Positions 1 to 64,000 of a stretch of DNA of 64,000 nucleotides are shown here, in pieces (positions within the stretch are counted from its first letter, which is position 1; each line of letters starts with the position of its first letter). The stretch is from Siphonodentalium dalli (taxonomy: Eukaryota; Mollusca; Scaphopoda; Gadilida; Siphonodentaliidae). Under the pieces are notes generated by a model. That model saw only the letters and a list, made by a program, of their open reading frames with translations. It did no database searches and was not told the DNA's origin. The DNA lies in contig CP136062.1 of assembly GCA_032622095.1 (NCBI GenBank), positions 231,088,578 to 231,152,577 of the forward strand, given 5' to 3'. Both the position numbers and the translations under genes were made by a program.

Positions 1-3000
1 GTCGCACCAGGGGACCTGTGTATTAAGGTATTAAGGAGGATACTCGTGGTGGGGTTGTCGCACCAGGGGACCTGTGTATTAAGGTATTAAGGTGGATACT
101 CGTGGTGGGGTTGTCGCACCAGGGGACCTGTGTATTAAGGTATTAAGGTGGATACTCGTGGTGGGGTTGTCGCACCAGGGGACCTGTGTATTAAGGTATT
201 AAGGTGGATACTCATGATGGGGTTGTCGCACCAGGGGACCTGTGTATTAAGGTATTAAGGTGGATACTCGTGGTGGGGTTGTCGCACCAGGGGACCTGTG
301 TATTAAGGTATTAAGGTGGATACTCGTGGTGGGGTTGTCGCACCAGGGGACCTGTGTATTAAGGTATTAAGGTGGATACTCGTGGTGGGGTTGTCGCACC
401 AGGGGACCTGTGTATTAAGGTATTAAGGTGGATACTCGTGGTGGGGTTGTCGCATCAGGGGACCTGTGTATTAAGGTATTAAGGTGGATACTCGTGGTGG
501 GGTTGTCGCACCAGGGGACCTGTGTATTAAGGTATTAAGGTGGATACTCGTGGTGGGGTTGTCGCACCAGGGGACCTGTGTATTAAGGTATTAAGGTGGA
601 TACTCGTGGTGGGGTTGTCGCACCAGGGGACCTGTGTATTAAGGTATTAAGGTGGATACTCGTGGTGGGGTTGTCGCACCAGGGGACCTGTGTATTAAGG
701 TATTAAGGTGGATACTCGTGGTGGGGTTGTCGCACCAGGGGACCTGTGTATTAAGGTATTAAGGTGGATACTCGTGGTGGGGTTGTCGCACCAGGGGACC
801 TGTGTATTAAGGTATTAAGGTGGATACTCGTGGTGGGGTTGTCGCACCAGGGGACCTGTGTATTAAGGTATTAAGGTGGATACTCGTGGTGGGGTTGTCG
901 CACCAGGGGACCTGTGTATTAAGGTATTAAGGTGGATACTCGTGGTGGGGTTGTCGCACCAGGGGACCTGTGTATTAAGGTATTAAGGTGGATACTCATG
1001 GTGGGGTTGTCGCACCAGGGGACCTGTGATATTAAGGTATTAAGGTGGATACTCGTGGTGGGGTTGTCGCACCAGGGGACCTGTGTATTAAGGTATTAAG
1101 GTGGATACTCATGGTGGGGTTGTCGCATCAGGGGACCTGTGTATTAAGGTATTAAGGTGGATACTCATGGTGGGGTTGTCGCACCAGGGGACCTGTGTAT
1201 TAAGGTATTAAGGTGGATACTCGTGGTGGGGTTGTCGCATCAGGGGACCTGTGTATTAAGGTATTAAGGTGGATACTCATGGTGGGGTTGTCGCACCAGG
1301 GGACCTGTGTATTAAGGTATTAAGGTGGATACTCGTGGTGGGGTTGTCGCACCAGGGGACCTGTGTATTAAGGTATTAAGGTGGATACTCGTGGTGGGGT
1401 TGTCGCACCAGGGGACCTGTGTATTAAGGTATTAAGGTGGATACTCGTGGTGGGGTTGTCGCACCAGGGGACCTGTGTATTAAGGTATTAAGGTGGATAC
1501 TCGTGATGGGGTTGTCGCACCAGGGGACCTGTGTATTAAGGTATTAAGGTGGATACTCATGGTGGGGTTGTCGCACCAGGGGACCTGTGTATTAAGGTAT
1601 TAAGGTGGATACTCGTGGTGGGGTTGTCGCACCAGGGGACCTGTGTATTAAGGTATTAAGGTGGATACTCGTGGTGGGGTTGTCGCACCAGGGGACCTGT
1701 GTATTAAGGTATTAAGGTGGATACTCGTGGTGGGGTTGTCGCACCAGGGGACCTGTGTATTAAGGTATTAAGGTGGATACTCGTGGTGGGGTTGTCGCAC
1801 CAGGGGACCTGTATTAAGGTATTAAGGTGGATACTCATGGTGGGGTTGTCGCACCAGGGGACCTGTGTATTAAGGTATTAAGGTGGATACTCGTGGTGGG
1901 GTTGTCGCACCAGGGGACCTGTGTATTAAGGTATTAAGGTGGATACTCGTGGTGGGGTTGTCGCACCAGGGGACCTGTGTATTAAGGTATTAAGGTGGAT
2001 ACTCATGATGGGGTTGTCGCACCAGGGGACCTGTGTATTAAGGTATTAAGGTGGATACTCGTGGTGGGGTTGTCGCATCAGGGGACCTGTGTATTAAGGT
2101 ATTAAGGTGGATACTCATGGTGGGGTTGTCGCACCAGGGGACCTGTGTATTAAGGTATTAAGGTGGATACTCGTGGTGGGGTTGTCGCACCAGGGGACCT
2201 GTGTATTAAGGTATTAAGGTGGATACTCGTGATGGGGTTGTCGCACCAGGGGACCTGTGTATTAAGGTATTAAGGTGGATACTCATGGTGGGGTTGTCGC
2301 ACCAGGGGACCTGTGTATTAAGGTATTAAGGTGGATACTCGTGATGGGGTTGTCGCACCAGGGGACCTGTGTATTAAGGTATTAAGGTGGATACTCATGG
2401 TGGGGTTGTCGCACCAGGGGACCTGTGTATTAAGGTATTAAGGTGGATACTCGTGGTGGGGTTGTCGCACCAGGGGACCTGTGTATTAAGGTGGATACTC
2501 ATGGTGGGGTTGTCGCACCAGGGGACCTGTGTATTAAGGTATTAAGGTGGATACTCGTGGTGGGGTTGTCGCACCAGGGGACCTGTGTATTAAGGTATTA
2601 AGGTGGATACTCGTGGTGGGGTTGTCTCACCAGGGGACCTGTGTATTAAGGTATTAAGGTGGATACTCATGGTGGGGTTGTCGCACCAGGGGACCTGTGT
2701 ATTAAGGTATTAAGGTGGATACTCATGGTGGGGTTGTCGCACCAGGGGACCTGTGTATTAAGGTATTAAGGTGGATACTCGTGGTGGGGTTGTCGCACCA
2801 GGGGACCTGTGTATTAAGGTATTAAGGTGGATACTCGTGATGGGGTTGTCGCACCAGGGGACCTGTGTATTAAGGTATTAAGGTGGATACTCATGGTGGG
2901 GTTGTCGCACCAGGGGACCTGTGTATTAAGGTATTAAGGAGGATACTCATGGTGGGGTTGTCGCACCAGGGGACCTGTGTATTAAGGTATTAAGGTGGAT

Positions 3001-3955
3001 ACTCGTGGTGGGGTTGTCGCACCAGGGGACCTGTGTATTAAGGTGGATACTCATGGTGGGGTTGTCGCACCAGGGGACCTGTGTATTAAGGTATTAAGGT
3101 GGATACTCGTGGTGGGGTTGTCGCACCAGGGGACCTGTGTATTAAGGTATTAAGGTGGATACTCGTGGTGGGGTTGTCGCACCAGGGGACCTGTGTATTA
3201 AGGTATTAAGGTGGATACTCGTGGTGGGGTTGTCGCACCAGGGGACCTGTGTATTAAGGTATTAAGGTGGATACTCATGATGGGGTTGTCGCACCAGGGG
3301 ACCTGTGTATTAAGGTATTAAGGTGGATACTCGTGGTGGGGTTGTCGCATCAGGGGACCTGTGTATTAAGGTATTAAGGTGGATACTCATGGTGGGGTTG
3401 TCGCACCAGGGGACCTGTGTATTAAGGTATTAAGGTGGATACTCGTGGTGGGGTTGTCGCACCAGGGGACCTGTGTATTAAGGTATTAAGGTGGATACTC
3501 GTGATGGGGTTGTCGCACCAGGGGACCTGTGTATTAAGGTATTAAGGTGGATACTCGTGGTGGGGTTGTCGCACCAGGGGACCTGTGTATTAAGGTATTA
3601 AGGTGGATACTCGTGGTGGGGTTGTCGCACCAGGGGACCTGTGTATTAAGGTGTTAAGGTGGATACTCGTGGTGAGGTTGTCCCACCAGGGGACCTGTGT
3701 ATTAAGGTGGATACTCGTGGTGAGGTTGTCGCACCAGGGGACCTGTGTATTAAGGTGGATACTCATGGTGGGGTTGTCGCACCAGGGGACCTGTGTATTA
3801 AGGTATTAAGGTGGATACTCGTGGTGGGGTTGTCGCACCAGGGGACCTGTGTATTAAGGTGTTAAGGTGGATACTCGTGGTGAGGTTGTCCCACCAGGGG
3901 ACCTGTGTATTAAGGTGGATACTCGTGGTGGGGTTGTCGCACCAGGGGACCTGTG
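1..3955. repeat. 56-bp satellite array, about 70 copies
   Basis: The same 56-bp unit (beginning GTCGCACCAGGGGACCTGTG) is repeated head to tail from the first base to about 3955, so the array runs off the left edge. Units differ mainly at one site (CTCGTGG, CTCATGG or CTCATGA). A minority are shortened by loss of one copy of an internal direct repeat (TATTAAGG), for example near 2480, 3030, 3700 and 3750. The right end decays into GTGGTTAAATCGGGG. Open frames inside are by-products of repetition and lack credible start codons. It lies 3' of the POU gene on the minus strand. Confidence 0.97.
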
Positions 3956-5110
3956 GTTAAATCGGGGTGTTAAAAGGCCCACTTAATTTTCGAACCCCCA
4001 GATTACATTATATAAAATATATGCCATTTTATATACCATTTGAAAGAGAAAGCTCCAAAACATTGTATTATCAACTTATCTGGTGTAATAAACTGAGGAC
4101 ATATTGTCTTTGTTGAGTTGCCATCTAAATTGCTGTAAAAAGCAGTATTATTTTCAATGCAAGGGGAATACTGTACGCAAGGGGTACTGTACGCCATTTT
4201 CAATAAATTTCCGGTGATAACAACGATCTATTATCGATACTATATAGAAACATAAGTAATTTGAGTCGAAGATGTATTCTGTAAACGCTCAGGTTAATAG
4301 GCTATCTTAAAATTTAATAATTTAAAAGTTAATAATTTAATATAAATTGAATTTATGGCTGGAGCCATAAAATGGCGTAAATTAAAATATGTACAAAACG
4401 TAATCAAATTATAATTGAGGGATACTGGATTAGTAAATCCATTGCACACACGATCGTTTGAAACAGTATGCTTATATCGGAGAAAACTCAAGCCACTCAT
4501 TGACTAGTGACGATACAATAACTTAAATGAGTATATGGGACTACTATGCATATAATATAATTTTTATTTGATTCATTTGGTTGAAAACTGTACAAAAATT
4601 ACTCGACAACGACAATTTGTATATTTGCATTCCGGTAAATTTGCCATCCGTAACACTACTTCGTACTCAACAGACTTTCAAAGAATGGAAAAGTTGTTAC
4701 CTTATTCTCCGACTCGGGGATAATAGAAACCAACAACAACATCTTGGGTACAGTACCCCTTTAAAGATAGAGTCTTCCCCTTCCATTGAAAAAGTTTGAA
4801 TTTTGTTGCATTCTGGGGGAAGTCATTCTATGATTTCAGGAGTTTTCTATTTCTCTGTGGACATCTTCTGAGACACAGATGTTTCAAATAGTGATGAATT
4901 ATAGTATTTTAATCATATTTTATTGCATAGATTGTTATTAAAACCGTATATCAAGTCACTATAATAAAAATAATCGGTGACTCGAAAATTAAATGGGTTT
5001 TTAACACATTCATAATGGGAGCTGCTGGGTGCAGCATTAAAGATCCTGTGCCAGGACATCTGTAAACTGAATGGGTGATTCCGTTCAGAAATGAGCGCGT
5101 CAAATATTCA
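3956..5110. other. AT-rich stretch, possible distal 3' flank of the POU gene
   Basis: I see no credible coding region. The sequence is AT-rich and not visibly repeated elsewhere in the window. On the minus strand an AATAAA hexamer lies at 4919-4924; it could serve as a polyadenylation signal if the POU transcript extends this far, but nothing else supports that. Confidence 0.4.
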
Positions 5111-5164
5111 TCATTCCTTGTTGGAGAGTTTGAACAGGACACAATCGTAACACAACTCATGCAT
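5111..5164 (-). pseudogene. Degenerate copy of the POU C-terminal codons and stop
   Basis: Minus-strand reading gives MHELCYDCVLFKLSNKE then TGA, aligning without gaps to the true C-terminus [17 protein letters not shown] at 6333. The codon before the Met is TAA here and GAA in the gene, so the copy is cut off from any upstream reading frame. It lies about 1.2 kb 3' of the real stop codon. It is best read as a partial duplication of the last exon; an alternative terminal exon is less likely because of the TAA. Confidence 0.75.
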
Positions 5165-5250
5165 TTAACTATGACAGACAAATTTAATTGTTGATAACAT
5201 TGTGGTGCGATATTATAAATATATCATTGTGGCCAGGCCTGAGAATAACA

Positions 5251-5674
5251 TGCCTGTCATTTGCAGAATGAGGTCCCCAGAGGGTGAATTTAGTGATGCT
5301 CTCCCACATACAAGCTAGCATCACCAAATTCACCCTCTGGGGACCTTATTCTGCTTAGGCCTCATCTGCTATGGGAGACATAGACTCAGATTGAAGTTCC
5401 CAAACGGTGAATATTGTGCTGTACGCATATTGGGAACCTCGACTATTCAATGTATCATCTGCCAATTTGGGGATATAGAGAAACTAAACTAAAAATTAAA
5501 TAGAATCTATGTGAAGACGTTTCTATAGAAATTTGATATATAAGGAAACTTTCCAGAGAAGATGAGTTTTAAGCAGAATGAGGTCCCATTGGGTGATTTG
5601 GTGATGCTAGCCCACTATGCGGGATAGCATCACTAAATTCACCCTCTGGGGACCTCATTCTGCACATGACAGGC
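5251..5674. mobile_element. Foldback MITE bounded by two hairpins
   Basis: The ends are inverted repeats: TGCCTGTCATTTGCAGAATG on the left and its near-complement ending ATGACAGGCA on the right. Each end is itself a hairpin of about 92 bp (5263-5354 and 5573-5663) with arms containing CCAGAGGGTGAATTTAGTGA and its complement. The middle carries a second inverted motif around GGTGAATATTGTGCTG. There is no coding capacity. Solo or damaged hairpins of the same family recur at 7402-7596, 9716-9801, 10067-10112 and 33530-33622. Confidence 0.85.
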
Positions 5675-5908
5675 ACACTAAACTCAGGCTTGGTCAGTGA
5701 TGTAAGACATCCATCTCAAACCTCACTGATCAAGTTTAATATTTAACCCACAGGGAGCCCCCCCAGATAGAATCATGCACTACAGAGTGTCGTCTGCTCC
5801 AGTCTATGTGGGGCTCTCCATGGGTTATACACAATAAACTCAGGCACCTTATTCTCAGGCCTGATTGTGGCAGTCGAGTTTCCAGTGTCTTATATCCATG
5901 AAAACAAT

Positions 5909-6299
5909 TTAACCCTTTACCCAACAAACCGGCCAAATAAAGCTTCAACAGCCTAAAATATCTTCGGTCTGTCTCAATAGAACCATACAAATATGGATAT
6001 CATTGGAACCGGCTCCTTGACCACATTGTGATAGTTACAGTTATGCCCTGTGCCAATGCATTCTCTTCTATATGCGAGTCGACCATAGGTCGCCTCGCAT
6101 ATATAAGAGAATGCATTGGCCTGAAAAATTATCTTTTTTTAAAACTTTTTACCATTTTTTCTTACATTCTTTAACAATTTTATAATTTTTAATGTGTTAA
6201 GCCAATGCATTCTCTTATATATGCGAGGCGACCTATGGTCGACTCGCATATATAAGAGAATGCATTGGCACAGGGCCCTTCTGTTGGGTAAAGGGTTAA
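5909..6299. mobile_element. piggyBac-type MITE, copy 1, in the presumed POU 3' UTR
   Basis: TTAA target duplications at 5909-5912 and 6296-6299 flank terminal inverted repeats CCCTTTACCCAACA and TGTTGGGTAAAGGG, as in piggyBac-superfamily elements. Inside are two near-perfect palindromes of about 68 bp (around 6053-6120 and 6203-6270), each starting CCAATGCATTCTCTTATATA. The centre of one is the reverse complement of the centre of the other. There is no ORF. It starts 34 bp after the POU stop codon on the minus strand, so it should be transcribed in the 3' UTR. Confidence 0.92.
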
Positions 6300-6332
6300 C
6301 AACAAACAAACTTCTATGAATATTCTATAAGA

Positions 6333-7021
6333 TCATTCTTTGCTAGAGAGTTTGGACAGCACACGATCATCATACGACTCATGCATTTCGATAGTGATGA
6401 CATTCGGGTCGTTAGCAGTTGTAGTTTGTTGGAACACAAATCGTTGACTCGAATTGTCTACCGTTAACTCGGGAACCTTCTCCGGAATTGTAACAGGAAT
6501 TGATAGTGTATCTGCGATACTATTTGAAGTCCGTTGTGGCGTGAGTACCATTGTACTCATAGTTGGCGGATGAGAGTGCATAGAAGAATTTACTGCTGCA
6601 AGAATATGTGCTGACGAAGGAGGGTTAATCCGTTTTTCCTTCTGCCGTCGATTACAGAACCACACGCGCACAACCTCACGTTCCATGTTTAATGTCTCGG
6701 CAATCACACTTATCTCTGCTGACGTCGGTTTAGGAATATGAATAAAATGTTTCTCCAAAGCCACACGAATGGTAGCATCAATACTTGTTCGTTTTTTGCG
6801 CCGCCGATTGAACGAGTCAGGCGATACAGGTCCGCCGGACATCTCGGTCGGGTTTTTCGAGAGAGCTTCAGCATCCTCGAGCCATTTATGGAGAAGAGGT
6901 TTGAGCTTACACATGTTCTTAAAACTTAGGTTGAGAGCTTCGAATCGGGAGATGGTCGTCTGGCTGAAATCGTTTCCGTACATCTTTCCCATGGCTAATC
7001 CAACATCACCCTGTGTGAATC
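6333..7021 (-). CDS. pou2f: POU gene exon 8: end of POU-specific domain, homeodomain, C-terminus
   Basis: The acceptor is CTCGTTCAG|GATTC, with exon start at 7021. Two bases complete a split Gly codon from exon 7, then [20 protein letters not shown] continues the POU-specific domain to about 6867. A linker of about 20 residues follows, then the homeodomain ([14 protein letters not shown] to [10 protein letters not shown], about 6806-6627). The C-terminal tail of about 100 residues is Ser/Thr/Pro-rich and ends SKLSSKE with TGA at 6333-6335. The tail is much shorter than in vertebrate Oct-1. In vertebrates this region is divided by introns; here it is one exon. Confidence 0.96.
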
Positions 7022-10000
7022 CTGAACGAGAGACAAAACATATTGTAGGTGCATGTTATACGACACTGTGAATAAATATACATGTATAGTATAACCATTT
7101 ATCTTGTACAGGTTTGATGTTATACTGTGTATTAAATTTTAGCTATATCTTACATATGTGTATTATACTCCAAGAAAGGACTATGTGCAACGTGACCATT
7201 CACCTCACGACGTTGCTGCCTTAGTGACGACGTATCAACAAAAGCACTCGCCTCGAAATTGGGTCACATCTACTTTTAGCATTTCAGATGGTTTAAATGA
7301 ATAAATTAATGCATACAAGTGGAATAAAATAGTAAGATAGCTACATATTCGATGAAACATAATTTAATATCCCTAATAGGCAGGGGGGAAATTTTCAGGC
7401 ACAGAATGAGGTCCCCAGAGGGTGAATTTAGTGATGCTACCCCGCATAGCGGGCTAGCATCACCAAATTCACCCTCTGGGGACCTCATTCTGCTTACAAC
7501 TCAGCAGAATGAGGTTCCCAGAGGGTGAATTTGGTGATGCTAGCCCGCTATGCGGGGTAGCATCACTAAATTCACCCTCTGGGGACCTCATTCTGCATTT
7601 CAAGGCTTGGTTCTAATCCTATAATTTTTTACTTTCGACCCTTCTTGGGACCCACCCACCCCCGCGTCCAAAAATGTTTCTGTTTTTGGCAGTTTTTTTC
7701 CGACCATTTTTGGACACCCACTCCCCTTTTAACACTAAAACAGAGATTTGGGGGGGGGAAATTCACTATAAACAGCTGTATATGAATTTCTGTGCATACT
7801 ATTAGTCATGGATGTTAACATTGACATGTAAATAGGAACGAGTCATTTTGGGGTCATTCGGCCAAAAAAAAAAATGGCTGCCAGTGGCCATCTTGGATTT
7901 CAAAATTCAATCCATTAGCATGGGCTACAGGCTATACTGTTTATCTGATCATCATGAAATTTTTCATTTATGTTAAGATTGACATATAGATGTGTTTAAG
8001 CCAAACGCATTGCAAAAACAGTCAAAAAGACTTGCAGAATTTATTTTTTTTGAGTCGACCACCCACCCCGGCATACGTTCCTGGAAAAAATCCCCCCCCT
8101 GTAATAGGACTAAATTTTAGCTTTCACTATTCTGTTCCCATCATTTTAGACAGCTTGCACCGCACAAAATTAGCAAAATTTACGATGTACACTTTTCTCA
8201 GAACTTGCATGGTTATTTTCAATCTAGCAAATTCTGAACTATAACAGTTTGAAAGACTTTGCTTTTTGTTTGAGAATATTGACATTTGATTAAAAGAATT
8301 TCACAGTTCCGATATCTGTACATGGATTCATATTAAATCAGGACTTATATCTTGTTTATTTCTGACAAATCACCCCAATGTTCCATAAATTCGCGACCTC
8401 ATCACATGTACTGTAACTCACTGCATAACGGGAATTGCTCTTCGCTATGACCAAAATGCAGGTTGTTTTTGTCTCAAAACTGTCATAACTTTGGCTTAAT
8501 TTGACCAAAAATAATAGTGTCGGTTTGCATGAGATAAATACAACAATAGCATAGTGTGTTTTCAGATGTGTTTTATCTCAGCTCGTGAAAAATCATACTT
8601 CTAACTCATTGAGATAAAACACATCTCAAAACACACTATGCTATTATATATATATTTATTACACGATCCTACCTTATTCCATTCAATACACACATTCTAT
8701 AAATTGTGATATGAAACGTTTGTTGCATAACAGGAAATAGTGCCAGGTGACCATGTTTGTCATGTGTTTATATTCTAAAAGTATCAAATTACTATGGCTT
8801 CCAATATTTTTTCAACAAACTCTAATGAAAGAGTTTGAAAAGTTGTTTCATTAAATTTACGCCATTAAATATGTCAAAGATTCTTTATTTATCAGAACTA
8901 ATTCTTTATGCGGGCAAATAACGCATAGTTACGTGAAACGTCATCGCATGCCTTTGATGTTAGTTTCGCGTCCCATTTGTTGATTTAAGTATGTTTTATC
9001 AAGGTTTTGGATCATGTAATAAACAGAATCTCCAACTCGCCCCCAGTTTATAGTGGAATTAACAAAACTCGTCCTGTAAATTAGGTATGGACCTTGTCAC
9101 ATTGCCAAAGCCTCGGTCCAGACCTAATTTACTGGACGCGTTTTGTAAATTCCGCTATAAACTGGGGACGAATTGTACATCCTCTATGTATTCTGTGTGA
9201 ATTCTAAAAGGGAGACAAAACAGTTTTAGGAGCACACTGTAAATATATATAAAATAGCCATATATTCGACTCACTAAACCACCACGATATGGGTGAAAAT
9301 CTTCGATCTGAGTTCAGGAATTATAATATGCCATCCTGTCCTGTCCATGGCCTTTCCGGTTTTGAGATTATAATGTAATCGCTTAATTTGGAGGAATGAA
9401 CACTCTTACAGAATCAATTGAAAGCTTTTGCTGATGAGAATTACATATAGTGTAGGGCCCAGCAAACCTTAGATTTTAGGTCAAACCAAACCTTGAAACC
9501 TTACTACTGCAATTACTACACCACTGCTAATTTTGATGGCTGTTAGATATGCCATATTTTATGTGTACGACTACTAGAATGTGTTCTTTCTATAAGTTGT
9601 CATGAATTTGCAGAAGATAAAATACATAATCGAGGTGACTAATGAGTGAACATCACTGACTTCAACTGGGGAACTTCAATCTGATCCTAGGTCTCCCATA
9701 GCAATTGAGACCTAAGAAGAATAAGGTCCCAAGAGTGTGAATTTGGTGATAGTGTCACAAAATTCACCCTCTTGGCAGCTGCTCTGGGGACCTCATTCTG
9801 CAAATGACAGACATGGTATTTGCAGGCTTGTATCCCGCACCCTCTAGGAACCTCATTCAGCCTAGACCTCAACAACTATGGGAGACCTAGGATCAGATTG
9901 AAGTTCCCTAGTTGAAGTTGGTGATTTTCACCCATTAGTCACCTCGATTATGCATTTTATCTTCTGCAAATCAGGGGATATTGAAACTGAACTGAACATC

Positions 10001-13000
10001 AGGAAAAATTAACAAAAACAATGTTGATTTGAAACTATAAATACTTCCCATAAGATGAGGCCTAAGCAGAATGAGGTCTCCAGAGGGTGTATTTGGTCAT
10101 GCTAGGCCGCTGTTTATATAGATAACTTACCAAGTTCTATTCTCCGTCTCTTAAATCCCTTAGCAAACTGTTCAAGTTCCTCCAAATCAACATTTTCTTC
10201 AGGCTGAAAGGGAGATAATTTAAATCCACATTTCAAATAAATTAGGTTGTTAGGACGATAGAAAGATTTCAGTCAGACATGGTGTGATATTTGGGGTGTT
10301 TCAATACAAAAATAGCATCATCTGTTTTTGGAAAGCTTTATATCGAAAATATATCTGAATGTCCAATTATCTGGGTTGGAATCTAATTGTTCAATTCAAC
10401 AACTGGTTTGATTATGTACAGCAATGCCCTAAATAATCGACTCCTTAACCAAAGCAGAATTATGGATAATTTTTCAGGATTTAGTCGGAAATATGGCTTG
10501 TTGCCATTCATCGGAAAGCTCTGTTGGTTAAGGAGTCGATTATTTAGAGCATTACTGTATATGCAATGCTTCTAACAGGGATTTTGCTTGTCTCTACACA
10601 AGCTATACCAAGTCTTCTCCCTATGGGAGACTCATATTTATATAAGGGACTACATTAAGAATTTGTTTTTTATAATAACTCGAGAAATCAAGATAAATCA
10701 CACATAGGAATGTAATAAATATAGAATACACCCATAGCAGCCGAGAATACCAAGTTTTAACCACAACCCTTTTGGTGAGTGGTTAAATCCACAATATCAC
10801 GAGTGGTTAAATTTTTTTACTCTTGGCTACTATGGGTGTATTTTATTTATGCCATAATTATTATTTTGATTTGTTCCACGAATTCAACTAATCTGCTGTT
10901 TACTTTGAATGTGTATCCACACCAAGAGAACACACACAATAAGGAATGTGTGTCACACCAAGAGAACACACACAATAAGGAATGTGTGTCACACCATGAG
11001 AACACACACAATAAGGAATGTGTGTCACACCAAGAGAACACACACAATAAGGAATGTGTGTCACACCAAGAGAACACACACAATAAGGAATGTGTGTCAC
11101 ACCAAGAGAACACACACAATAAGGAATGTGTGTCACACCATGAGAACACACACAATAAGGAATGTGTGTCACACCAAGAGAACACACACAATAAGGAATG
11201 TGTGTCACACCAAGAGAACACACACAATAAGGAATGTGTGTCACACCAAGAGAACACACACAATAAGGAATGTGTGTCACACCATGAGAACACACACAAT
11301 AAGGAATGTGTGTCACACCAAGAGAACACACACAATAAGGAATGTGTGTCACACCAAGAGAACACACACAATAAGGAATGTGTGTCACACCAAGAGAACA
11401 CACACAATAAGGAATGTGTGTCACACATTGTGATGCATTCATTTACGTCATGACATTGGCCTGTTTCTGAGCGATCAGTCACTTGGAATTACCATGCATA
11501 TGTTTCCCAGTTCATAACACTAGCAAGCTACAATGTTGTACATTTGATTGAAATGCAGGCAATTTTACCTATATCTAATCTATATCATGACAACTTCCAA
11601 TTTTAAATGAAAGTGACATAGGAACAATTTTGCTAACTACGATGTAGTTCTACTATGGGTATACACATTTAGCACATGAAATTACGTTTGAACATTTACA
11701 CCCACAGTAGAAATTTGTATCTACAGTAGGAAGCTGTATACCCTCAGTAGGGTGTAAAGATGAAGTTTACAAAATAGGTGTTATACACACAATAGAATAG
11801 GTGTGATACACACAATAGAATAGGTGTTATACACACAATAGAATAGGTGTTATACACACAATAGAATAGCCAATTATGGTACAAAATGATTTACCTCGAA
11901 GGCCAGCGAATATTAAATGATCTTGTATTTCCATGGATTTATTACGTATAATGAAATGATTTACCTCGAGGCCCGCGAGTGTTATATGATCCTGTGGTAG
12001 TGATACTAGTGATGGGGAGTCGAGAATGCTGGAATGATTGTGTTTGGTGCTGTCGACGTTCACAATCATTGGCTTCGGGTCCATGGTGATGCTTGGCAAG
12101 GATTTGGTTGGCGTCTGTATCATGGGCTGCATCAGAGGCTGGGTTTGTTGAACAGGATTCATTGTCTGTAGAACAGGGACTGCCTGAAAAATATTAATAT
12201 TAAAGATGCGTAATCCGAATTAATGCTCCCAAATTACTATTTCTTTGGTTTCGGGGGTAAAAAATATGTTTGGGAAATTATATACCATAGTTGACATAGT
12301 TAGCATTATTTTGTTGTATTATAAATTAATAGATTCGGATAACTAAAGCGTATTTTGAAGAAATCTTGTTGTTGTTGTTGTAACTTGATGCTATGGGGAC
12401 CGTCTGATCTTATTGAGTACCTTTATTGCATGTATAACTCTTAACACCAAGTGACGTGATTTGATGTGTCTGTTCAATACCTCTGATGTTGCTCTGGTGA
12501 ACACCCAGTCTATGGATAACATCAAAACGCAAGTTAAATATGATTTTCGGGGGGTAATAAATAAAGTCTTCTCTATATAGCGATGGCATTTTCGTGGGAT
12601 AGTAAATCATGTCTTCTCTATATAGCGGCGTAATAGGATTTTACGAAGGGGATATGAGAAATATTGTCCTTGTAAATGATGTCTTCTCTATATAGCGACG
12701 GCATGTTATGTGGTCCAGTAGTTAGCGCGTTGGACTTGTCTTCGCTGTCAACACAGCGAGGCGAGTTCGCGGCTGGCTGGTGGTCTGTTATGAGTTTCCA
12801 CATAGCAGTGGCTTGGCCGACTTGAGCGATGTGCAATTGTTGGATTGTACACTGTTTGAATCTCGCGCCAAGTTGTGACCCTTGAGCAAGGTCGCTCGTA
12901 CTGTGTCTGCTTTGCACCACCCATGCATTACAAGGGTACCTGGTAATGAGCAGTGAAAGATCTTGTCAGTATGCTAGCCATATGGTATCCTCGCATACTC

Positions 13001-16000
13001 CCGGCTGTACCTCCCCCTGTCCCCGGGGAGCAGTAGATGGTTACTGAATGTTCAGGCTCATCAGGGTAATAATTGTAAAACTTTGAGCGCTTTGGGCCTC
13101 ATGGGAAAGGCGCTTTACAAATGCTATACATTATTATGTGGGGTATTAAATCATGTCTTCTCTATATAGTGATGGCATTTTTTGCGGTGTAATACTGATT
13201 TTACGAAGGGGATATGAGAATGTCCTTGTAAATCTTGTCTCCTCTATATAGTGACGGCATTTTCGCGGGGTTGTAAATAATGACTTTTTTTGGTTTTGGG
13301 ATTGTGAAAAACGATAAATATTCACATTGACACTCTAACAGGTAACTATAGACCAGCCTTCTGGAGACAATTGAAAAAAAAAATAGAGGCAGGTAAGAAA
13401 ATCTCAACCAGGCAGGGTATCGGAAACAAAGAGTTTTTTTTTTTGGCCTAATCATTTTAACCAGTGATTCTTACCTGTAAGAGATTCTGTGGTTGTTGAA
13501 CTGAAGGCAAGGAGGTCTTGATGACGTTAAGATTCTGGAATGAGTTTAAACTTCAGTTATTGATTCTTAAGATAAGGTCTACCTTCAAACACTTATAAAT
13601 ACATCAAAAGTGTTTACTTTTATTAAATTAGATTTGTGTTAGAGAGAAAGAGAGATAATCTTTTATTAACATGACATGTGTATCCACAATACATAGGTGT
13701 ATTGCACAAACAAATAGTGATATTGCACCCTGCCACATGGGGGCTATAAGTCACGCTAATATTATGTAAGAATAACTGAAAAAACACATGAAAAACATCT
13801 GATGTCACCAATATTGTCTGAAAATGTGGCCCTTCCTGACATTTTTTGTTTATACACAATAATATTTACATTTGTTCACATTGTGGAACTTAGGTTACAA
13901 GGATGTATGAAGCAGTTCAGCAGAAAATAATTATCTCGCCATCCACCACTTGGAGCAAACAAACAATTCCTACACAATTGAATAGCTTACAAAATGATCG
14001 AGAGTAATATTAATATCTTCATGTAAAACAATCACAAAAACAACAGCTGAACTTGGTTATTTAGTATAAACTGTGTTTGTAGACTTTGTAAGGCTTAAAA
14101 AAGGTGTCCTTGTTAACCCTTTACCCAACAAACCAGCCAAAACCGGCCAAATAAAGCTTCAACAGCCTAAAATATCTTCGGTCTGTCTCAATAGAACCAT
14201 ACAAATATGGATATCATTGGAACCGGCTCCTTGACCACATTGTGATAGTTACAGTTATGCCCTGTGCCAATGCATTCTCTTATATATGCGAGTCGACCAT
14301 AGGTCGTCTCGCATATATAAGAGAATGCATTGGCCTAAAAAAAATTGTTTTTTAACACTTTTTACCATTTTTTCTTACATTCTTTAACAATTTTATAATT
14401 TTTAATGTGTTAAGCCAATGCATTCTCTTATATATGCGATGCGACCTATGGTCGACTCGCATATATAAGAGAATGCATTGGCACAGGGCTCTTCTGTTGG
14501 GTAAAGGGTTAACTGACATTTATAGGGGGTGGGGGATAAGGTGGGGGGATAAGATGTCCTTGCTAACAGTCATTTATAGGGGGTGGGGCAGGATAAGATG
14601 TCCTTGCTAACAGTCATTGAACCTAAACTTGGTTCTGCAGTTCTGTGTTTGTAAACTTTGTAAGTTGGTTATGGTTAGAGTCAGGGTCAGTTTTTTTATA
14701 ATAATATATAACAGTTTTGTATAGCGTAAATTCCACCGAAATGCTCTAAAGTGCTTGACATGTTAAACATAAAATACAATTGCAAACATGGACATCAACA
14801 AAAAAGTGAAACATTGAGGGGGGTGGGTGGAGTCAGGATAAGGTGTCCTTGCTGACAAACAAACAACCTAAACTTGGTTCTGCAGTAGTATCTGTGTTTG
14901 TAAACTGTGTAAGTTGGTTATGGTTAGGGTCCGAGTCATTACGTGCGCTCAGTATGGCGATCAGACAGATTCGTAGGTTGGTGTCACTCTACTCCGTTTC
15001 ACTCCATGACGTCACCAAAAACGACGTAAAACCTCGTGGCGTTCTGACATTTTTACTGTGCCGCGTTTTTGCTATGTTTATTTTATGTGTTGTTTTCGAT
15101 TATTTGTTTGTCGCCGATATCGCCATTTGTCGGGATTCCCTGTTTCTATATTTAAAACTGGCATGCTTGTAGTGAGCCTCGATTTCACTTTTTTCTCCCA
15201 GGTCAAAATACGTCAGAGTTATGACAAAAATAGATCGACCTACATTTTCTCCATCAGAACTCTACATCAAAGAGTCTATAGGCTCCTTCGGGACCTACAT
15301 AGACTCCTTCATTTGGGTATTTTTACTTATAATTGGGAAGTTTTATCATTTTTGGTTCGTGCGAAGACCTCTTTTTATCGTGCGGGAAAAGAGAGACATT
15401 CAAAACGCGATTCCGTAATTCGACGCAATAGGCTGAATAGCCTAACCTTCAGCCGAGTTCCGGGTCAAATACGACGAATGACGTAACACAAAACAAAACG
15501 CATTTGTTGACACAAACACCGTTTGAAGAGTTTATTATTACATAAAATGATCGTTATTGATTAATTATTGATATTTATTGTTGCATATTGGCTGCTATCA
15601 ATATTTACACAAATGGTATTAATTATTTCTTATAATTGCTCCTTTGGTCAACTTTGACTATCGGAAAATGAAAATCAAAATATGCCGCTGAAAAAAATGT
15701 AATCGATAGTCTCATCCTTTCGGCAACATGGAATTTATTTACTAAAATGATTAATATAGTAATTTGTTTTTTATCTGTGATGAAATGAGAAATGGTAATT
15801 GTCTTTTTTTGCTAACATTAAATTAAATTAAATAAATTAAGTAAAATACAGTGAAATTATTATTTTAATTATTTTGTATTACATTTTTGCGCATGTTGGC
15901 ATCTCTCTGAGTGCATTCTAGTTTATATAGGGGGGTTGAGGCAGGGTAAGGTGTCCTTGCTAACAAACAAACCTGAACAAGATTCTGCAAGAGTAACTGT

Positions 16001-19000
16001 GTTTGTAGACTCTGTAAGTTGGTTACGGGTAAGATCAGGGATGAGTTTTTGTTTTGGGTGGGTGGGGAACTGCATTATTTACACCAGAGTGTTTTTAAGG
16101 TGGCATCGCCCTAGTGTATAAGGTGTTTTCGCTAATAGACCAACCTCAACCTGATTCTGCAGTAGCATCTGTGTTCGTAGACTCTGTAGGTTGGTTATTG
16201 TTAGGGTCAGGGGTCAGTTTTTTTTTGGGGGGGGGGGGGTTGAATCTGCATCATTTACACACAGAGTTTTTTAAAGATGGAGTCACCCTTGTGTGTACTC
16301 TGTAGGTGGTGGCTATGGTTAGGGTCATTCTTGCTAACAGACCAACCTGAACTTGATTCTGCAGTAATAGCTGTGTTTGTAGACTCTGTAAGTTGGTGAG
16401 TTGGGCTGCATTAACAAACACATACTGCTGCACACCAGCCAGGGCCTGTACAGGAATCGCAACAGGCGAGTTAGCTGCAGCTTGGCCGGCCTGAGTGGCT
16501 GCTATGGTCTGGGCCTGTGTTAGCGTCTGAAATCAAATAAACCCTTATCATTAATACTCAATACAATGATCTGGTCAATCAGCCATTTAATAATTACATG
16601 ATTACTCAATGTTATCGGCCGTATATTGGGATAGCATCATAGAGGTCGCAACTGATACGGTCTGTGTCTGTGTCTGAAATAAAATAAACCCTTCACATTA
16701 CCGAATACAACGATCTGGACAATCAGCCATTTTATAATTACACGATTACCCAATGTTATCAGCCGTATATTGGGATAGCATCATAGCGGTCACAACTTAT
16801 ACGGTCTGGGCCTGTGTTAGTGTCTGAAATAAAATAAACCCTTCTCAAAACTGAATACAACAATCTGGCCAATCGGCCATTTAATAATTACATGATTACT
16901 CAATGTTATCGGCCGTATATTAGGACAGCATCATAGAGGTCGCAACTGATACGGTCTGTGTCTGTGTCTGAAATAAAATAAACCCTTCACATTACTGAAT
17001 ACAACGATCTGGACAATCAGCCATTTTATAATTACACGATTACCCAATGTTATCAGCCGTATATTGGGATAGCATCATAGCGGTCACAACTTATACGGTC
17101 TGGGCCTGTGTTAGTGTCTGAAATAAAATAAACCCTTCTCAAAACTGAATACAACAATCTGGCCAATCGGCCATTTAATAATTACATGATTACTCAATGT
17201 TATCGGCCGTATATTAGGACAGCATCATATCGGTCACAACTTATACGGTCTGGGCCTGTGTTAGTGTCTGAAATAAAATAAACCCTTCACATTACTGAAT
17301 ACAACGATCTGGACAATCAGCCATTTAATAATTACATCATTACTCAATGTTATCGGCCGTATATTAGGACAGCATCATATCGGTCACAACTTATACGGTC
17401 TGGGCCTGCATCTGAAATAAAATAACCCCTTCCCATTAACCCTTTACTCAACAGAAGGGCCCTGTGCCAATGCATTCTCTTATATATGCGAGTCGACCAT
17501 AGGTCGCCTCGCATATATAAGAGAATGCATTGGCTTAACACATTAAAAATTATAAAATTGTTAAAGAATGTAAGAAAAAATGGTAAAAAGTGTTAAAAAA
17601 AAGATTTTTTTTAGGCCAATGCATTCTCTTATATATGCGAGGCGACCTATGGTCGACTCGCATATATAAGAGAATGCTTGGCACAGGGCATAACTGTAAC
17701 TATCACAATGTGGTCAAGGAGCCGGTTCCAATGATATCCATATTTGTATGGTTCTATTGAGACAGACCGAAGATATTTTAGGCTGTTGAAGCTTTATTTG
17801 GCCGGTTTGTTGGGTAAAGGGTTAATACTGAATGCACGATCTGGTCAATCAGCCATTTCATAATTACATGATTACTCATTTTGGGCAATTTTATACTACA
17901 GTAATGCTCTAATTAATCGACTCCTTAACCACAGAATTATGGGTAACTTTTCAGAATTTAGTCGGAAATATGGCTTGTTGCCATTCATCGGAAAGCTCTC
18001 AGTGAGATAAGGAGTGGTTAAGGAGTCGATTAATTAGAGCATTGCTGTATAGTTGACAGTGGTTAGCATTATTTTTGGGCGACTGATTGATTCTGATAGC
18101 TGACACAGCATTTAAACAAATGTTGGAATCTGATTATATGGGAACCATCAAATCTTTTTATTTATATTTTAATAAGTACTGTGGAATGGTTATTTTAAGT
18201 CTATACGTTGGAGCATTTCTTAATATTAATTCTTTATAATCACAGTAGTTTCCATAACTATTGAATATGTTCTTATTTACAATTTGCTATTTATGTGATT
18301 ATTTATATTTGTGTCGCACTCTGCACAATAGTCTCGAATACGGTTGTGAATTGTCACAGCCAATGCCGTGCATTTTACATGCATTTTCCAGCGTCTTTTA
18401 AAGATTTTGTTTTGATAAAAAGGCATAAAGCTCTAGTTTTTTTCATGTGAAATACAAGATCTTCAATGATTTATGTTGGGATATAAGATTTTATGAAACT
18501 CATTTGATAAATTTGATTCACAACTTGTTGTGAATCAAATTTATCAAACTTATTTCATAAAATCTTATATCCCAACATAAATCCAAGATCCTCTATATAT
18601 ACATGTACTTTAATAGCACAAAAACAGAGATTCATTTAAGAATTTAAACAAAAACTCTATTGGAACCAAATAGCAACAAGAGCTGGGTTGTCGCATGGTG
18701 CACACCCCTCCATAGAAAACATCGTCTGAACTACACGCAATTGTAAATATTTGCTTCTCAATTCGGGACGAAAGGATCTGCTGCGATAAGCTAATTAAAA
18801 TTATTTTGCCATCGAGAGTCACTGTATTTAATCAATATATAAGAATGATGGTGTTTGTCGTCAATTTGGATATAATATTTGTAAACATTACTCCTTTGAA
18901 CAAGATTATTCTCCATTTCTATTTCATCACCCTACCGCAGTGTTTCACAACACTTTAAGATTATTCTCCATTTCAGGGCTGGCGGTCTAGAAAATCCAGG

Positions 19001-22000
19001 AGGGCTATTAATAGCTCTCCTAGATTTGCATAGGAGGGCTATAGCCCTCCTCAACTTTTACAGTTTTGATATTTTACCTGAGTTAATAATACTCAGGCCT
19101 GGCAGTTTGATAATTGCAGGAGGGCTGAAAATAGCCCTCTTGGGTTGCCTTAGAAGGGCTCATTGCCCACCTAGACTTCCCCTCTTCTCTTAAATTCATG
19201 TTATCTGAGCAGTGGATATTTCTAGTGGCATTGAACACTGTTTGGTTCTTTGTTGCTGAGAAGATATCAGAGATTAGCAAAAAGTTTTTGTTATATGTCC
19301 TAACAGGTTAGTTTCACAAAGTGAATTTCATATTGGCGAGATTTTACCAGCTTTGGGGGGGGCTGAAAATAGCCCTCCTGGAGTAAATTTTGCGAGGGCT
19401 GTAGGAGGGCTATCAAATAGCCCTCCTCAGATTTCCAGGCCTGCCATTTCTATTGGATCACCCTACCAGAGTGTTTCACATAATTTTAATATAAGATTGA
19501 AAATTGACCCATGTTTATTTTCATGGCATTGTTCAGGTAAATTGATCAAATATGAAGCATTTCTGGTTAACTATAACTGTACCTGGGTATGATTGACTGC
19601 ATCGAGTGTGTGTTGCTGGGTTATATATTTTGACTGTAACTGTACCTGAGTATGATTGACTAGACGACTACAGATAGCATGTGTTGTTGGGTTCTGTATT
19701 TTTACTGTAACTGTACCTGAGTATGATCGACTACAGTGAGTGTGTTGTTGGGTTATGTCTTTTGACTGTAACTGTACCTGAGAATGATTGACTAGACGAC
19801 TACAGATAGCGTGTGTTGTTGGGTTATGTATTTTGACTGTAACTGTACCTGAGTATGATTGACTGCATCGAGTGTGTGTTGCTGGGTTATATATTTTGAC
19901 TGTAACTGTACCTGAGTATGATTGATTAGACGACTACAGATAGCATGTGTTGTTGGGTTCTGTATTTTTACTGTAACTGTACCTGAGTATGATCGACTAC
20001 AGTGAGTGTGTTGTTGGGTTATGTCTTTTGACTGTAACTGTACCTGAGAATGATTGACTAGACGACTACAGATAGCGTGTGTTGTTGGGTTATGTATTTT
20101 GACTGTAACTGTACCTGAGTATGATTGACTGCATCGAGTGTGTGTTGCTGGGTTATATATTTTGACTGTAACTGTACCTGAGTATGATTGATTAGACGAC
20201 TACAGATAGCATGTGTTGTTGGGTTCTGTATTTTTACTGTAACTGTACCTGAGTATGATTGACTAGACGACTACAGATCACATGTGTTGTTGGGTTATGT
20301 ATTTTGACTGTAACTGTACCTGAGTATGATTGACAGCAGCGAGCGTGTATTGCTGGGTTATGTATTTTGACTGTAACTGTACCTGAGTATGATTGATAGC
20401 AGCGAGCGTGTATTGCTGGGTTATGTCTTTTGACTGTAACTGTACCTGAGTATGATTGACAGCAGCGAGCGTGTATTGCTGGGTTATGTATTTTGACTGT
20501 AACTATACCTGAGTATGATCGACAGCAGCGAGTGTGTGTTGCTGGGTTATGTATTTTGACTGTAACTGTACCTGAGTATGATCGACAGCAGCGAGCGTGT
20601 ATTGCTGGGTTATGTATTTTGACTAACTGTACCTGAGTATGATTGACAGCAGCGAGCGTGTATTGCTGGGTTATGTATTTTGACTGTAACTGTACCTGAG
20701 TATGATTGACAGCAGCGAGCGTGTATTGCTGGGTTATGTATTTTGACTGTAACTATACCTGAGTATGATTGACAGCAGCGAGCGTGTATTGCTGGGTTAT
20801 GTATTTTGACTGTAACTGTACCTGAGTATGATTGACAGCAGCGAGCGTGTATTGCTGGGTTATGTATTTTGACTGTAACTATACCTGAGTATGATTGACA
20901 GCAGCGAGCGTGTATTGCTGGGTTATGTATTTTGACTGTAACTATACCTGAGTATGATTGACAGCAGTCTATGTAAACATACACTCAGATTCATACTGAT
21001 ACTGAGTCTATTGCATTCCAATCAACTTTTCATTTCTGAACGGTTGTGGGCTTCCCCCAAATTACGTCACACGGCACTAAATATAAATCTGAAATTAGTT
21101 GTGATTGACAGGCGTAAACATGGTCACGTGCCAGTGCCGTCATGGCCGCTTCAACCCTGTGAAGCCGATTCTAAGAATCGGAATTAATAGTTGCAGGGTT
21201 TGTGACTTTTCGTTCGGCGGTTGTTTTACTGACAATAAAGGGAAACAGCTAGCTTCCGGGATCCAAAATAATATGTACAATAACTAAGACAGATCTTCTT
21301 GAAATTATAAAAAATGTCAATTTATGTGGATCTCTCGGACTCATATCAGAACGACTTATATATATAGATTGGCCAGGCGATTTGTCGCCCATGTTGTCAA
21401 AAAATAACACAAATCAATGGCCACGAATCAAAAATACATGAATGTCGGGACTATCTGCTAAAACAACTACAGAACTAAAAAAAAGTTAAATGACATAACA
21501 AAACGATCTATCAGTTCCCCAGTACCGGCAGTAGTACCACCGCAGCCAAAACGAGCGTATAAAGCAACACAATTCTACCACCAACCCCACCGAAACCCTC
21601 CCGACCTTACACAGCCGTATAATTAGCTCCAAAGATTGGCCAGTTGTACCCTAATTACAGTTGCCTGCAATCCAAATTCCGGTGATTCTTGATTTTAAAC
21701 TTTCGACCGCTCGTCAACAATCTACTTTATTTGTCGATTTGTGAATTTCTCTTCCGGTATAACATGACGTCATGGCTACTATTTTAACAACATTTAGCCA
21801 CACCTTCGGAATTTCCACACCGAGAGCATGTGACATGTTACTAGTTTTTTATTGGGGCACACATTTCTTGGAGCTAAGTTTTGATTGGCGGTAATTACAA
21901 GGAATCCCGGGTTTGGGAAATGAAAACTGAACGAAAGGTCGTCAGACCCACTATTTTTTTATATGTGGGTATGTAGTTTACTCCAGACTGGATTGACAGC

Positions 22001-25000
22001 AGCGAGCGTGTATTGCTGGGTTATGTATTTTGACTGTAACTGTACCTGAGTATGATTGACAGCAGCAAGCGTGTATTGCTGGGTTATGTATTTTGACTGT
22101 AACTGTACCTGAGTATGATTGACAGCAGCGAGCGTGTATTGCTGGGTTATGTATTTTGACCGTAACTGTACTTGAGTATGATCGATTGCAGCGAGCGTGT
22201 ATTGCTGGGTTATGTATTTTGACTGTAACTGTACCTGAGTATGATTGACAGCAGCGAGCGTATATTGCTGGGTTATGTATTTTGACTGTAACTGTACCTG
22301 AGTATGATTGACAGCAGCAAGCGTGTATTGCTGGGTTATGTATTTTGACCGTAACTGTACCTGAGTATGATCGATTGCAGCGAGCGTGTATTGCTGGGTT
22401 ATGTATTTTGACTGTAACTGTACCTGAGTATGATTGACAACAGCGAGCGTGTATTGCTGGGTTATGTATTTTGACCGTAACTGTACCTGAGTATGATTGA
22501 CAGCAGCGAGCGTGTATTGCTGGGTTATGTATTTTGACCGTAACTGTACCTGAGTATGATCGATTGCAGCGAGCGTGTATTGCTGGGTTATGTATTTTGA
22601 CTGTAACTGTACCTGAGTATGATTGACAGCAGCGAGCGTGTGTTGCTGGGTTATGTATTTTGACTGTAACTGTACCTGAGTATGATTGACAGCAGCGAGC
22701 GTGTATTGCTGGGTTATGTATTTTGAATGTAACTGTACCTGAGTATGATTGACAGCAGCGAGCGTGTATTGCTGGGTTATGTATTTTGACCGTAACTGTA
22801 ATTGAGTATGATTGACAGCAGCAAGCGTGTATTGCTGGGTTATGTATTTTGAATGTAACTGTACCTGAGTATGATTGACAGCAGCGAGCGTGTGTTGCTG
22901 GGTTATGTATTTTGACTGTAACTGTACCTGAGTATGATTGACAGCAGCGAGCGTGTATTACTGGGTTATGTATTTTGACCCCGTAAATGTACCTGAGTAT
23001 GATTGACAGCAGCGAGCGTGTGTTGCTGGGTTCTGTATTTTGAATGTAACTGTACCTGAGTATGATTGACAGCAGCGAGCGTGTGTTGCTGGGTTATGTA
23101 TTTTGACTGTAACTGTACCTGAGTATGATTGACAGCAGAGAGCGTGTATTACTGGGTTATGTATTTTGACCGTAACTGTACCTGAGTATGTTTGACAGCA
23201 GCGAGCGTGTATTGCTGGGTTATGTATTTTGACCGTAACTGTACCTGAGTATGATTGACAGCTGCAAGCGTGTATTGCTGGGTTATGTATTTTGAATGTA
23301 ACTGTACCTGAGTATGATTGACAGCAGCGAGCGTGTGTTGCTGGGTTATGTATTTTGACTGTAACTGTACCTGAGTATGATTGACAGCAGCGAGCGTGTA
23401 TTACTGGGTTATGTATTTTGACCCCGTAAATGTACCTGAGTATGATTGACAGCAGCGAGCGTGTGTTGCTGGGTTATGTATTTTGACCGTAACTGTACCT
23501 GAGTATGATTGACAGCAGCGAGCGTGTATTGCTGGGTTATGTATTTTGACCGTAACTGTACCTGAGTATGATTGACAGCAGCGAGCGTGTGTTGCTGGGT
23601 TATGTATTTTGACTGTAACTGTACCTGAGTATGATTGACAGCAGCGAGCGTGTATTGCTGGGTTATGTATTTTGACCGTAACTGTACCTGAGTATGATTG
23701 ACAGCAGCGAGCGTGTATTGCTGGGTTATGTATTTTGACCGTAACTGTACCTGAGTATGATTGACAGCAGCGATTGTGTGTTGCTGGGTTATGTATTTTG
23801 ACCGTAACTGTACCTGAGTATGATTGACAGCAGCGAGCGTGTGTTGCTGGGTTATGTATTTTGACTGTAACTGTACCTGAGTATGATTGACAGCAGTGAG
23901 CGTGTGTTGCTGGGTTATGTATTTTGACTGTAACTGTACCTGAGTATGATTGACAGCAGCGAGTGTGTGTTGCTGGGTTATGTATTTTGACCGTAACTGT
24001 ACCTGAGTATGATTGGCAGCAGTGAGCGTGTGTTGCTGGGTTATGTATTTTGACCGTAACTGTACCTGAGTATGATGGACAGCAGCGAGCGTGTGTTGCT
24101 GGGTTATGTATTTTGAATGTAACTGTACCTGAGTATGATTGACAGCAGCGAGCGTGTGTTGCTGGGTTATGTATTTTGAATGTAACTGTACCTGAGTATG
24201 ATTGACAGCAGCGAGCGTGTGTTGCTGGGTTATGTATTTTGACTGTAACTGTACCAGAGTATGATTGACAGCAGCGAGCGTGTATTGCTGGGTTATGTAT
24301 TTTGACTGTAACTGTACCTGAGTATGATTGACAGCAGCGAGCGTGTGTTGCTGGGTTATGTATTTTGACTGTAACTGTACCTGAGTATGATTGACAGCAG
24401 CGAGCGTGTATTGCTGGGTTATGTATTTTGAATGTAACTGTACCTGAGTATGATTGACAGCAGCGAGCGTGTGTTGCTGGACTTGCTGAACCTGTTGTTG
24501 CTGTAGTAACTGTTGCTGCAGTTGTTGCTGTACAATTTGTTGTTGTTGTTGTAACTGTTGCTGGAGGTTCTGCAGATCTTGCGTTGACATGCCGAGAGTG
24601 GCCCCGAGTCCTGAGACACTAGGAGCGGCAATGGGCAGCTGAAATTTTAAATTGGCATCAAAGGTGAAAAGTTGGGAAACACAAATTTTAATTGATGTGA
24701 CTATTTTAATAGCAAAGGCCATCCATACATTGTATCTTTAACACTGAAGTTGAATTCAATTGTTGAGTGTGTTGCTTATCGCACACTCTTTATGGCTTTT
24801 GTTAACAACATGGCATCCGAGAGTGGCCCTGAGTTCTGAGACACTAGGAGCGGCAACAGGCAGCAGAAATTTAGGCACAGTATGACATTTGCCCTCTCAA
24901 AGCCCAATGTTTATGTTTTCAAAATAAGAAATAACTCTAAGGTGCCCATTATTTCGTTAAATGTCACTTTAACTAACTATAAATGGACATGTCTAAAGAT

Positions 25001-26995
25001 CTACACCACAAAGAGACAACTTTCTGGAACAATATAGAAAATATACTTGAAAGGGTGGAAGGTTTGGGGATCACTTTCACCCAAGAGGGTTAATCCCATA
25101 CATTACCAAAATTTTAAATCTTTAAATAAAATTTGAAAGTATTTTGTGAGTTGGTTTAACCCTTTTTTTTTCACTAAAGTTGATTTACACAATACGAGTT
25201 GATTTATACAATACGAGTAGATTTATACAATACGAGTTGATTTATACAATACGAGTTGATTTATACAATACGAGTTGATTTATACAATACGAGTTGATTT
25301 ATACAATACAAGTAGATTTATACAATACGAGTAGATTTATACAATACGAGTTGATTTATACAATATGAGTTGATTTATACAATAGGAGTTGATTTATACA
25401 ATACGAGTTGATTTATACAATACGAGTTGATTTATACAATACGAGTTGATTTATACAATATGAGTTACATGTTCATTAGATTAATTTAATATCAGACACC
25501 CAGGGTGAGTATTGGTAAGATACTAAGGTAGACAACTCTGTTAGATATTAGGATTATACCTGCACAGCCTGCTGTCCCAGCTGACCCAGGGTGAGTATTG
25601 GTAAGATTCTAAGATAGACAACTCTGTTAGATTTTAGGATTATACCTGCACAGCCTGCTGTCCCAGCTGACCCAGATTATTTGAGAGAAGCAGTCCAGTC
25701 TGTGATAGGTTGGCAAGTGGTTGCTGTGGTAACAGACCTTGGCTGGTCTGGATTGCACCATTGCCGTCAGTGATCTGTAAATTAAATATTAACCATTAAT
25801 TTATTAAACGGATTCTCCCACTCGGTTATAAAAGTAAAATTAGGATCGTTAATCAAGCCATCAGTGATCTGTAAATTAAATATTAACCATTAATTTATTA
25901 AACGGATTCTCCCACTGGGTTATAAAAGTAAAATTAGGATCGTTAATCAAGCCGTCAGTGATCTGTAAATTAAATATTAACCATTAATTTATTAAACGGA
26001 TTCTCCCACTGGGTTATAAAAGTAAAATTAGGATCGTTAATCAAGCCGTCAGTGATCTGTAAATTAAATATTAACCATTTATTTATTAAACGGATTCTCC
26101 CACTCGGTTATAAAAGTTAAATTAGGATCGTTAATCAAGCCGTCAGTGATCTGTAAATTAAATATTAACCATTTATTTATTAAACGGATTCTCCCACTCG
26201 GTTATAAAAGTAAAATTAGGATCGTTAATCAAGCCGTCAGTGATCTGTAAATTAAATATTAACCATTAATTTATTAAACGGATTCTCCCACTCAGTTATA
26301 AAAGTCAAAATGGAATGGTGTAGTATTCATCTGGAGGGCTTTTCGGGAAAAATAAGCAGACGGCTGATAATACCCGCAGAAGGAGTCCTATTGGATGGAA
26401 ATGTACAGATAATAAGTTCAACATTATAATTTTATATGAAAAAAAAAAAAAAAAATCCAGGTCGTTCGAAAACCAGAAACAGATTATTTTTGTTTGGCCG
26501 TATGAGAAAATTTTCTAAGCCGATAAAGTGGAATAACTCCACAAAAACAAGTTGGACAGACCTCATAATCGCAGGTGCACAGGTTCTCATGGTACTAAAT
26601 ATATGTGCCAAGCTTCCGAAAAAATTGCCAAAAAATGTAGGAAGGCCAAAATTGTGTCCACAGACAGACGGACGGATGGACAGACAAACTGATTCCAGTA
26701 TACCCCAACTCGTTGCGGGGTATAACTGACATTGATGATCATTTATCATTCATACGATATAATCGATAACTCACATTGATGATTGTTTATCATTCATTCG
26801 ATATAATCAATAACTCCCGTTGATGACCATTTATCATTCATTCGATATAATCGATATAATCGATAACTCACAGTGATGATCATTTATCATTCATTTGATA
26901 TAATCAATAACTCACGTTGATAATTGTTTTATTTGATTTATTTGCAGCTTCTTCGGCAGCTTCTTGTTTAAATGCTGCGGCCACCAGGTTCAAAT
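6333..26995 (-). CDS. pou2f: POU class II homeodomain transcription factor, multi-exon gene
   Basis: Eight exons (listed separately) join in frame into about 540 residues: 26995-26916, 25774-25646, 24638-24444, 16526-16347, 13534-13475, 12183-11965, 10203-10131 and 7021-6333. The N-terminal two thirds is rich in Gln, Ala, Thr and Leu, like the activation region of vertebrate Oct-1/Oct-2. The POU-specific domain begins with [10 protein letters not shown] and continues [13 protein letters not shown]. The homeodomain ends in [17 protein letters not shown], the class II signature with Cys at position 50 of the homeodomain. Such proteins bind the octamer ATGCAAAT in the nucleus. All internal boundaries are phase 0 except exon 7/8 (phase 1, splitting a Gly codon) and the 5' edge of exon 1 (2 nt left over). 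No initiator Met is visible upstream of exon 3, so the 5' end is incomplete. Almost every exon edge has duplicated copies in its intron. Confidence 0.93.
7402..7596. mobile_element. Two adjacent copies of the CCAGAGGGTGAATTTAGTGA hairpin
   Basis: Hairpins at 7402-7493 and 7504-7596 match the end modules of the foldback element at 5251-5674. Each has arms of about 40 bp around a short loop (CCGCATAGCGGG type) and begins CAGAATGAGG. The pair, separated by only about 10 bp, lies inside the last POU intron and together could form one larger cruciform. Confidence 0.85.
7597..8544. other. Intron 7 interior, nothing recognised
   Basis: This is intronic sequence between exons 8 and 7 with short homopolymers (G-run near 7751, A-run near 7865). 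A patch near 7845-7925 (GGTCATTCGGCC, AAAATGGCTGCC) resembles the ATGGCGGCC-type satellite near 46.5 kb. I see no coding or RNA feature. Confidence 0.4.
8545..8645. repeat. Inverted repeat, 36-bp arms
   Basis: The left arm 8545-8580 (AATAGCATAGTGTGTTTTCA onward) and right arm 8610-8645 are reverse complements with one mismatch that I can see, separated by 29 bp. A long hairpin or a small foldback MITE is likely; no flanking target duplication was resolved. Confidence 0.85.
9038..9170. repeat. Inverted repeat, arms of about 55 bp
   Basis: CGCCCCCAGTTTATAGTGGA on the left is mirrored by TCCGCTATAAACTGGGGACG on the right, with further pairing of CTGTAAATTAGGT and ACCTAATTTACTGG around a loop of about 20 bp. 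It is probably a non-autonomous foldback element in intron 7. Confidence 0.8.
9628..9965. mobile_element. Diverged copy of the 5251-5674 foldback family
   Basis: The copy contains a damaged hairpin (9716-9801, starting GAAGAATAAGGTCCCAAGAG and ending GGGGACCTCATTCTGC). On both sides are inverted copies of the inner module (GGTCTCCCATAGCAATTGAG and CAACTATGGGAGACCTAGGA). The outer arms ATAATCGAGGTGACTAATG and CATTAGTCACCTCGATTATG pair with each other. It has no ORF. Confidence 0.75.
10067..10112. mobile_element. Half hairpin of the same MITE family beside a splice donor
   Basis: GCAGAATGAGGTCTCCAGAG starts a left arm that stops after GCTAGGCCGC, so only half of the hairpin remains. It ends about 12 bp from the exon 7 donor (10125-10130), inside the transcribed intron. 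Confidence 0.65.
10131..10203 (-). CDS. pou2f: POU gene exon 7: start of the POU-specific domain
   Basis: The 73-nt exon has acceptor CTCCCTTTCAG|CCTGAAG and donor CTTG|GTAAGT. It encodes [20 protein letters not shown] followed by RIEL plus the first base of a Gly codon completed by exon 8. This is the opening of the POU-specific domain ([10 protein letters not shown] is class II-typical). It is shorter than the size range gene finders prefer but fits exactly in phase on both sides. Confidence 0.96.
10417..10559. mobile_element. Tc1/mariner-type MITE, copy 1
   Basis: TA dinucleotides flank terminal inverted repeats beginning CAGCAATGCCCTAAATAATC and ending CAGTAATGCTCTAAATAATC in complement, both continuing GACTCCTTAACCA. 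The inside (about 70 bp) has no ORF. A second copy is at 17897-18049. TA flanks and CAG ends suit the Tc1/mariner superfamily, but no transposase is present to prove it. Confidence 0.8.
10918..11425. repeat. 36-bp minisatellite, 14 copies, with 4-unit higher order
   Basis: The unit ACCAAGAGAACACACACAAT + AAGGAATGTGTGTCAC recurs 14 times in intron 6. Units 3, 7 and 11 carry ACCATGAG instead of ACCAAGAG, which gives a 144-bp higher-order period. The 36-bp length keeps frames open on both strands, so long ORFs here are artefacts. Within each unit ACACACA and TGTGTGT can pair. Confidence 0.95.
11773..11868. repeat. 23-bp minisatellite, 4 copies
   Basis: GAATAGGTGTTATACACACA + ATA is repeated four times with one T/G variant, about 100 bp from exon 6 inside intron 6. 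Confidence 0.9.
11885..11927 (-). pseudogene. Degenerate copy of the exon 6 3' end with splice donor
   Basis: On the minus strand ACAAGATCATTTAATATTCG then CTGGCCTTCGAG|GTAAAT mirrors the true exon end (ACAGGATCATATAACACTCG, then CGGGCCTCGAG|GTAAAT) about 70 bp downstream of it. One extra base (CTTCGAG against CTCGAG) changes the splice phase, so use of this second donor would shift the frame into the POU domain. Confidence 0.75.
11965..12183 (-). CDS. pou2f: POU gene exon 6: linker before the POU domain
   Basis: The 219-nt, phase 0 exon has acceptor ATATTTTTCAG|GCAGTC and donor CTCGAG|GTAAAT. It encodes 73 residues, [20 protein letters not shown] onward, then [15 protein letters not shown] and [20 protein letters not shown], ending GLE. 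The LDSPSL motif just before the POU domain resembles RIDTPSLEE of vertebrate Oct-1. The frame stays open beyond the donor, so intron retention would add residues before a stop. Confidence 0.92.
12218..12426. mobile_element. Truncated relative of the 59032-59519 TTAA element
   Basis: AATTACTATTTCTTTGGTTT, GGGGGTAAAAAATAT and the ending TGGGGACCGTCTGATCTTAT then TGAGTACCTTTA match both ends of the element at 59032-59519 at modest identity. The stretch near 12283-12310 (TAGTTGACATAGTTAGCATT) resembles the right flank of the Tc1-type MITE at 18049 and so approximates an unoccupied site. Confidence 0.6.
12540..13275. repeat. Scattered direct repeats of ATGTCTTCTCTATATAG
   Basis: The motif (AAATCATGTCTTCTCTATAT then AGCGACGGCAT) recurs at about 12565, 12607, 12678, 13150 and 13230, with a second shared module TTTTACGAAGGGGATATGAG. 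Between them (about 12725-13120) lies a block containing a CGCTTTACAAATG motif that I do not assign. This is intron 5. Confidence 0.65.
13475..13534 (-). CDS. pou2f: POU gene exon 5: short Gln-rich exon
   Basis: The 60-nt, phase 0 exon has acceptor CTCATTCCAG|AATCTT and donor TTACAG|GTAAGA. It encodes [20 protein letters not shown], comparable to the Gln-rich stretch of vertebrate Oct-1 around LPQQSQANLLQS. Its small size and weak conservation make it the least certain internal exon after exon 1, but both splice sites are good. Confidence 0.85.
13536..14112. other. Intron 4 stretch, nothing recognised
   Basis: AT-rich intron sequence with an AGAG microsatellite near 13645. A faint echo of the exon 4 donor copies (CTGTGTTTGTAGACTTTGTA near 14070) is the only structure seen. 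Confidence 0.4.
14113..14512. mobile_element. piggyBac-type MITE, copy 2
   Basis: Same structure and orientation as the copy at 5909: TTAA at 14113-14116 and 14509-14512, terminal CCCTTTACCCAACA repeats and two reciprocal hairpins. It has a short extra segment (AACCAGCCAAAACC) near the left end. It lies in intron 4. Confidence 0.92.
14590..14935 (-). pseudogene. Two degenerate copies of the exon 4 donor end
   Basis: On the minus strand, segments at about 14600-14690 and 14845-14935 repeat ACCAACTTACAGAGTCTACA-like and CTGCAGAACCAAGTT-like stretches of the real exon 4 end, followed by GTTAGCAAGGAC intron sequence. They carry substitutions and lie 1.4-1.7 kb downstream of exon 4 in the intron. 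The donor GT is altered in these two copies, so they look non-functional. Confidence 0.65.
14936..15944. other. Unassigned segment with CRE and CCGG motifs
   Basis: The left part (about 14940-15500) is richer in CpG than its surroundings. It has TGACGTCA near 15007, AACGACGTAAAAC and GAATGACGTAAC near 15480, and short open frames that look like chance. The right part is AT-rich. It could be a regulatory island or a piece of an unrecognised transposon; I cannot decide. Confidence 0.3.
15945..16215 (-). pseudogene. Two further copies of the exon 4 donor end
   Basis: Segments at about 15955-16025 and 16135-16200 on the minus strand repeat ACAGAGTCTACAAACACAG and GCAGAATC with flanking intron (TTAGCAAGGACACC). 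The 16135-16200 copy keeps a GTTGG donor-like start (AGGTTGAGGTTGG). They line up head to tail with the genuine exon 4 end at 16347. Confidence 0.7.
16347..16526 (-). CDS. pou2f: POU gene exon 4: Gln/Ala-rich activation region
   Basis: The 180-nt, phase 0 exon has acceptor TTTGATTTCAG|ACGCTA and donor GTTCAG|GTTGGT. It encodes [20 protein letters not shown], then [20 protein letters not shown] and [35 protein letters not shown] resembles QQFVLVHPTTNLQ of vertebrate Oct-1, which supports the assignment. Both edges have duplicated copies: donors towards 14.6-16.2 kb and acceptors towards 16.6-17.4 kb. Confidence 0.93.
16627..17435 (-). repeat. Tandem array carrying the exon 4 splice acceptor
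   Basis: About six units of 144-151 bp each contain, on the minus strand, TTTATTTTATTTCAG followed by ACACTAACACAGGCCCAGAC or the variant ACACAGACACAGACC, which is the first codons of exon 4. Units alternate between two types, giving a period of about 295 bp. Unit starts are near 16656, 16800, 16951, 17095, 17247 and 17395. Every unit keeps an intact AG acceptor with a pyrimidine-rich lead-in, upstream of the true acceptor in the transcript. Confidence 0.88.
17436..17825. mobile_element. piggyBac-type MITE, copy 3, inverted
   Basis: TTAA at 17436-17439 and 17822-17825; opposite orientation to the other copies. It sits inside the last unit of the exon 4 acceptor array: removing it and one TTAA rejoins CCCATTAATACTGAAT, matching CATTAATACTCAATAC beside the real exon. 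This shows both the insertion site and that the array is older than the insertion. It has a one-base gap in one hairpin (GAATGCTTGGC). Confidence 0.93.
17897..18049. mobile_element. Tc1/mariner-type MITE, copy 2
   Basis: TA at both ends, terminal repeats CAGTAATGCTCTAATTAATC and the complement of CAGCAATGCTCTAATTAATC, both continuing GACTCCTTAACCA. The interior (ATTTAGTCGGAAATATGGCT) is shared with the copy at 10417. Confidence 0.82.
18050..18467. other. Intron 3 stretch, nothing recognised
   Basis: AT-rich intron sequence; the beginning resembles the 12218-12426 repeat. No coding or RNA feature seen. Confidence 0.4.
18468..18583. repeat. 116-bp near-perfect palindrome
   Basis: GATTTATGTTGGGATATAAG on the left is exactly mirrored on the right, and pairing continues through GATAAATTTGATTCACAA to a loop of about four bases (CTTG). 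Arms are about 56 bp with very few mismatches and extend weakly outward (AAGATC on both sides). It would form a strong hairpin in RNA of either strand. Confidence 0.9.
18960..19450. repeat. Cluster of GGAGGGCTAT/ATAGCCCTCC inverted modules
   Basis: Three modules (about 18970-19055, 19095-19175, 19355-19445) start or end with CAGGCCTGGC or CAGGGCTGGC and contain AGGAGGGCTATTAATAGC-like hairpins. A related GGCGGGCT version lies at 33648-33745 and a fragment near 34725. This looks like a degenerate dispersed repeat family, source unknown. Confidence 0.7.
19585..20967 (-). repeat. Exon 3 donor array, distal block with higher-order units
   Basis: Tandem units of about 63-66 bp, on the minus strand containing CTCAG|GTACAGTTACAGT and ATACATAACCCAGCAA. 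From about 19589 to 20330 they form a four-unit higher-order repeat of about 264 bp (starts near 19589, 19853 and 20117); nearer 20340-20967 they are simple 63-bp units. This block is separated from the block next to exon 3 by a 1-kb unique island. Most units keep the donor-like CAG|GT. Confidence 0.92.
20968..21990. other. 1-kb unique island inside the exon 3 donor array
   Basis: The island is flanked by a 12-bp direct repeat GATTGACAGCAG (20956-20967 and 21991-22002), which is also part of the array unit. It has CTTCCGG and TGACGTCA near 21753-21773 and inverted CCAAT boxes (ATTGG near 21851 and 21884). On the minus strand a 47-codon frame from ATG at 21392 ([20 protein letters not shown] onward) ends at 21249. 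The reverse-strand layout, boxes first and then ATG, could be an internal promoter with an alternative first exon. An inserted mobile element with a 12-bp duplication, or ancestral intron that the array grew around, are equally possible. Confidence 0.35.
21991..24443 (-). repeat. Exon 3 donor array, proximal block, 63-bp units
   Basis: About 39 head-to-tail 63-bp units continue directly from the exon 3 splice donor at 24444. Read on the minus strand each unit is 21 codons: an exon-like part ([10 protein letters not shown]), the donor CAG|GTACAGTTA, and KYITQ followed by ACCCAG|CAACAC, which could act as an acceptor. The frame is open from exon 3 through about 19 units to near 23409, where a unit with inserted bases (ACCCCGTAAATG) breaks it. 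Substitutions among units are mostly single bases, so homogenisation looks recent. Confidence 0.95.
24444..24638 (-). CDS. pou2f: POU gene exon 3: Gln-rich exon
   Basis: The 195-nt, phase 0 exon has acceptor TTAAAATTTCAG|CTGCCC and donor ACTCAG|GTACAG. It encodes [20 protein letters not shown], then [20 protein letters not shown] and [20 protein letters not shown], ending VNHTQ. The pattern matches [20 protein letters not shown] and AAAVQQHSASQQH of vertebrate Oct-1. It contains the first in-frame Met of the assembled coding region. If the donor is skipped, the frame continues into the 63-bp array, so the repeat could lengthen the protein by 21 residues per unit. Confidence 0.93.
24811..24873 (-). 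pseudogene. Copy of the exon 3 5' end with a broken acceptor
   Basis: CCGAGAGTGGCCCTGAGTTC and TGAGACACTAGGAGCGGCAA repeat the first part of exon 3 (24592-24638) with a few substitutions. On the minus strand the acceptor AAATTTCAG of the real exon is AAATTTCTG here, so the AG is lost. It lies about 200 bp upstream of the true exon in the transcript. Confidence 0.85.
25179..25467. repeat. 19-bp minisatellite, about 15 copies
   Basis: GTTGATTTATACAATACGA is repeated with small variants (GTAGATT, ATATGAG) within intron 2. No link to an exon edge was seen. Confidence 0.95.
25498..25586 (-). pseudogene. Tandem copy of the exon 2 3' end with donor
   Basis: An 86-bp unit repeats the last 28 nt of exon 2 (GGGTCAGCTGGGACAGCAGG then CTGTGCAG|GTATAATCC) plus about 58 nt of intron. 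The copy's donor is intact and phase-identical to the real donor at 25645/25646. In the transcript it lies just downstream of the genuine exon 2. Confidence 0.88.
25646..25774 (-). CDS. pou2f: POU gene exon 2
   Basis: The 129-nt, phase 0 exon has acceptor TTAATTTACAG|ATCACT and donor GTGCAG|GTATAA. It encodes [20 protein letters not shown], then [20 protein letters not shown] and [15 protein letters not shown] resembles GDGNTGTQTNGLDFQ near the N-terminus of vertebrate Oct-1. Both of its edges are tandemly copied in the flanking introns. Confidence 0.92.
25775..26308 (-). repeat. 94-bp tandem array carrying the exon 2 acceptor
   Basis: Five further copies of a 94-bp unit follow the real exon start; acceptors lie near 25868, 25962, 26056, 26150 and 26244. 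Each has, on the minus strand, TATTTAATTTACAG|ATCACTG and ACGGCTTGATTAACGATCC, so each retains an intact acceptor and the first four exon 2 codons (ITDG). They precede the true acceptor in the transcript and so would compete with it. Confidence 0.93.
26411..26730. mobile_element. Dispersed repeat of mollusc type ending in a GGGGTATAA hairpin
   Basis: The sequence holds an A-run, CAGACAGACGGACGGATGGA and the end CAGTATACCCCAACTCGTTG followed by CGGGGTATAA. I recall such ends from many bivalve and gastropod sequences; that is memory, not a search. No ORF; the family is not named. Confidence 0.6.
26726..26910 (-). repeat. Tandem copies of the exon 1 donor
   Basis: Four degenerate units of about 42-54 bp repeat, on the minus strand, AACAATCATCAATGTGAGTT, the last codons of exon 1 plus its donor. 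The donor survives as GTGAGTTAT in the units near 26770 and 26868. It is GGGAGT near 26814 and GTCAGT near 26728. Confidence 0.82.
26916..26995 (-). CDS. pou2f: POU gene exon 1 of the supported chain
   Basis: The 80-nt exon has acceptor TCTCGTTACAG|ATTTG and donor ATCAAC|GTGAGT. Two bases complete a codon begun upstream, then 26 codons: [20 protein letters not shown] and NKTIIN, joining exon 2 in phase 0. It is Ala/Glu-rich, without a Met, so at least one more 5' coding exon or a downstream start is needed. Evidence is splice sites, phase and position; I see no direct similarity to vertebrate Oct-1 here. Confidence 0.78.
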
Positions 26996-27125
26996 CTGTA
27001 ACGAGATAAAACGTAACATTAAAATAACATGTGGCTACCACGTTCAAATCTGTAACGATCCAAAACGTAACATTATAATAACATGCGGCCACCAAGATCA
27101 AATCTGTAACGAGCCGAAACATATA
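26996..27125 (-). repeat. 54-bp tandem copies of the exon 1 acceptor
   Basis: Two extra units of exactly 54 bp place AACGATCGTTACAG-like acceptors (CAG near 27050-27052 and 27104-27106) followed by ATTTGAACGTGGTAGCC or ATTTGATCTTGGTGGCCGC ahead of the real exon start at 26995. The frame stays open through all three units (LVAACY, VVATCY, LVAAAF), since 54 is a multiple of three. Confidence 0.88.
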
Positions 27126-28471
27126 ATTACAACAACAACACTGCATAGTGTGCTTCAGAACGAAAAAGTTGAATAAAATCAACAAATTTGTGAATTTAAA
27201 AAATATTCAAACATTAATGTAAATGGAGAAAATGCGACATTACACCAGTTTACACCTTTTATATGGAGCCGGCCTCGGACTTGGTATACACTTTATAGTG
27301 CTCCCCCACAAGGGAGCCTGTTTCAACTACATGTACCTGTATTTATATGTAAAGAATAATTGTAGGGTCTTGGAGTGATTTGCAATAATATTTTTTTAAA
27401 GAAGTGAAGAAAGAAATTTCTAAATAAAACATCTCAAAATAAGTAAAATGACCAAGTTATGCTTACCAAAAAAAGTGCTTAAAGGTACACAGGTTTTGAA
27501 AATGTTCTGAATGGTACACAGGGTTTGTGATCGGCACCAGTGCAGTTACTTATACTGTGCTCCTGAATGTCTGACGCCCATCACTTCCATCAGCAATTCG
27601 TTTTCCATTCATTTTAATTTTCCTTGGTATGCACGGGGGCCAGGATAATATTGTAGGATACAAGGTTGAAATTTTAAGAATTATTAATTTTTGGGACCCG
27701 CCACATGGGGAACGCAAGTTTTTTCCTGTCCGACCTCGGACACACACCCTTCCAACACAAGTTTTTTCCAAGGGCAATTTGGGACCCATCCCCAGTTTGA
27801 TGAACAATTGTGAAAAGAGCAGGATAATTAGGCAGACCAAGGGTGTGAAAATTTTTAAATAATCATCCGGATGAAATGCCAATCATGTAACAGTCCTTCC
27901 CATGAGGAAAACACAGCGAGAGCACTTATTTGCTCTCACAATTCAGAAGACAGGTGTCATTGTGCCTCTAATGTAATCTAAGTTGGGTTTTTCTCAAACA
28001 AAATGTCATTGTGGGATAGACCTATGTCCATTTACACTTTCACATGCCAATAATTTAACTGAGATGAGAAAGGTTCTAAATATACCTTTAGACAGATCAA
28101 TAATCAACGATTACAGTCACCATAAGCATTTTGACAACAGGGACGAGTGCAAAGTTTAGCACCCGTGAATTAAAAATAGCGAGTGCATACAGGTGCGAGA
28201 GCAATCACTCATGTATCCTGGGAAGGACTGATGTAAGCTCAATAAAAATAACCAGAAATATCAGAAAATCACAAAACACTTATTAATTTGTCAATTAAGA
28301 TTCAGCATACATTCCCATATGTTACCCGCACCAGTACATGTGTATATATATATGCATCAAAGAAGTGTTAAGAGTAGTGTATACTCTCACTTGGTGACTA
28401 GCCCCAGCTAGATGACCAAATGGCAAATAGTCTGTTTTAAATTTTAATCATATAATTTTCCATCTGTTCCA
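27126..28471. other. Long intron stretch, nothing recognised
   Basis: Unique-looking AT-rich sequence between exon 1 and the possible upstream exon. A patch with CCGACCTCGGACACACACCC near 27730 and a TATATATATA run near 28343 are the only notable compositions. Confidence 0.4.
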
Positions 28472-28861
28472 TTAACCCTTTACCCAACAAACCGGCCAAA
28501 ACAAGCTTCAACAGCCTAAAATATCTTCGATCTGTCTCAATAGAACCATACACATATGGATATCATTGGAATCGGCTCCTTGACCACATTGTGATAGTTA
28601 CAGTTATGCCCTGTGCCAATGCATTCTCTTATATATGCGAGTCGACCATAGGTCGCCTCGCATATATAAGAGAATGCATTGGCCTAAAAAAAATCTTTTT
28701 TTAACACTTTTTACCATTTTTTCTTACATTCTTTAACAATTTTATAATTTTTAATGTGTTAAGCCAATGCATTCTCTTATATATGCGAGGCGACCTATGG
28801 TCGACTCGCATATATAAGAGAATGCATTGGCACAGGGCCGTTCTGTTGGGTAAAGGGTTAA
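28472..28861. mobile_element. piggyBac-type MITE, copy 4
   Basis: TTAA at 28472-28475 and 28858-28861 with CCCTTTACCCAACA ends and both reciprocal hairpins intact. Same orientation as copy 1. Confidence 0.93.
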
Positions 28862-28908
28862 CCATAACAAGTATAACATCAACATGTATTCTTTGCAAAT
28901 AGCAGAAA

Positions 28909-29099
28909 CACAGGGGCTTGTAATGCGCTCGTTGCTCTGCCACACCCCCAACCTGCACTGCCGTTAGGCCAAAAATATGCGCCATTCCTACTAGTATATA
29001 TGGGGCCTATGTATAGTACCATGATGTATAGATAGCACAATATAAGGGGAGTGCAGGTTTGGAGGGGGAGGGCATTGCAGCGCATTACAAGCCCCTGTG
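28909..29099. mobile_element. Small foldback element
   Basis: CACAGGGGCTTGTAATGCGC on the left is mirrored by GCGCATTACAAGCCCCTGTG on the right. The next modules (CACCCCCAACCTGCACT against AGTGCAGGTTTGGAGGGGG) are also complementary. The loop region of about 90 bp has no ORF. Confidence 0.8.
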
Positions 29100-29109
29100 G
29101 CAGACATAG

Positions 29110-29690
29110 TAATGCCGAAATAAAATGTTTTATCATATGACTCAATCATTATTTACGTTGGAAAGAATGTCATAAATCAATTTCATATGAACTACTAGTT
29201 CATATCACCTTCCGATAATTTGATTGGTTTGTTGACAAAAAGTGTGTTTTGATTGGCTGAATGGCAGCCGCGACCAAGCCGTATCTCTAACTAAATGCAG
29301 GTCAAATTCGTGCGCGTCAATCAACGCGATGCCGAAATTCTCGCAATTATAATCTTGAAATATATAGTTTTGGACATTGTTATACGATAAATAGAATATG
29401 TAATTCGTATTTATCTAATAAACATACGATATAATGTCACAAACTGAGAAGAGAATAGCGCACTATATCTTCGCGTGCATATTATTTCTGCTAGTTCACC
29501 AGGTGTAATTGGGCTTCCGGTATAATGAAGTGACGTCACATAACCTTTTGCTGCCGATGTCATATAGCTGTTTAGTGATTTGTGTCCTTTTTGGACATCA
29601 TAATCAATTTATAGGTGTCATATGATAAATAGAATATGTAATTCGTGTTTCTCTCATATGATATTTATGAAACTCGTCACAAATTTTCAT
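29110..29690. other. CpG-bearing patch with CCAAT, CRE and ETS-type motifs
   Basis: ATTGG occurs at about 29222 and 29252, TGACGTCAC near 29532 and GGCTTCCGG near 29512; the last two have the same order and spacing as in the island at 21.75 kb. A direct repeat GATAAATAGAATATGTAATT occurs at about 29387 and 29622. This could be a regulatory element of the POU gene or a dispersed element carrying promoter motifs. Confidence 0.3.
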
Positions 29691-29699
29691 AAATATCAC

Positions 29700-29835
29700 A
29701 TGACAGGGTTCCTGCACCTATTTTCATATGAAATTCAAGGGTTTTCAAGGAGTGTAGGGGGCCAAAATTCAAGGGTTTTCAAGGAGGCATATATACTCAA
29801 ATTTCAAGGGTTTTCAAGGACAGTCACAAATAGTA
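29700..29835. repeat. TTCAAGGGTTTTCAAGGA repeat cluster
   Basis: The phrase AATTCAAGGGTTTTCAAGGA occurs three times at about 29727-29820 after CAGGGTTCCTGCACC. A matching cluster of CCAGGGTTTTCAAGG lies at 30777-30890 and ends GGGTACCCTGCATGAG, so the two clusters face each other like the ends of a dispersed family. Confidence 0.75.
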
Positions 29836-30384
29836 TTGTACCTTGTTTATGTGAATCTGTCACAGTGTGGTAGTACAGTCTTACTACTGTAACTAATATA
29901 TTTCTACATCAACTTGTCATCAAGCTGCACAAGTGGTCTCAATTTAAAACCAATTTGCACTATCTGGTTTATGCAAGTTACTGATCCCAATGTATAGCCA
30001 TATTGAAACAATATTTTGTTTGTCCGCACTGCTCCATATACTTTGGGCATAGATCATTAAATCATATCTTGATCCATTTAATTTGTTTGAGAATTATAAA
30101 ATAAATTTACTGTGACACTGATAAATGTAAACAGTCTTGAAAATGCCAAGAAAAGTATGCTATCTACATGATACTAAATGTGGTTCATATTTCAGCAATG
30201 AGTATTATATTGAAAAGTAGTTATTTTTAATTAGATAATGATACTAGGACAAGCAAATTATTGTTTCATTATTTATGGCCTATAGTATACTGAGGCTATA
30301 GGCTATACTAATTACTATAGCCTATAGGTGATTTCAAAATACATAAATTATGTATAGTGAATGACGATGATACTGATGTATATT
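29836..30384. other. Intron stretch, nothing recognised
   Basis: AT-rich; includes a local inverted repeat around TATAGCCTATAG near 30290-30330. No gene seen. Confidence 0.4.
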
Positions 30385-30529
30385 CTAATTGACAATGTGC
30401 ACGGAAGGCCCAATTATTGTTCCCAGTGGCTGTGTGCGTAAAACACTTGATTGTATATTTGGAAACTCTTTTAAACAAACCAATTCATCTGCAGAGGAAA
30501 GCGAATATAACGCATGGTTTTCCCCAGGC

Positions 30530-30740
30530 GCATGACGTATACCTAAATTAACACATCTTCTATGGTATGCGCGACATGATTCGTGGAAAATAGAGAACCG
30601 AAGTAGTGACAACCAATCAGAGAGCCGCTTACGTCAGCATGCACAAGTTTAAATGAACCGACGGAAACCAGCGGAAATTACCGAAGTGTTACTCTTGGTT
30701 CCGTATTACGGAAACACGGAGCACAGCGAGTTATATTAAT
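30530..30740 (-). promoter_or_regulatory. Possible GC-richer promoter patch on the minus strand
   Basis: Read on the minus strand the patch contains TTCCGTCGG, GCTGACGTAAGC (CRE-like) and TGATTGGTTG (inverted CCAAT), followed by a donor-like TTTAG|GTATAC near 30546. It could drive a non-coding first exon of the POU gene, which still would not supply an ATG upstream of exon 3. Evidence is motif composition only. Confidence 0.22.
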
Positions 30741-30776
30741 TTAACTTCATTACGCGATTGGCGAGACTTGGATTTT

Positions 30777-30890
30777 TCCAGGGTTTTCAAGGAGGGGTTG
30801 AGAATTCCAGGGTTTTCAAGGGTCCTTGCAAACTTATTTTCTAATTCCATGGTTTTCAAGGATTTCAAGGAGTCGCGGGTACCCTGCATG
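30777..30890. repeat. CCAGGGTTTTCAAGGA repeat cluster, second block
   Basis: Three copies of TCCAGGGTTTTCAAGG or TCCATGGTTTTCAAGG followed by GTACCCTGCATG. Same family as 29700-29835. Confidence 0.7.
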
Positions 30891-31083
30891 AGAGAAACAC
30901 TCATTTCATATCCTCTATATCATCACAAAAATGAATACTTGTTTTATAACATTTTATAGCATGTAAAATTACTCAGCTTTTCATTATATCGGTAGGCCCC
31001 AGAAATTCAAGCTCCCATCTACGCAAAGATTAACATTATACAATGATACAGGAAATCTGTATATCTTTCAATATTCATACCAT

Positions 31084-31474
31084 TTAACCCTTTACCCAAC
31101 AAGCCGGCCAAAAACGCCCAAATAAAGCTTCAACAGCCTAAAATATCTTCGGTCTGTCTCAATAACACCATACAAATATGGATATCATTGGAACCGGTTC
31201 ATTGACCACATTGTGATGGTTACAGTTATGCCCTGTGCCAATGCATTCTCTTATATATGCGAATCGACCATAGGTCGCCTCGCATATATAAGAGAATGCA
31301 TTGGCCTAAAATAAATCTTTTTTTAACACTTTTTACCATTTTTTCTTACATTCTTTAACAATTTTATAATTTTTTAATGTGTTAAGCCAATGCATTCTCT
31401 TATATATGCGAGGCGACCTATGGTCTATAAGAGAATGCATTGGCACAGGGCCCTTCTGTTGGGTAAAGGGTTAA
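31084..31474. mobile_element. piggyBac-type MITE, copy 5, one hairpin damaged
   Basis: TTAA at 31084-31087 and 31471-31474 with the usual ends. The second hairpin has lost part of its 3' arm (CTATGGTCTATAAGAGAATG), so only the first remains symmetric. Confidence 0.92.
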
Positions 31475-32390
31475 AGCACCAGAAGAATTAAATGACCTGA
31501 TATTGGCATCACACAGATGATTGAAGGTCAAAAAGTTGTGAAAACTTGTGAGAACAGATGGAATTGCCTCTTTTATCAGTGCAATGTTTTCCTCATAACA
31601 AGACAGTCAATGACTGTGGTGTGCTCACCTGACTTTAAAGACTGAGAAGACTGGGACTCTGGTGACTACAATAGTCAGTACTTGTCAAATCACTTTAAAA
31701 CAAGTAGTTATAAACAGGGACATAACTAGAGGGTCTTACTTTCAAGATCTCCAACTGTTGGAAATTTCCAAAATGACATCCCTCATAAAGTTAGAAATAT
31801 TCTAAATGTGGCGATTTGTTGGTCTAATTAGAACATATTTTCCAGTGAATACCAAAGTTCGGGGACAAATCCAGAACCACCCCCCCCCCCCCATTTGCCC
31901 ACCCCCCAAATTAAGTGTTTAGCGTATAAATAAAGCTAATAATCCAAATACATGTATATGGGGTAAATCTCCTATATCTGCCTCCAAATTTGAACCAAAT
32001 GTAAAACCCAACCTATGAGATCCATTGATCTTGTAATTTCAATATATCATATCATTAGCATAGATGAAAATGAGTTAATAGCCTATGAAAATAATATTGT
32101 AACATCTGTTCAGTATACAACTGCAAAGAACAAACAGTTACGGTACACGTGGCTCGTTTAAATTTATATGAATAACAAAGATAACCATTCTCCCCATAAA
32201 TCTCTAATTTGTTTATCAAACCCTATCAAGATACATCATCTGTAATTACCAGTACCATTGCATAGCACATGCGAGAGTATGTATTGACTTATTAAGCATA
32301 GTGTTGATATTAAGCTTATTGTTGATAGTGAGACATGACTTGTCAAACAAATTTAGTTTCATTGGGAATGTGAAATAACAAGGTATTAAA
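31475..32390. other. Intergenic or intronic stretch, nothing recognised
   Basis: Contains a C-run near 31879-31891 and otherwise AT-rich unique-looking sequence. No gene seen. Confidence 0.4.
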
Positions 32391-33029
32391 TATGGGTGTT
32401 TAACCCTTCAAATGGCAAGGGTAATCTGTCTGTTCCTGATTTTTCTACCAGACCCTGGACTGATTTCAACCAAATTTGGTGGGGTGATTTGGAGTGCCCC
32501 AGTGGATGTTATAATCATGATAGTTTTTGTTTATTTAATTTGAACAAAAAAGTCAAATTTAAGTCACATTTAAAAAAAAAAGTCAAATCTTTTTACTATC
32601 TAAAAACAAAAAGGATTTTCATTGTTTTCTTTTTGGTTAAATTGAGCAAGCAGCTTCAATTTAACATTTTTTTTTTTAGTTATGTCCCTGGCTGTGCCCA
32701 CATTTGACCCAGTGGCCTCATTTGAACAAATCTGAACCCCAGTCACACGACCCTTCATACCAGATATGAAAATATTCGGCCTGATGGTATTTGAGAAGCT
32801 GTTTTAAGAATTACTATGGAGGGACCTCATTTTAACAAATCTGAATGTGAGTCACCTGGGGAACATACACACCAGATATGAACCCAATTCGGTCTTATGG
32901 TTTTGGAGAAGATGTTCAAAGAATTGTTGACGGACGGATGGACGGACTGATGGACGGACAGATGGTTGGATGATGGACGAGGAGTGATGACTATAGCTCC
33001 ACCGGAGACTTCGTCTCAGGTGAGCTAAA
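32391..33029. mobile_element. Dispersed repeat ending CTCAGGTGAGCTAAAAA
   Basis: It begins GTTTAACCCTTCAAATGGCA, contains GACTGATTTCAACCAAATTT, then a GGACGGATGGACGG tract and a terminal hairpin (TAGCTCCACCGGAGACTTCG then TCTCAGGTGAGCTAAAAA). I associate this 3' end with repeats common in bivalve genomes. No intact ORF. Confidence 0.6.
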
Positions 33030-33529
33030 AAGCGTGACCCACCCCATGATATCGTGTTATAAAAGAACAAATATGGTGTAAATATTGAAACTAAGAGCCC
33101 CCTTCTCTTGATTAAAGATCTATTTTGGTCCAGTTTATAAGCCTGAACATTTAAAATCATTTTCAAAGTCATAAATTATCTTTAAACATGGAACATGGAT
33201 TTGGAAAAAAACTTTACATGACATTAGAAAAATCTGCGATCGCAGTGCTCAGACACATCCACCCACCCGGACCTTATATCCTGGAATTGCCCCCCCCCCC
33301 CCACCGGATAATGTACAATTATTCTGTAACAGAAATCATGGCAGACATGAAAAGTAAAAGCCATTTAGAATGAGATTTCAAAACCTGTGTAGTTTTCAGT
33401 ACCGGTAGTTTAGTTGGTGAGAGTGACCCCTTCCGCCTAAGTTACCCTGACCTATATATTACTGAGGCTGATTGTCGGACATGTTACAGTTACATATATT
33501 CAAGTCTGAGTTTAGTGTGCCTGTCATTT

Positions 33530-33622
33530 GCAGAATGAGGTCCCCAGAGGGTGAATTTAGTGACGCTATCCCGCATAGTGGGCTAGAATAACTAAATTCA
33601 CCTTCTGGGGACATCATTCTGC
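33530..33622. mobile_element. Solo hairpin of the 5251-5674 foldback family
   Basis: GCAGAATGAGGTCCCCAGAG to GGGGACATCATTCTGC with complementary arms, preceded by TGCCTGTCATTT as in the full element. The matching right half of the full element is absent. Confidence 0.85.
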
Positions 33623-33647
33623 TTAGGCCTCATCTTCTCTGGAAAGT

Positions 33648-33745
33648 TTCTTTCAGGCCTGGAAATCTCAAGGCGGGCTGGTGGGCTGCCCGCCTACAGC
33701 CCGCCTAGAATTTTCCAAGGCGGGCTTTTTTATACCCCGCCTCGT
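33648..33745. repeat. GGCGGGCT inverted repeat
   Basis: AGGCCTGGAAATCTCAAGGC opens a block with repeated GGCGGGCT and AGCCCGCC that fold on themselves. Same general design as 18960-19450 with C/G substitutions. Confidence 0.65.
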
Positions 33746-34860
33746 CTACGATAGGACATTTATTATTTAGTTATTTTATTGTGTTTAATGAGTAAAATAC
33801 TGCATCGAAATCGTAATTATATTGTACAGTGTGGGGACTGTGCGCATGCGTGACCTGACGGTAATGTCAAATGGGAATTATAGCGGAATCAGTAAATTCC
33901 GGAACGAACTGTTTCGTAAATCTGATCTTTTGATCGATTCTCACACATTTTATGACCAAAATAAATTATTTCTCTTCATAAGATTGAGCTTACAATATAT
34001 TTCACTGGATAAAATGAACACATGTTTGTGGATAGTGAGAACCAAATGTCACTGTCCCAATTAAGTTCAACCTTTCGTTCCGTTTCCGGTTCCTATCAGT
34101 GAAAATTGTATTTAGCTTGCAGCCGTCTTTTATCGCTTCGATTGACAATATTTTAATATAATTAGCTAAATATATCCACGTATTCTAGTTTACACTGTTA
34201 TTCAATTATTAAAGTTCAGAAACTATTTTCTATGTCCCCAATGGCAAACACCCAGTAAATCTATAGATAGCGACTTGACTGCTGCAAGCAGCAGTCTGTG
34301 ATCGGCAATGGAATATGGATTACATTGAGAGAAAAAGCAGTCAATATTCAAGTGCAAATATACTGGATTTAATATTGTTCTTGATTGTGTATTTTATGTA
34401 AAATTACACTTTCATGGAGAATGCTTTTAACGTGGACAAACTCACCCAATTCCGTTGCATGGGTTGGACACCGACTGACAAATTGTTGAGTACAAACACT
34501 CTTACATTTTGTTTCTTGTTCATATAAATTATCATAACATATAAAAACATAGTTAAATATTCACCATACCATAATTACTGTGGGGGATTTTGACATTCAC
34601 AACTCTGTGGACACTTTGTTTCCACATAATTTTTTTTTAATTTAGATGGAGTTATACAACATCAAAAATAGACAAACTAACGGCAGTAGTAACTCAGATA
34701 AAATAAATCATAACTTTAAAAGTTGAGGAGGGCTATAGCCAGATCGCCAGCCCTGGTCTTTATTATCAAATTTCTATAAAAACTTCTTTACATAGATTTA
34801 TTTCTTTTTTAGCTTCTCTACATGTATATCTCCAAATTGGCATAAAACACATTGTATAAT
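33746..34860. other. No gene seen; GC-richer start
   Basis: The first 350 bp have GTGCGCATGCGTGACCTGAC and TTTCGTTCCGTTTCCGGTTC, reminiscent of the CpG patches at 29.1 and 30.5 kb. The rest is AT-rich, with a fragment GAGGAGGGCTATAGCC at about 34725. Confidence 0.3.
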
Positions 34861-34945
34861 CGAGGTTCCCAATGGCTGTACATCACAATATTGATCATTT
34901 GGAAACTTCAATTTGAGTCTATGTCTCCCATAGCAGATGAGGCCT
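34861..34945. mobile_element. Fragment of the foldback family inner module
   Basis: CGAGGTTCCCAATGGCTGTA through ATGTCTCCCATAGCAGATGA matches, in complement, the middle of the element at 5251-5674. Confidence 0.7.
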
Positions 34946-34989
34946 TTAGCCATTTCAAATTGTACTACCGCAAAATAAAATAATAATTT

Positions 34990-35677
34990 GAGTTTACAAA
35001 GAATATCTGATATACCCCTAATTTAATAAGTAGGACGCTCCCATTTAGAGGTCACCCCCAAAGATCCATATGAAGTTTGGTGATTATTCGTTGGGAGATG
35101 TGACCTGTAGGGTCTATTAAAGGATTTAGTCATACGGTGCGAAGAGTAAATTCCTAAATGGCTGCTGGTGGCCATGTTTTTCAACAAAATTTGTAAAAAA
35201 AATTGATGACTCCCATCTAGAGATCACCCCCGAAGATACATATGAAGTTTGGTGATGATCTCATGAGGAATGTTGTCTGTAGGGTGTGCAGGTGTGCCGA
35301 ATGATTTAGCCATGCAAAGAGTAAAATCCAAGATGGCCATGTTTTCCATCGAAATTGTTCAAATTCGATGTCTCTCATCTAGAGGTGACCCTAAACATGA
35401 CTGTAAATTTTCAAAACAATTCTCCAATAAATGCGGGCTGCAAGGTGTGCCAATGGATACAAATTTGAAATCCAAGATGGCTGCTGGCGGTCATGTTTTT
35501 TTAAAACGAATTTCGGCTAAAAATTATGGCTCCCATTTAGAGGTCACCCCGAAGATCATATGAAGTTTGGTGACGATCGATGAGAGATGTGACCTGTAGG
35601 GTGTTTCTAACGGAATTTGTTGACGGACACCAACTCATGGCGATAGCTCAAACTTGACTTTCGTCAAGTTGAGCTAA
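34990..35677. repeat. Degenerate 170-190-bp tandem repeat ending in a hairpin
   Basis: About four units share CTCCCATTTAGAGGTCACCC, CATATGAAGTTTGGTGA, TGTGACCTGTAGGGT and AAATCCAAGATGGC. The block ends AACTTGACTTTCGTCAAGTT + GAGCTAAAAA, the same type of terminus as 33029. Open frames inside are chance. Confidence 0.7.
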
Positions 35678-35790
35678 AAATAGATGACACTTTGAACCCC
35701 CCCCCCCCCCGCGTGTCAAGTGATCCACCGCGAGTAGGTTATTTCGACTATTGTTTTGTGTACCGTACTAGTAGTATACAAATTATATAC

Positions 35791-35929
35791 CTTCATCGTC
35801 AGTATAGTCACTGGTTTCATTGGTGGTAAACAACTTGTTTTTTCCGCCTCCGGGATTAACCCATCGTCGCCGCGTGGAAACTAAACTTCTCTGTTCTGTG
35901 CTCGAGCAAGGAGCTCCCGCGCTTGAAGT
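35791..35929 (-). CDS. Possible upstream coding exon of the POU gene
   Basis: A minus-strand open frame of about 46 codons ends CTGACGATGAAG|GTATAT at 35791. Its last part reads RRRWVNPGGGKNKLFTTNET then SDYTDDE, leaving one base. That base plus AT of exon 1 makes an Asp codon and keeps the frame, so the phases agree. The upstream limit is a TAA at 35930-35932 and there is no in-frame ATG, so either an acceptor lies inside (for example CTCGAGCACAG near 35896) or the start is elsewhere. The composition (charged, Gly-rich, acidic end) looks coding. An unrelated or non-coding first exon remains possible. Confidence 0.4.
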
Positions 35930-35946
35930 TTATGTGGAACTTTCAT
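35881..35946 (-). other. 21-codon ATG frame overlapping the candidate 5' exon
   Basis: ATG at 35946 in the context TACCATGA opens MKVPHKLQARELLARAQNRE + V and closes with TAG at 35881-35883, in a different frame from the candidate exon. It could be an upstream ORF in a 5' UTR, or chance. Confidence 0.3.
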
Positions 35947-36240
35947 GGTACAATTGCAAGAGTTTGTCAAAGGGAGATAACTCTTGAGTGGTAAATTCCT
36001 CTGTTGCACTCCAATGGCAAAGACTGATAACTGTCCGGAACGACGTACACTTCAAGAACGACAATAATGCTCCAGAATTAAACTCAAGGGCGAGCGTTTG
36101 TCAACGGGCAACAATTCTCAAAGTTTCGCTCTTGACTGTCAAGTTCCTCCGCGTACATGTACATGTATATAGTTTACAACTGTGCAGTGACTCCAATATC
36201 AAAGGGAAATATCGTAAAGAACGATAACTCTGTCTAATTG
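35947..36240. repeat. Dispersed motif block with GGGAGATAACTC
   Basis: GTTTGTCAAAGGGAGATAAC and related phrases (GTTTGTCAACGGGCAACAAT, ATATCAAAGGGAAATATCG) recur with AAGTTCCTCC/AAATTCCTC partners. AAAGGGAGATAACTC is a phrase I associate with molluscan repeats and UTRs. Confidence 0.5.
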
Positions 36241-36964
36241 TGCTTCCAGAATAAAACTTAAAATCCAAGTCAACAATTGTATATCCATATATAAACGGAG
36301 AATCCAGTTATTTATCCACAATTATGTATCCATAATCCACACTAATATATCAAGCTACATGTACATGTATACCTCTCCATGTCGTGTGTTATATAATATC
36401 TGGTCGCGATTTATTAAAGCGAACCGGCCAGGTTATTATACCGAACCACAGGTTGGTAGGTTGCTATTCGTCTTATGAATGCGACTGGGGATTTTGAAAT
36501 TCATATCGTGTTTGCTGTATAAACGGAAACAAAAAGTTAACGTCTTCTTAGTAATGAGTTGATAAATATTCAACCATTTCTCGCGCTCCACACAGATTCA
36601 ATTGTCGTCCTCGTATAAAAATCTGCATAATTAAGGCGCCAGGGTAATTGAAATCATGCGGGCGCTATGGAAACTGTTATAGACCCATGAATATTCATGA
36701 TTAATTTTGAGAGAGCTGCGTTATTGGAATGCAAATTAAGGTTTGGCTGGCGGCGATTTTATAACGATTTATTGTTAGAATCCCGGCGTGGGTGACCTCG
36801 GACAGACATGGTTTGTGTAGAAAGGAATGGATCTCATGTATATATTCATGGAAATACAGTTCGCTTAGTTTGTTATGTATACATCTATTTGCATCAGTGT
36901 ACATGAATTTACATTACGATCGTACACACATTAACCCTTTATGTGGTGAATACGAATTTGCATT
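36241..36964. other. No gene seen
   Basis: Unique-looking sequence with short GC-richer patches (TTAAGGCGCCAGGGTAATTG near 36632). The last 60 bp (GATCGTACACACATTAACCC) recur after the foldback element at 37490 and 37540, so the element sits within a short tandem repeat. Confidence 0.4.
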
Positions 36965-37485
36965 ATAGTGGGGGGGGGGGGGGGGGGGGGGGGGGGGTGG
37001 TATAATTACAGGAAAACATAAAAATCGTTCACTTTGTGATAGAAGCGCCAAACTTTTAGAATTTGTTAAGTGGCTGGTGAGTATCACTAAACTGGCTGGT
37101 TCCAGATTTTGGAGGTCACCTTGACCTTCAATTTGACCTTGACCTTTTTGAAAATCTCAGTTTTTGGGTTGGGTGGTTTATGCCATCCTTTTCTTGTGAA
37201 AATCGCATCTTCTCACAGTTTTCTCAATACAATTATAGTTGGGTTCATTTTGGGCCAAAACATATCTCAATTTTCATAAGATGGCCGCCAATATGACCGC
37301 CGGAAGTTGAAAATATGACATTTTTTCACAAATATCTTCTAGTTCAATTCATGCTGTTTGGAACTGGTTGAGTAATGTAACCAGCCAGTTTAGTGATACT
37401 CACCAACCACTTAACAAACTCTGAAAGTTTGGCGCTTCTATCACAAAGTGAACGATTTTGCAACTACCCCCCCCCCCCCCACTAT
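36965..37485. mobile_element. Foldback element with a 28-G run at one end
   Basis: The ends are ATAGTG(G)n on the left, with 28 consecutive G at 36970-36997, and (C)n ACTAT on the right. Inside the tracts, AAATCGTTCACTTTGTGATA and GAAGCGCCAAACTTT to TCACTAAACTGGCTGGTT are mirrored by the right arm (about 37370-37465). The middle includes AAGATGGCCGCCAATATGAC. No ORF. Confidence 0.85.
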
Positions 37486-38321
37486 TAGGATCGTACAGAC
37501 ATTAATCAAAACACTTTGCTTATGTATACGAGTTTATTTACGACCGTACAAACGCCAACCCTTTACGTGTGTATTCGAATTTACATTATACGACCATTCA
37601 ACGGAAATACATTAAACTTGATATATTAATTTAAAGATGCATAATTCGATTCGACGATCTCCGTAACATCCAGATACAACAACAACGTAATTTCACCAAA
37701 AGCGGTTTGATCAAAATTGGGTTTTTACCAATAAATACTCACAACAATACCAATCACGGTATCATATTTGCCGAAAAAGTCCATAAAATAACGGGTGTCT
37801 TATAAGTTTGGTGGATGGGCGAATGTGGTTTACAACTTCCAAATATGGTTATTCCTATATATATATATATAGTTCAAATTGGAATTCCCCAACGCATGTT
37901 ATAAAAATGTAAACATTTAGTATTCCCACGTGCAACCAGCATGGTGCCATATATATATAACCTGTATATTTGCACGAATCAAACCTGATTACCGATTAGT
38001 AAATAAGTAACCTATATACCGGTATACTCATGCACGACACCATTGTCACTCCACCATGCAGCGAGGAAGCAACCCCAATCAGCTGCAACGAATTCGTGTG
38101 CATCAACGTTAACTTACTGACAAGAGCTATATGCATGGACAGCGTACCGATTACTCATTTAACACATGGGTGGTGCGAAGCAGTCACATTACGAGCCACC
38201 TTGCTCAATGGTCACAACTTGGCACGAAATTAGAACAGCGTATATGATCCAACAATAATATGTGGACGTCGTTCAATTCGGCTAAGCCACTGTTCTGTGA
38301 AACTCCACATAATGCGATTGA
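37486..38321. other. No gene seen
   Basis: Short degenerate copies of TACGAGTTTATTTACGACCG follow the foldback element. A 67-codon ATG frame at 38030-38233 has no recognisable features and I do not call it a gene. Confidence 0.35.
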
Positions 38322-38783
38322 ATAGCGAAAGATACTTAATCGGGGTTCACGATTAGATTACGAAAGATACTTAATCGGGGTTCACGAGTAGATAGCGAAA
38401 GATACTTAATCTGGATTCGCGAGTAGATAGCGAAAGATACTTAATCTGGATTCACGAGTAGATAGCGAAAGATACTTAATCGGGGTTCACGATTAGATAG
38501 CGAAAGATACTTAATCGGGGTTCACGATTAGATTACAAAAGATACTTAATCTGGATTCACGATTACATAGCGAAAGATACTTAATCTGGATTCACGATTA
38601 GATAGCGAATGATACTTAATCGGGGTTCACGAGTAGATAGCGAAAGATACTTAATCGGGGTTCACGATTAGATAGCGAAAGATTCTTAATCGGGGTTCAC
38701 GATTAGATAGCGAAAGATTCTTAATCGGGGTTCACGATTAGATAGCGAAAGAGACTTAATCGGGGTTCACGATTAGATAGCGA
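38322..38783. repeat. 35-bp minisatellite, 13 copies
   Basis: TAGCGAAAGATACTTAATCG + GGGTTCACGATTAGA repeated 13 times, with linked variants (CTGGATTC against CGGGGTTC; GAGTAG against GATTAG). A fragment in complement (TATCTAATCGTGAACTCCGA) appears near 39055. Confidence 0.95.
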
Positions 38784-39078
38784 TTTGTAATAAATCCGAG
38801 TATAACAAGGTGCAATGCGATGTCAGGACTGCATTGCAAAAATCGACTAAATTACGGATTTGTCTGAAACAGTTCACAACCAAAAGTGATCAGCTAAGTC
38901 AAATTCACCTATAGGATGTGGTCGCTCTTTAATATCAATTCTTTGAATAAAACGCTTTTAAAAATAAAACTCTCGTTAAAAAATTATTAAAATATTGTTT
39001 TATATTTTGAATAATTTCTGAATATCTCCGTTACTCAGGTGTGATTATCAATAGCTATCTAATCGTGAACTCCGATTT

Positions 39079-39353
39079 ATAACTGCACCCCTCTTGACTT
39101 TCTAACTGCACCCCTCTTGACTATCTAACTGTACCCATCTTGACTTTCTAACTGCACCCATCTTTACTTTCTAACTGCACCCTCTTGAATCCACTTCACC
39201 CCTCTTGACTTTCTAACTGCACCCTCTTGAACCCACTTCACCCCTCTTGAACCCACTTCACCCCTCTTGAACCCACTTCACCCCTCTTGAACCCACTTCA
39301 CCACCACTTCACCCCTCTTGAACCCACTTCACCCTTCTTGAACCTCTTGAACC
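39079..39353. repeat. ACTGCACCCCTCTTGA / AACCCACTTCACCCCTCTTG short tandem repeats
   Basis: Two related short units of about 20-22 bp alternate here: TTTCTAACTGCACCCCTCTT and GAACCCACTTCACCCCTCTT. No coding potential. Confidence 0.9.
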
Positions 39354-39620
39354 AGACTTTCCAACGGGTACCTCAAACTGTCCAAATGTTGGACATTTTT
39401 CAACTGAGGGCCATTTCAAACCAAACTTTTGACCAAAAGTAGAAATAAATGGTGCCGTTTGTCTAAAACAAACTACATTTTTCCAAAAATTAATGGTTGG
39501 AAAATTGAACAATGAGAACAACTTCAACCTAAATGTGGTATAAAATTTCCAACTAATGTTGTGTCTAACAGACATGAAATTTCAAACCGTTGAACAGTTT
39601 TACCAAACGTGTAGGGGGGG
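39354..39620. repeat. TTCCAACTG-type degenerate repeat, block 1
   Basis: Shares phrases (AAATGTTGGACATTTTTCAA, GGGCCATTTCAAACCAAAC, AAATTTCCAACTAATGTT) with blocks at 57240-57414 and 59620-60790. It is a diverged dispersed family of unknown class. Confidence 0.65.
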
Positions 39621-39754
39621 GGGCTAGACACCCTTAAACTCCTGTCGACACATCTCTGTCAACGGTACCGCACACATTGCAATTTAGCGTCATTTCCGAC
39701 TACCACCAACCGTATGATTATGTATATGTGTATACGACAAATTACCCTGTCTTA

Positions 39755-42700
39755 TAGTCCAGGCACATTAGGTTTCACTAGTGCAAAAAATCCGGGAAAG
39801 CTGAATTGTTCAGGGATTAATAAGAACATGTTTATGAACAACTTGGCAAAAGTCCCCTAGAATCCGAGTTGAGCTTTTTGAGATATCATGATTTTTCGTA
39901 ATGGTGCAAATTCTGACGAAATTCCATTAGACCATATGCGAATGCAGTCATATGTAGGCAAATTTATGGACTCAATCTTCACACATACCCGTCCATCATG
40001 AAGCAGGTGTTGATAGATATGCGTAATTGATGCTAGAGCTGACTAACAGTCGATATTCCATAATTGTGATGACATATAAATCGCATGGTGATTCAAAATT
40101 GTCCTAACAAAAGAGGGCGAGTAAAGATATTCAGACGACAATGAGCTAAAATATGAACCATTATACTAGAACAGTGGTTAGTTCAGAACAGGAAAGTGAT
40201 GAGATATATCGAACAATCACCATCCTTAAGATTGTATAGCCGGAAACATAACACTACCCCCTAAAACGTACGCCATGGCTTTGAGTGTCTGAAAGGCAAA
40301 AATACCACATAATAGTCCTGGCGTTTGACATAACAATTGCGCAAATGGTGATAACACTATGAAACTTGACACATAGGTTCCTTATACACTATTGATCATT
40401 TTCAGAGGTATAGACGTCGCGGCAGGTCCTTCCTTGGCAACGGTTGCTAGGCAACTATCCCACATCGAAGAAATACAAATATGACTGATATTATGGCAGT
40501 TTTAACAATCTAACCTACGTCATGCAGCATTTGATGGTGAAAATAATATTAGTTGTTGTTCGAGTTGATCTGGCTGGAAAATTACCATAGTTCTTACTTA
40601 CAGGGGTGGTAACGGTTGCTAGGGAGATACCTGAAATCGAAAAATGCCGAGCTGACTGATATTATGGTAGTTTTGACAAACTAATATAAACTACGTCATT
40701 ATCATTTTATGGTGAAACAATTGTAATAGTTATTGTTAGTGTGGATTCGACTTTAAAAATTACTATATATTTCTGGTAACGGTTGCTATGGACATACCAG
40801 ACATCGCAAAATGCACACATGGCTGATATTATTGTAGTTTTAACAAACTAAACTACGTCATGTAACATTTTTATATTGAAAACAATTATTATAATTATTG
40901 TTAGTGTGAACATGGCAGTAAAGTTGCCGCATTTGTTACCTAACGGGTGTATAATGGTTGCTATGGACATATCCACCTTTGAAAGCATACCATATGTATG
41001 AGTTTCTGGTAATTTAACTGATATAACTGTTTCATAATATGGTATGAGTTTCGGGAAATTTGCATGATATTATTGTTTCATAATATGCCATATTATGCTT
41101 GTATTGACAATAATGCATAACTAAAGTTTGTTGTGTTGTGTACTGCTGCATTCTCGTGTGAATCTCGTGTGGCAAATAGGTATTGAGGTATCATTGTTGC
41201 TAGGTAACCACCAACCATTGAAAAATCTTCTTTAAACTGACAGACTATTCAGTTAGTTTTATCAGAATCACATACCTGTGTGGAGTTTATTATTGTTTCT
41301 TCCATCAATCGATTGTTGGAATACATTTTAATGAAACATGTAAAAATATTGACCCACATTTATGTGGATACCACCTGACCCCCCCCCCCCCCCCCCCATG
41401 GAATCGGACATTCGCACTACATTTGACAATGGAATCCATGCAGAACACTCTATCACGGTGTGGTAGCATCCGCATACCAGTTGCTATACGGTATAAACTA
41501 ACTGTGTTTCCTTCATATCCATGCCATAACTACATACATGTCAATACATAGTCATGAGTCATTTACAAGTCTATATGAGCTCGTACATGAGCGTGGCCTA
41601 TATATTTCAGATTGAGATACCATGAACTATCCTTTGGAACCGGTGACCAATACCCATTTACATGGGCAGCCATGTGCCCATTACCAACCCACAGTAACTA
41701 AGAAACAGCATCGAATGACGTGTCTTAACTACTGTGTCCATGTCATAGAAAGGGGCCTGGACCGATGCTATACTATTTAGGGTTCGTTCTATTGATTTGC
41801 CGTATATACCTGGGTACATGTCATGCGTTCATAACTATAGACACCTGTGTATTTGTACTACATGTGGTGTTCATATGGGTCCATAGCGTATGCGTGTCTG
41901 TGGTTATAACCCAGATAGTCATGTAACATGTACATTCATGGGGTGGGTTCATGTCTTACATATAAATGTCTGGTAATAAGGTCATAACTAAATCAGCCTG
42001 TGTACATGGGTTGTCAATAGTGGCCCTATATGAGCCTGGGTCCATAGCCAAGCCATGGTGGTGCACACGGCCAATCGATAGGGACCTCCATCCTATAGGG
42101 CGTTGGTCGAATGGCTGAAAACGGACGTACGTATAATGTATTCACATAGAGACGTGGATCCATGCACATGCATTTTGGTCCATGACTCACCCGTAGGCAT
42201 GGGGTCCATGTGTCTCCTATATATGTGGATCAGTCCATTGCCTACCAGCATATATGTGAATCTATGAAATTATTAATAACGCCGGTGCCGTAGCTTTTAT
42301 TTAGGGAGCTGTGTCCATGTCCTACATATCACTGCATACATCATTATAGTCACCTGTGTATTAGCACTATTTAAACGTGCCTGGGTCTTTGGTGTAGATA
42401 TATCACGTATAAGGGGTGGGTCCATATCCTACATATAGACAGACACCTGCTTATGCCTGGGTACAATGCAATATGGCATACATATATCGGCCTTGGTCCA
42501 TGGTCTACACGTATGGGTATGTGTCCATGGCCAACCTACAGTGCCATATGTGTATGGGCTATTTATAAGGGCCCCCATCCTTAACTTTCGTATATGTGGC
42601 ATCGGTCCAATATCTATATATAGGTTGGTCTGTCATAAAACTGTCTGATAATTATGTTCATACCATATATAGTTTCCTGAATCCATGGTGCACTAATGTA

Positions 42701-44283
42701 GTGTGCATCGGACTTGGTCTATGGTATCTTAGTACATGGTCTATCTGTGGGCACTTAGGTATTTGCACCATGTAACAGTGTCATGGGCATGGTCATAGAT
42801 ACCATACATGTATGGTTATATGAAGCGGTCTGGTTCATGGACTATACATATCCTACGTCCATAGTCTATATGTATGGACATGGGTCCTGTGACTATATAT
42901 GTGCCTGGGTTCCTAACCTAACTATTGTAGGCTAGGGCCATGGCTAACATATTGGTGGCTGACCCTAGATATGTTCTTCATATATAGTAGAGTGGATCCG
43001 TGTCTTACATTATATAACTAGCTGTGTGGGTCTATGGCTTATATAACTAGTATGGCCATGCCTCATATTAAATATAAGCAACAACTTTTCAACTCTCACT
43101 TTAAATTCCCGATATCTAAACTGATGGAGCATAACGGATAATTGTACCCATATTCTGGTTAGGCTCACACTAACAACATTTATAATTGTTTTCACATAAA
43201 AACGTTAATACAACCATGATATCAGTCATGTGTGCAATTTTGTATTTCGGGTATGACCCTGGCAACAGTTACCACTCATATAAGTAAGAATGATATGGTA
43301 TGTTTTTCAGCCAGCTCAACACTAACAACAACTATTCTAATTGTTTTCAACATAAAAGTGCTATTAGGTGTAGTTTAGTTTGTTAAAGCTACCATAATAT
43401 CAGTCATATGTGCATTTTTACAGTGTGTGTGTGTCCCTAGCAACCGTCACCCCCTGTAAGTAAGAAATATGGTAATTTGTCAGTCAGGTCAAAACTGACA
43501 ACAATTATGTTCACCATAAACATGCTACACGACGTAGTCATATGCATTAATCCGATGCCGGGTAGTTGCCTAGCAACCGTTGCCAAGAAGAGCCTGTTGC
43601 AAATGTCGCCACATGTGAAAATGAGGAGTAGCATATAAGGAACATGTGTGCCAAGTTCCATGCTTGTATCGCCCTTTTCACAGTTGGTGTGTTTTCTACA
43701 ACAAGCATTTGGACTAGCGGAAGAGCAAAATGTGACGAGAGCCAGTTTAGGGGGTAGGGTTATGTTTTTACAAGTATTGACCACTTATCATAGGTATAGC
43801 TGCTAATCCCGCATATTATATTGCAGGAGTGATGTCTGTGCAGTTTTTAAAACAAATTGCTTGCGCATACGTAATGAATAGCCCGAGAAATTTGACATCG
43901 AATAGGACAGTTTGTCTAAAAAAATCGTCATTTTTTGGGGTCATTATGTTATTTTATATCCATATCCGCGAAATTCATTTAATTCCCCCCGTTGAATTTG
44001 TATCTCTGGTTCAAGAATTGTGTATTGAACAATACTGAGTACATTTGGTATATGTTTCGGCTGAAAAATTGTTATATCATCCCATTATTCCTATGATTGT
44101 GAAAAACTTAAAAGTTTTTATTTTTTGATGGAAAAAATTGGTTAACTCCGAAAGCTCAACTCCGATTTTAGGGGACTTTTCGTGACGAATCCGCGATGTT
44201 ATGGCCTAAATAATATAAAAAAATCAGCTTTCCCGGATTTATTTCCTTACTTTTCCCCATTCACGCCTAATGTGCCTGGACTA
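39755..44283. mobile_element. 4.5-kb foldback transposon without transposase
   Basis: TAGTCCAGGCACATTA at 39755 is exactly mirrored by TAATGTGCCTGGACTA ending at 44283. Complementarity continues inward imperfectly: AATCCGGGAAAGCTGA/TCAGCTTTCCCGGATT, then ACTACCCCCT/AGGGGGTAG, then TTGGCAACGGTTGCTAGGCA/TGCCTAGCAACCGTTGCCAA. The arms are thus more than 1 kb on each side. The middle (about 41400-43050) is a degenerate minisatellite of phrases like GGTCCATGGCCTACATATGT, and it has a C-run of 19 near 41379-41397. No ORF resembles a transposase, so it must be mobilised in trans. TA at the tips may be part of the target duplication. Confidence 0.85.
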
Positions 44284-44285
44284 TT

Positions 44286-44437
44286 AGTGTAATCTCGTAA
44301 AGCCTATGTTAAACTTACCCTTTCTCAGTGTAATCTCGTAAAGCCTACGTTAAACTTACCCTTTCTCATTGTAATCTCGTAAAGCCTATGTTAAACTAAC
44401 CCTTTCTCATTGTAATCTCGTAAAGCCTATGTTAAAT
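44286..44437. repeat. 41-bp tandem repeat, about 4 copies
   Basis: AGTGTAATCTCGTAAAGCCT + ATGTTAAACTTACCCTTTCTC repeated directly against the right end of the foldback transposon; its first bases overlap the insertion point. Confidence 0.92.
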
Positions 44438-44804
44438 TATTGTGAGTTACGGCATCAAATCATCTAATACAATTCCAATTCAATAAAAACTCTCTCTCAC
44501 ATAAATATTAAAGATGGATTTAAATAACGTATTTTATATATTTTCCTGGGTATGAAATAATGCGTATGAGTTGGAAATCCCCGCCAGGAAACGCTTCTAT
44601 CAATTAATATTGATTTTATTCCGAATATTTTATTATAAAATGAGATGATAAAGTGGGACACTTTATTTATCTATTTTTAGAACAGACCATTCAGGCGATA
44701 CCATATAGATAGATATAATTATGGTGTCCCTATAGTTATGCTCCGAACGTCAAATGTCCCAGATTGATTGATTGTATTGTTTTATTACATAGGCCTGCCT
44801 GCTG
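44438..44804. other. No gene seen
   Basis: AT-rich stretch between the 41-bp repeat and the miniature LTR element, ending in GCCTGCCTGCTG. Confidence 0.4.
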
Positions 44805-45076
44805 TGTAGCGGTCGCGTTATAAATCTTGAAGGCCGATGACTTCTCTGATCGAGAGGTCTAGATCCCTTAGACGTTAGACGTTTTGAGCGATCACCGAAG
44901 TTAAGCAACGTCGAGTCCGGTTAGTCCGGGGATGGGTGACCACTGAGTCGCACTTCTGCCCCTCCCCTCTCTCTCCCTCCCTCCCCCTCTTTCCCCTCTC
45001 TCCCATCTCCCTCCCCTATCTCCCTCTCCCCTACTCTCCATCCTCTACCTCTCTCCTTCTCCCTCTCTCTGTTACA
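44805..45076 (+). repeat. 5' LTR of the miniature element
   Basis: 272 bp. Shares TGTAGCG-TCGCGTT, AAGGCCGATGACTTCTCTG and TCGAGAGGTCTAGAT with the 3' LTR. Compared with that LTR the 3' half of the 5S segment is missing, and a CT-rich microsatellite (about 44953-45070) has expanded. Confidence 0.85.
44890..44941 (+). pseudogene. 5S rRNA-derived segment in the 5' LTR
   Basis: GATCACCGAAGTTAAGCAAC then GTCGAGTCCGGTTAGTCCGG and GGATGGGTGACC correspond to roughly positions 40-90 of an animal 5S rRNA. The 5' third and the 3' end of the gene are absent, so this is not a functional 5S gene, though the internal control region is partly kept. Confidence 0.88.
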
Positions 45077-45077
45077 C

Positions 45078-45091
45078 TGGGGGCTCGTCCG
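45078..45091 (+). promoter_or_regulatory. Primer-binding site, tRNA-Pro type
   Basis: TGGGGGCTCGTCCG begins one base after the first LTR. It is the same 14-mer used as a tRNA-Pro primer site in known retroelements; the match stops there (CCCCCC follows). Confidence 0.75.
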
Positions 45092-45167
45092 CCCCCCGGA
45101 GTCTGTGTCATGATGCGACCGCTCTGGGGAGGACTCGGTGAATCTCAAAAAGAACGAGGGAGTATAG

Positions 45168-45388
45168 TGTAGCGATCGCGTTGTAAATATAGAAGGCCGA
45201 TGACTTCTCTGCTCGAGAGGTCTAGATATCTTTGACGGAGTCTTTGTCACGGTCGTTAGACGCTTTGTGTGATCACCGAAGTTAAGCAACGTCGAGCTCG
45301 GTTAGTCGTTGGATGGGTGACCGGCTTGGGATTCCAGGTGCTGCCAACTTTCGGTGCGAATCCCGCACTTCTCTCTCGTTTTGTTACA
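45168..45388 (+). repeat. 3' LTR of the miniature element
   Basis: 221 bp, TGTAGCGATCGCGTTGTAAA to CTCGTTTTGTTACA. It keeps a longer 5S segment than the 5' LTR and lacks the CT expansion, so the two LTRs have diverged by indels since insertion. Confidence 0.85.
45271..45343 (+). pseudogene. 5S rRNA-derived segment in the 3' LTR
   Basis: 73 nt: GATCACCGAAGTTAAGCAAC, GTCGAGCTCGGTTAGTCGTT, GGATGGGTGACCGGCTTGGG, ATTCCAGGTGCTG. This follows animal 5S rRNA from about position 40 to 110 with few changes and includes the box A, intermediate and box C regions of the internal RNA polymerase III promoter. The first 40 nt of 5S are replaced by unrelated LTR sequence. Confidence 0.9.
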
Positions 45389-46315
45389 GCTGCTACCGGC
45401 GACATTTTACCCACATTTGGTGGACTTCCGCAATATTAAGATATATACTAAGTGAACAGAGCAACATGCTGCCCTTGGCCTTGTTAAGCACACAAAATAT
45501 CGAGAGAAAAAATGTGTAAATTTTGAACCTTAAGTTTGAAAAGTCCCATTGAAACCGAAGAACTATATTTCGAAACGGTGTGATTCGGTTCTCCAATTAT
45601 TGTATCATCACAAAAGTCTAAACGCACGTGTACGACATTGTCACAACTCGTACGGCAAGACAAACATAAGAGTTCTAAATTTGCTGCAATTTTGACGAGT
45701 AGCTTAATTGCGAAAATCGTCAACAAAACTACGGCTCTGATAATCTGATTTTCCATTCTGTCATTATGTTTTAGTGCGGGAATTGTTCTCAAAGCACATC
45801 ATATATAGAAAATTTGACATTGGAACGATCGGATTTAGCTATTTTTGCTGGGAAAACCCCATGCTAAATATAGTACCCAGTCGGTGACAGAAAGGAAGTA
45901 TGGTTAGAAGGAACTAAATGTTTTCCAGATAGGCCTCAGTGTTAATGTTTGGCCCCGCCCACTAAATTTGCTACATACGAATTGCACGAAATCGTAAATT
46001 TCGTGAAGCCCAACCCTTCGCGCATCTTTTGCCATGTATGAGTATACTATCCTGACCACAATTTTTTCAACTTTTCAACACGCGTTTTCCACACTACCCC
46101 ACTTTTTGCACAAAATTTGAACTGCTGACGAAAGCAAATACCCTGCCTCATTCTCCCGTCAATGTTTGGACACGAACGCATTTCAGACATTTATACATGC
46201 CATAGGTATATATATCTTTTAAATTTGTAAATATTATTGAAATATTATACGCCAATCGCGTGCCAGAATTTTTTTAACTCGTATTCGAGATTGGGTGTAA
46301 AAACGAAAGGGACGT
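45389..46315. other. No gene seen
   Basis: Unique-looking sequence. Short open frames on the minus strand near 45400-45790 show no recognisable domain or splice framework. Confidence 0.35.
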
Positions 46316-47460
46316 ATAGTCCAGGAGATATTGGTCAACCTCTGCACCCCCCCCCCCAGGACTTAACTTCACCCCACTAATTTTCTTCCTTAAGGTCTCC
46401 TCTAATTTCTTTCACTTGTTAACAAGAAAAAAAAGTGGCCGCAGAGACTCCAGACAAGATGGCGTCCATCATGGCGGCCATTTTTTTTAATGCACCAGGT
46501 TTCTTTGATCGCCGTTATAGTAAAGATGATGTTACATGCCGTCTTGCTTTCCGCTCGATTCGTTATGCTAATATACAACCCTTACAAATTAGCCAAAAAT
46601 CGGACACCAGAATCCAATATGGCGGCCAAGATGGCCGCCGAAATGTGAAAATATGCTATTTTTCTGTCATGTTACCACCTTTCGTTTGTCTCTGTGGGAA
46701 AATGTTAGAATGTTTGCGTCATGTTATACATTTATCATATAGAGGAGTCATTGGCGAATACATGGGGACCATAATATGCATTCATTGCGGGATATTTTTG
46801 TCCGATATCACGTTTTCCCAAATGCCGGTATCATAGGTCAAAGCCGAATCTCCGTTAATAACGCGATGTTATGTTTCGAATCAATGAATGTTATTGCTAT
46901 TATAACAACACCCATGCATATATATTTGCAGGAGATACTCGAGCTAGGATTCCTCTTATACCTGAGTTGAGGAATATTTACCCAAATCCAAGATGGCGGC
47001 CAAAATGGCCACCAGAAATAATAAATCGCTGAAAATCGCTGATTTTAACATCAGTGAGCATTATTGTCATGACAACTCCACACCTGCTTACTATTGTAAG
47101 TTGGGAACACTTAGACGAAGAACTTTCCTTGTACCATTTCCAAATAAAAGTCCCCCAAATCCAAAATGGCGCCCACAATGGCGGACAGATTTTGAAAAAT
47201 CACCGAAATTCCCTCATATTCACATCATTGGGCATTATTGTCGAGACAACTCCATCCATGCGTACAGTTGAGTTGGAAATACTGAGTTGAAGTAATTACC
47301 TTACATCTCATGCAAGAAATGGTTTTCCAAATCGAAGATGGCGGCCAAAATGGCGACCGAAATTTGAAAACACGCCTACATTCCTTTACTTTCTTAGGAT
47401 GGGCGTTATTGTTTCGATATCGTGACCACCGTACGCTCGCCACAGGACATGGTCGTATAT
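46316..47460. repeat. Degenerate tandem repeat with AAGATGGCGGCCAAAATGGC
   Basis: After TAGTCCAGGAGATATTGGTC, five or six units of about 170-190 bp share CCAAATCCAAGATGGCGGCC, AAAATGGC, a GAAATTTGAAAA stretch, CATTATTGTC and ACAACTCCA. Frames of up to 133 codons here arise from the repeat. Similar CAAGATGGC phrases occur near 7880, 35320 and 37280. Confidence 0.75.
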
Positions 47461-49642
47461 TTAGTAGATTTTAACTACATGTGTTGACTTATCTCAAACG
47501 CCGAATACATGCACATAACGGCCTTGTGGAACAAATCATATATATGTACAGGTTATATGGGCTTGTCGGAATGATTAATGCCCGTCATAATTGTCACTGA
47601 AAAATCGTGCGATATGTCCAACACTGTTCACGAAATAATACAAAACAAGCATGTATATAACAAGATATATAAATGCATCGATATGGACGTCACTATAAAG
47701 TGTGTTTATTTAGTTCACCTTAGAATTACATACTAATACATCTCCCTTGACCTCGAGATATCAAACATTCCCAAACTCTTTAAAACTTAATAATTTTGTA
47801 TATCTTTATTTTTCCATTTAAAACAAAACAACTTTCAAACTGATTGGTCAATATTCGAATCTATTTTCTGGCTGAAATGTCAAATTACTTCTGTTGGTTC
47901 GGGTATGCATGGAATGTCCAACGTTGAACATTTTTACCAAAGTTAGGACTACCCGGTCGCCACGCTCATGCATGCAGTGCCTCAACTTGTTTTAAAATTT
48001 CGCCAGGTAATACCTCGCCATTATAATTCGCGACTTGCATTTATGATCCAATAAACAGTCAAATACAAATATCGTATACTTTGTTTTATATGAGGTCATT
48101 CCATGAAGAGTTATATTATTATAGCATGTTTTGAAATAACTTTTCATGCGCGGTATATATATCATCATCATGATGTAGTCAGCCATGTGTAACTGCTATA
48201 TGTCGGTATAGTGGACAAGATATTACATGTACATAAACTTGCACGAACTGTTCAGTATATAAATAACTTAGTAAAAATAAATAAACAAAAATAGAAAACA
48301 TGGAATTTCCAGAATTGTTGTTATCTGCACGCCAAAATATAGAGGCTTATTTGACTCGGACACATGCCCTCCAAGAGTTGTACTGAACTAGAACCTATCA
48401 TTTTCGTCCCCGTAAAAACGGTACATAACAGCATGCATGGACATATTCCTCAAACTTTTCACGCCTGCATAATTCACATCGTGGACTGCATTGTATATAC
48501 GCATATTTAAACACCTCGCATATTTAAGGGGAAAATTGCAAGTAGAGATCTACAAAACTAGTTAGTTGAAAATTATCACATGAACGAATTAATAGCTTAA
48601 GTACATATGATATTTGATTATAAAAGATAATTAACGGAAAACATAACGATAAATACGAACCCATCATCATCGTGCTTGAAAAGTTCAACTTATATAGGCC
48701 TATATAGACTTATGCACACCAGACACTAAATGAAATGGTCGGCTGGCACTCTGTATCTGGTAAATATTCAGAAAGATATTATGGATTAATATAATGTCTG
48801 CCCTATCTCTGAAAAACAGTGCCATTGTCGGTGGAATAGAATAAAGAGAAAGTGCCGCGTGAAGTAAAAATAGTTTCCCGTTAAGATCTGGCGTAATACT
48901 AATTTTCCGGACAATCGCGCGCTTGGTTTCGCTTCCGATTCCAGAAATTCAATTAATCGGAATGGCACGTGTAATTGATGTAATTTTTGTTGTGACTTTA
49001 ATCTGTTTCTTGATTTGAAACTATATCGGGTTTATGTATTGTATAACTTCCTGGTAAAGTGTTGATTGTTTTTGGAGGAATCCATTTACAATAAATGCAT
49101 ATTTATCGACCTTTGATATTATTGACAGAATGCGTCTAAATAACGGAATATCACGACGGAACGAACCGCGTGCACCGGCGGTATATTTTTCAGATAAACT
49201 TTTGCTCTTTATTCGAAAATGTGCAATTCCCGAGGCCAGAACATTTGCGAAATATGTTTATTGACACGTAACCTTTCAACATTTACCAAAATTATGTAGT
49301 ACCTCAAAAGTTGCAGAGCAATGACAGCTTAGGATTTTCATCCCATGGTCTATATGACTGGTGCGCTCTTGTCCAGATTGAGACATTTAGTGCGCCAAAT
49401 AAACAGACTCGAGTCCCAAAAACAGTGGCAGAGACATCAAGATAGCAATTTTCATTCACTTAGCATGCAGTTATATCAACTTTGAGATGAAAATCATTCA
49501 TTAAAATGTACTTTTACTTCCATGCTGAACTATAAATTTAGACAGCTGTTGCCGAATTTCGCGCGATAAACTGGTCCTTGGCTTTGTTCACGGAAAATTT
49601 GAAAACATATATAGTAACCTGACCCTTTCCACCCTATTTCAC
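47461..49642. other. 2.2-kb stretch, nothing recognised
   Basis: AT-rich single-copy-looking sequence without a credible ORF, RNA gene or repeat, apart from short TATATA runs. Confidence 0.45.
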
Positions 49643-50459
49643 AGGCCCCTGGGGGGAATGGAAATTACCAGATATACCAATATATATACTATAACAGAGA
49701 CAAGGTTCACAAGTCCGATATTGGGAAAAACACACCATCTATCATATTCCTCATAAATTCTCAAAATGTTTCTTCTCAGTCACAATATATTGCATTGTGT
49801 CATATTGGCCATGGAATTTCCTTTCTTTTGATGTTTAAATCGATAATATAAAACGAAGGGAAGGCAAGATATCGTATCGGTAGGTTTGGCTATAAACCTA
49901 CCGACGAAAAACATCTTCAGTTTCCCTGCCTGGTATATATAGTGATCACAGCACACACAGATACCAATTCAATTATTACGATCGTCATTGCCGAACTTGT
50001 AAATTCTCCGTACGATATGTCGAGTTCACGAGTTGTCGACTTCGCTTAAATGGACTTCATCAAGTAATATATCAAACGAACGAAAAGTTAATACCATATA
50101 ACATACACTGGGGCATATTTTGGCTGAGTTGACAATGTTTTAGATTTATTGAGGATATTAGGCGGACATGACCCGTTTTACTCCCAAATTTCCAGTAGAT
50201 ATATATTGCAAGTTTTCGTACGATGTCTCGACTTCCCTTTGTTGGATTCTATATGGAATTATAGACATCAAAAGAAAGGAAATGTCCTGACCAAGAATAA
50301 ACACTGAAATATATTGTGACTGAGTTGAAAGATTTGAAGGAATCTATGAGGAATATGAAAGATGGTGTTTTTCCCAAAATCGGACTTGTGAACCTTGTCA
50401 CTGGTATAGTATATATACAAAATGTATATTGGTTTCGCTACTATTTTTCCCCAGGGGAA
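49643..50459. mobile_element. Foldback element with arms of about 190 bp
   Basis: GGGGAATGG-type ends and arms 49643-49833 and 50270-50459 are imperfect reverse complements. For example ACAAGGTTCACAAGTCCGAT on the left faces ATCGGACTTGTGAACCTTGT-like sequence on the right, and CCTTTCTTTTGATGT faces ACATCAAAAGAAAGG. The centre has an inner hairpin (GGTAGGTTTGGCTATAAACC then TACC). The Ty3/gypsy element is inserted 3 bp beyond its right tip. Confidence 0.8.
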
Positions 50460-50462
50460 TGC

Positions 50463-51228
50463 TGTGCCAAGACGACCCCAGGGACATAACTTTCAACCTG
50501 GGAAGAAGATAGGAAATATCTAAGTCAGAGGGGCGCTCGATTACCACACATATCAGCGCCGCTGTTGACCACATCTAGATCGCAAGTACTGAGTACCAAA
50601 TCGAATTAGCGAGCGTCCATGCAATAACATAGGGAAATGATTTGTGGAGTAAACAGAACACGGTCTTGAGGATTAGCAAGACCAGATGTATCGCCTAGAA
50701 AGCTACTGAACCCAGGAGAGTTAATAGGACCCATGGGGAGATGACGATAACTCAATTACCCTAAGTACGATGAACCGACGCGCCGTGAAAATACACGTGG
50801 CCGTCATTAGCAGACACTGGGTATTTTAGGAAGAAGAAAACCGACATCCACAGACAGTTCTAACCAGTTTCTATCTGACCAACACAAGCGATCATCACGA
50901 ACCCTCGGACGCTTAGAAGATCAGAGTGGAGCAATGGACGGAAATACAAGGTAAACATTATGCTCTTGTATTTCTGACAACGCCCCACTGATGCGCCGAC
51001 GGAGGAAGAAGAAGAGCAGACGACAGGAAGACGAACTCAACCGGAACTCAACCGAGTAGAAGACAAGCAGACACACACAACCTATGAAGACGGAAGAAGA
51101 CCCGAAACCAAGCAGACGTCAGGAAGAGAAACCCAGATGCCGATGATTGAACATTATTGACTTTGTTATATATAAATAATCAAACAGTTCTGATAGCCTT
51201 AAGAGTTCTATGTACCCGTATTGGCACA
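50463..51228 (+). repeat. 5' LTR
   Basis: 766 bp, TGTGCCAAGACGACCCCAGG to CCCGTATTGGCACA with 8-bp inverted tips. TATATAAATA at 51169-51178 is a candidate TATA box, which would leave a very short R-U5. Differences from the 3' LTR seen: CACGTGG/CACATGG, AAGATCAG/AAGAGCAG and GACGTCAGG/GACGACAGG. Confidence 0.95.
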
Positions 51229-51239
51229 TATCTCTTAAC

Positions 51240-51259
51240 TGGTGCCTTCGAGCCAGGAT
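51240..51259 (+). promoter_or_regulatory. Candidate primer-binding site
   Basis: TGGTGCCTTCGAGCCAGGAT starts with TGG, the complement of a tRNA CCA end, and its complement reads like a tRNA T-arm plus acceptor. It begins 11 bases after the LTR. I cannot assign the tRNA. Confidence 0.5.
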
Positions 51260-51364
51260 CTGAACGCTAATCACAGACACAACGTGAAGCCAGAAGAGGA
51301 ACAGTGTGCACAGAAACAGTGTGGGAAAATTCGCAAAACGTGAGTCTAATTGTTTATTATCATA

Positions 51365-52453
51365 ATGGCTACCCAACAACAACAATCACCTGGTGTTCTC
51401 GCCCCATTAACAGAATCTATCAATTCTCAAATTGCTGCAATGGCCATGACTACGGTGACACAGGTAGTGACGTCATTTGACGGGGACCCCACGAAATACC
51501 ACGGGTGGGTCAAGTCGATAGAAAAATGCGCGATCCTAACCGGCGCTAACGAAGCAAAGAAGCCCTATATGGCATTTCAGAGCGCGACGGGCCCCGTATC
51601 AGATTTTTTACAAAGATATTTGGCCACGAATCCTAACGCCACGTGGCAAGACACAAAAACTGAATTATCTAGTCGATTTGCCGAGATAAATGACATTCAA
51701 TTCGCCTTTTCGATGCTAAGAAAAATCAAGCAAAAACAAAACGAAAATTTACATGTGCTTGCCGAACGGATTTTGGAGATCGCGATTGTGGCATACCAAG
51801 AGCAGCCCGGCGGGATCAACGCGGTTGAAGGCCAACTCGTAGGGTTTTATATTGACGCTTTAAGAAGCGACAGTTTGAAAATGAAGTTGATCAGGGATGC
51901 GCCGAAGACACTAAAATTGGCAGCCGACATCGCCATGCGGGAAATGGGGATCCGACGGGTATTCAACCTACGAACGGGCCGCGAAAATTACAACGAAAAC
52001 GAACCGGAAGCAATGGAAATCGATAGTTTCAGAAACAAACGCGCGAGAACAACCTGCGATATTTGCGCAAGCGATAACCACACGACCCGTGAACACCGAT
52101 CACGCCCGAGACAGGTGCATGTCGAAGCGGTGGTTAAACCACGAACAGTCGAATGTTGGACGTGTCAAGGTGATCATTTCGCTCGCGACTGCCCCTTTAA
52201 GACCGAAAACCGGAGGCACGTATCTTGCTGGGTTTGCGAAGGTAACCACTTAGCTAGAAATTGCCCCTCTAAATCCGGAGATTCGAAGCAAAAGCAATGG
52301 AACACGCCAGTAACGCCACCTAGGGGAATCCGCCGAGATCAGCCGAACCGATCACGTGACCTATCCCATGATACACCTCGTCACAGCCGGAGATATCCGA
52401 CATTAAACGAACCACCGCGACTAATGACCCCGCCCACATACGCAAAAAACTAA
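51365..52453 (+). CDS. gag: Gag polyprotein
   Basis: The start is ATG at 51365 (MATQQQQSPGVLAPLTESIN); an earlier in-frame TTG is not credible. About 362 residues. The N-terminal half holds a capsid-like helical region (FDGDPTKYHGWVKSIEKCAI; ATWQDTKTELSSRFAEINDI; YIDALRSDSLKMKLIRDAPK), typical of Ty3/gypsy Gag. Two zinc knuckles follow, CWTCQGDHFARDC and CWVCEGNHLARNC, spaced CX2CX3HX4C, one residue shorter than the classical knuckle. A CDICASDNHTTREH motif precedes them. The basic tail ends YAKN with TAA. Gag forms the particle and binds RNA. The frame is intact. Confidence 0.93.
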   Translation: MATQQQQSPGVLAPLTESINSQIAAMAMTTVTQVVTSFDGDPTKYHGWVKSIEKCAILTGANEAKKPYMAFQSATGPVSDFLQRYLATNPNATWQDTKTELSSRFAEINDIQFAFSMLRKIKQKQNENLHVLAERILEIAIVAYQEQPGGINAVEGQLVGFYIDALRSDSLKMKLIRDAPKTLKLAADIAMREMGIRRVFNLRTGRENYNENEPEAMEIDSFRNKRARTTCDICASDNHTTREHRSRPRQVHVEAVVKPRTVECWTCQGDHFARDCPFKTENRRHVSCWVCEGNHLARNCPSKSGDSKQKQWNTPVTPPRGIRRDQPNRSRDLSHDTPRHSRRYPTLNEPPRLMTPPTYAKN

Positions 52454-52486
52454 GGAATCCTCTCATTGAGGCCACATGTGAGAGGA
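52444..52486 (+). promoter_or_regulatory. Programmed -1 ribosomal frameshift signal
   Basis: The slippery heptamer A AAA AAC lies at 52444-52450 in the right register (GCA AAA AAC TAA), directly before the gag stop codon. Seven bases later TCCTCTCA (52458-52465) can pair perfectly with TGAGAGGA (52479-52486), giving an 8-bp stem with a 13-base loop. A -1 shift enters the pol frame, which is open from here. Heptamer, spacing and stem all match the known design. Confidence 0.9.
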
Positions 52487-54027
52487 AATTTAGTATCAAC
52501 ATTGTGGGGAACCCTAGCTCGTGTTTAGTCAGAATAGGTAAAAATAAATATCGCTCATTAGTGGATAGTGGAGCGGAAGTATCATTGATTCACAAACGCG
52601 TCTATGACGCATTACAGTTCCGACCGAAACTAACTAGGGAACACATCAACCTTAGCTCCGTGAATGGGAAGTCACTGGGCGTACTTGGTAGCGTGGAACT
52701 GACCTTCAGAATGGCGAAACTAAAATTAACCCATAAATTTTATGTGGCGAATGATATGACCCGGAATATGATCTTGGGGAGGGATTGGTTGACCTCTCGG
52801 GGGGTCAGACTATATTATGATCTGGGATGCCTCAAGGTCAGTGACGTGTACGTCCCATTGGAAACGGACGCGCACATAGCTTCCCTGCTGAGACTGACCA
52901 GCAAAGTTAGTTTAAAGCCCCGAACATCGACTTTATGTATGGGAAAATCAAAAAACTTAGCTTCTCTTCACAAGTCGACATTAATAGAGGTTGCCCAAAT
53001 CGAGAAAGGTTACCTAGCATCAAAACCCGGTTTGGAGGTAAGGAAGTCGATTTCGGAACTAGGTAAAAGACATCAAGTCCCATTGCTACTTGTGAACAAC
53101 ACTAATAAAACCGTTTATCTACGGCGCGGCAGTGTAGTTGGAAAATCAGTCACGTATGGACGAAGACGCAATCGTGCTGGGAAAGGTTATTGTCAAATAA
53201 CATTACAGCAACAGCCTAAATCATTTATGATGGTACACAAACACGTGAAACAGGCGAAACGCAAACAAGCAGCGAAATTTAACAAAAAGGCCACAGACAC
53301 CAAATTCGAGATTGGCGAGGCCGTCTATGTGAAGAATCATTTACGAAAAAGCAAACTTGAAAGCAAATGGAAACTTTACTTCCGCATAACCAAGCAAATA
53401 ACGCCCGTTACTTTCGAGTTAAGGAATCAAGTAACTGGGAAAGTCACACAATCCCATGCTGAACATATGCGCAAAGCCAACCTGGAATGGGAAATCCCCA
53501 AAACTGACAACAACAAGCGTGCTCAAACGTATGTTGTTCCCCCCGAAGACGAAGATAGCGACGTTCCTGCCCCTAACCCTGTGGGTGGGTCTTCTGGCGA
53601 TGAAACAGAACCATTACCAGATGATGTAATCGCTCGATATCGGAGACAATGTTCGGACTCCGATGACGAAGATGTTCCTTTAAGCGAGCTTAAGATGCGC
53701 TTACAGCGTAGAAAGACGCGACTCGCGCGCTCAGAGCCGCTACAAAACCCTGACTCGTCCATGGACGAGAGACCAGAGCCGAGTGCCAAGGCACGACGCG
53801 CTCCAGCGCCTCGTCGACACGGGCGCAAAGTAACAAAGATGTTTACGAGTGATGACGGCTCAGAGGATGAGTTAATGGAAGTGGCCGCCATTGAACAAAA
53901 CCCTCGTGAATGTAGGCCCGTACCGGCCCCACGCAAGTGTAAGCAGCTCATGAATGGAGCGCTTAGTGACATAAGAACCAAGCAATCATTTAAAAACCTG
54001 TTGTACTCAATGGCAGCAGTGATGTAA
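52444..54027 (+). CDS. pol: Truncated Pol: protease fused to the integrase C-terminal tail
   Basis: Expressed by -1 frameshift from gag. The retropepsin domain has its catalytic LVDSGAEVSLIH (about 52558-52593) and the partner motif NMILGRDWL near 52765. After RRGSVVGKS the sequence switches, around 53150-53210, to VKQAKRKQAAKFNKKATDTK then FEIGEAVYVKNHLRK and VTFELRNQVTGKVTQSHAEH. This resembles the region after the integrase core plus the GPY/F-like C-terminal module. RT, RNase H and the integrase zinc and DDE parts are gone, yet the frame is kept through the junction. An acidic, Ser/Pro-rich tail of about 160 residues (GDETEPLPDDVIARY; SDSDDEDVPLSELK) ends at TAA 54025-54027. Confidence 0.88.
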   Translation, partial: KKLRNPLIEATCERKFSINIVGNPSSCLVRIGKNKYRSLVDSGAEVSLIHKRVYDALQFRPKLTREHINLSSVNGKSLGVLGSVELTFRMAKLKLTHKFYVANDMTRNMILGRDWLTSRGVRLYYDLGCLKVSDVYVPLETDAHIASLLRLTSKVSLKPRTSTLCMGKSKNLASLHKSTLIEVAQIEKGYLASKPGLEVRKSISELGKRHQVPLLLVNNTNKTVYLRRGSVVGKSVTYGRRRNRAGKGYCQITLQQQPKSFMMVHKHVKQAKRKQAAKFNKKATDTKFEIGEAVYVKNHLRKSKLESKWKLYFRITKQITPVTFELRNQVTGKVTQSHAEHMRKANLEWEIPKTDNNKRAQTYVVPPEDEDSDVPAPNPVGGSSGDETEPLPDDVIARYRRQCSDSDDEDVPLSELKMRLQRRKTRLARSEPLQNPDSSMDERPEPSAKARRAPAPRRHGRKVTKMFTSDDGSEDELMEVAAIEQNPRECRPVPAPRKCKQLMNGALSDIRTKQSFKNLLYSMAAVM

Positions 54028-54406
54028 ATAATAATGAAACGCCCGAACTATCTACCTGGATTTCATTTCGGAATGAATGAGACCCCACTTTTAACTGTCT
54101 TATTGATGACTGATGAGTCTAACCTGGCTTCGTAAATGTTGAAAATAGTTAGCCCGACGCCCCAGACCGAATCGCGAATAAATAGTCATGTTCGGATCAA
54201 TGACAGGTCGCGCGCCCCATGAAACCCGGCACGTGCGCATGGCGATTTAATAAATAAAGCTTTGAACTTTACAATCACGCGCCGACAGATAACGTGCACG
54301 CCGCCACCCTTAGGGTTACTGCGTTTAAGCGCACCCCGCTCAAATAAACACGATCGAAAATATGCTCACGACTGACTTAGTGAACAAAAAAGTATTACCC
54401 CAATGA
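54028..54406 (+). other. Untranslated stretch between pol and ORF3
   Basis: No frame of note. AATAAATAAAGC near 54249 could be a polyadenylation signal but lies far from the LTR. Confidence 0.35.
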
Positions 54407-54697
54407 ATGGTAGAGATGGCCATGGTAGTATTTTGCCCTAGTAACGTAGTTACAGTAGTAATTTTCATTATCTTGACCCACCGATTCTGGTGGAAATTTG
54501 TTAAACATCAGTTGCCAAGGTTAGCCATTATGTATAGTAAGCAGTTAGACCAGCGACCTGAGGATATCCTGAATGCCGTGTTCAAAGAACCCATCGACGA
54601 AGCAATGGAGACGGATGCACCAAAGCCGTCTGCGCTATTCCGGGACAACACTCAGGAACGCCTACATGTATATCCAATTATAGCCGTCAGAGGCTGA
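54407..54697 (+). CDS. ORF3, small single-pass membrane protein
   Basis: ATG at 54407 gives 96 residues. Residues about 6-26 (MVVFCPSNVVTVVIFIILTH) form a hydrophobic segment, followed by a basic stretch RFWWKFVKHQLPRLA and a polar tail (DQRPEDILNAVFKEPIDEAM). It sits where some gypsy elements carry an env-like or accessory gene, but there is no signal-peptide-plus-ectodomain layout and no fusion-type motif visible, so I do not call it an envelope protein. Confidence 0.55.
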   Translation: MVEMAMVVFCPSNVVTVVIFIILTHRFWWKFVKHQLPRLAIMYSKQLDQRPEDILNAVFKEPIDEAMETDAPKPSALFRDNTQERLHVYPIIAVRG

Positions 54698-55149
54698 CCA
54701 CATCTGTGGCGGATTTGGATTAGTATTAATTATGTATCGTATATTAATGTATTCCGAATTTCCTTCGTAATTATTGTTGCGCGGATATCAGAATCATTTG
54801 CATGTATATAGACATTTATGCATTTCATATATTTCAAATATTAATTGTTGCATAACGATGTCCAGGGTATTATAGTTGTATAATCATCAGAATGATTATA
54901 GCAAGCGTTGAATAGGGACTATAAATCCCGACATTCGGTCATAAGTTTTGATGATTGAAATCAATCACCCCGACTTATCTTGTGTTTAACTGTTCGTCAA
55001 CCAATCCATCTATATAATTAGTCGTAAATTCCATTTTCGTATTGGGCCGATCTGACGACCCTCAAGCGATACCGATAAATTGGAAAAGTAACCATTGTGT
55101 ATACTGACTGTGTCATTTGTTCTCAAACCTCACACAAATATCCGTTTGA
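54698..55149 (+). other. Internal region of the element, nothing recognised
   Basis: AT-rich stretch without a long frame, between ORF3 and the acidic frame. Confidence 0.35.
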
Positions 55150-55479
55150 GTATTACAGGCTGACCATGGCGGTGGAACAAGGGTCGACCAGTTGTCAGAA
55201 CCTACCCCATACTCGGACATTGAGGACGAAAATACCTCGACATCCGATGATGACGAAAATGACGACGCCATGAAATTTCAATCATAGTTTTACACCGAAA
55301 GAGTCACAGCCAGTGGGTCGGAGTTGTCTGAGAGACGCCCAGACGACCCGATCTACACGGAGACGACCGACATCGAACCAGCTATCCATCGCCGATGCCG
55401 CTGTTGCGAAACACTTCGACGAATCATCGACCTGCTGCGCAGCGACGAATTGGACTTGCGATTTCAAGATCAACTTTAA
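55150..55479 (+). pseudogene. Acidic ORF interrupted by one TAG
   Basis: One frame runs from after a TGA at 55147 to TAA at 55477-55479, with a single TAG at 55285-55287. Part one reads VDQLSEPTPYSDIEDENTST + SDDDENDDAMKFQS; part two reads DDPIYTETTDIEPAIHRRCR + CCETLRRIIDLLRSDELDLR. TTACAG|GCTGACC at 55153-55165 could be a splice acceptor, and there is no good ATG, so it may be a 3' exon. Function unknown. Confidence 0.5.
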
Positions 55480-55483
55480 ATCG

Positions 55484-55500
55484 AAAAAGTGAAGGAGTAA
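55484..55500 (+). promoter_or_regulatory. Polypurine tract
   Basis: AAAAAGTGAAGGAGTAA abuts the 3' LTR at 55501, in the position of a plus-strand primer. Confidence 0.75.
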
Positions 55501-56266
55501 TGTGCCAAGACGACCCCAGGGACATAACTTTCAACCTGGGAAGAAGATAGGAAATATCTAAGTCAGAGGGGCGCTCGATTACCACACATATCAGCGCCGC
55601 TGTTGACCACATCTAGATCGCAAGTACTGAGTACCAAATCGAATTAGCGAGCGTCCATGCAATAACATAGGGAAATGATTTGTGGAGTAAACAGAACACG
55701 GTCTTGAGGATTAGCAAGACCAGATGTATCGCCTAGAAAGCTACTGAACCCAGGAGAGTTAATAGGACCCATGGGGAGATGACGATAACTCAATTACCCT
55801 AAGTACGATGAACCGACGCGCCGTGAAAATACACATGGCCGTCATTAGCAGACACTGGGTATTTTAGGAAGAAGAAAACCGACATCCACAGACAGTTCTA
55901 ACCAGTTTCTATCTGACCAACACAAGCGATCATCACGAACCCTCGGACGCTTAGAAGAGCAGAGTGGAGCAATGGACGGAAATACAAGGTAAACATTATG
56001 CTCTTGTATTTCTGACAACGCCCCACTGATGCGCCGACGGAGGAAGAAGAAGAGCAGACGACAGGAAGACGAACTCAACCGGAACTCAACCGAGTAGAAG
56101 ACAAGCAGACACACACAACCTATGAAGACGGAAGAAGACCCGAAACCAAGCAGACGACAGGAAGAGAAACCCAGATGCCGATGATTGAACATTATTGACT
56201 TTGTTATATATAAATAATCAAACAGTTCTGATAGCCTTAAGAGTTCTATGTACCCGTATTGGCACA
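55501..56266 (+). repeat. 3' LTR
   Basis: 766 bp, same length as the 5' LTR and ending GGCACA, followed by the target duplication ATGC. Confidence 0.95.
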
Positions 56267-57239
56267 ATGCGCGCTATTTGGGGCTGGTGGTTCGGAAAGC
56301 CGAAAGCTTGTTGCCATGCAGTGTTCACAAACTGAATGTTAATTCTAAAACCAACCACACACATTACCTACATGTATACTGTACCATACAAGACAGTTGA
56401 ACTTAAATCACATGTACACGTTATATTTAAATTCAAAAGCGCCATTTTATTTACACATAATGTTATGATATTAATGGTGATCTGCGCGTCTATAGCAGAT
56501 TGTTATATCATGACATGAATCCTGTAGCGAGCCTCGAATGTATATAGAAGGATCTATTATGAGCGTCGTCTGTCCGTGTTTGTGAGGGGCACCATATATG
56601 GGTAATGTCAGTACAAAAACCTCGGAACTTGTTGATGTTCTGACCTGAACTTTACGTAACATTGAACAAACAAGGCAGGTAAATATATTTCTTTGTTAAA
56701 ACTTGTTCCTCAGTAATCTACTTCACATTAGGGGTGGTCCCAGCTCAAGGTTGCATGGTTTTTTTGTGACTGTTGTGAGCCAATATAACACTAAACATTG
56801 ACTTATTTATCCGTGAGAAATGCCATTATGCAAGTGAGTAAAGTGAGTCATCTAAATGCAGTGAAAATCCCCTGTATGTAAAGGTCACCTCGGGAGTTTC
56901 TATAGGAACCATATACTGTATACAGGACAAAGTGTATAGCGTAATTTAAGATTACAGATGTTTACTCTATATATGCAGCACGAGTAGAGCGAAGTGTCAT
57001 CGAATTGTTTCCCAACTCTTCAATCTAAATCATTTTACCGAAATTAGGATTCGACTCTGGTTTAAAACAACATTTTCAATTTTTCATACTGCTGTAAATA
57101 CTACTGTACTTTTATGCCTACATGTGCCGGTACCGGTAGGCCTACTGTACCTTAGTTAAAAAAAAACAGTTCCAATCTATATCTGCATGGTCCTAAGTTA
57201 AAACCGATGTTATGTCAGTAGTGAGGCTGACTCAGTCCA
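56267..57239. other. No gene seen
   Basis: Single-copy-looking AT-rich sequence with GTGCCGGTACCGGTAGGCC near 57123. No credible ORF. Confidence 0.4.
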
Positions 57240-57414
57240 CTTTTAAATTTCCAACTGCACCCCCACCCCCCCCCCCCAGCCTGAACCAGACCAAAATCCC
57301 AGGTTTGTGAATTCAAATTACAACACCAGAAATACCATGTTATATAGAAGTGTTAGCAAATTTCCAACTGATCAATTGCCATTTCAGACCAAAACTTAAA
57401 CCAAGTATATAATA
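57240..57414. repeat. TTCCAACTG-type degenerate repeat, block 2
   Basis: AAATTTCCAACTGCACCCCC, a C-run near 57268-57278 and ATTGCCATTTCAGACCAAA link this to blocks at 39354 and 59620. Confidence 0.65.
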
Positions 57415-58108
57415 GGGTCCGTGAAGATTCGGCAGGGAAGATTCGGCGGGTTTTATCGGCCGAATCTTCCTAGGTTTATACCAATATATTGGGACGGGAG
57501 ATTTTATGTTTTAAGTTTTATGAATTATGTGGACATATTTTTTAATAATATATTAAATGAATAAATTAAATGAAGCTATTACTTTTATGATGTTTTGTTT
57601 GAGATTATTTGTATGTTTTATGAGTGAATATTTTACAAGAATAAATTACTTTTATTATTACTTTTGTTATTACTTTTATGATGTTTTGTCATTAGTTTGT
57701 TTGACATATTTTATGAGATTATTTTAGGTTTATGATAAGGTAAGTTTATTGTGAATATATTGAAGTTATTACTTACAAATTACGTGGTAAATCCAAATAT
57801 CACGTTCGAACACTATAAGGAATTATGATTAAAGAAGATTCAATGAGAAAACGAATAATTTTTTTGACAGTTGTTCACACTGTGTTCACGTTGGCACCAA
57901 GTGTTTATATAACAGTCGGTATAATATACAGAGTCGTCTTTCTGATGCTGATATGATCTCAGTGAGAACTATTCGATGTTTGTTTAGATAAGTTTACTGA
58001 GTGCATTTCAGTTAGAACTGATCAGTTGTTTGTTTTACCGCATCAGATCTAACGACTTTTAGACTATATAGTTGAATGAAATTGACTTCACCATATCACA
58101 TCTTCGTC

Positions 58109-58202
58109 ATGCCTTCGTACAACCTCCGTCAAAATCAGCTCATAGACTACCCGTGTACTAAGTGTAATAGGAATGTACGTCCTCGTCAGCAAGCAATAAT
58201 AA
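58109..58202 (+). CDS. MULE remnant gene, exon 1: N-terminal Cys motif
   Basis: ATG at 58109 encodes MPSYNLRQNQLIDYPCTKCN + RNVRPRQQAII. PCTKCNRNVRPRQQAI matches the start of a zinc-binding domain that I know from mollusc MULE-type proteins, where a second CxxC follows; here it is cut off. A donor A|GTAATA at 58203 gives phase 1; if it is not spliced, the frame stops at 58220. Confidence 0.65.
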
Positions 58203-58358
58203 GTAATAAACGCTCTTTATAAGATATAAGTTAAACAAATGGTTAATGTGTTTACACATATTTTAATAAACAACTCATTCTTCACAACAAATGGTTAATA
58301 ACACATATAATAAAAATATATAAATAATATATAATAAACAATTCGTTCTTCATTTCAG

Positions 58359-58618
58359 CATGGCACCGAAGGATTAACAGCAAGTCTGGCCAACGCCTAT
58401 CATTCTACAAGCTGGTGCCAATTCTTCAACTTGAAGCAGCCCATGTAGAAATTGCCGTTGCAGCCAGGGATCTCGAGACAGACGTGGGGAGGAAATACAC
58501 AGAAATAGATACGAAGATCAGCAACCTATGGGCAAAATACAGAGAAGACGACATCAGAACATCGGAATTCCTACAAGAAGTGACCAAGATCTACAGAATC
58601 GGCAAGGCAAAGAGATAA
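58359..58618 (+). CDS. MULE remnant gene, exon 2: C-terminal tail
   Basis: Acceptor CATTTCAG|CATGG. Two bases complete a Thr codon with exon 1, then WHRRINSKSGQRLSFYKLVP, ILQLEAAHVEIAVAARDLET and DVGRKYTEIDTKISNLWAKY continue to TAA at 58618. Basic RRIN, LSFYKLVPILQLEA and the RKYTEIDTKISNLWAKY helix correspond to the region after the MULE transposase core in mollusc proteins. Joined to exon 1 it would be a small protein with both ends and no DDE domain. It could act as a dominant-negative or DNA-binding repressor, or be inert. Confidence 0.65.
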
Positions 58619-59031
58619 GAAGACAAGACGACAACAAGATAACAAGACAAGACTATTAGTTGATTTTGTATGTTTCAAATAAAGAATGCCGGTTATAAAT
58701 GGATTTTAAATTGTTTTGTTTGTATTTCTGTTACACCTTATGTTATCAGCTTGTGTAAATATGTTTCATCCATTCTAATAAAATATGTCATTACTAAAAA
58801 TGAGTTAATCAAGACCCTATAATCCCTCTAATTAGTTGTTATTGTTACAACAAAGAATAAGTGCGCACACAAGCTTAGTCCCACATAAGCCGTAATCCCT
58901 CCACTAATTAGTTAGATCAAACGACTGGCCGAATCTTCCCCGCCGAATCTTCCCTGCCGAATCTTCCCTCCGCCGAAAAATACTTGGCCGAATCGTCCCT
59001 CCGCCGAATCTTCCCGTTCCCATATAATATA

Positions 59032-59519
59032 TTAAAGGTACTCAACCCGATAAAACTCCTCTCAATTACTATTTCAATGGCTTCGGGGGTCAAAAATATT
59101 TGATTCGAGTCGAGGAAGTCACCCATCAAAGCTCAGATTTGTTAGATATCGATTTTAGAAATCTATTATTTTTCATTATCGGGAATTGTTTCTGGCCCAG
59201 AAGACAGTAAAAAATTCGTTGTTATTACCCACTTGATCATAGAGTTATCCATCCTTGTCTGTTTGAATATAATTTTGGCGTAAAATCTCGAGCATGTTAC
59301 CAAATTGACGGCAGTTATTGGTACTCATCTCGAGAACATAAGATTTTTCAAAAATCAATATCTAATAACTCTGAGCTTTGTTTGATGGGTTCCTCGACTC
59401 GAATCAAATATTTTTTACCCCCAAAGCCAAAGAAATAGTAATATAGGACCCTCTGATCGGATTGTTGTTGTTGGAATCTGTTGAGATGGGGACCCTCTTT
59501 ACGGGTTGAGTACCTTTAA
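59032..59519. mobile_element. TTAA-flanked foldback MITE, second family
   Basis: TTAA at 59032-59035 and 59516-59519 with inverted ends AGGTACTCAACCCG and CGGGTTGAGTACCT. Inner modules also pair: GGCTTCGGGGGTCAAAAATA with TATTTTTTACCCCCAAAGCC, and TTTGATTCGAGTCGAGGAA with TTCCTCGACTCGAATCAAA. No ORF. A truncated relative is at 12218-12426. Confidence 0.85.
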
Positions 59520-60790
59520 GCCAAGTATAAAAACAAATGTACTGTTGGCCTAGGCTATTAATATACAAATTCCCACTATACAGGTAGGTAGTTTCTGATT
59601 GGATAATCTAGTTAACTACCGTATGACATAATTGTGTCATGAAATTTCCAACTGTTGAAAATTTAAAAGGTTGACCAAAGTTGGGGGTGAGAGACCACCC
59701 CATGTGCACCCCCTGATCGGGGACGCGGCTAGAGGGTCTCCGTTGGGGGGGGGGGGGTGTGACCACCTTCGGAAATTCCAACTGCAGCCGGGGGCCCTGG
59801 GCTAAATCAGAATCAGACCAAACACAAGGTTTGCATAATTCCATTTGCACCCCCCCCCCCCTTGCCTCAGTACTCAGGCCTAATCCTTTATATTCATAAA
59901 CCATGGTTCTATATTCCAGGTATGAGAACATTAAGATATTTTAACCTGAAAAATTGCATAAATCCTAACATTTAGTGGTCTAACTCTAGACAAGTGCACA
60001 CGGCTACGGGCAAGAAACCAGGTCACACCGGGATGACCGTGGTTGTTCGGCCCGGTGTGAGAAAAGTTTGAAAACTATACAAGAAAATCGCAAATCCTAG
60101 CATCTAGACTGACCTCAAGTCCTCAACTGTTCAAAGCTTTCCTGGTGTTTCAAACCCCATCTCCTCCTCAGGTTGGAAAATCTCCAACTGATCAGCTGAA
60201 CTGATGACCATTTCGGTTCACAAGTTTGACCAAATGCAGTAAAAGATTGTTTTACTAAACTAATAAGCAGTTTTGTATTGGCGACGGGGGAGGGACAAAG
60301 ACACACCGGGCCGACCATGGTTCGGCCCGGAGTGCGAAAACTTTGAAATCTGAACAAGAAAATCGCAAAATCCTAGCATCTAGACTAGCCTCAAGCCTTC
60401 AGGACAGTAGAGTTGGAAATTTCAAACCTGACACTCCCACTTAGGTTGGAAAATTTCCAACTGATGACAATTCCAATGACAATGTTGACCAAATGTATGA
60501 CAATATTGTTTTCTTAAATTAACTAGCAGTTTTTGACTGGCCACGGGGGAGGGACCGGGACACAAGCTTTCCAAGTGTTGGAAATTTCCAACCTGTCACC
60601 TCCCCTAAGGTTGGAAAATTTCCAACTGATGACCATTTCAATCCAAAATTTTTACAAAAAATGGGAAAATATATGCAAATATTGGTCCAAAAACAATTAA
60701 TTCCCCCCAATAAATTGTTTGAAAATCAAAACTACAAGAACATTTTCAACCTATTGTTGGTGTGAAATTTCCAACTAATGTTTTAGTACA
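59520..60790. repeat. TTCCAACTG-type degenerate repeat, block 3
   Basis: Four to five diverged units of about 240 bp share GGTTGGAAAATTTCCAACTG, TGACCATTTC, GACCAAATG and GATTGTTTT. They also share GCATCTAGACTAGCCTCAAG, and two contain CACCGGGCCGACCATGGTTC then GGCCCGG. G- and C-runs occur near 59747 and 59850. Open frames are chance. Confidence 0.7.
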
Positions 60791-61249
60791 GCGGCCAAAC
60801 GCCAAAAGTGGTCGGGTACCCCTACCCACGGTAGAACAAGTTAAAACCAACATTTTTTGAAGGAGAAATATATGCTGTAGACGAAAATGATAGTGAAAAA
60901 TAACGGAATTGGTGGTGGCTATTCTCAAATCGACGATGAACGATACCCACCAGTGACTTTTCCCTAAAATTAACGATTTTGGTTAAGTGAGCCCTGCGGC
61001 TATGTCCTAAGTTATTAGCCCACATTGTAGGCGTTAAAATGACTACAGCATACCGAATCTGTACCTGATATGCAAGAAGTGTTGGTTAATTTTGATTTTC
61101 GTGCCATTTGGAGCCGAAACATTTATTTTTTGTTGAAAAATCGCTCTTTTTCAAAAATATTATATTTTTCGAACATTATCATTCAAACGGATATTGCAAT
61201 GATATTGAGATATTTAGTTCATATGGTGTAGTAGTTATATAACAAGCAT
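60791..61249. other. No gene seen
   Basis: AT-rich, unique-looking stretch. Confidence 0.35.
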
Positions 61250-61950
61250 ATGAAGAAAGAAGTTAACAAAATATTTGAACGGTTTGCGAGATATTGGATT
61301 TTAGCTACCCCTCCCCCAAACACGTTTTTGGTCGAAAATAATACATATTTTTGTAAATGACATTACAAACATTTTCGAATTGATCTAAATGTGACCAAAT
61401 ATGAATCTTCTTCTGAAAGTGTTGTCCAGAGATGCCGTTTAATCGATTACAGATGTGTTCAGGCTTCCAGACCCCAGTTACAACAACAACAATTATTTTA
61501 TTGATAACTGGTAATTTTGCATGCATTAACATCGATGTTAGGTACTAAACCTTTGTTATAAACAATATGTGACCAACTATAAAATTCATATGGCTCAGTA
61601 GTTATCTGGACATCACAAGTAGAAAGAATTTGACAGAAATTGTCAACGGTTTTCAAGATATTGGAATTAGGTACCGCTCCCCCGGACTCGATTTGGTAGA
61701 AAAACTACATATTTATGATAACAAGACAGACCTTTCTAAATTATTCTAACGAGCATCTAATCATTATTCGTGTGGTGAAAACCTGATCAGTAGACACCGC
61801 GAGCCTGGTTTTAGATGACCTCAGGTTTCCAATTAAACCCCCAGTTACAACAACAACAACAACAACTACACAATATTTTATTTATGACATGTAATTTTAT
61901 ATTAACACATATCGACTTTGAGCAACTGAAGTATTTGTTCTAAAGGACAC
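61250..61950. repeat. Diverged direct duplication of about 365 bp
   Basis: GATATTGGATTTTAGCTACC, CCAGTTACAACAACAACAA and the following TTATTTTATTGATAACTGGT-type stretch recur about 365 bp later with many substitutions. Confidence 0.65.
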
Positions 61951-62099
61951 ATAATAGAGAATAACATAATCATACAGAACAAAATTACTGTTGCTCTCCC
62001 GCCCTATTAGACGTCCTGAACACACCACGAACTGAATACAATATTATCTCAATATTAAGAATCGTGTAATTATAAAGGACAGTTACATACGGAAATATA

Positions 62100-64000
62100 C
62101 AATGTTTATGGATGGTTTTGTTCCCGAAACAGTGTGGTACTTTGCTTGGCAAATATGAAGGGCGAATTTTCTATATTTTTCAAGAACACTCTACCCAATT
62201 TAAAGACTTCAACGCAATACGAATTAAGCTTTATGATCTCTAATTCTCTATATTAACCGAGAATGTGACGGGAATGTAGTTCCATCAGAGAATACATAAT
62301 TTGTATGGATGGGTTGCGCATGTGTCGCTTTACACAAAGTGGCTGATAAATAAGAAAGACGAATTTGCTGTTTTAGGCACCCTACACAATTGAAGTGTTA
62401 AAGTTGAACAACTCACGAACTGAAATGATTGCTGTAAGTATTAACTGAGGATGTGGGCAAAAAATAGTCATATCGGGCACATACATGGTGTTGATGGATG
62501 GGTTGGTTGGATCCCGAAAGCCTTTAGCACTTTACGAAAATCGGATGGCAAACTCCAAAGGAGAATATTTTTTTTGTGGGACCCCTTTATATGCCCATTT
62601 AAACTCTTGAACACACAATGCGCCGAATATTCATGCTTTTATTATTAAATTACAGTGTGAACGAACGGGAATATACACGTACTATGGGTAGTTTGGTTCC
62701 CAAAATCCTACGGTACTTTACAAAATGCGGCTGGCAAAAACCAAAGCTGAATATTTTCTTTGAGCACCCTACCCCATTAAAAGTCTTAAACACACTAATG
62801 GATGGACATGTTCTCAATATTAACTGGGGTGTGGACAAATGGTATGTAATTCAGGAAATATACCTCTTCATTGCACGGTGGGTGGGTTGGCTGGCTTCCC
62901 AATGTCTAGGGCACTTTACAAAAAGTGGCTAGCAAAGAGAAGGCGAAATCTCACTGGTTTGGGTACCCATAACCCTTCTAAACTCTTTAGCACACACTGA
63001 ACCGAATCTATACACTCTCATGTATCATTTACAATTTGTATGGGTGGTTTTGTTCTCGGAATCCTGGAACACCTTACAAAAGGCGGCTGGCAAATACGAA
63101 ATGTAATGTGTTAGGACACACTACCCCATTTGCAGTCTTGGGACACACCATGAACCGAAATGATGTGCCCCCATTATTATCTGCGTGTGTAAATAAAGAA
63201 ATGGACGCTATATAAAGAGTATAGAATACCAGGGTCTTGAACGTCTGGGTCACTTTACAAAAAGTTGTTGATGAAAGAGAACGGCGAATACTCACTGTTT
63301 GGGGGGGGGGGGGCATTAACCCATTTAATATCTTGATCAGAGCATGGACTGAAATTATATTCTCTCATACTTAGCTGAGTGTGTGATCGAAAGGTATTGC
63401 TATCATGGAATTATTAATTGATATATGGGTGATTTGGTTCCCCCGAAATCCTGGAACAGTTTACAAAAAGCGGCTGGCAAACAAGAAGGCGAATTTTCTA
63501 TGTCTTGATGACCCCATTATCCAACTTGAAGTATTAACAAAATGATATTCTCTCAATGTTAACTGAAGTTGTGGATAAATGGGATTATTATCTGGCAATA
63601 CGAATCTGTTATGGATGAGATGGTTCCCGTAAGCAAATGGCACTTTACAACAAATGGTCAGCAAATGAAAGGGCTAAAGTTTACTCTCAGTGGACTCCAT
63701 CCCTATTTGAAGTCTTGAACACACCACTAGCTCAAGGCATAAGCTATCCATATTACCCGAGATTGTGGCCGAATGGCTGTTCTGTCAGAAAAGATGCAAT
63801 GGTCTCGCGAGCCCGCCGTTCGCGAGATCACAGTGGCACCCCTACCCCATGCAAACCATTGAACCTACCACGAACTGAATGGATGTGCCCTCAGGGTCAA
63901 ACAACGATCTGGACAAATGGCTATTCTATAAAGAAATACACAATTGTTATAGATGGGTTAATACCCGACAGTCAGGGACACTTTACAAAAAGCGACTGAA
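62100..64000. repeat. Degenerate satellite of about 185 bp, running off the right edge
   Basis: About ten units share GGCACTTTACAAAAAGTGGC, TGGCAAA, AGAAGGCGAATTTTC, CACCCTACCCC, GTCTTGAACACAC and AACTGAGGTTGTGGACAAAT followed by GGATGGGTTGGTTCCC. The CTTTACAAA phrase appears near 62145, 62332, 62530, 62711, 62913, 63070, 63254, 63459, 63643 and 63985. Frames of 60-120 codons are repeat-born and not conserved between units. Confidence 0.8.

Follow-up and report, generated by a model that had tools for sequence, protein, structure and literature searches.

A miniature LTR element in an animal genome with putative 5S rRNA-derived promoters in both of its LTRs

The stretch of DNA analyzed here (the window; 64 kb) contains a miniature LTR element of 584 bp at positions 44805-45388. 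The same window carries exons of a POU class 2 (POU2F/Oct-1-like) gene near 6489-7022 and 10129-10203 on the minus strand. Because of this gene the host can be placed among the animals, as an earlier, sequence-only reading of the stretch had supposed. The features of the element and its flanks are as follows.

44801-44804, plus strand: left copy of the target-site duplication, GCTG, identical to 45389-45392
44805-45076, plus strand: 5' LTR (LTR1), 272 bp, TGTAGCG...TGTTACA, from repeat comparison
44890-44941, plus strand: 5S-derived segment of the 5' LTR, from BLASTN to human 5S and landmark mapping
44899-44913 (box A), 44916-44921 (IE) and a box C cut short at 44941, plus strand: boxes of LTR1, from landmark mapping
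44942-45069, plus strand: 3' portion of LTR1, for the most part an expansion rich in pyrimidines, from tandem-repeat rows within 44962-45067 and the LTR alignment
45077-45167, plus strand: internal region, 91 nt, with no ORF of at least 130 aa in the ORF listing
45078-45091, plus strand: putative primer-binding site, a 14-nt match to the tRNA-Pro 3'-end complement, occurring once in the window
45147-45167, plus strand: polypurine-like tract, interrupted, 18/21 purines by count
45168-45388, plus strand: 3' LTR (LTR2), 221 bp, TGTAGCG...TGTTACA, from repeat comparison
45234-45349, plus strand: 5S-derived segment of the 3' LTR, of full 5S length (Rfam RF00001 positions 1-120)
45280-45294 (box A), 45297-45302 (IE) and 45310-45327 (box C), plus strand: boxes of LTR2, from landmark mapping
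45379-45382, plus strand: candidate terminator of Pol III transcription, TTTT, 6 nt from the LTR2 end
45389-45392, plus strand: right copy of the target-site duplication, GCTG, identical to 44801-44804

The anatomy proposed in the sequence-only reading was confirmed. The two direct repeats with TG...CA ends share the termini TGTAGCG...TGTTACA at lengths of 272 and 221 bp, and they enclose the 91 bp that had been reported between them. The matching GCTG flanks were also confirmed, with a 4-bp flank match at the spacing of the element occurring by chance at 452 of 63,396 window positions (0.7%). One base past LTR1, where a tRNA-Pro-type primer site had been claimed, the 14-nt TGGGGGCTCGTCCG starts at 45078, its single occurrence in the window. 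Its letters equal the initial 14 of an 18-letter complement to the tRNA-Pro 3' end. The purine tract described before the second repeat is there as well: 18 purines in the 21 nt preceding LTR2 is a level reached by only 125 of 63,979 windows of the sequence (0.2%), but the tract is broken by C and TAT, so that it is only moderate evidence of a polypurine tract. No ORF of at least 130 aa overlaps the element, which contains two T-runs of at least four, including the TTTT near the end of LTR2. This one copy combines several features that define a TRIM, namely two LTRs, a total length below 1000 bp, no coding capacity, a primer-binding site, a polypurine tract, and a short duplication. An inverted repeat of 14 nt (86%) pairs the LTR start (44808-44821) with the internal region (45110-45123). 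Our LTR search found no second LTR copy in the rest of the window. Exact LTR patterns had 0 matches in collections of viral contigs and prokaryote genomes, from which close records were possibly left out, a result that is expected for an animal element.

The two LTRs have diverged considerably. In their 5' parts they differ at 16 of 137 aligned sites (7 transitions and 9 transversions; K2P 0.127), and overall, 163 of 197 aligned sites are identical. They also differ by an 18-nt indel, and relative to LTR2, LTR1 has lost the 3' end of its 5S segment and has a longer pyrimidine tract. Besides this divergence, LTR1 lacks the end of box C and, ahead of box A, carries a TTTT (44882-44885). From these signs we judge the copy to be old and damaged, and it is probably dead.

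The alignment of the LTR 5' parts scored 198.9, which was reached by 31 of 5,965 random window pairs when tandem arrays were included; in 2000 random window pairs, the best score (257.2) exceeded that of the LTR pair. Such high-scoring pairs come from tandem arrays, since none of 3,759 random pairs reached 198.9 once eight listed arrays were set apart, and the runner-up (187.2) consisted of two copies of a dispersed repeat. Under a loose rule (TG...CA ends and 4-6 bp matching flanks), 174 same-strand repeat pairs yielded five solutions: the 584-bp element, a Gypsy-like element at 50463-56266, one pair in a tandem array, and two pairs sharing the repeat copy at 7402. For the 584-bp element, the rule's alternative was a 5-bp TGCTG match with a 3' end at 45466, 78 nt beyond the LTR homology. 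We attribute this match to chance because LTR1 has no corresponding extension.

Both LTRs contain sequence derived from 5S rRNA, as had been claimed; the reported length of 52 nt stands for LTR1, and LTR2 gave 77 nt against the 73 reported. With human 5S as the query, BLASTN aligned 77 nt of LTR2 at 78% and 52 nt of LTR1 at 77%. In an 801-base search, the Rfam model RF00001 aligned over its full length to 45234-45349 at 25.4 bits (E 0.0077), which falls below the curated threshold of 38 bits, and at that threshold the whole window had no Rfam 5S match. The likeness of LTR2 to human 5S is far higher in the promoter boxes (box A, 12/15; IE, 4/6; box C, 15/18) and in the 3' half (positions 98-121, 17/24) than in the 5' part, where the first 40 nt are strongly diverged (19/40). 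In LTR1, box C ends after 5S position 92. We also compared both LTRs with the box motifs given for the plant element Cassandra (PMC7215508). Box A matched at 10/12 in each LTR, and box C matched at 13/13 in LTR1 and 12/13 in LTR2; the gap of 18 nt between box A and box C in both LTRs equals the spacing published there. Unlike these paper-derived motifs, which make an independent test, a 42-nt 5S box pattern was designed after viewing both LTRs, so that its two window matches at up to 3 mismatches, one per LTR, cannot be set against its 0 matches in 100 shuffles as against an independent control. RNA folding of the predicted transcript did no better than shuffles (z 0.43), and LTR2 folded alone (z -1.29) did not indicate a kept 5S fold. 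From their letters, the LTR segments read as a 5S-derived promoter region and not as a 5S gene.

As the two segments resemble 5S and share one orientation, they could also be a piece of some unusual tandem array of 5S rDNA. There are only two units, however, and their flanks carry a 4-bp duplication; the window has no 5S gene at the Rfam cut-off, and the 5S box pattern (up to 3 mismatches) matches the window only inside the two LTRs. We regard such an array as extremely improbable. Slightly less remote, and still very improbable, is a pair of SINE3-like (5S-headed) retroposons or 5S pseudogenes lying side by side, with LTR-like features that arose by chance. Heads derived from 5S are known in SINE3, and the two segments are 381 bp apart. 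Against this, the stretch that the two repeats share starts 66 nt ahead of the LTR2 5S segment, the primer site lies exactly 1 base past LTR1, and an A-rich tail is absent, as are long duplications, the ones seen being of 4 bp. The U3-like part shared by the repeats already largely refutes the pairing of two such retroposons. SINE3 has a 5S-derived Pol III promoter, a feature that the element described here probably shares. SINE3 lacks LTRs and depends on a LINE (PMC10886601), whereas our element has LTRs.

With the array and the retroposon pair set aside, we consider it very likely that the element is a non-autonomous TRIM whose LTRs have a putative internal promoter derived from 5S rRNA. TRIMs whose Pol III promoter comes from a small RNA gene are known as TRIMp3. 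The term was coined for Cassandra, Helenus, and Ajax together (Kojima 2024, PMC10886601). The element resembles this group in that each LTR has 5S homology and box motifs, although box C of LTR1 is incomplete. The 5S piece probably represents a borrowed promoter. We infer Pol III use along the following lines. TFIIIA and TFIIIC would bind box A, IE, and box C of the 5' LTR, and Pol III would begin at the 5S-like +1, which lies some 46 nt ahead of box A. The predicted RNA would span the primer site and the internal part and terminate at the TTTT close to where the 3' LTR ends. Reverse transcription would be primed by a tRNA-Pro-type tRNA, and a Gypsy-type helper with 4-bp duplications may provide the enzymes for reverse transcription and integration. 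If the parent LTR had an LTR2-like terminal TTTT, transcripts from the 5' LTR would frequently end ahead of the primer site, and the cycle would have to rely on read-through.

The window itself holds a recent Gypsy-like element (50463-56266), with 766-bp LTRs that are 99.6% identical and ATGC flanks. Its gag frame has a Ty3 capsid match just under the curated cut-off. The protease is above the cut-off, and a weak integrase C-terminal match lies about 160 residues on in the same frame, which leaves no room for RT/RNase H within that frame. A tRNA-like primer site about 11 nt past the LTR is not of the Pro type. We considered this neighbor as the direct helper of the TRIM. Its 4-bp duplication agrees in length with that of the TRIM and speaks for a helper of this type. 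Past its LTR, however, a tRNA-Pro site is missing, and we do not take this particular element to be the helper. In a search that scored the 7,993 candidates with the most shared words, the protease frame had 12 relatives, two of them under bacterial names, presumably those of clam gill symbionts or their kin. These two read as clam DNA in bacterial bins, and the support that they lend to a mollusc host is weak at best.

The POU2F gene bears on the identity of the host. Its exon at 10129-10203 has KRRRIELG as its last residues. Among the 39 rows listed, those of Lottia, Batillaria, and Capitella read likewise, whereas KQRRIKLG stands in the named arthropod and deuterostome rows covering this stretch. 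The best identity, about 80% over 156 columns, was to Lottia. Neither a quick tree of 121 rows nor a tree of 40 chosen from those 121 gave a phylum placement. Judged from these residues, the gene appears to be of spiralian type, and the host is most likely a spiralian; a nemertean, an annelid, or a brachiopod would all be compatible with it. Near 24480-24620, a frame rich in glutamine is a possible further POU2F exon. Elsewhere in the window, a satellite with 56-bp units (about 71 copies) occupies the edge at 1-3955, and a minisatellite with 63-bp units and also a 252-bp period spans 19570-24480. A repeat unit about 390 bp long, which itself contains repeats of 70-80 nt, is dispersed over five sites in both orientations, with 92-98% identity among the copies (5909-6300, 14113-14513, 17436-17826, 28469-28862, and 31080-31474).

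Among the known elements with a related layout, Cassandra is a TRIM of land plants with 5S in both LTRs (PMC7215508, PMC10853983) and a quoted size of 565-860 bp (PMC10886601). The window element resembles it in the 5S of both LTRs, in the 18-nt spacing of box A and box C, and in size. We nevertheless rejected membership in Cassandra, as the primer site given as conserved in that family, TGGTATCAGAGC, is missing, the window element reading TGGGGGCTCGTC after LTR1, and as the POU2F gene makes the host an animal and not a plant.

Among the animal TRIMs, Helenus is described as tied to Gypsy and as having 4-bp duplications, with tRNA-Pro primer sites shared with Gypsy in some bivalve families (PMC10886601). 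The window element is like Helenus in its TRIM plan, in its 4-bp duplication, and in the primer site reported for those families. By the same account, however, Helenus LTRs carry tRNA sequence, whereas those of the window element carry 5S. ARAGORN found no tRNA in the window. A match to the tRNA B box in LTR2, GGTGCGAATCC at 45353-45363 with one mismatch, was discarded because the window has 2 such matches against 2.05 expected. With no ARAGORN tRNA in the window and a B-box-like match at chance level, membership in Helenus was rejected as well. The biv-TRIM of bivalves is likewise an animal TRIM, but it is described as being without an unambiguous canonical primer site (PMC6934838), and the terms "5S rRNA" and "5S rDNA" are absent from the main text on it.

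The sequence-only reading had named no described animal counterpart, and that claim does not survive. Ajax, a TRIM with 5S in its LTRs, has been described from the nemerteans Notospermus geniculatus and Lineus longissimus (Kojima 2024, PMC10886601), and the claim of a first animal case falls with it. The window element is probably a further TRIMp3 family, like the known plant and nemertean cases. In the open-license papers of PubMed Central, we found Ajax as the only animal element whose LTRs carry 5S. According to its description, Ajax is 421 or 434 bp long, has 5-bp duplications, a tRNA-Leu primer site, and a polypurine tract, and its 5S covers the promoter region only (PMC10886601).

It is possible, though we think it unlikely, that the window element is a divergent Ajax family, with a nemertean or near-nemertean host and a single 5S capture shared with Ajax. 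The two have the same plan, being animal TRIMs with the promoter part of 5S in the LTRs, a primer-binding site and a polypurine tract, and a diverged region upstream of the boxes (PMC10886601), and a POU2F gene of spiralian type is compatible with any spiralian phylum. On the other hand, the published features differ in size (584 versus 421 or 434 bp), in duplication (4 versus 5 bp), and in primer site (tRNA-Pro type versus tRNA-Leu), and the 5S match of LTR2 continues past the boxes to about the 3' end of 5S, whereas that of Ajax is described for the promoter part only. In this one copy, the 5-mers at the LTR ends, TGCTG and GCTGC, match over only 4 bp, short of the 5 bp of Ajax. Compared with Ajax as described, the window element is thus probably a different family.

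The differing duplication length and primer suggest either a switch of helper or a renewed capture of 5S. The sequence-only reading had inferred an independent capture. We give a little under an even chance to a third, independent capture of 5S by a TRIM, in a spiralian that is not a nemertean, moved by a Gypsy-type helper with 4-bp duplications. If so, plants, nemerteans, and another animal lineage would each have made 5S an LTR promoter, and LTRs would gain 5S promoters repeatedly. Counts of 5S in such genomes may include copies of elements of this kind. Set beside Cassandra and Ajax, the window element extends the animal TRIMs with 5S promoters past the one lineage found described.
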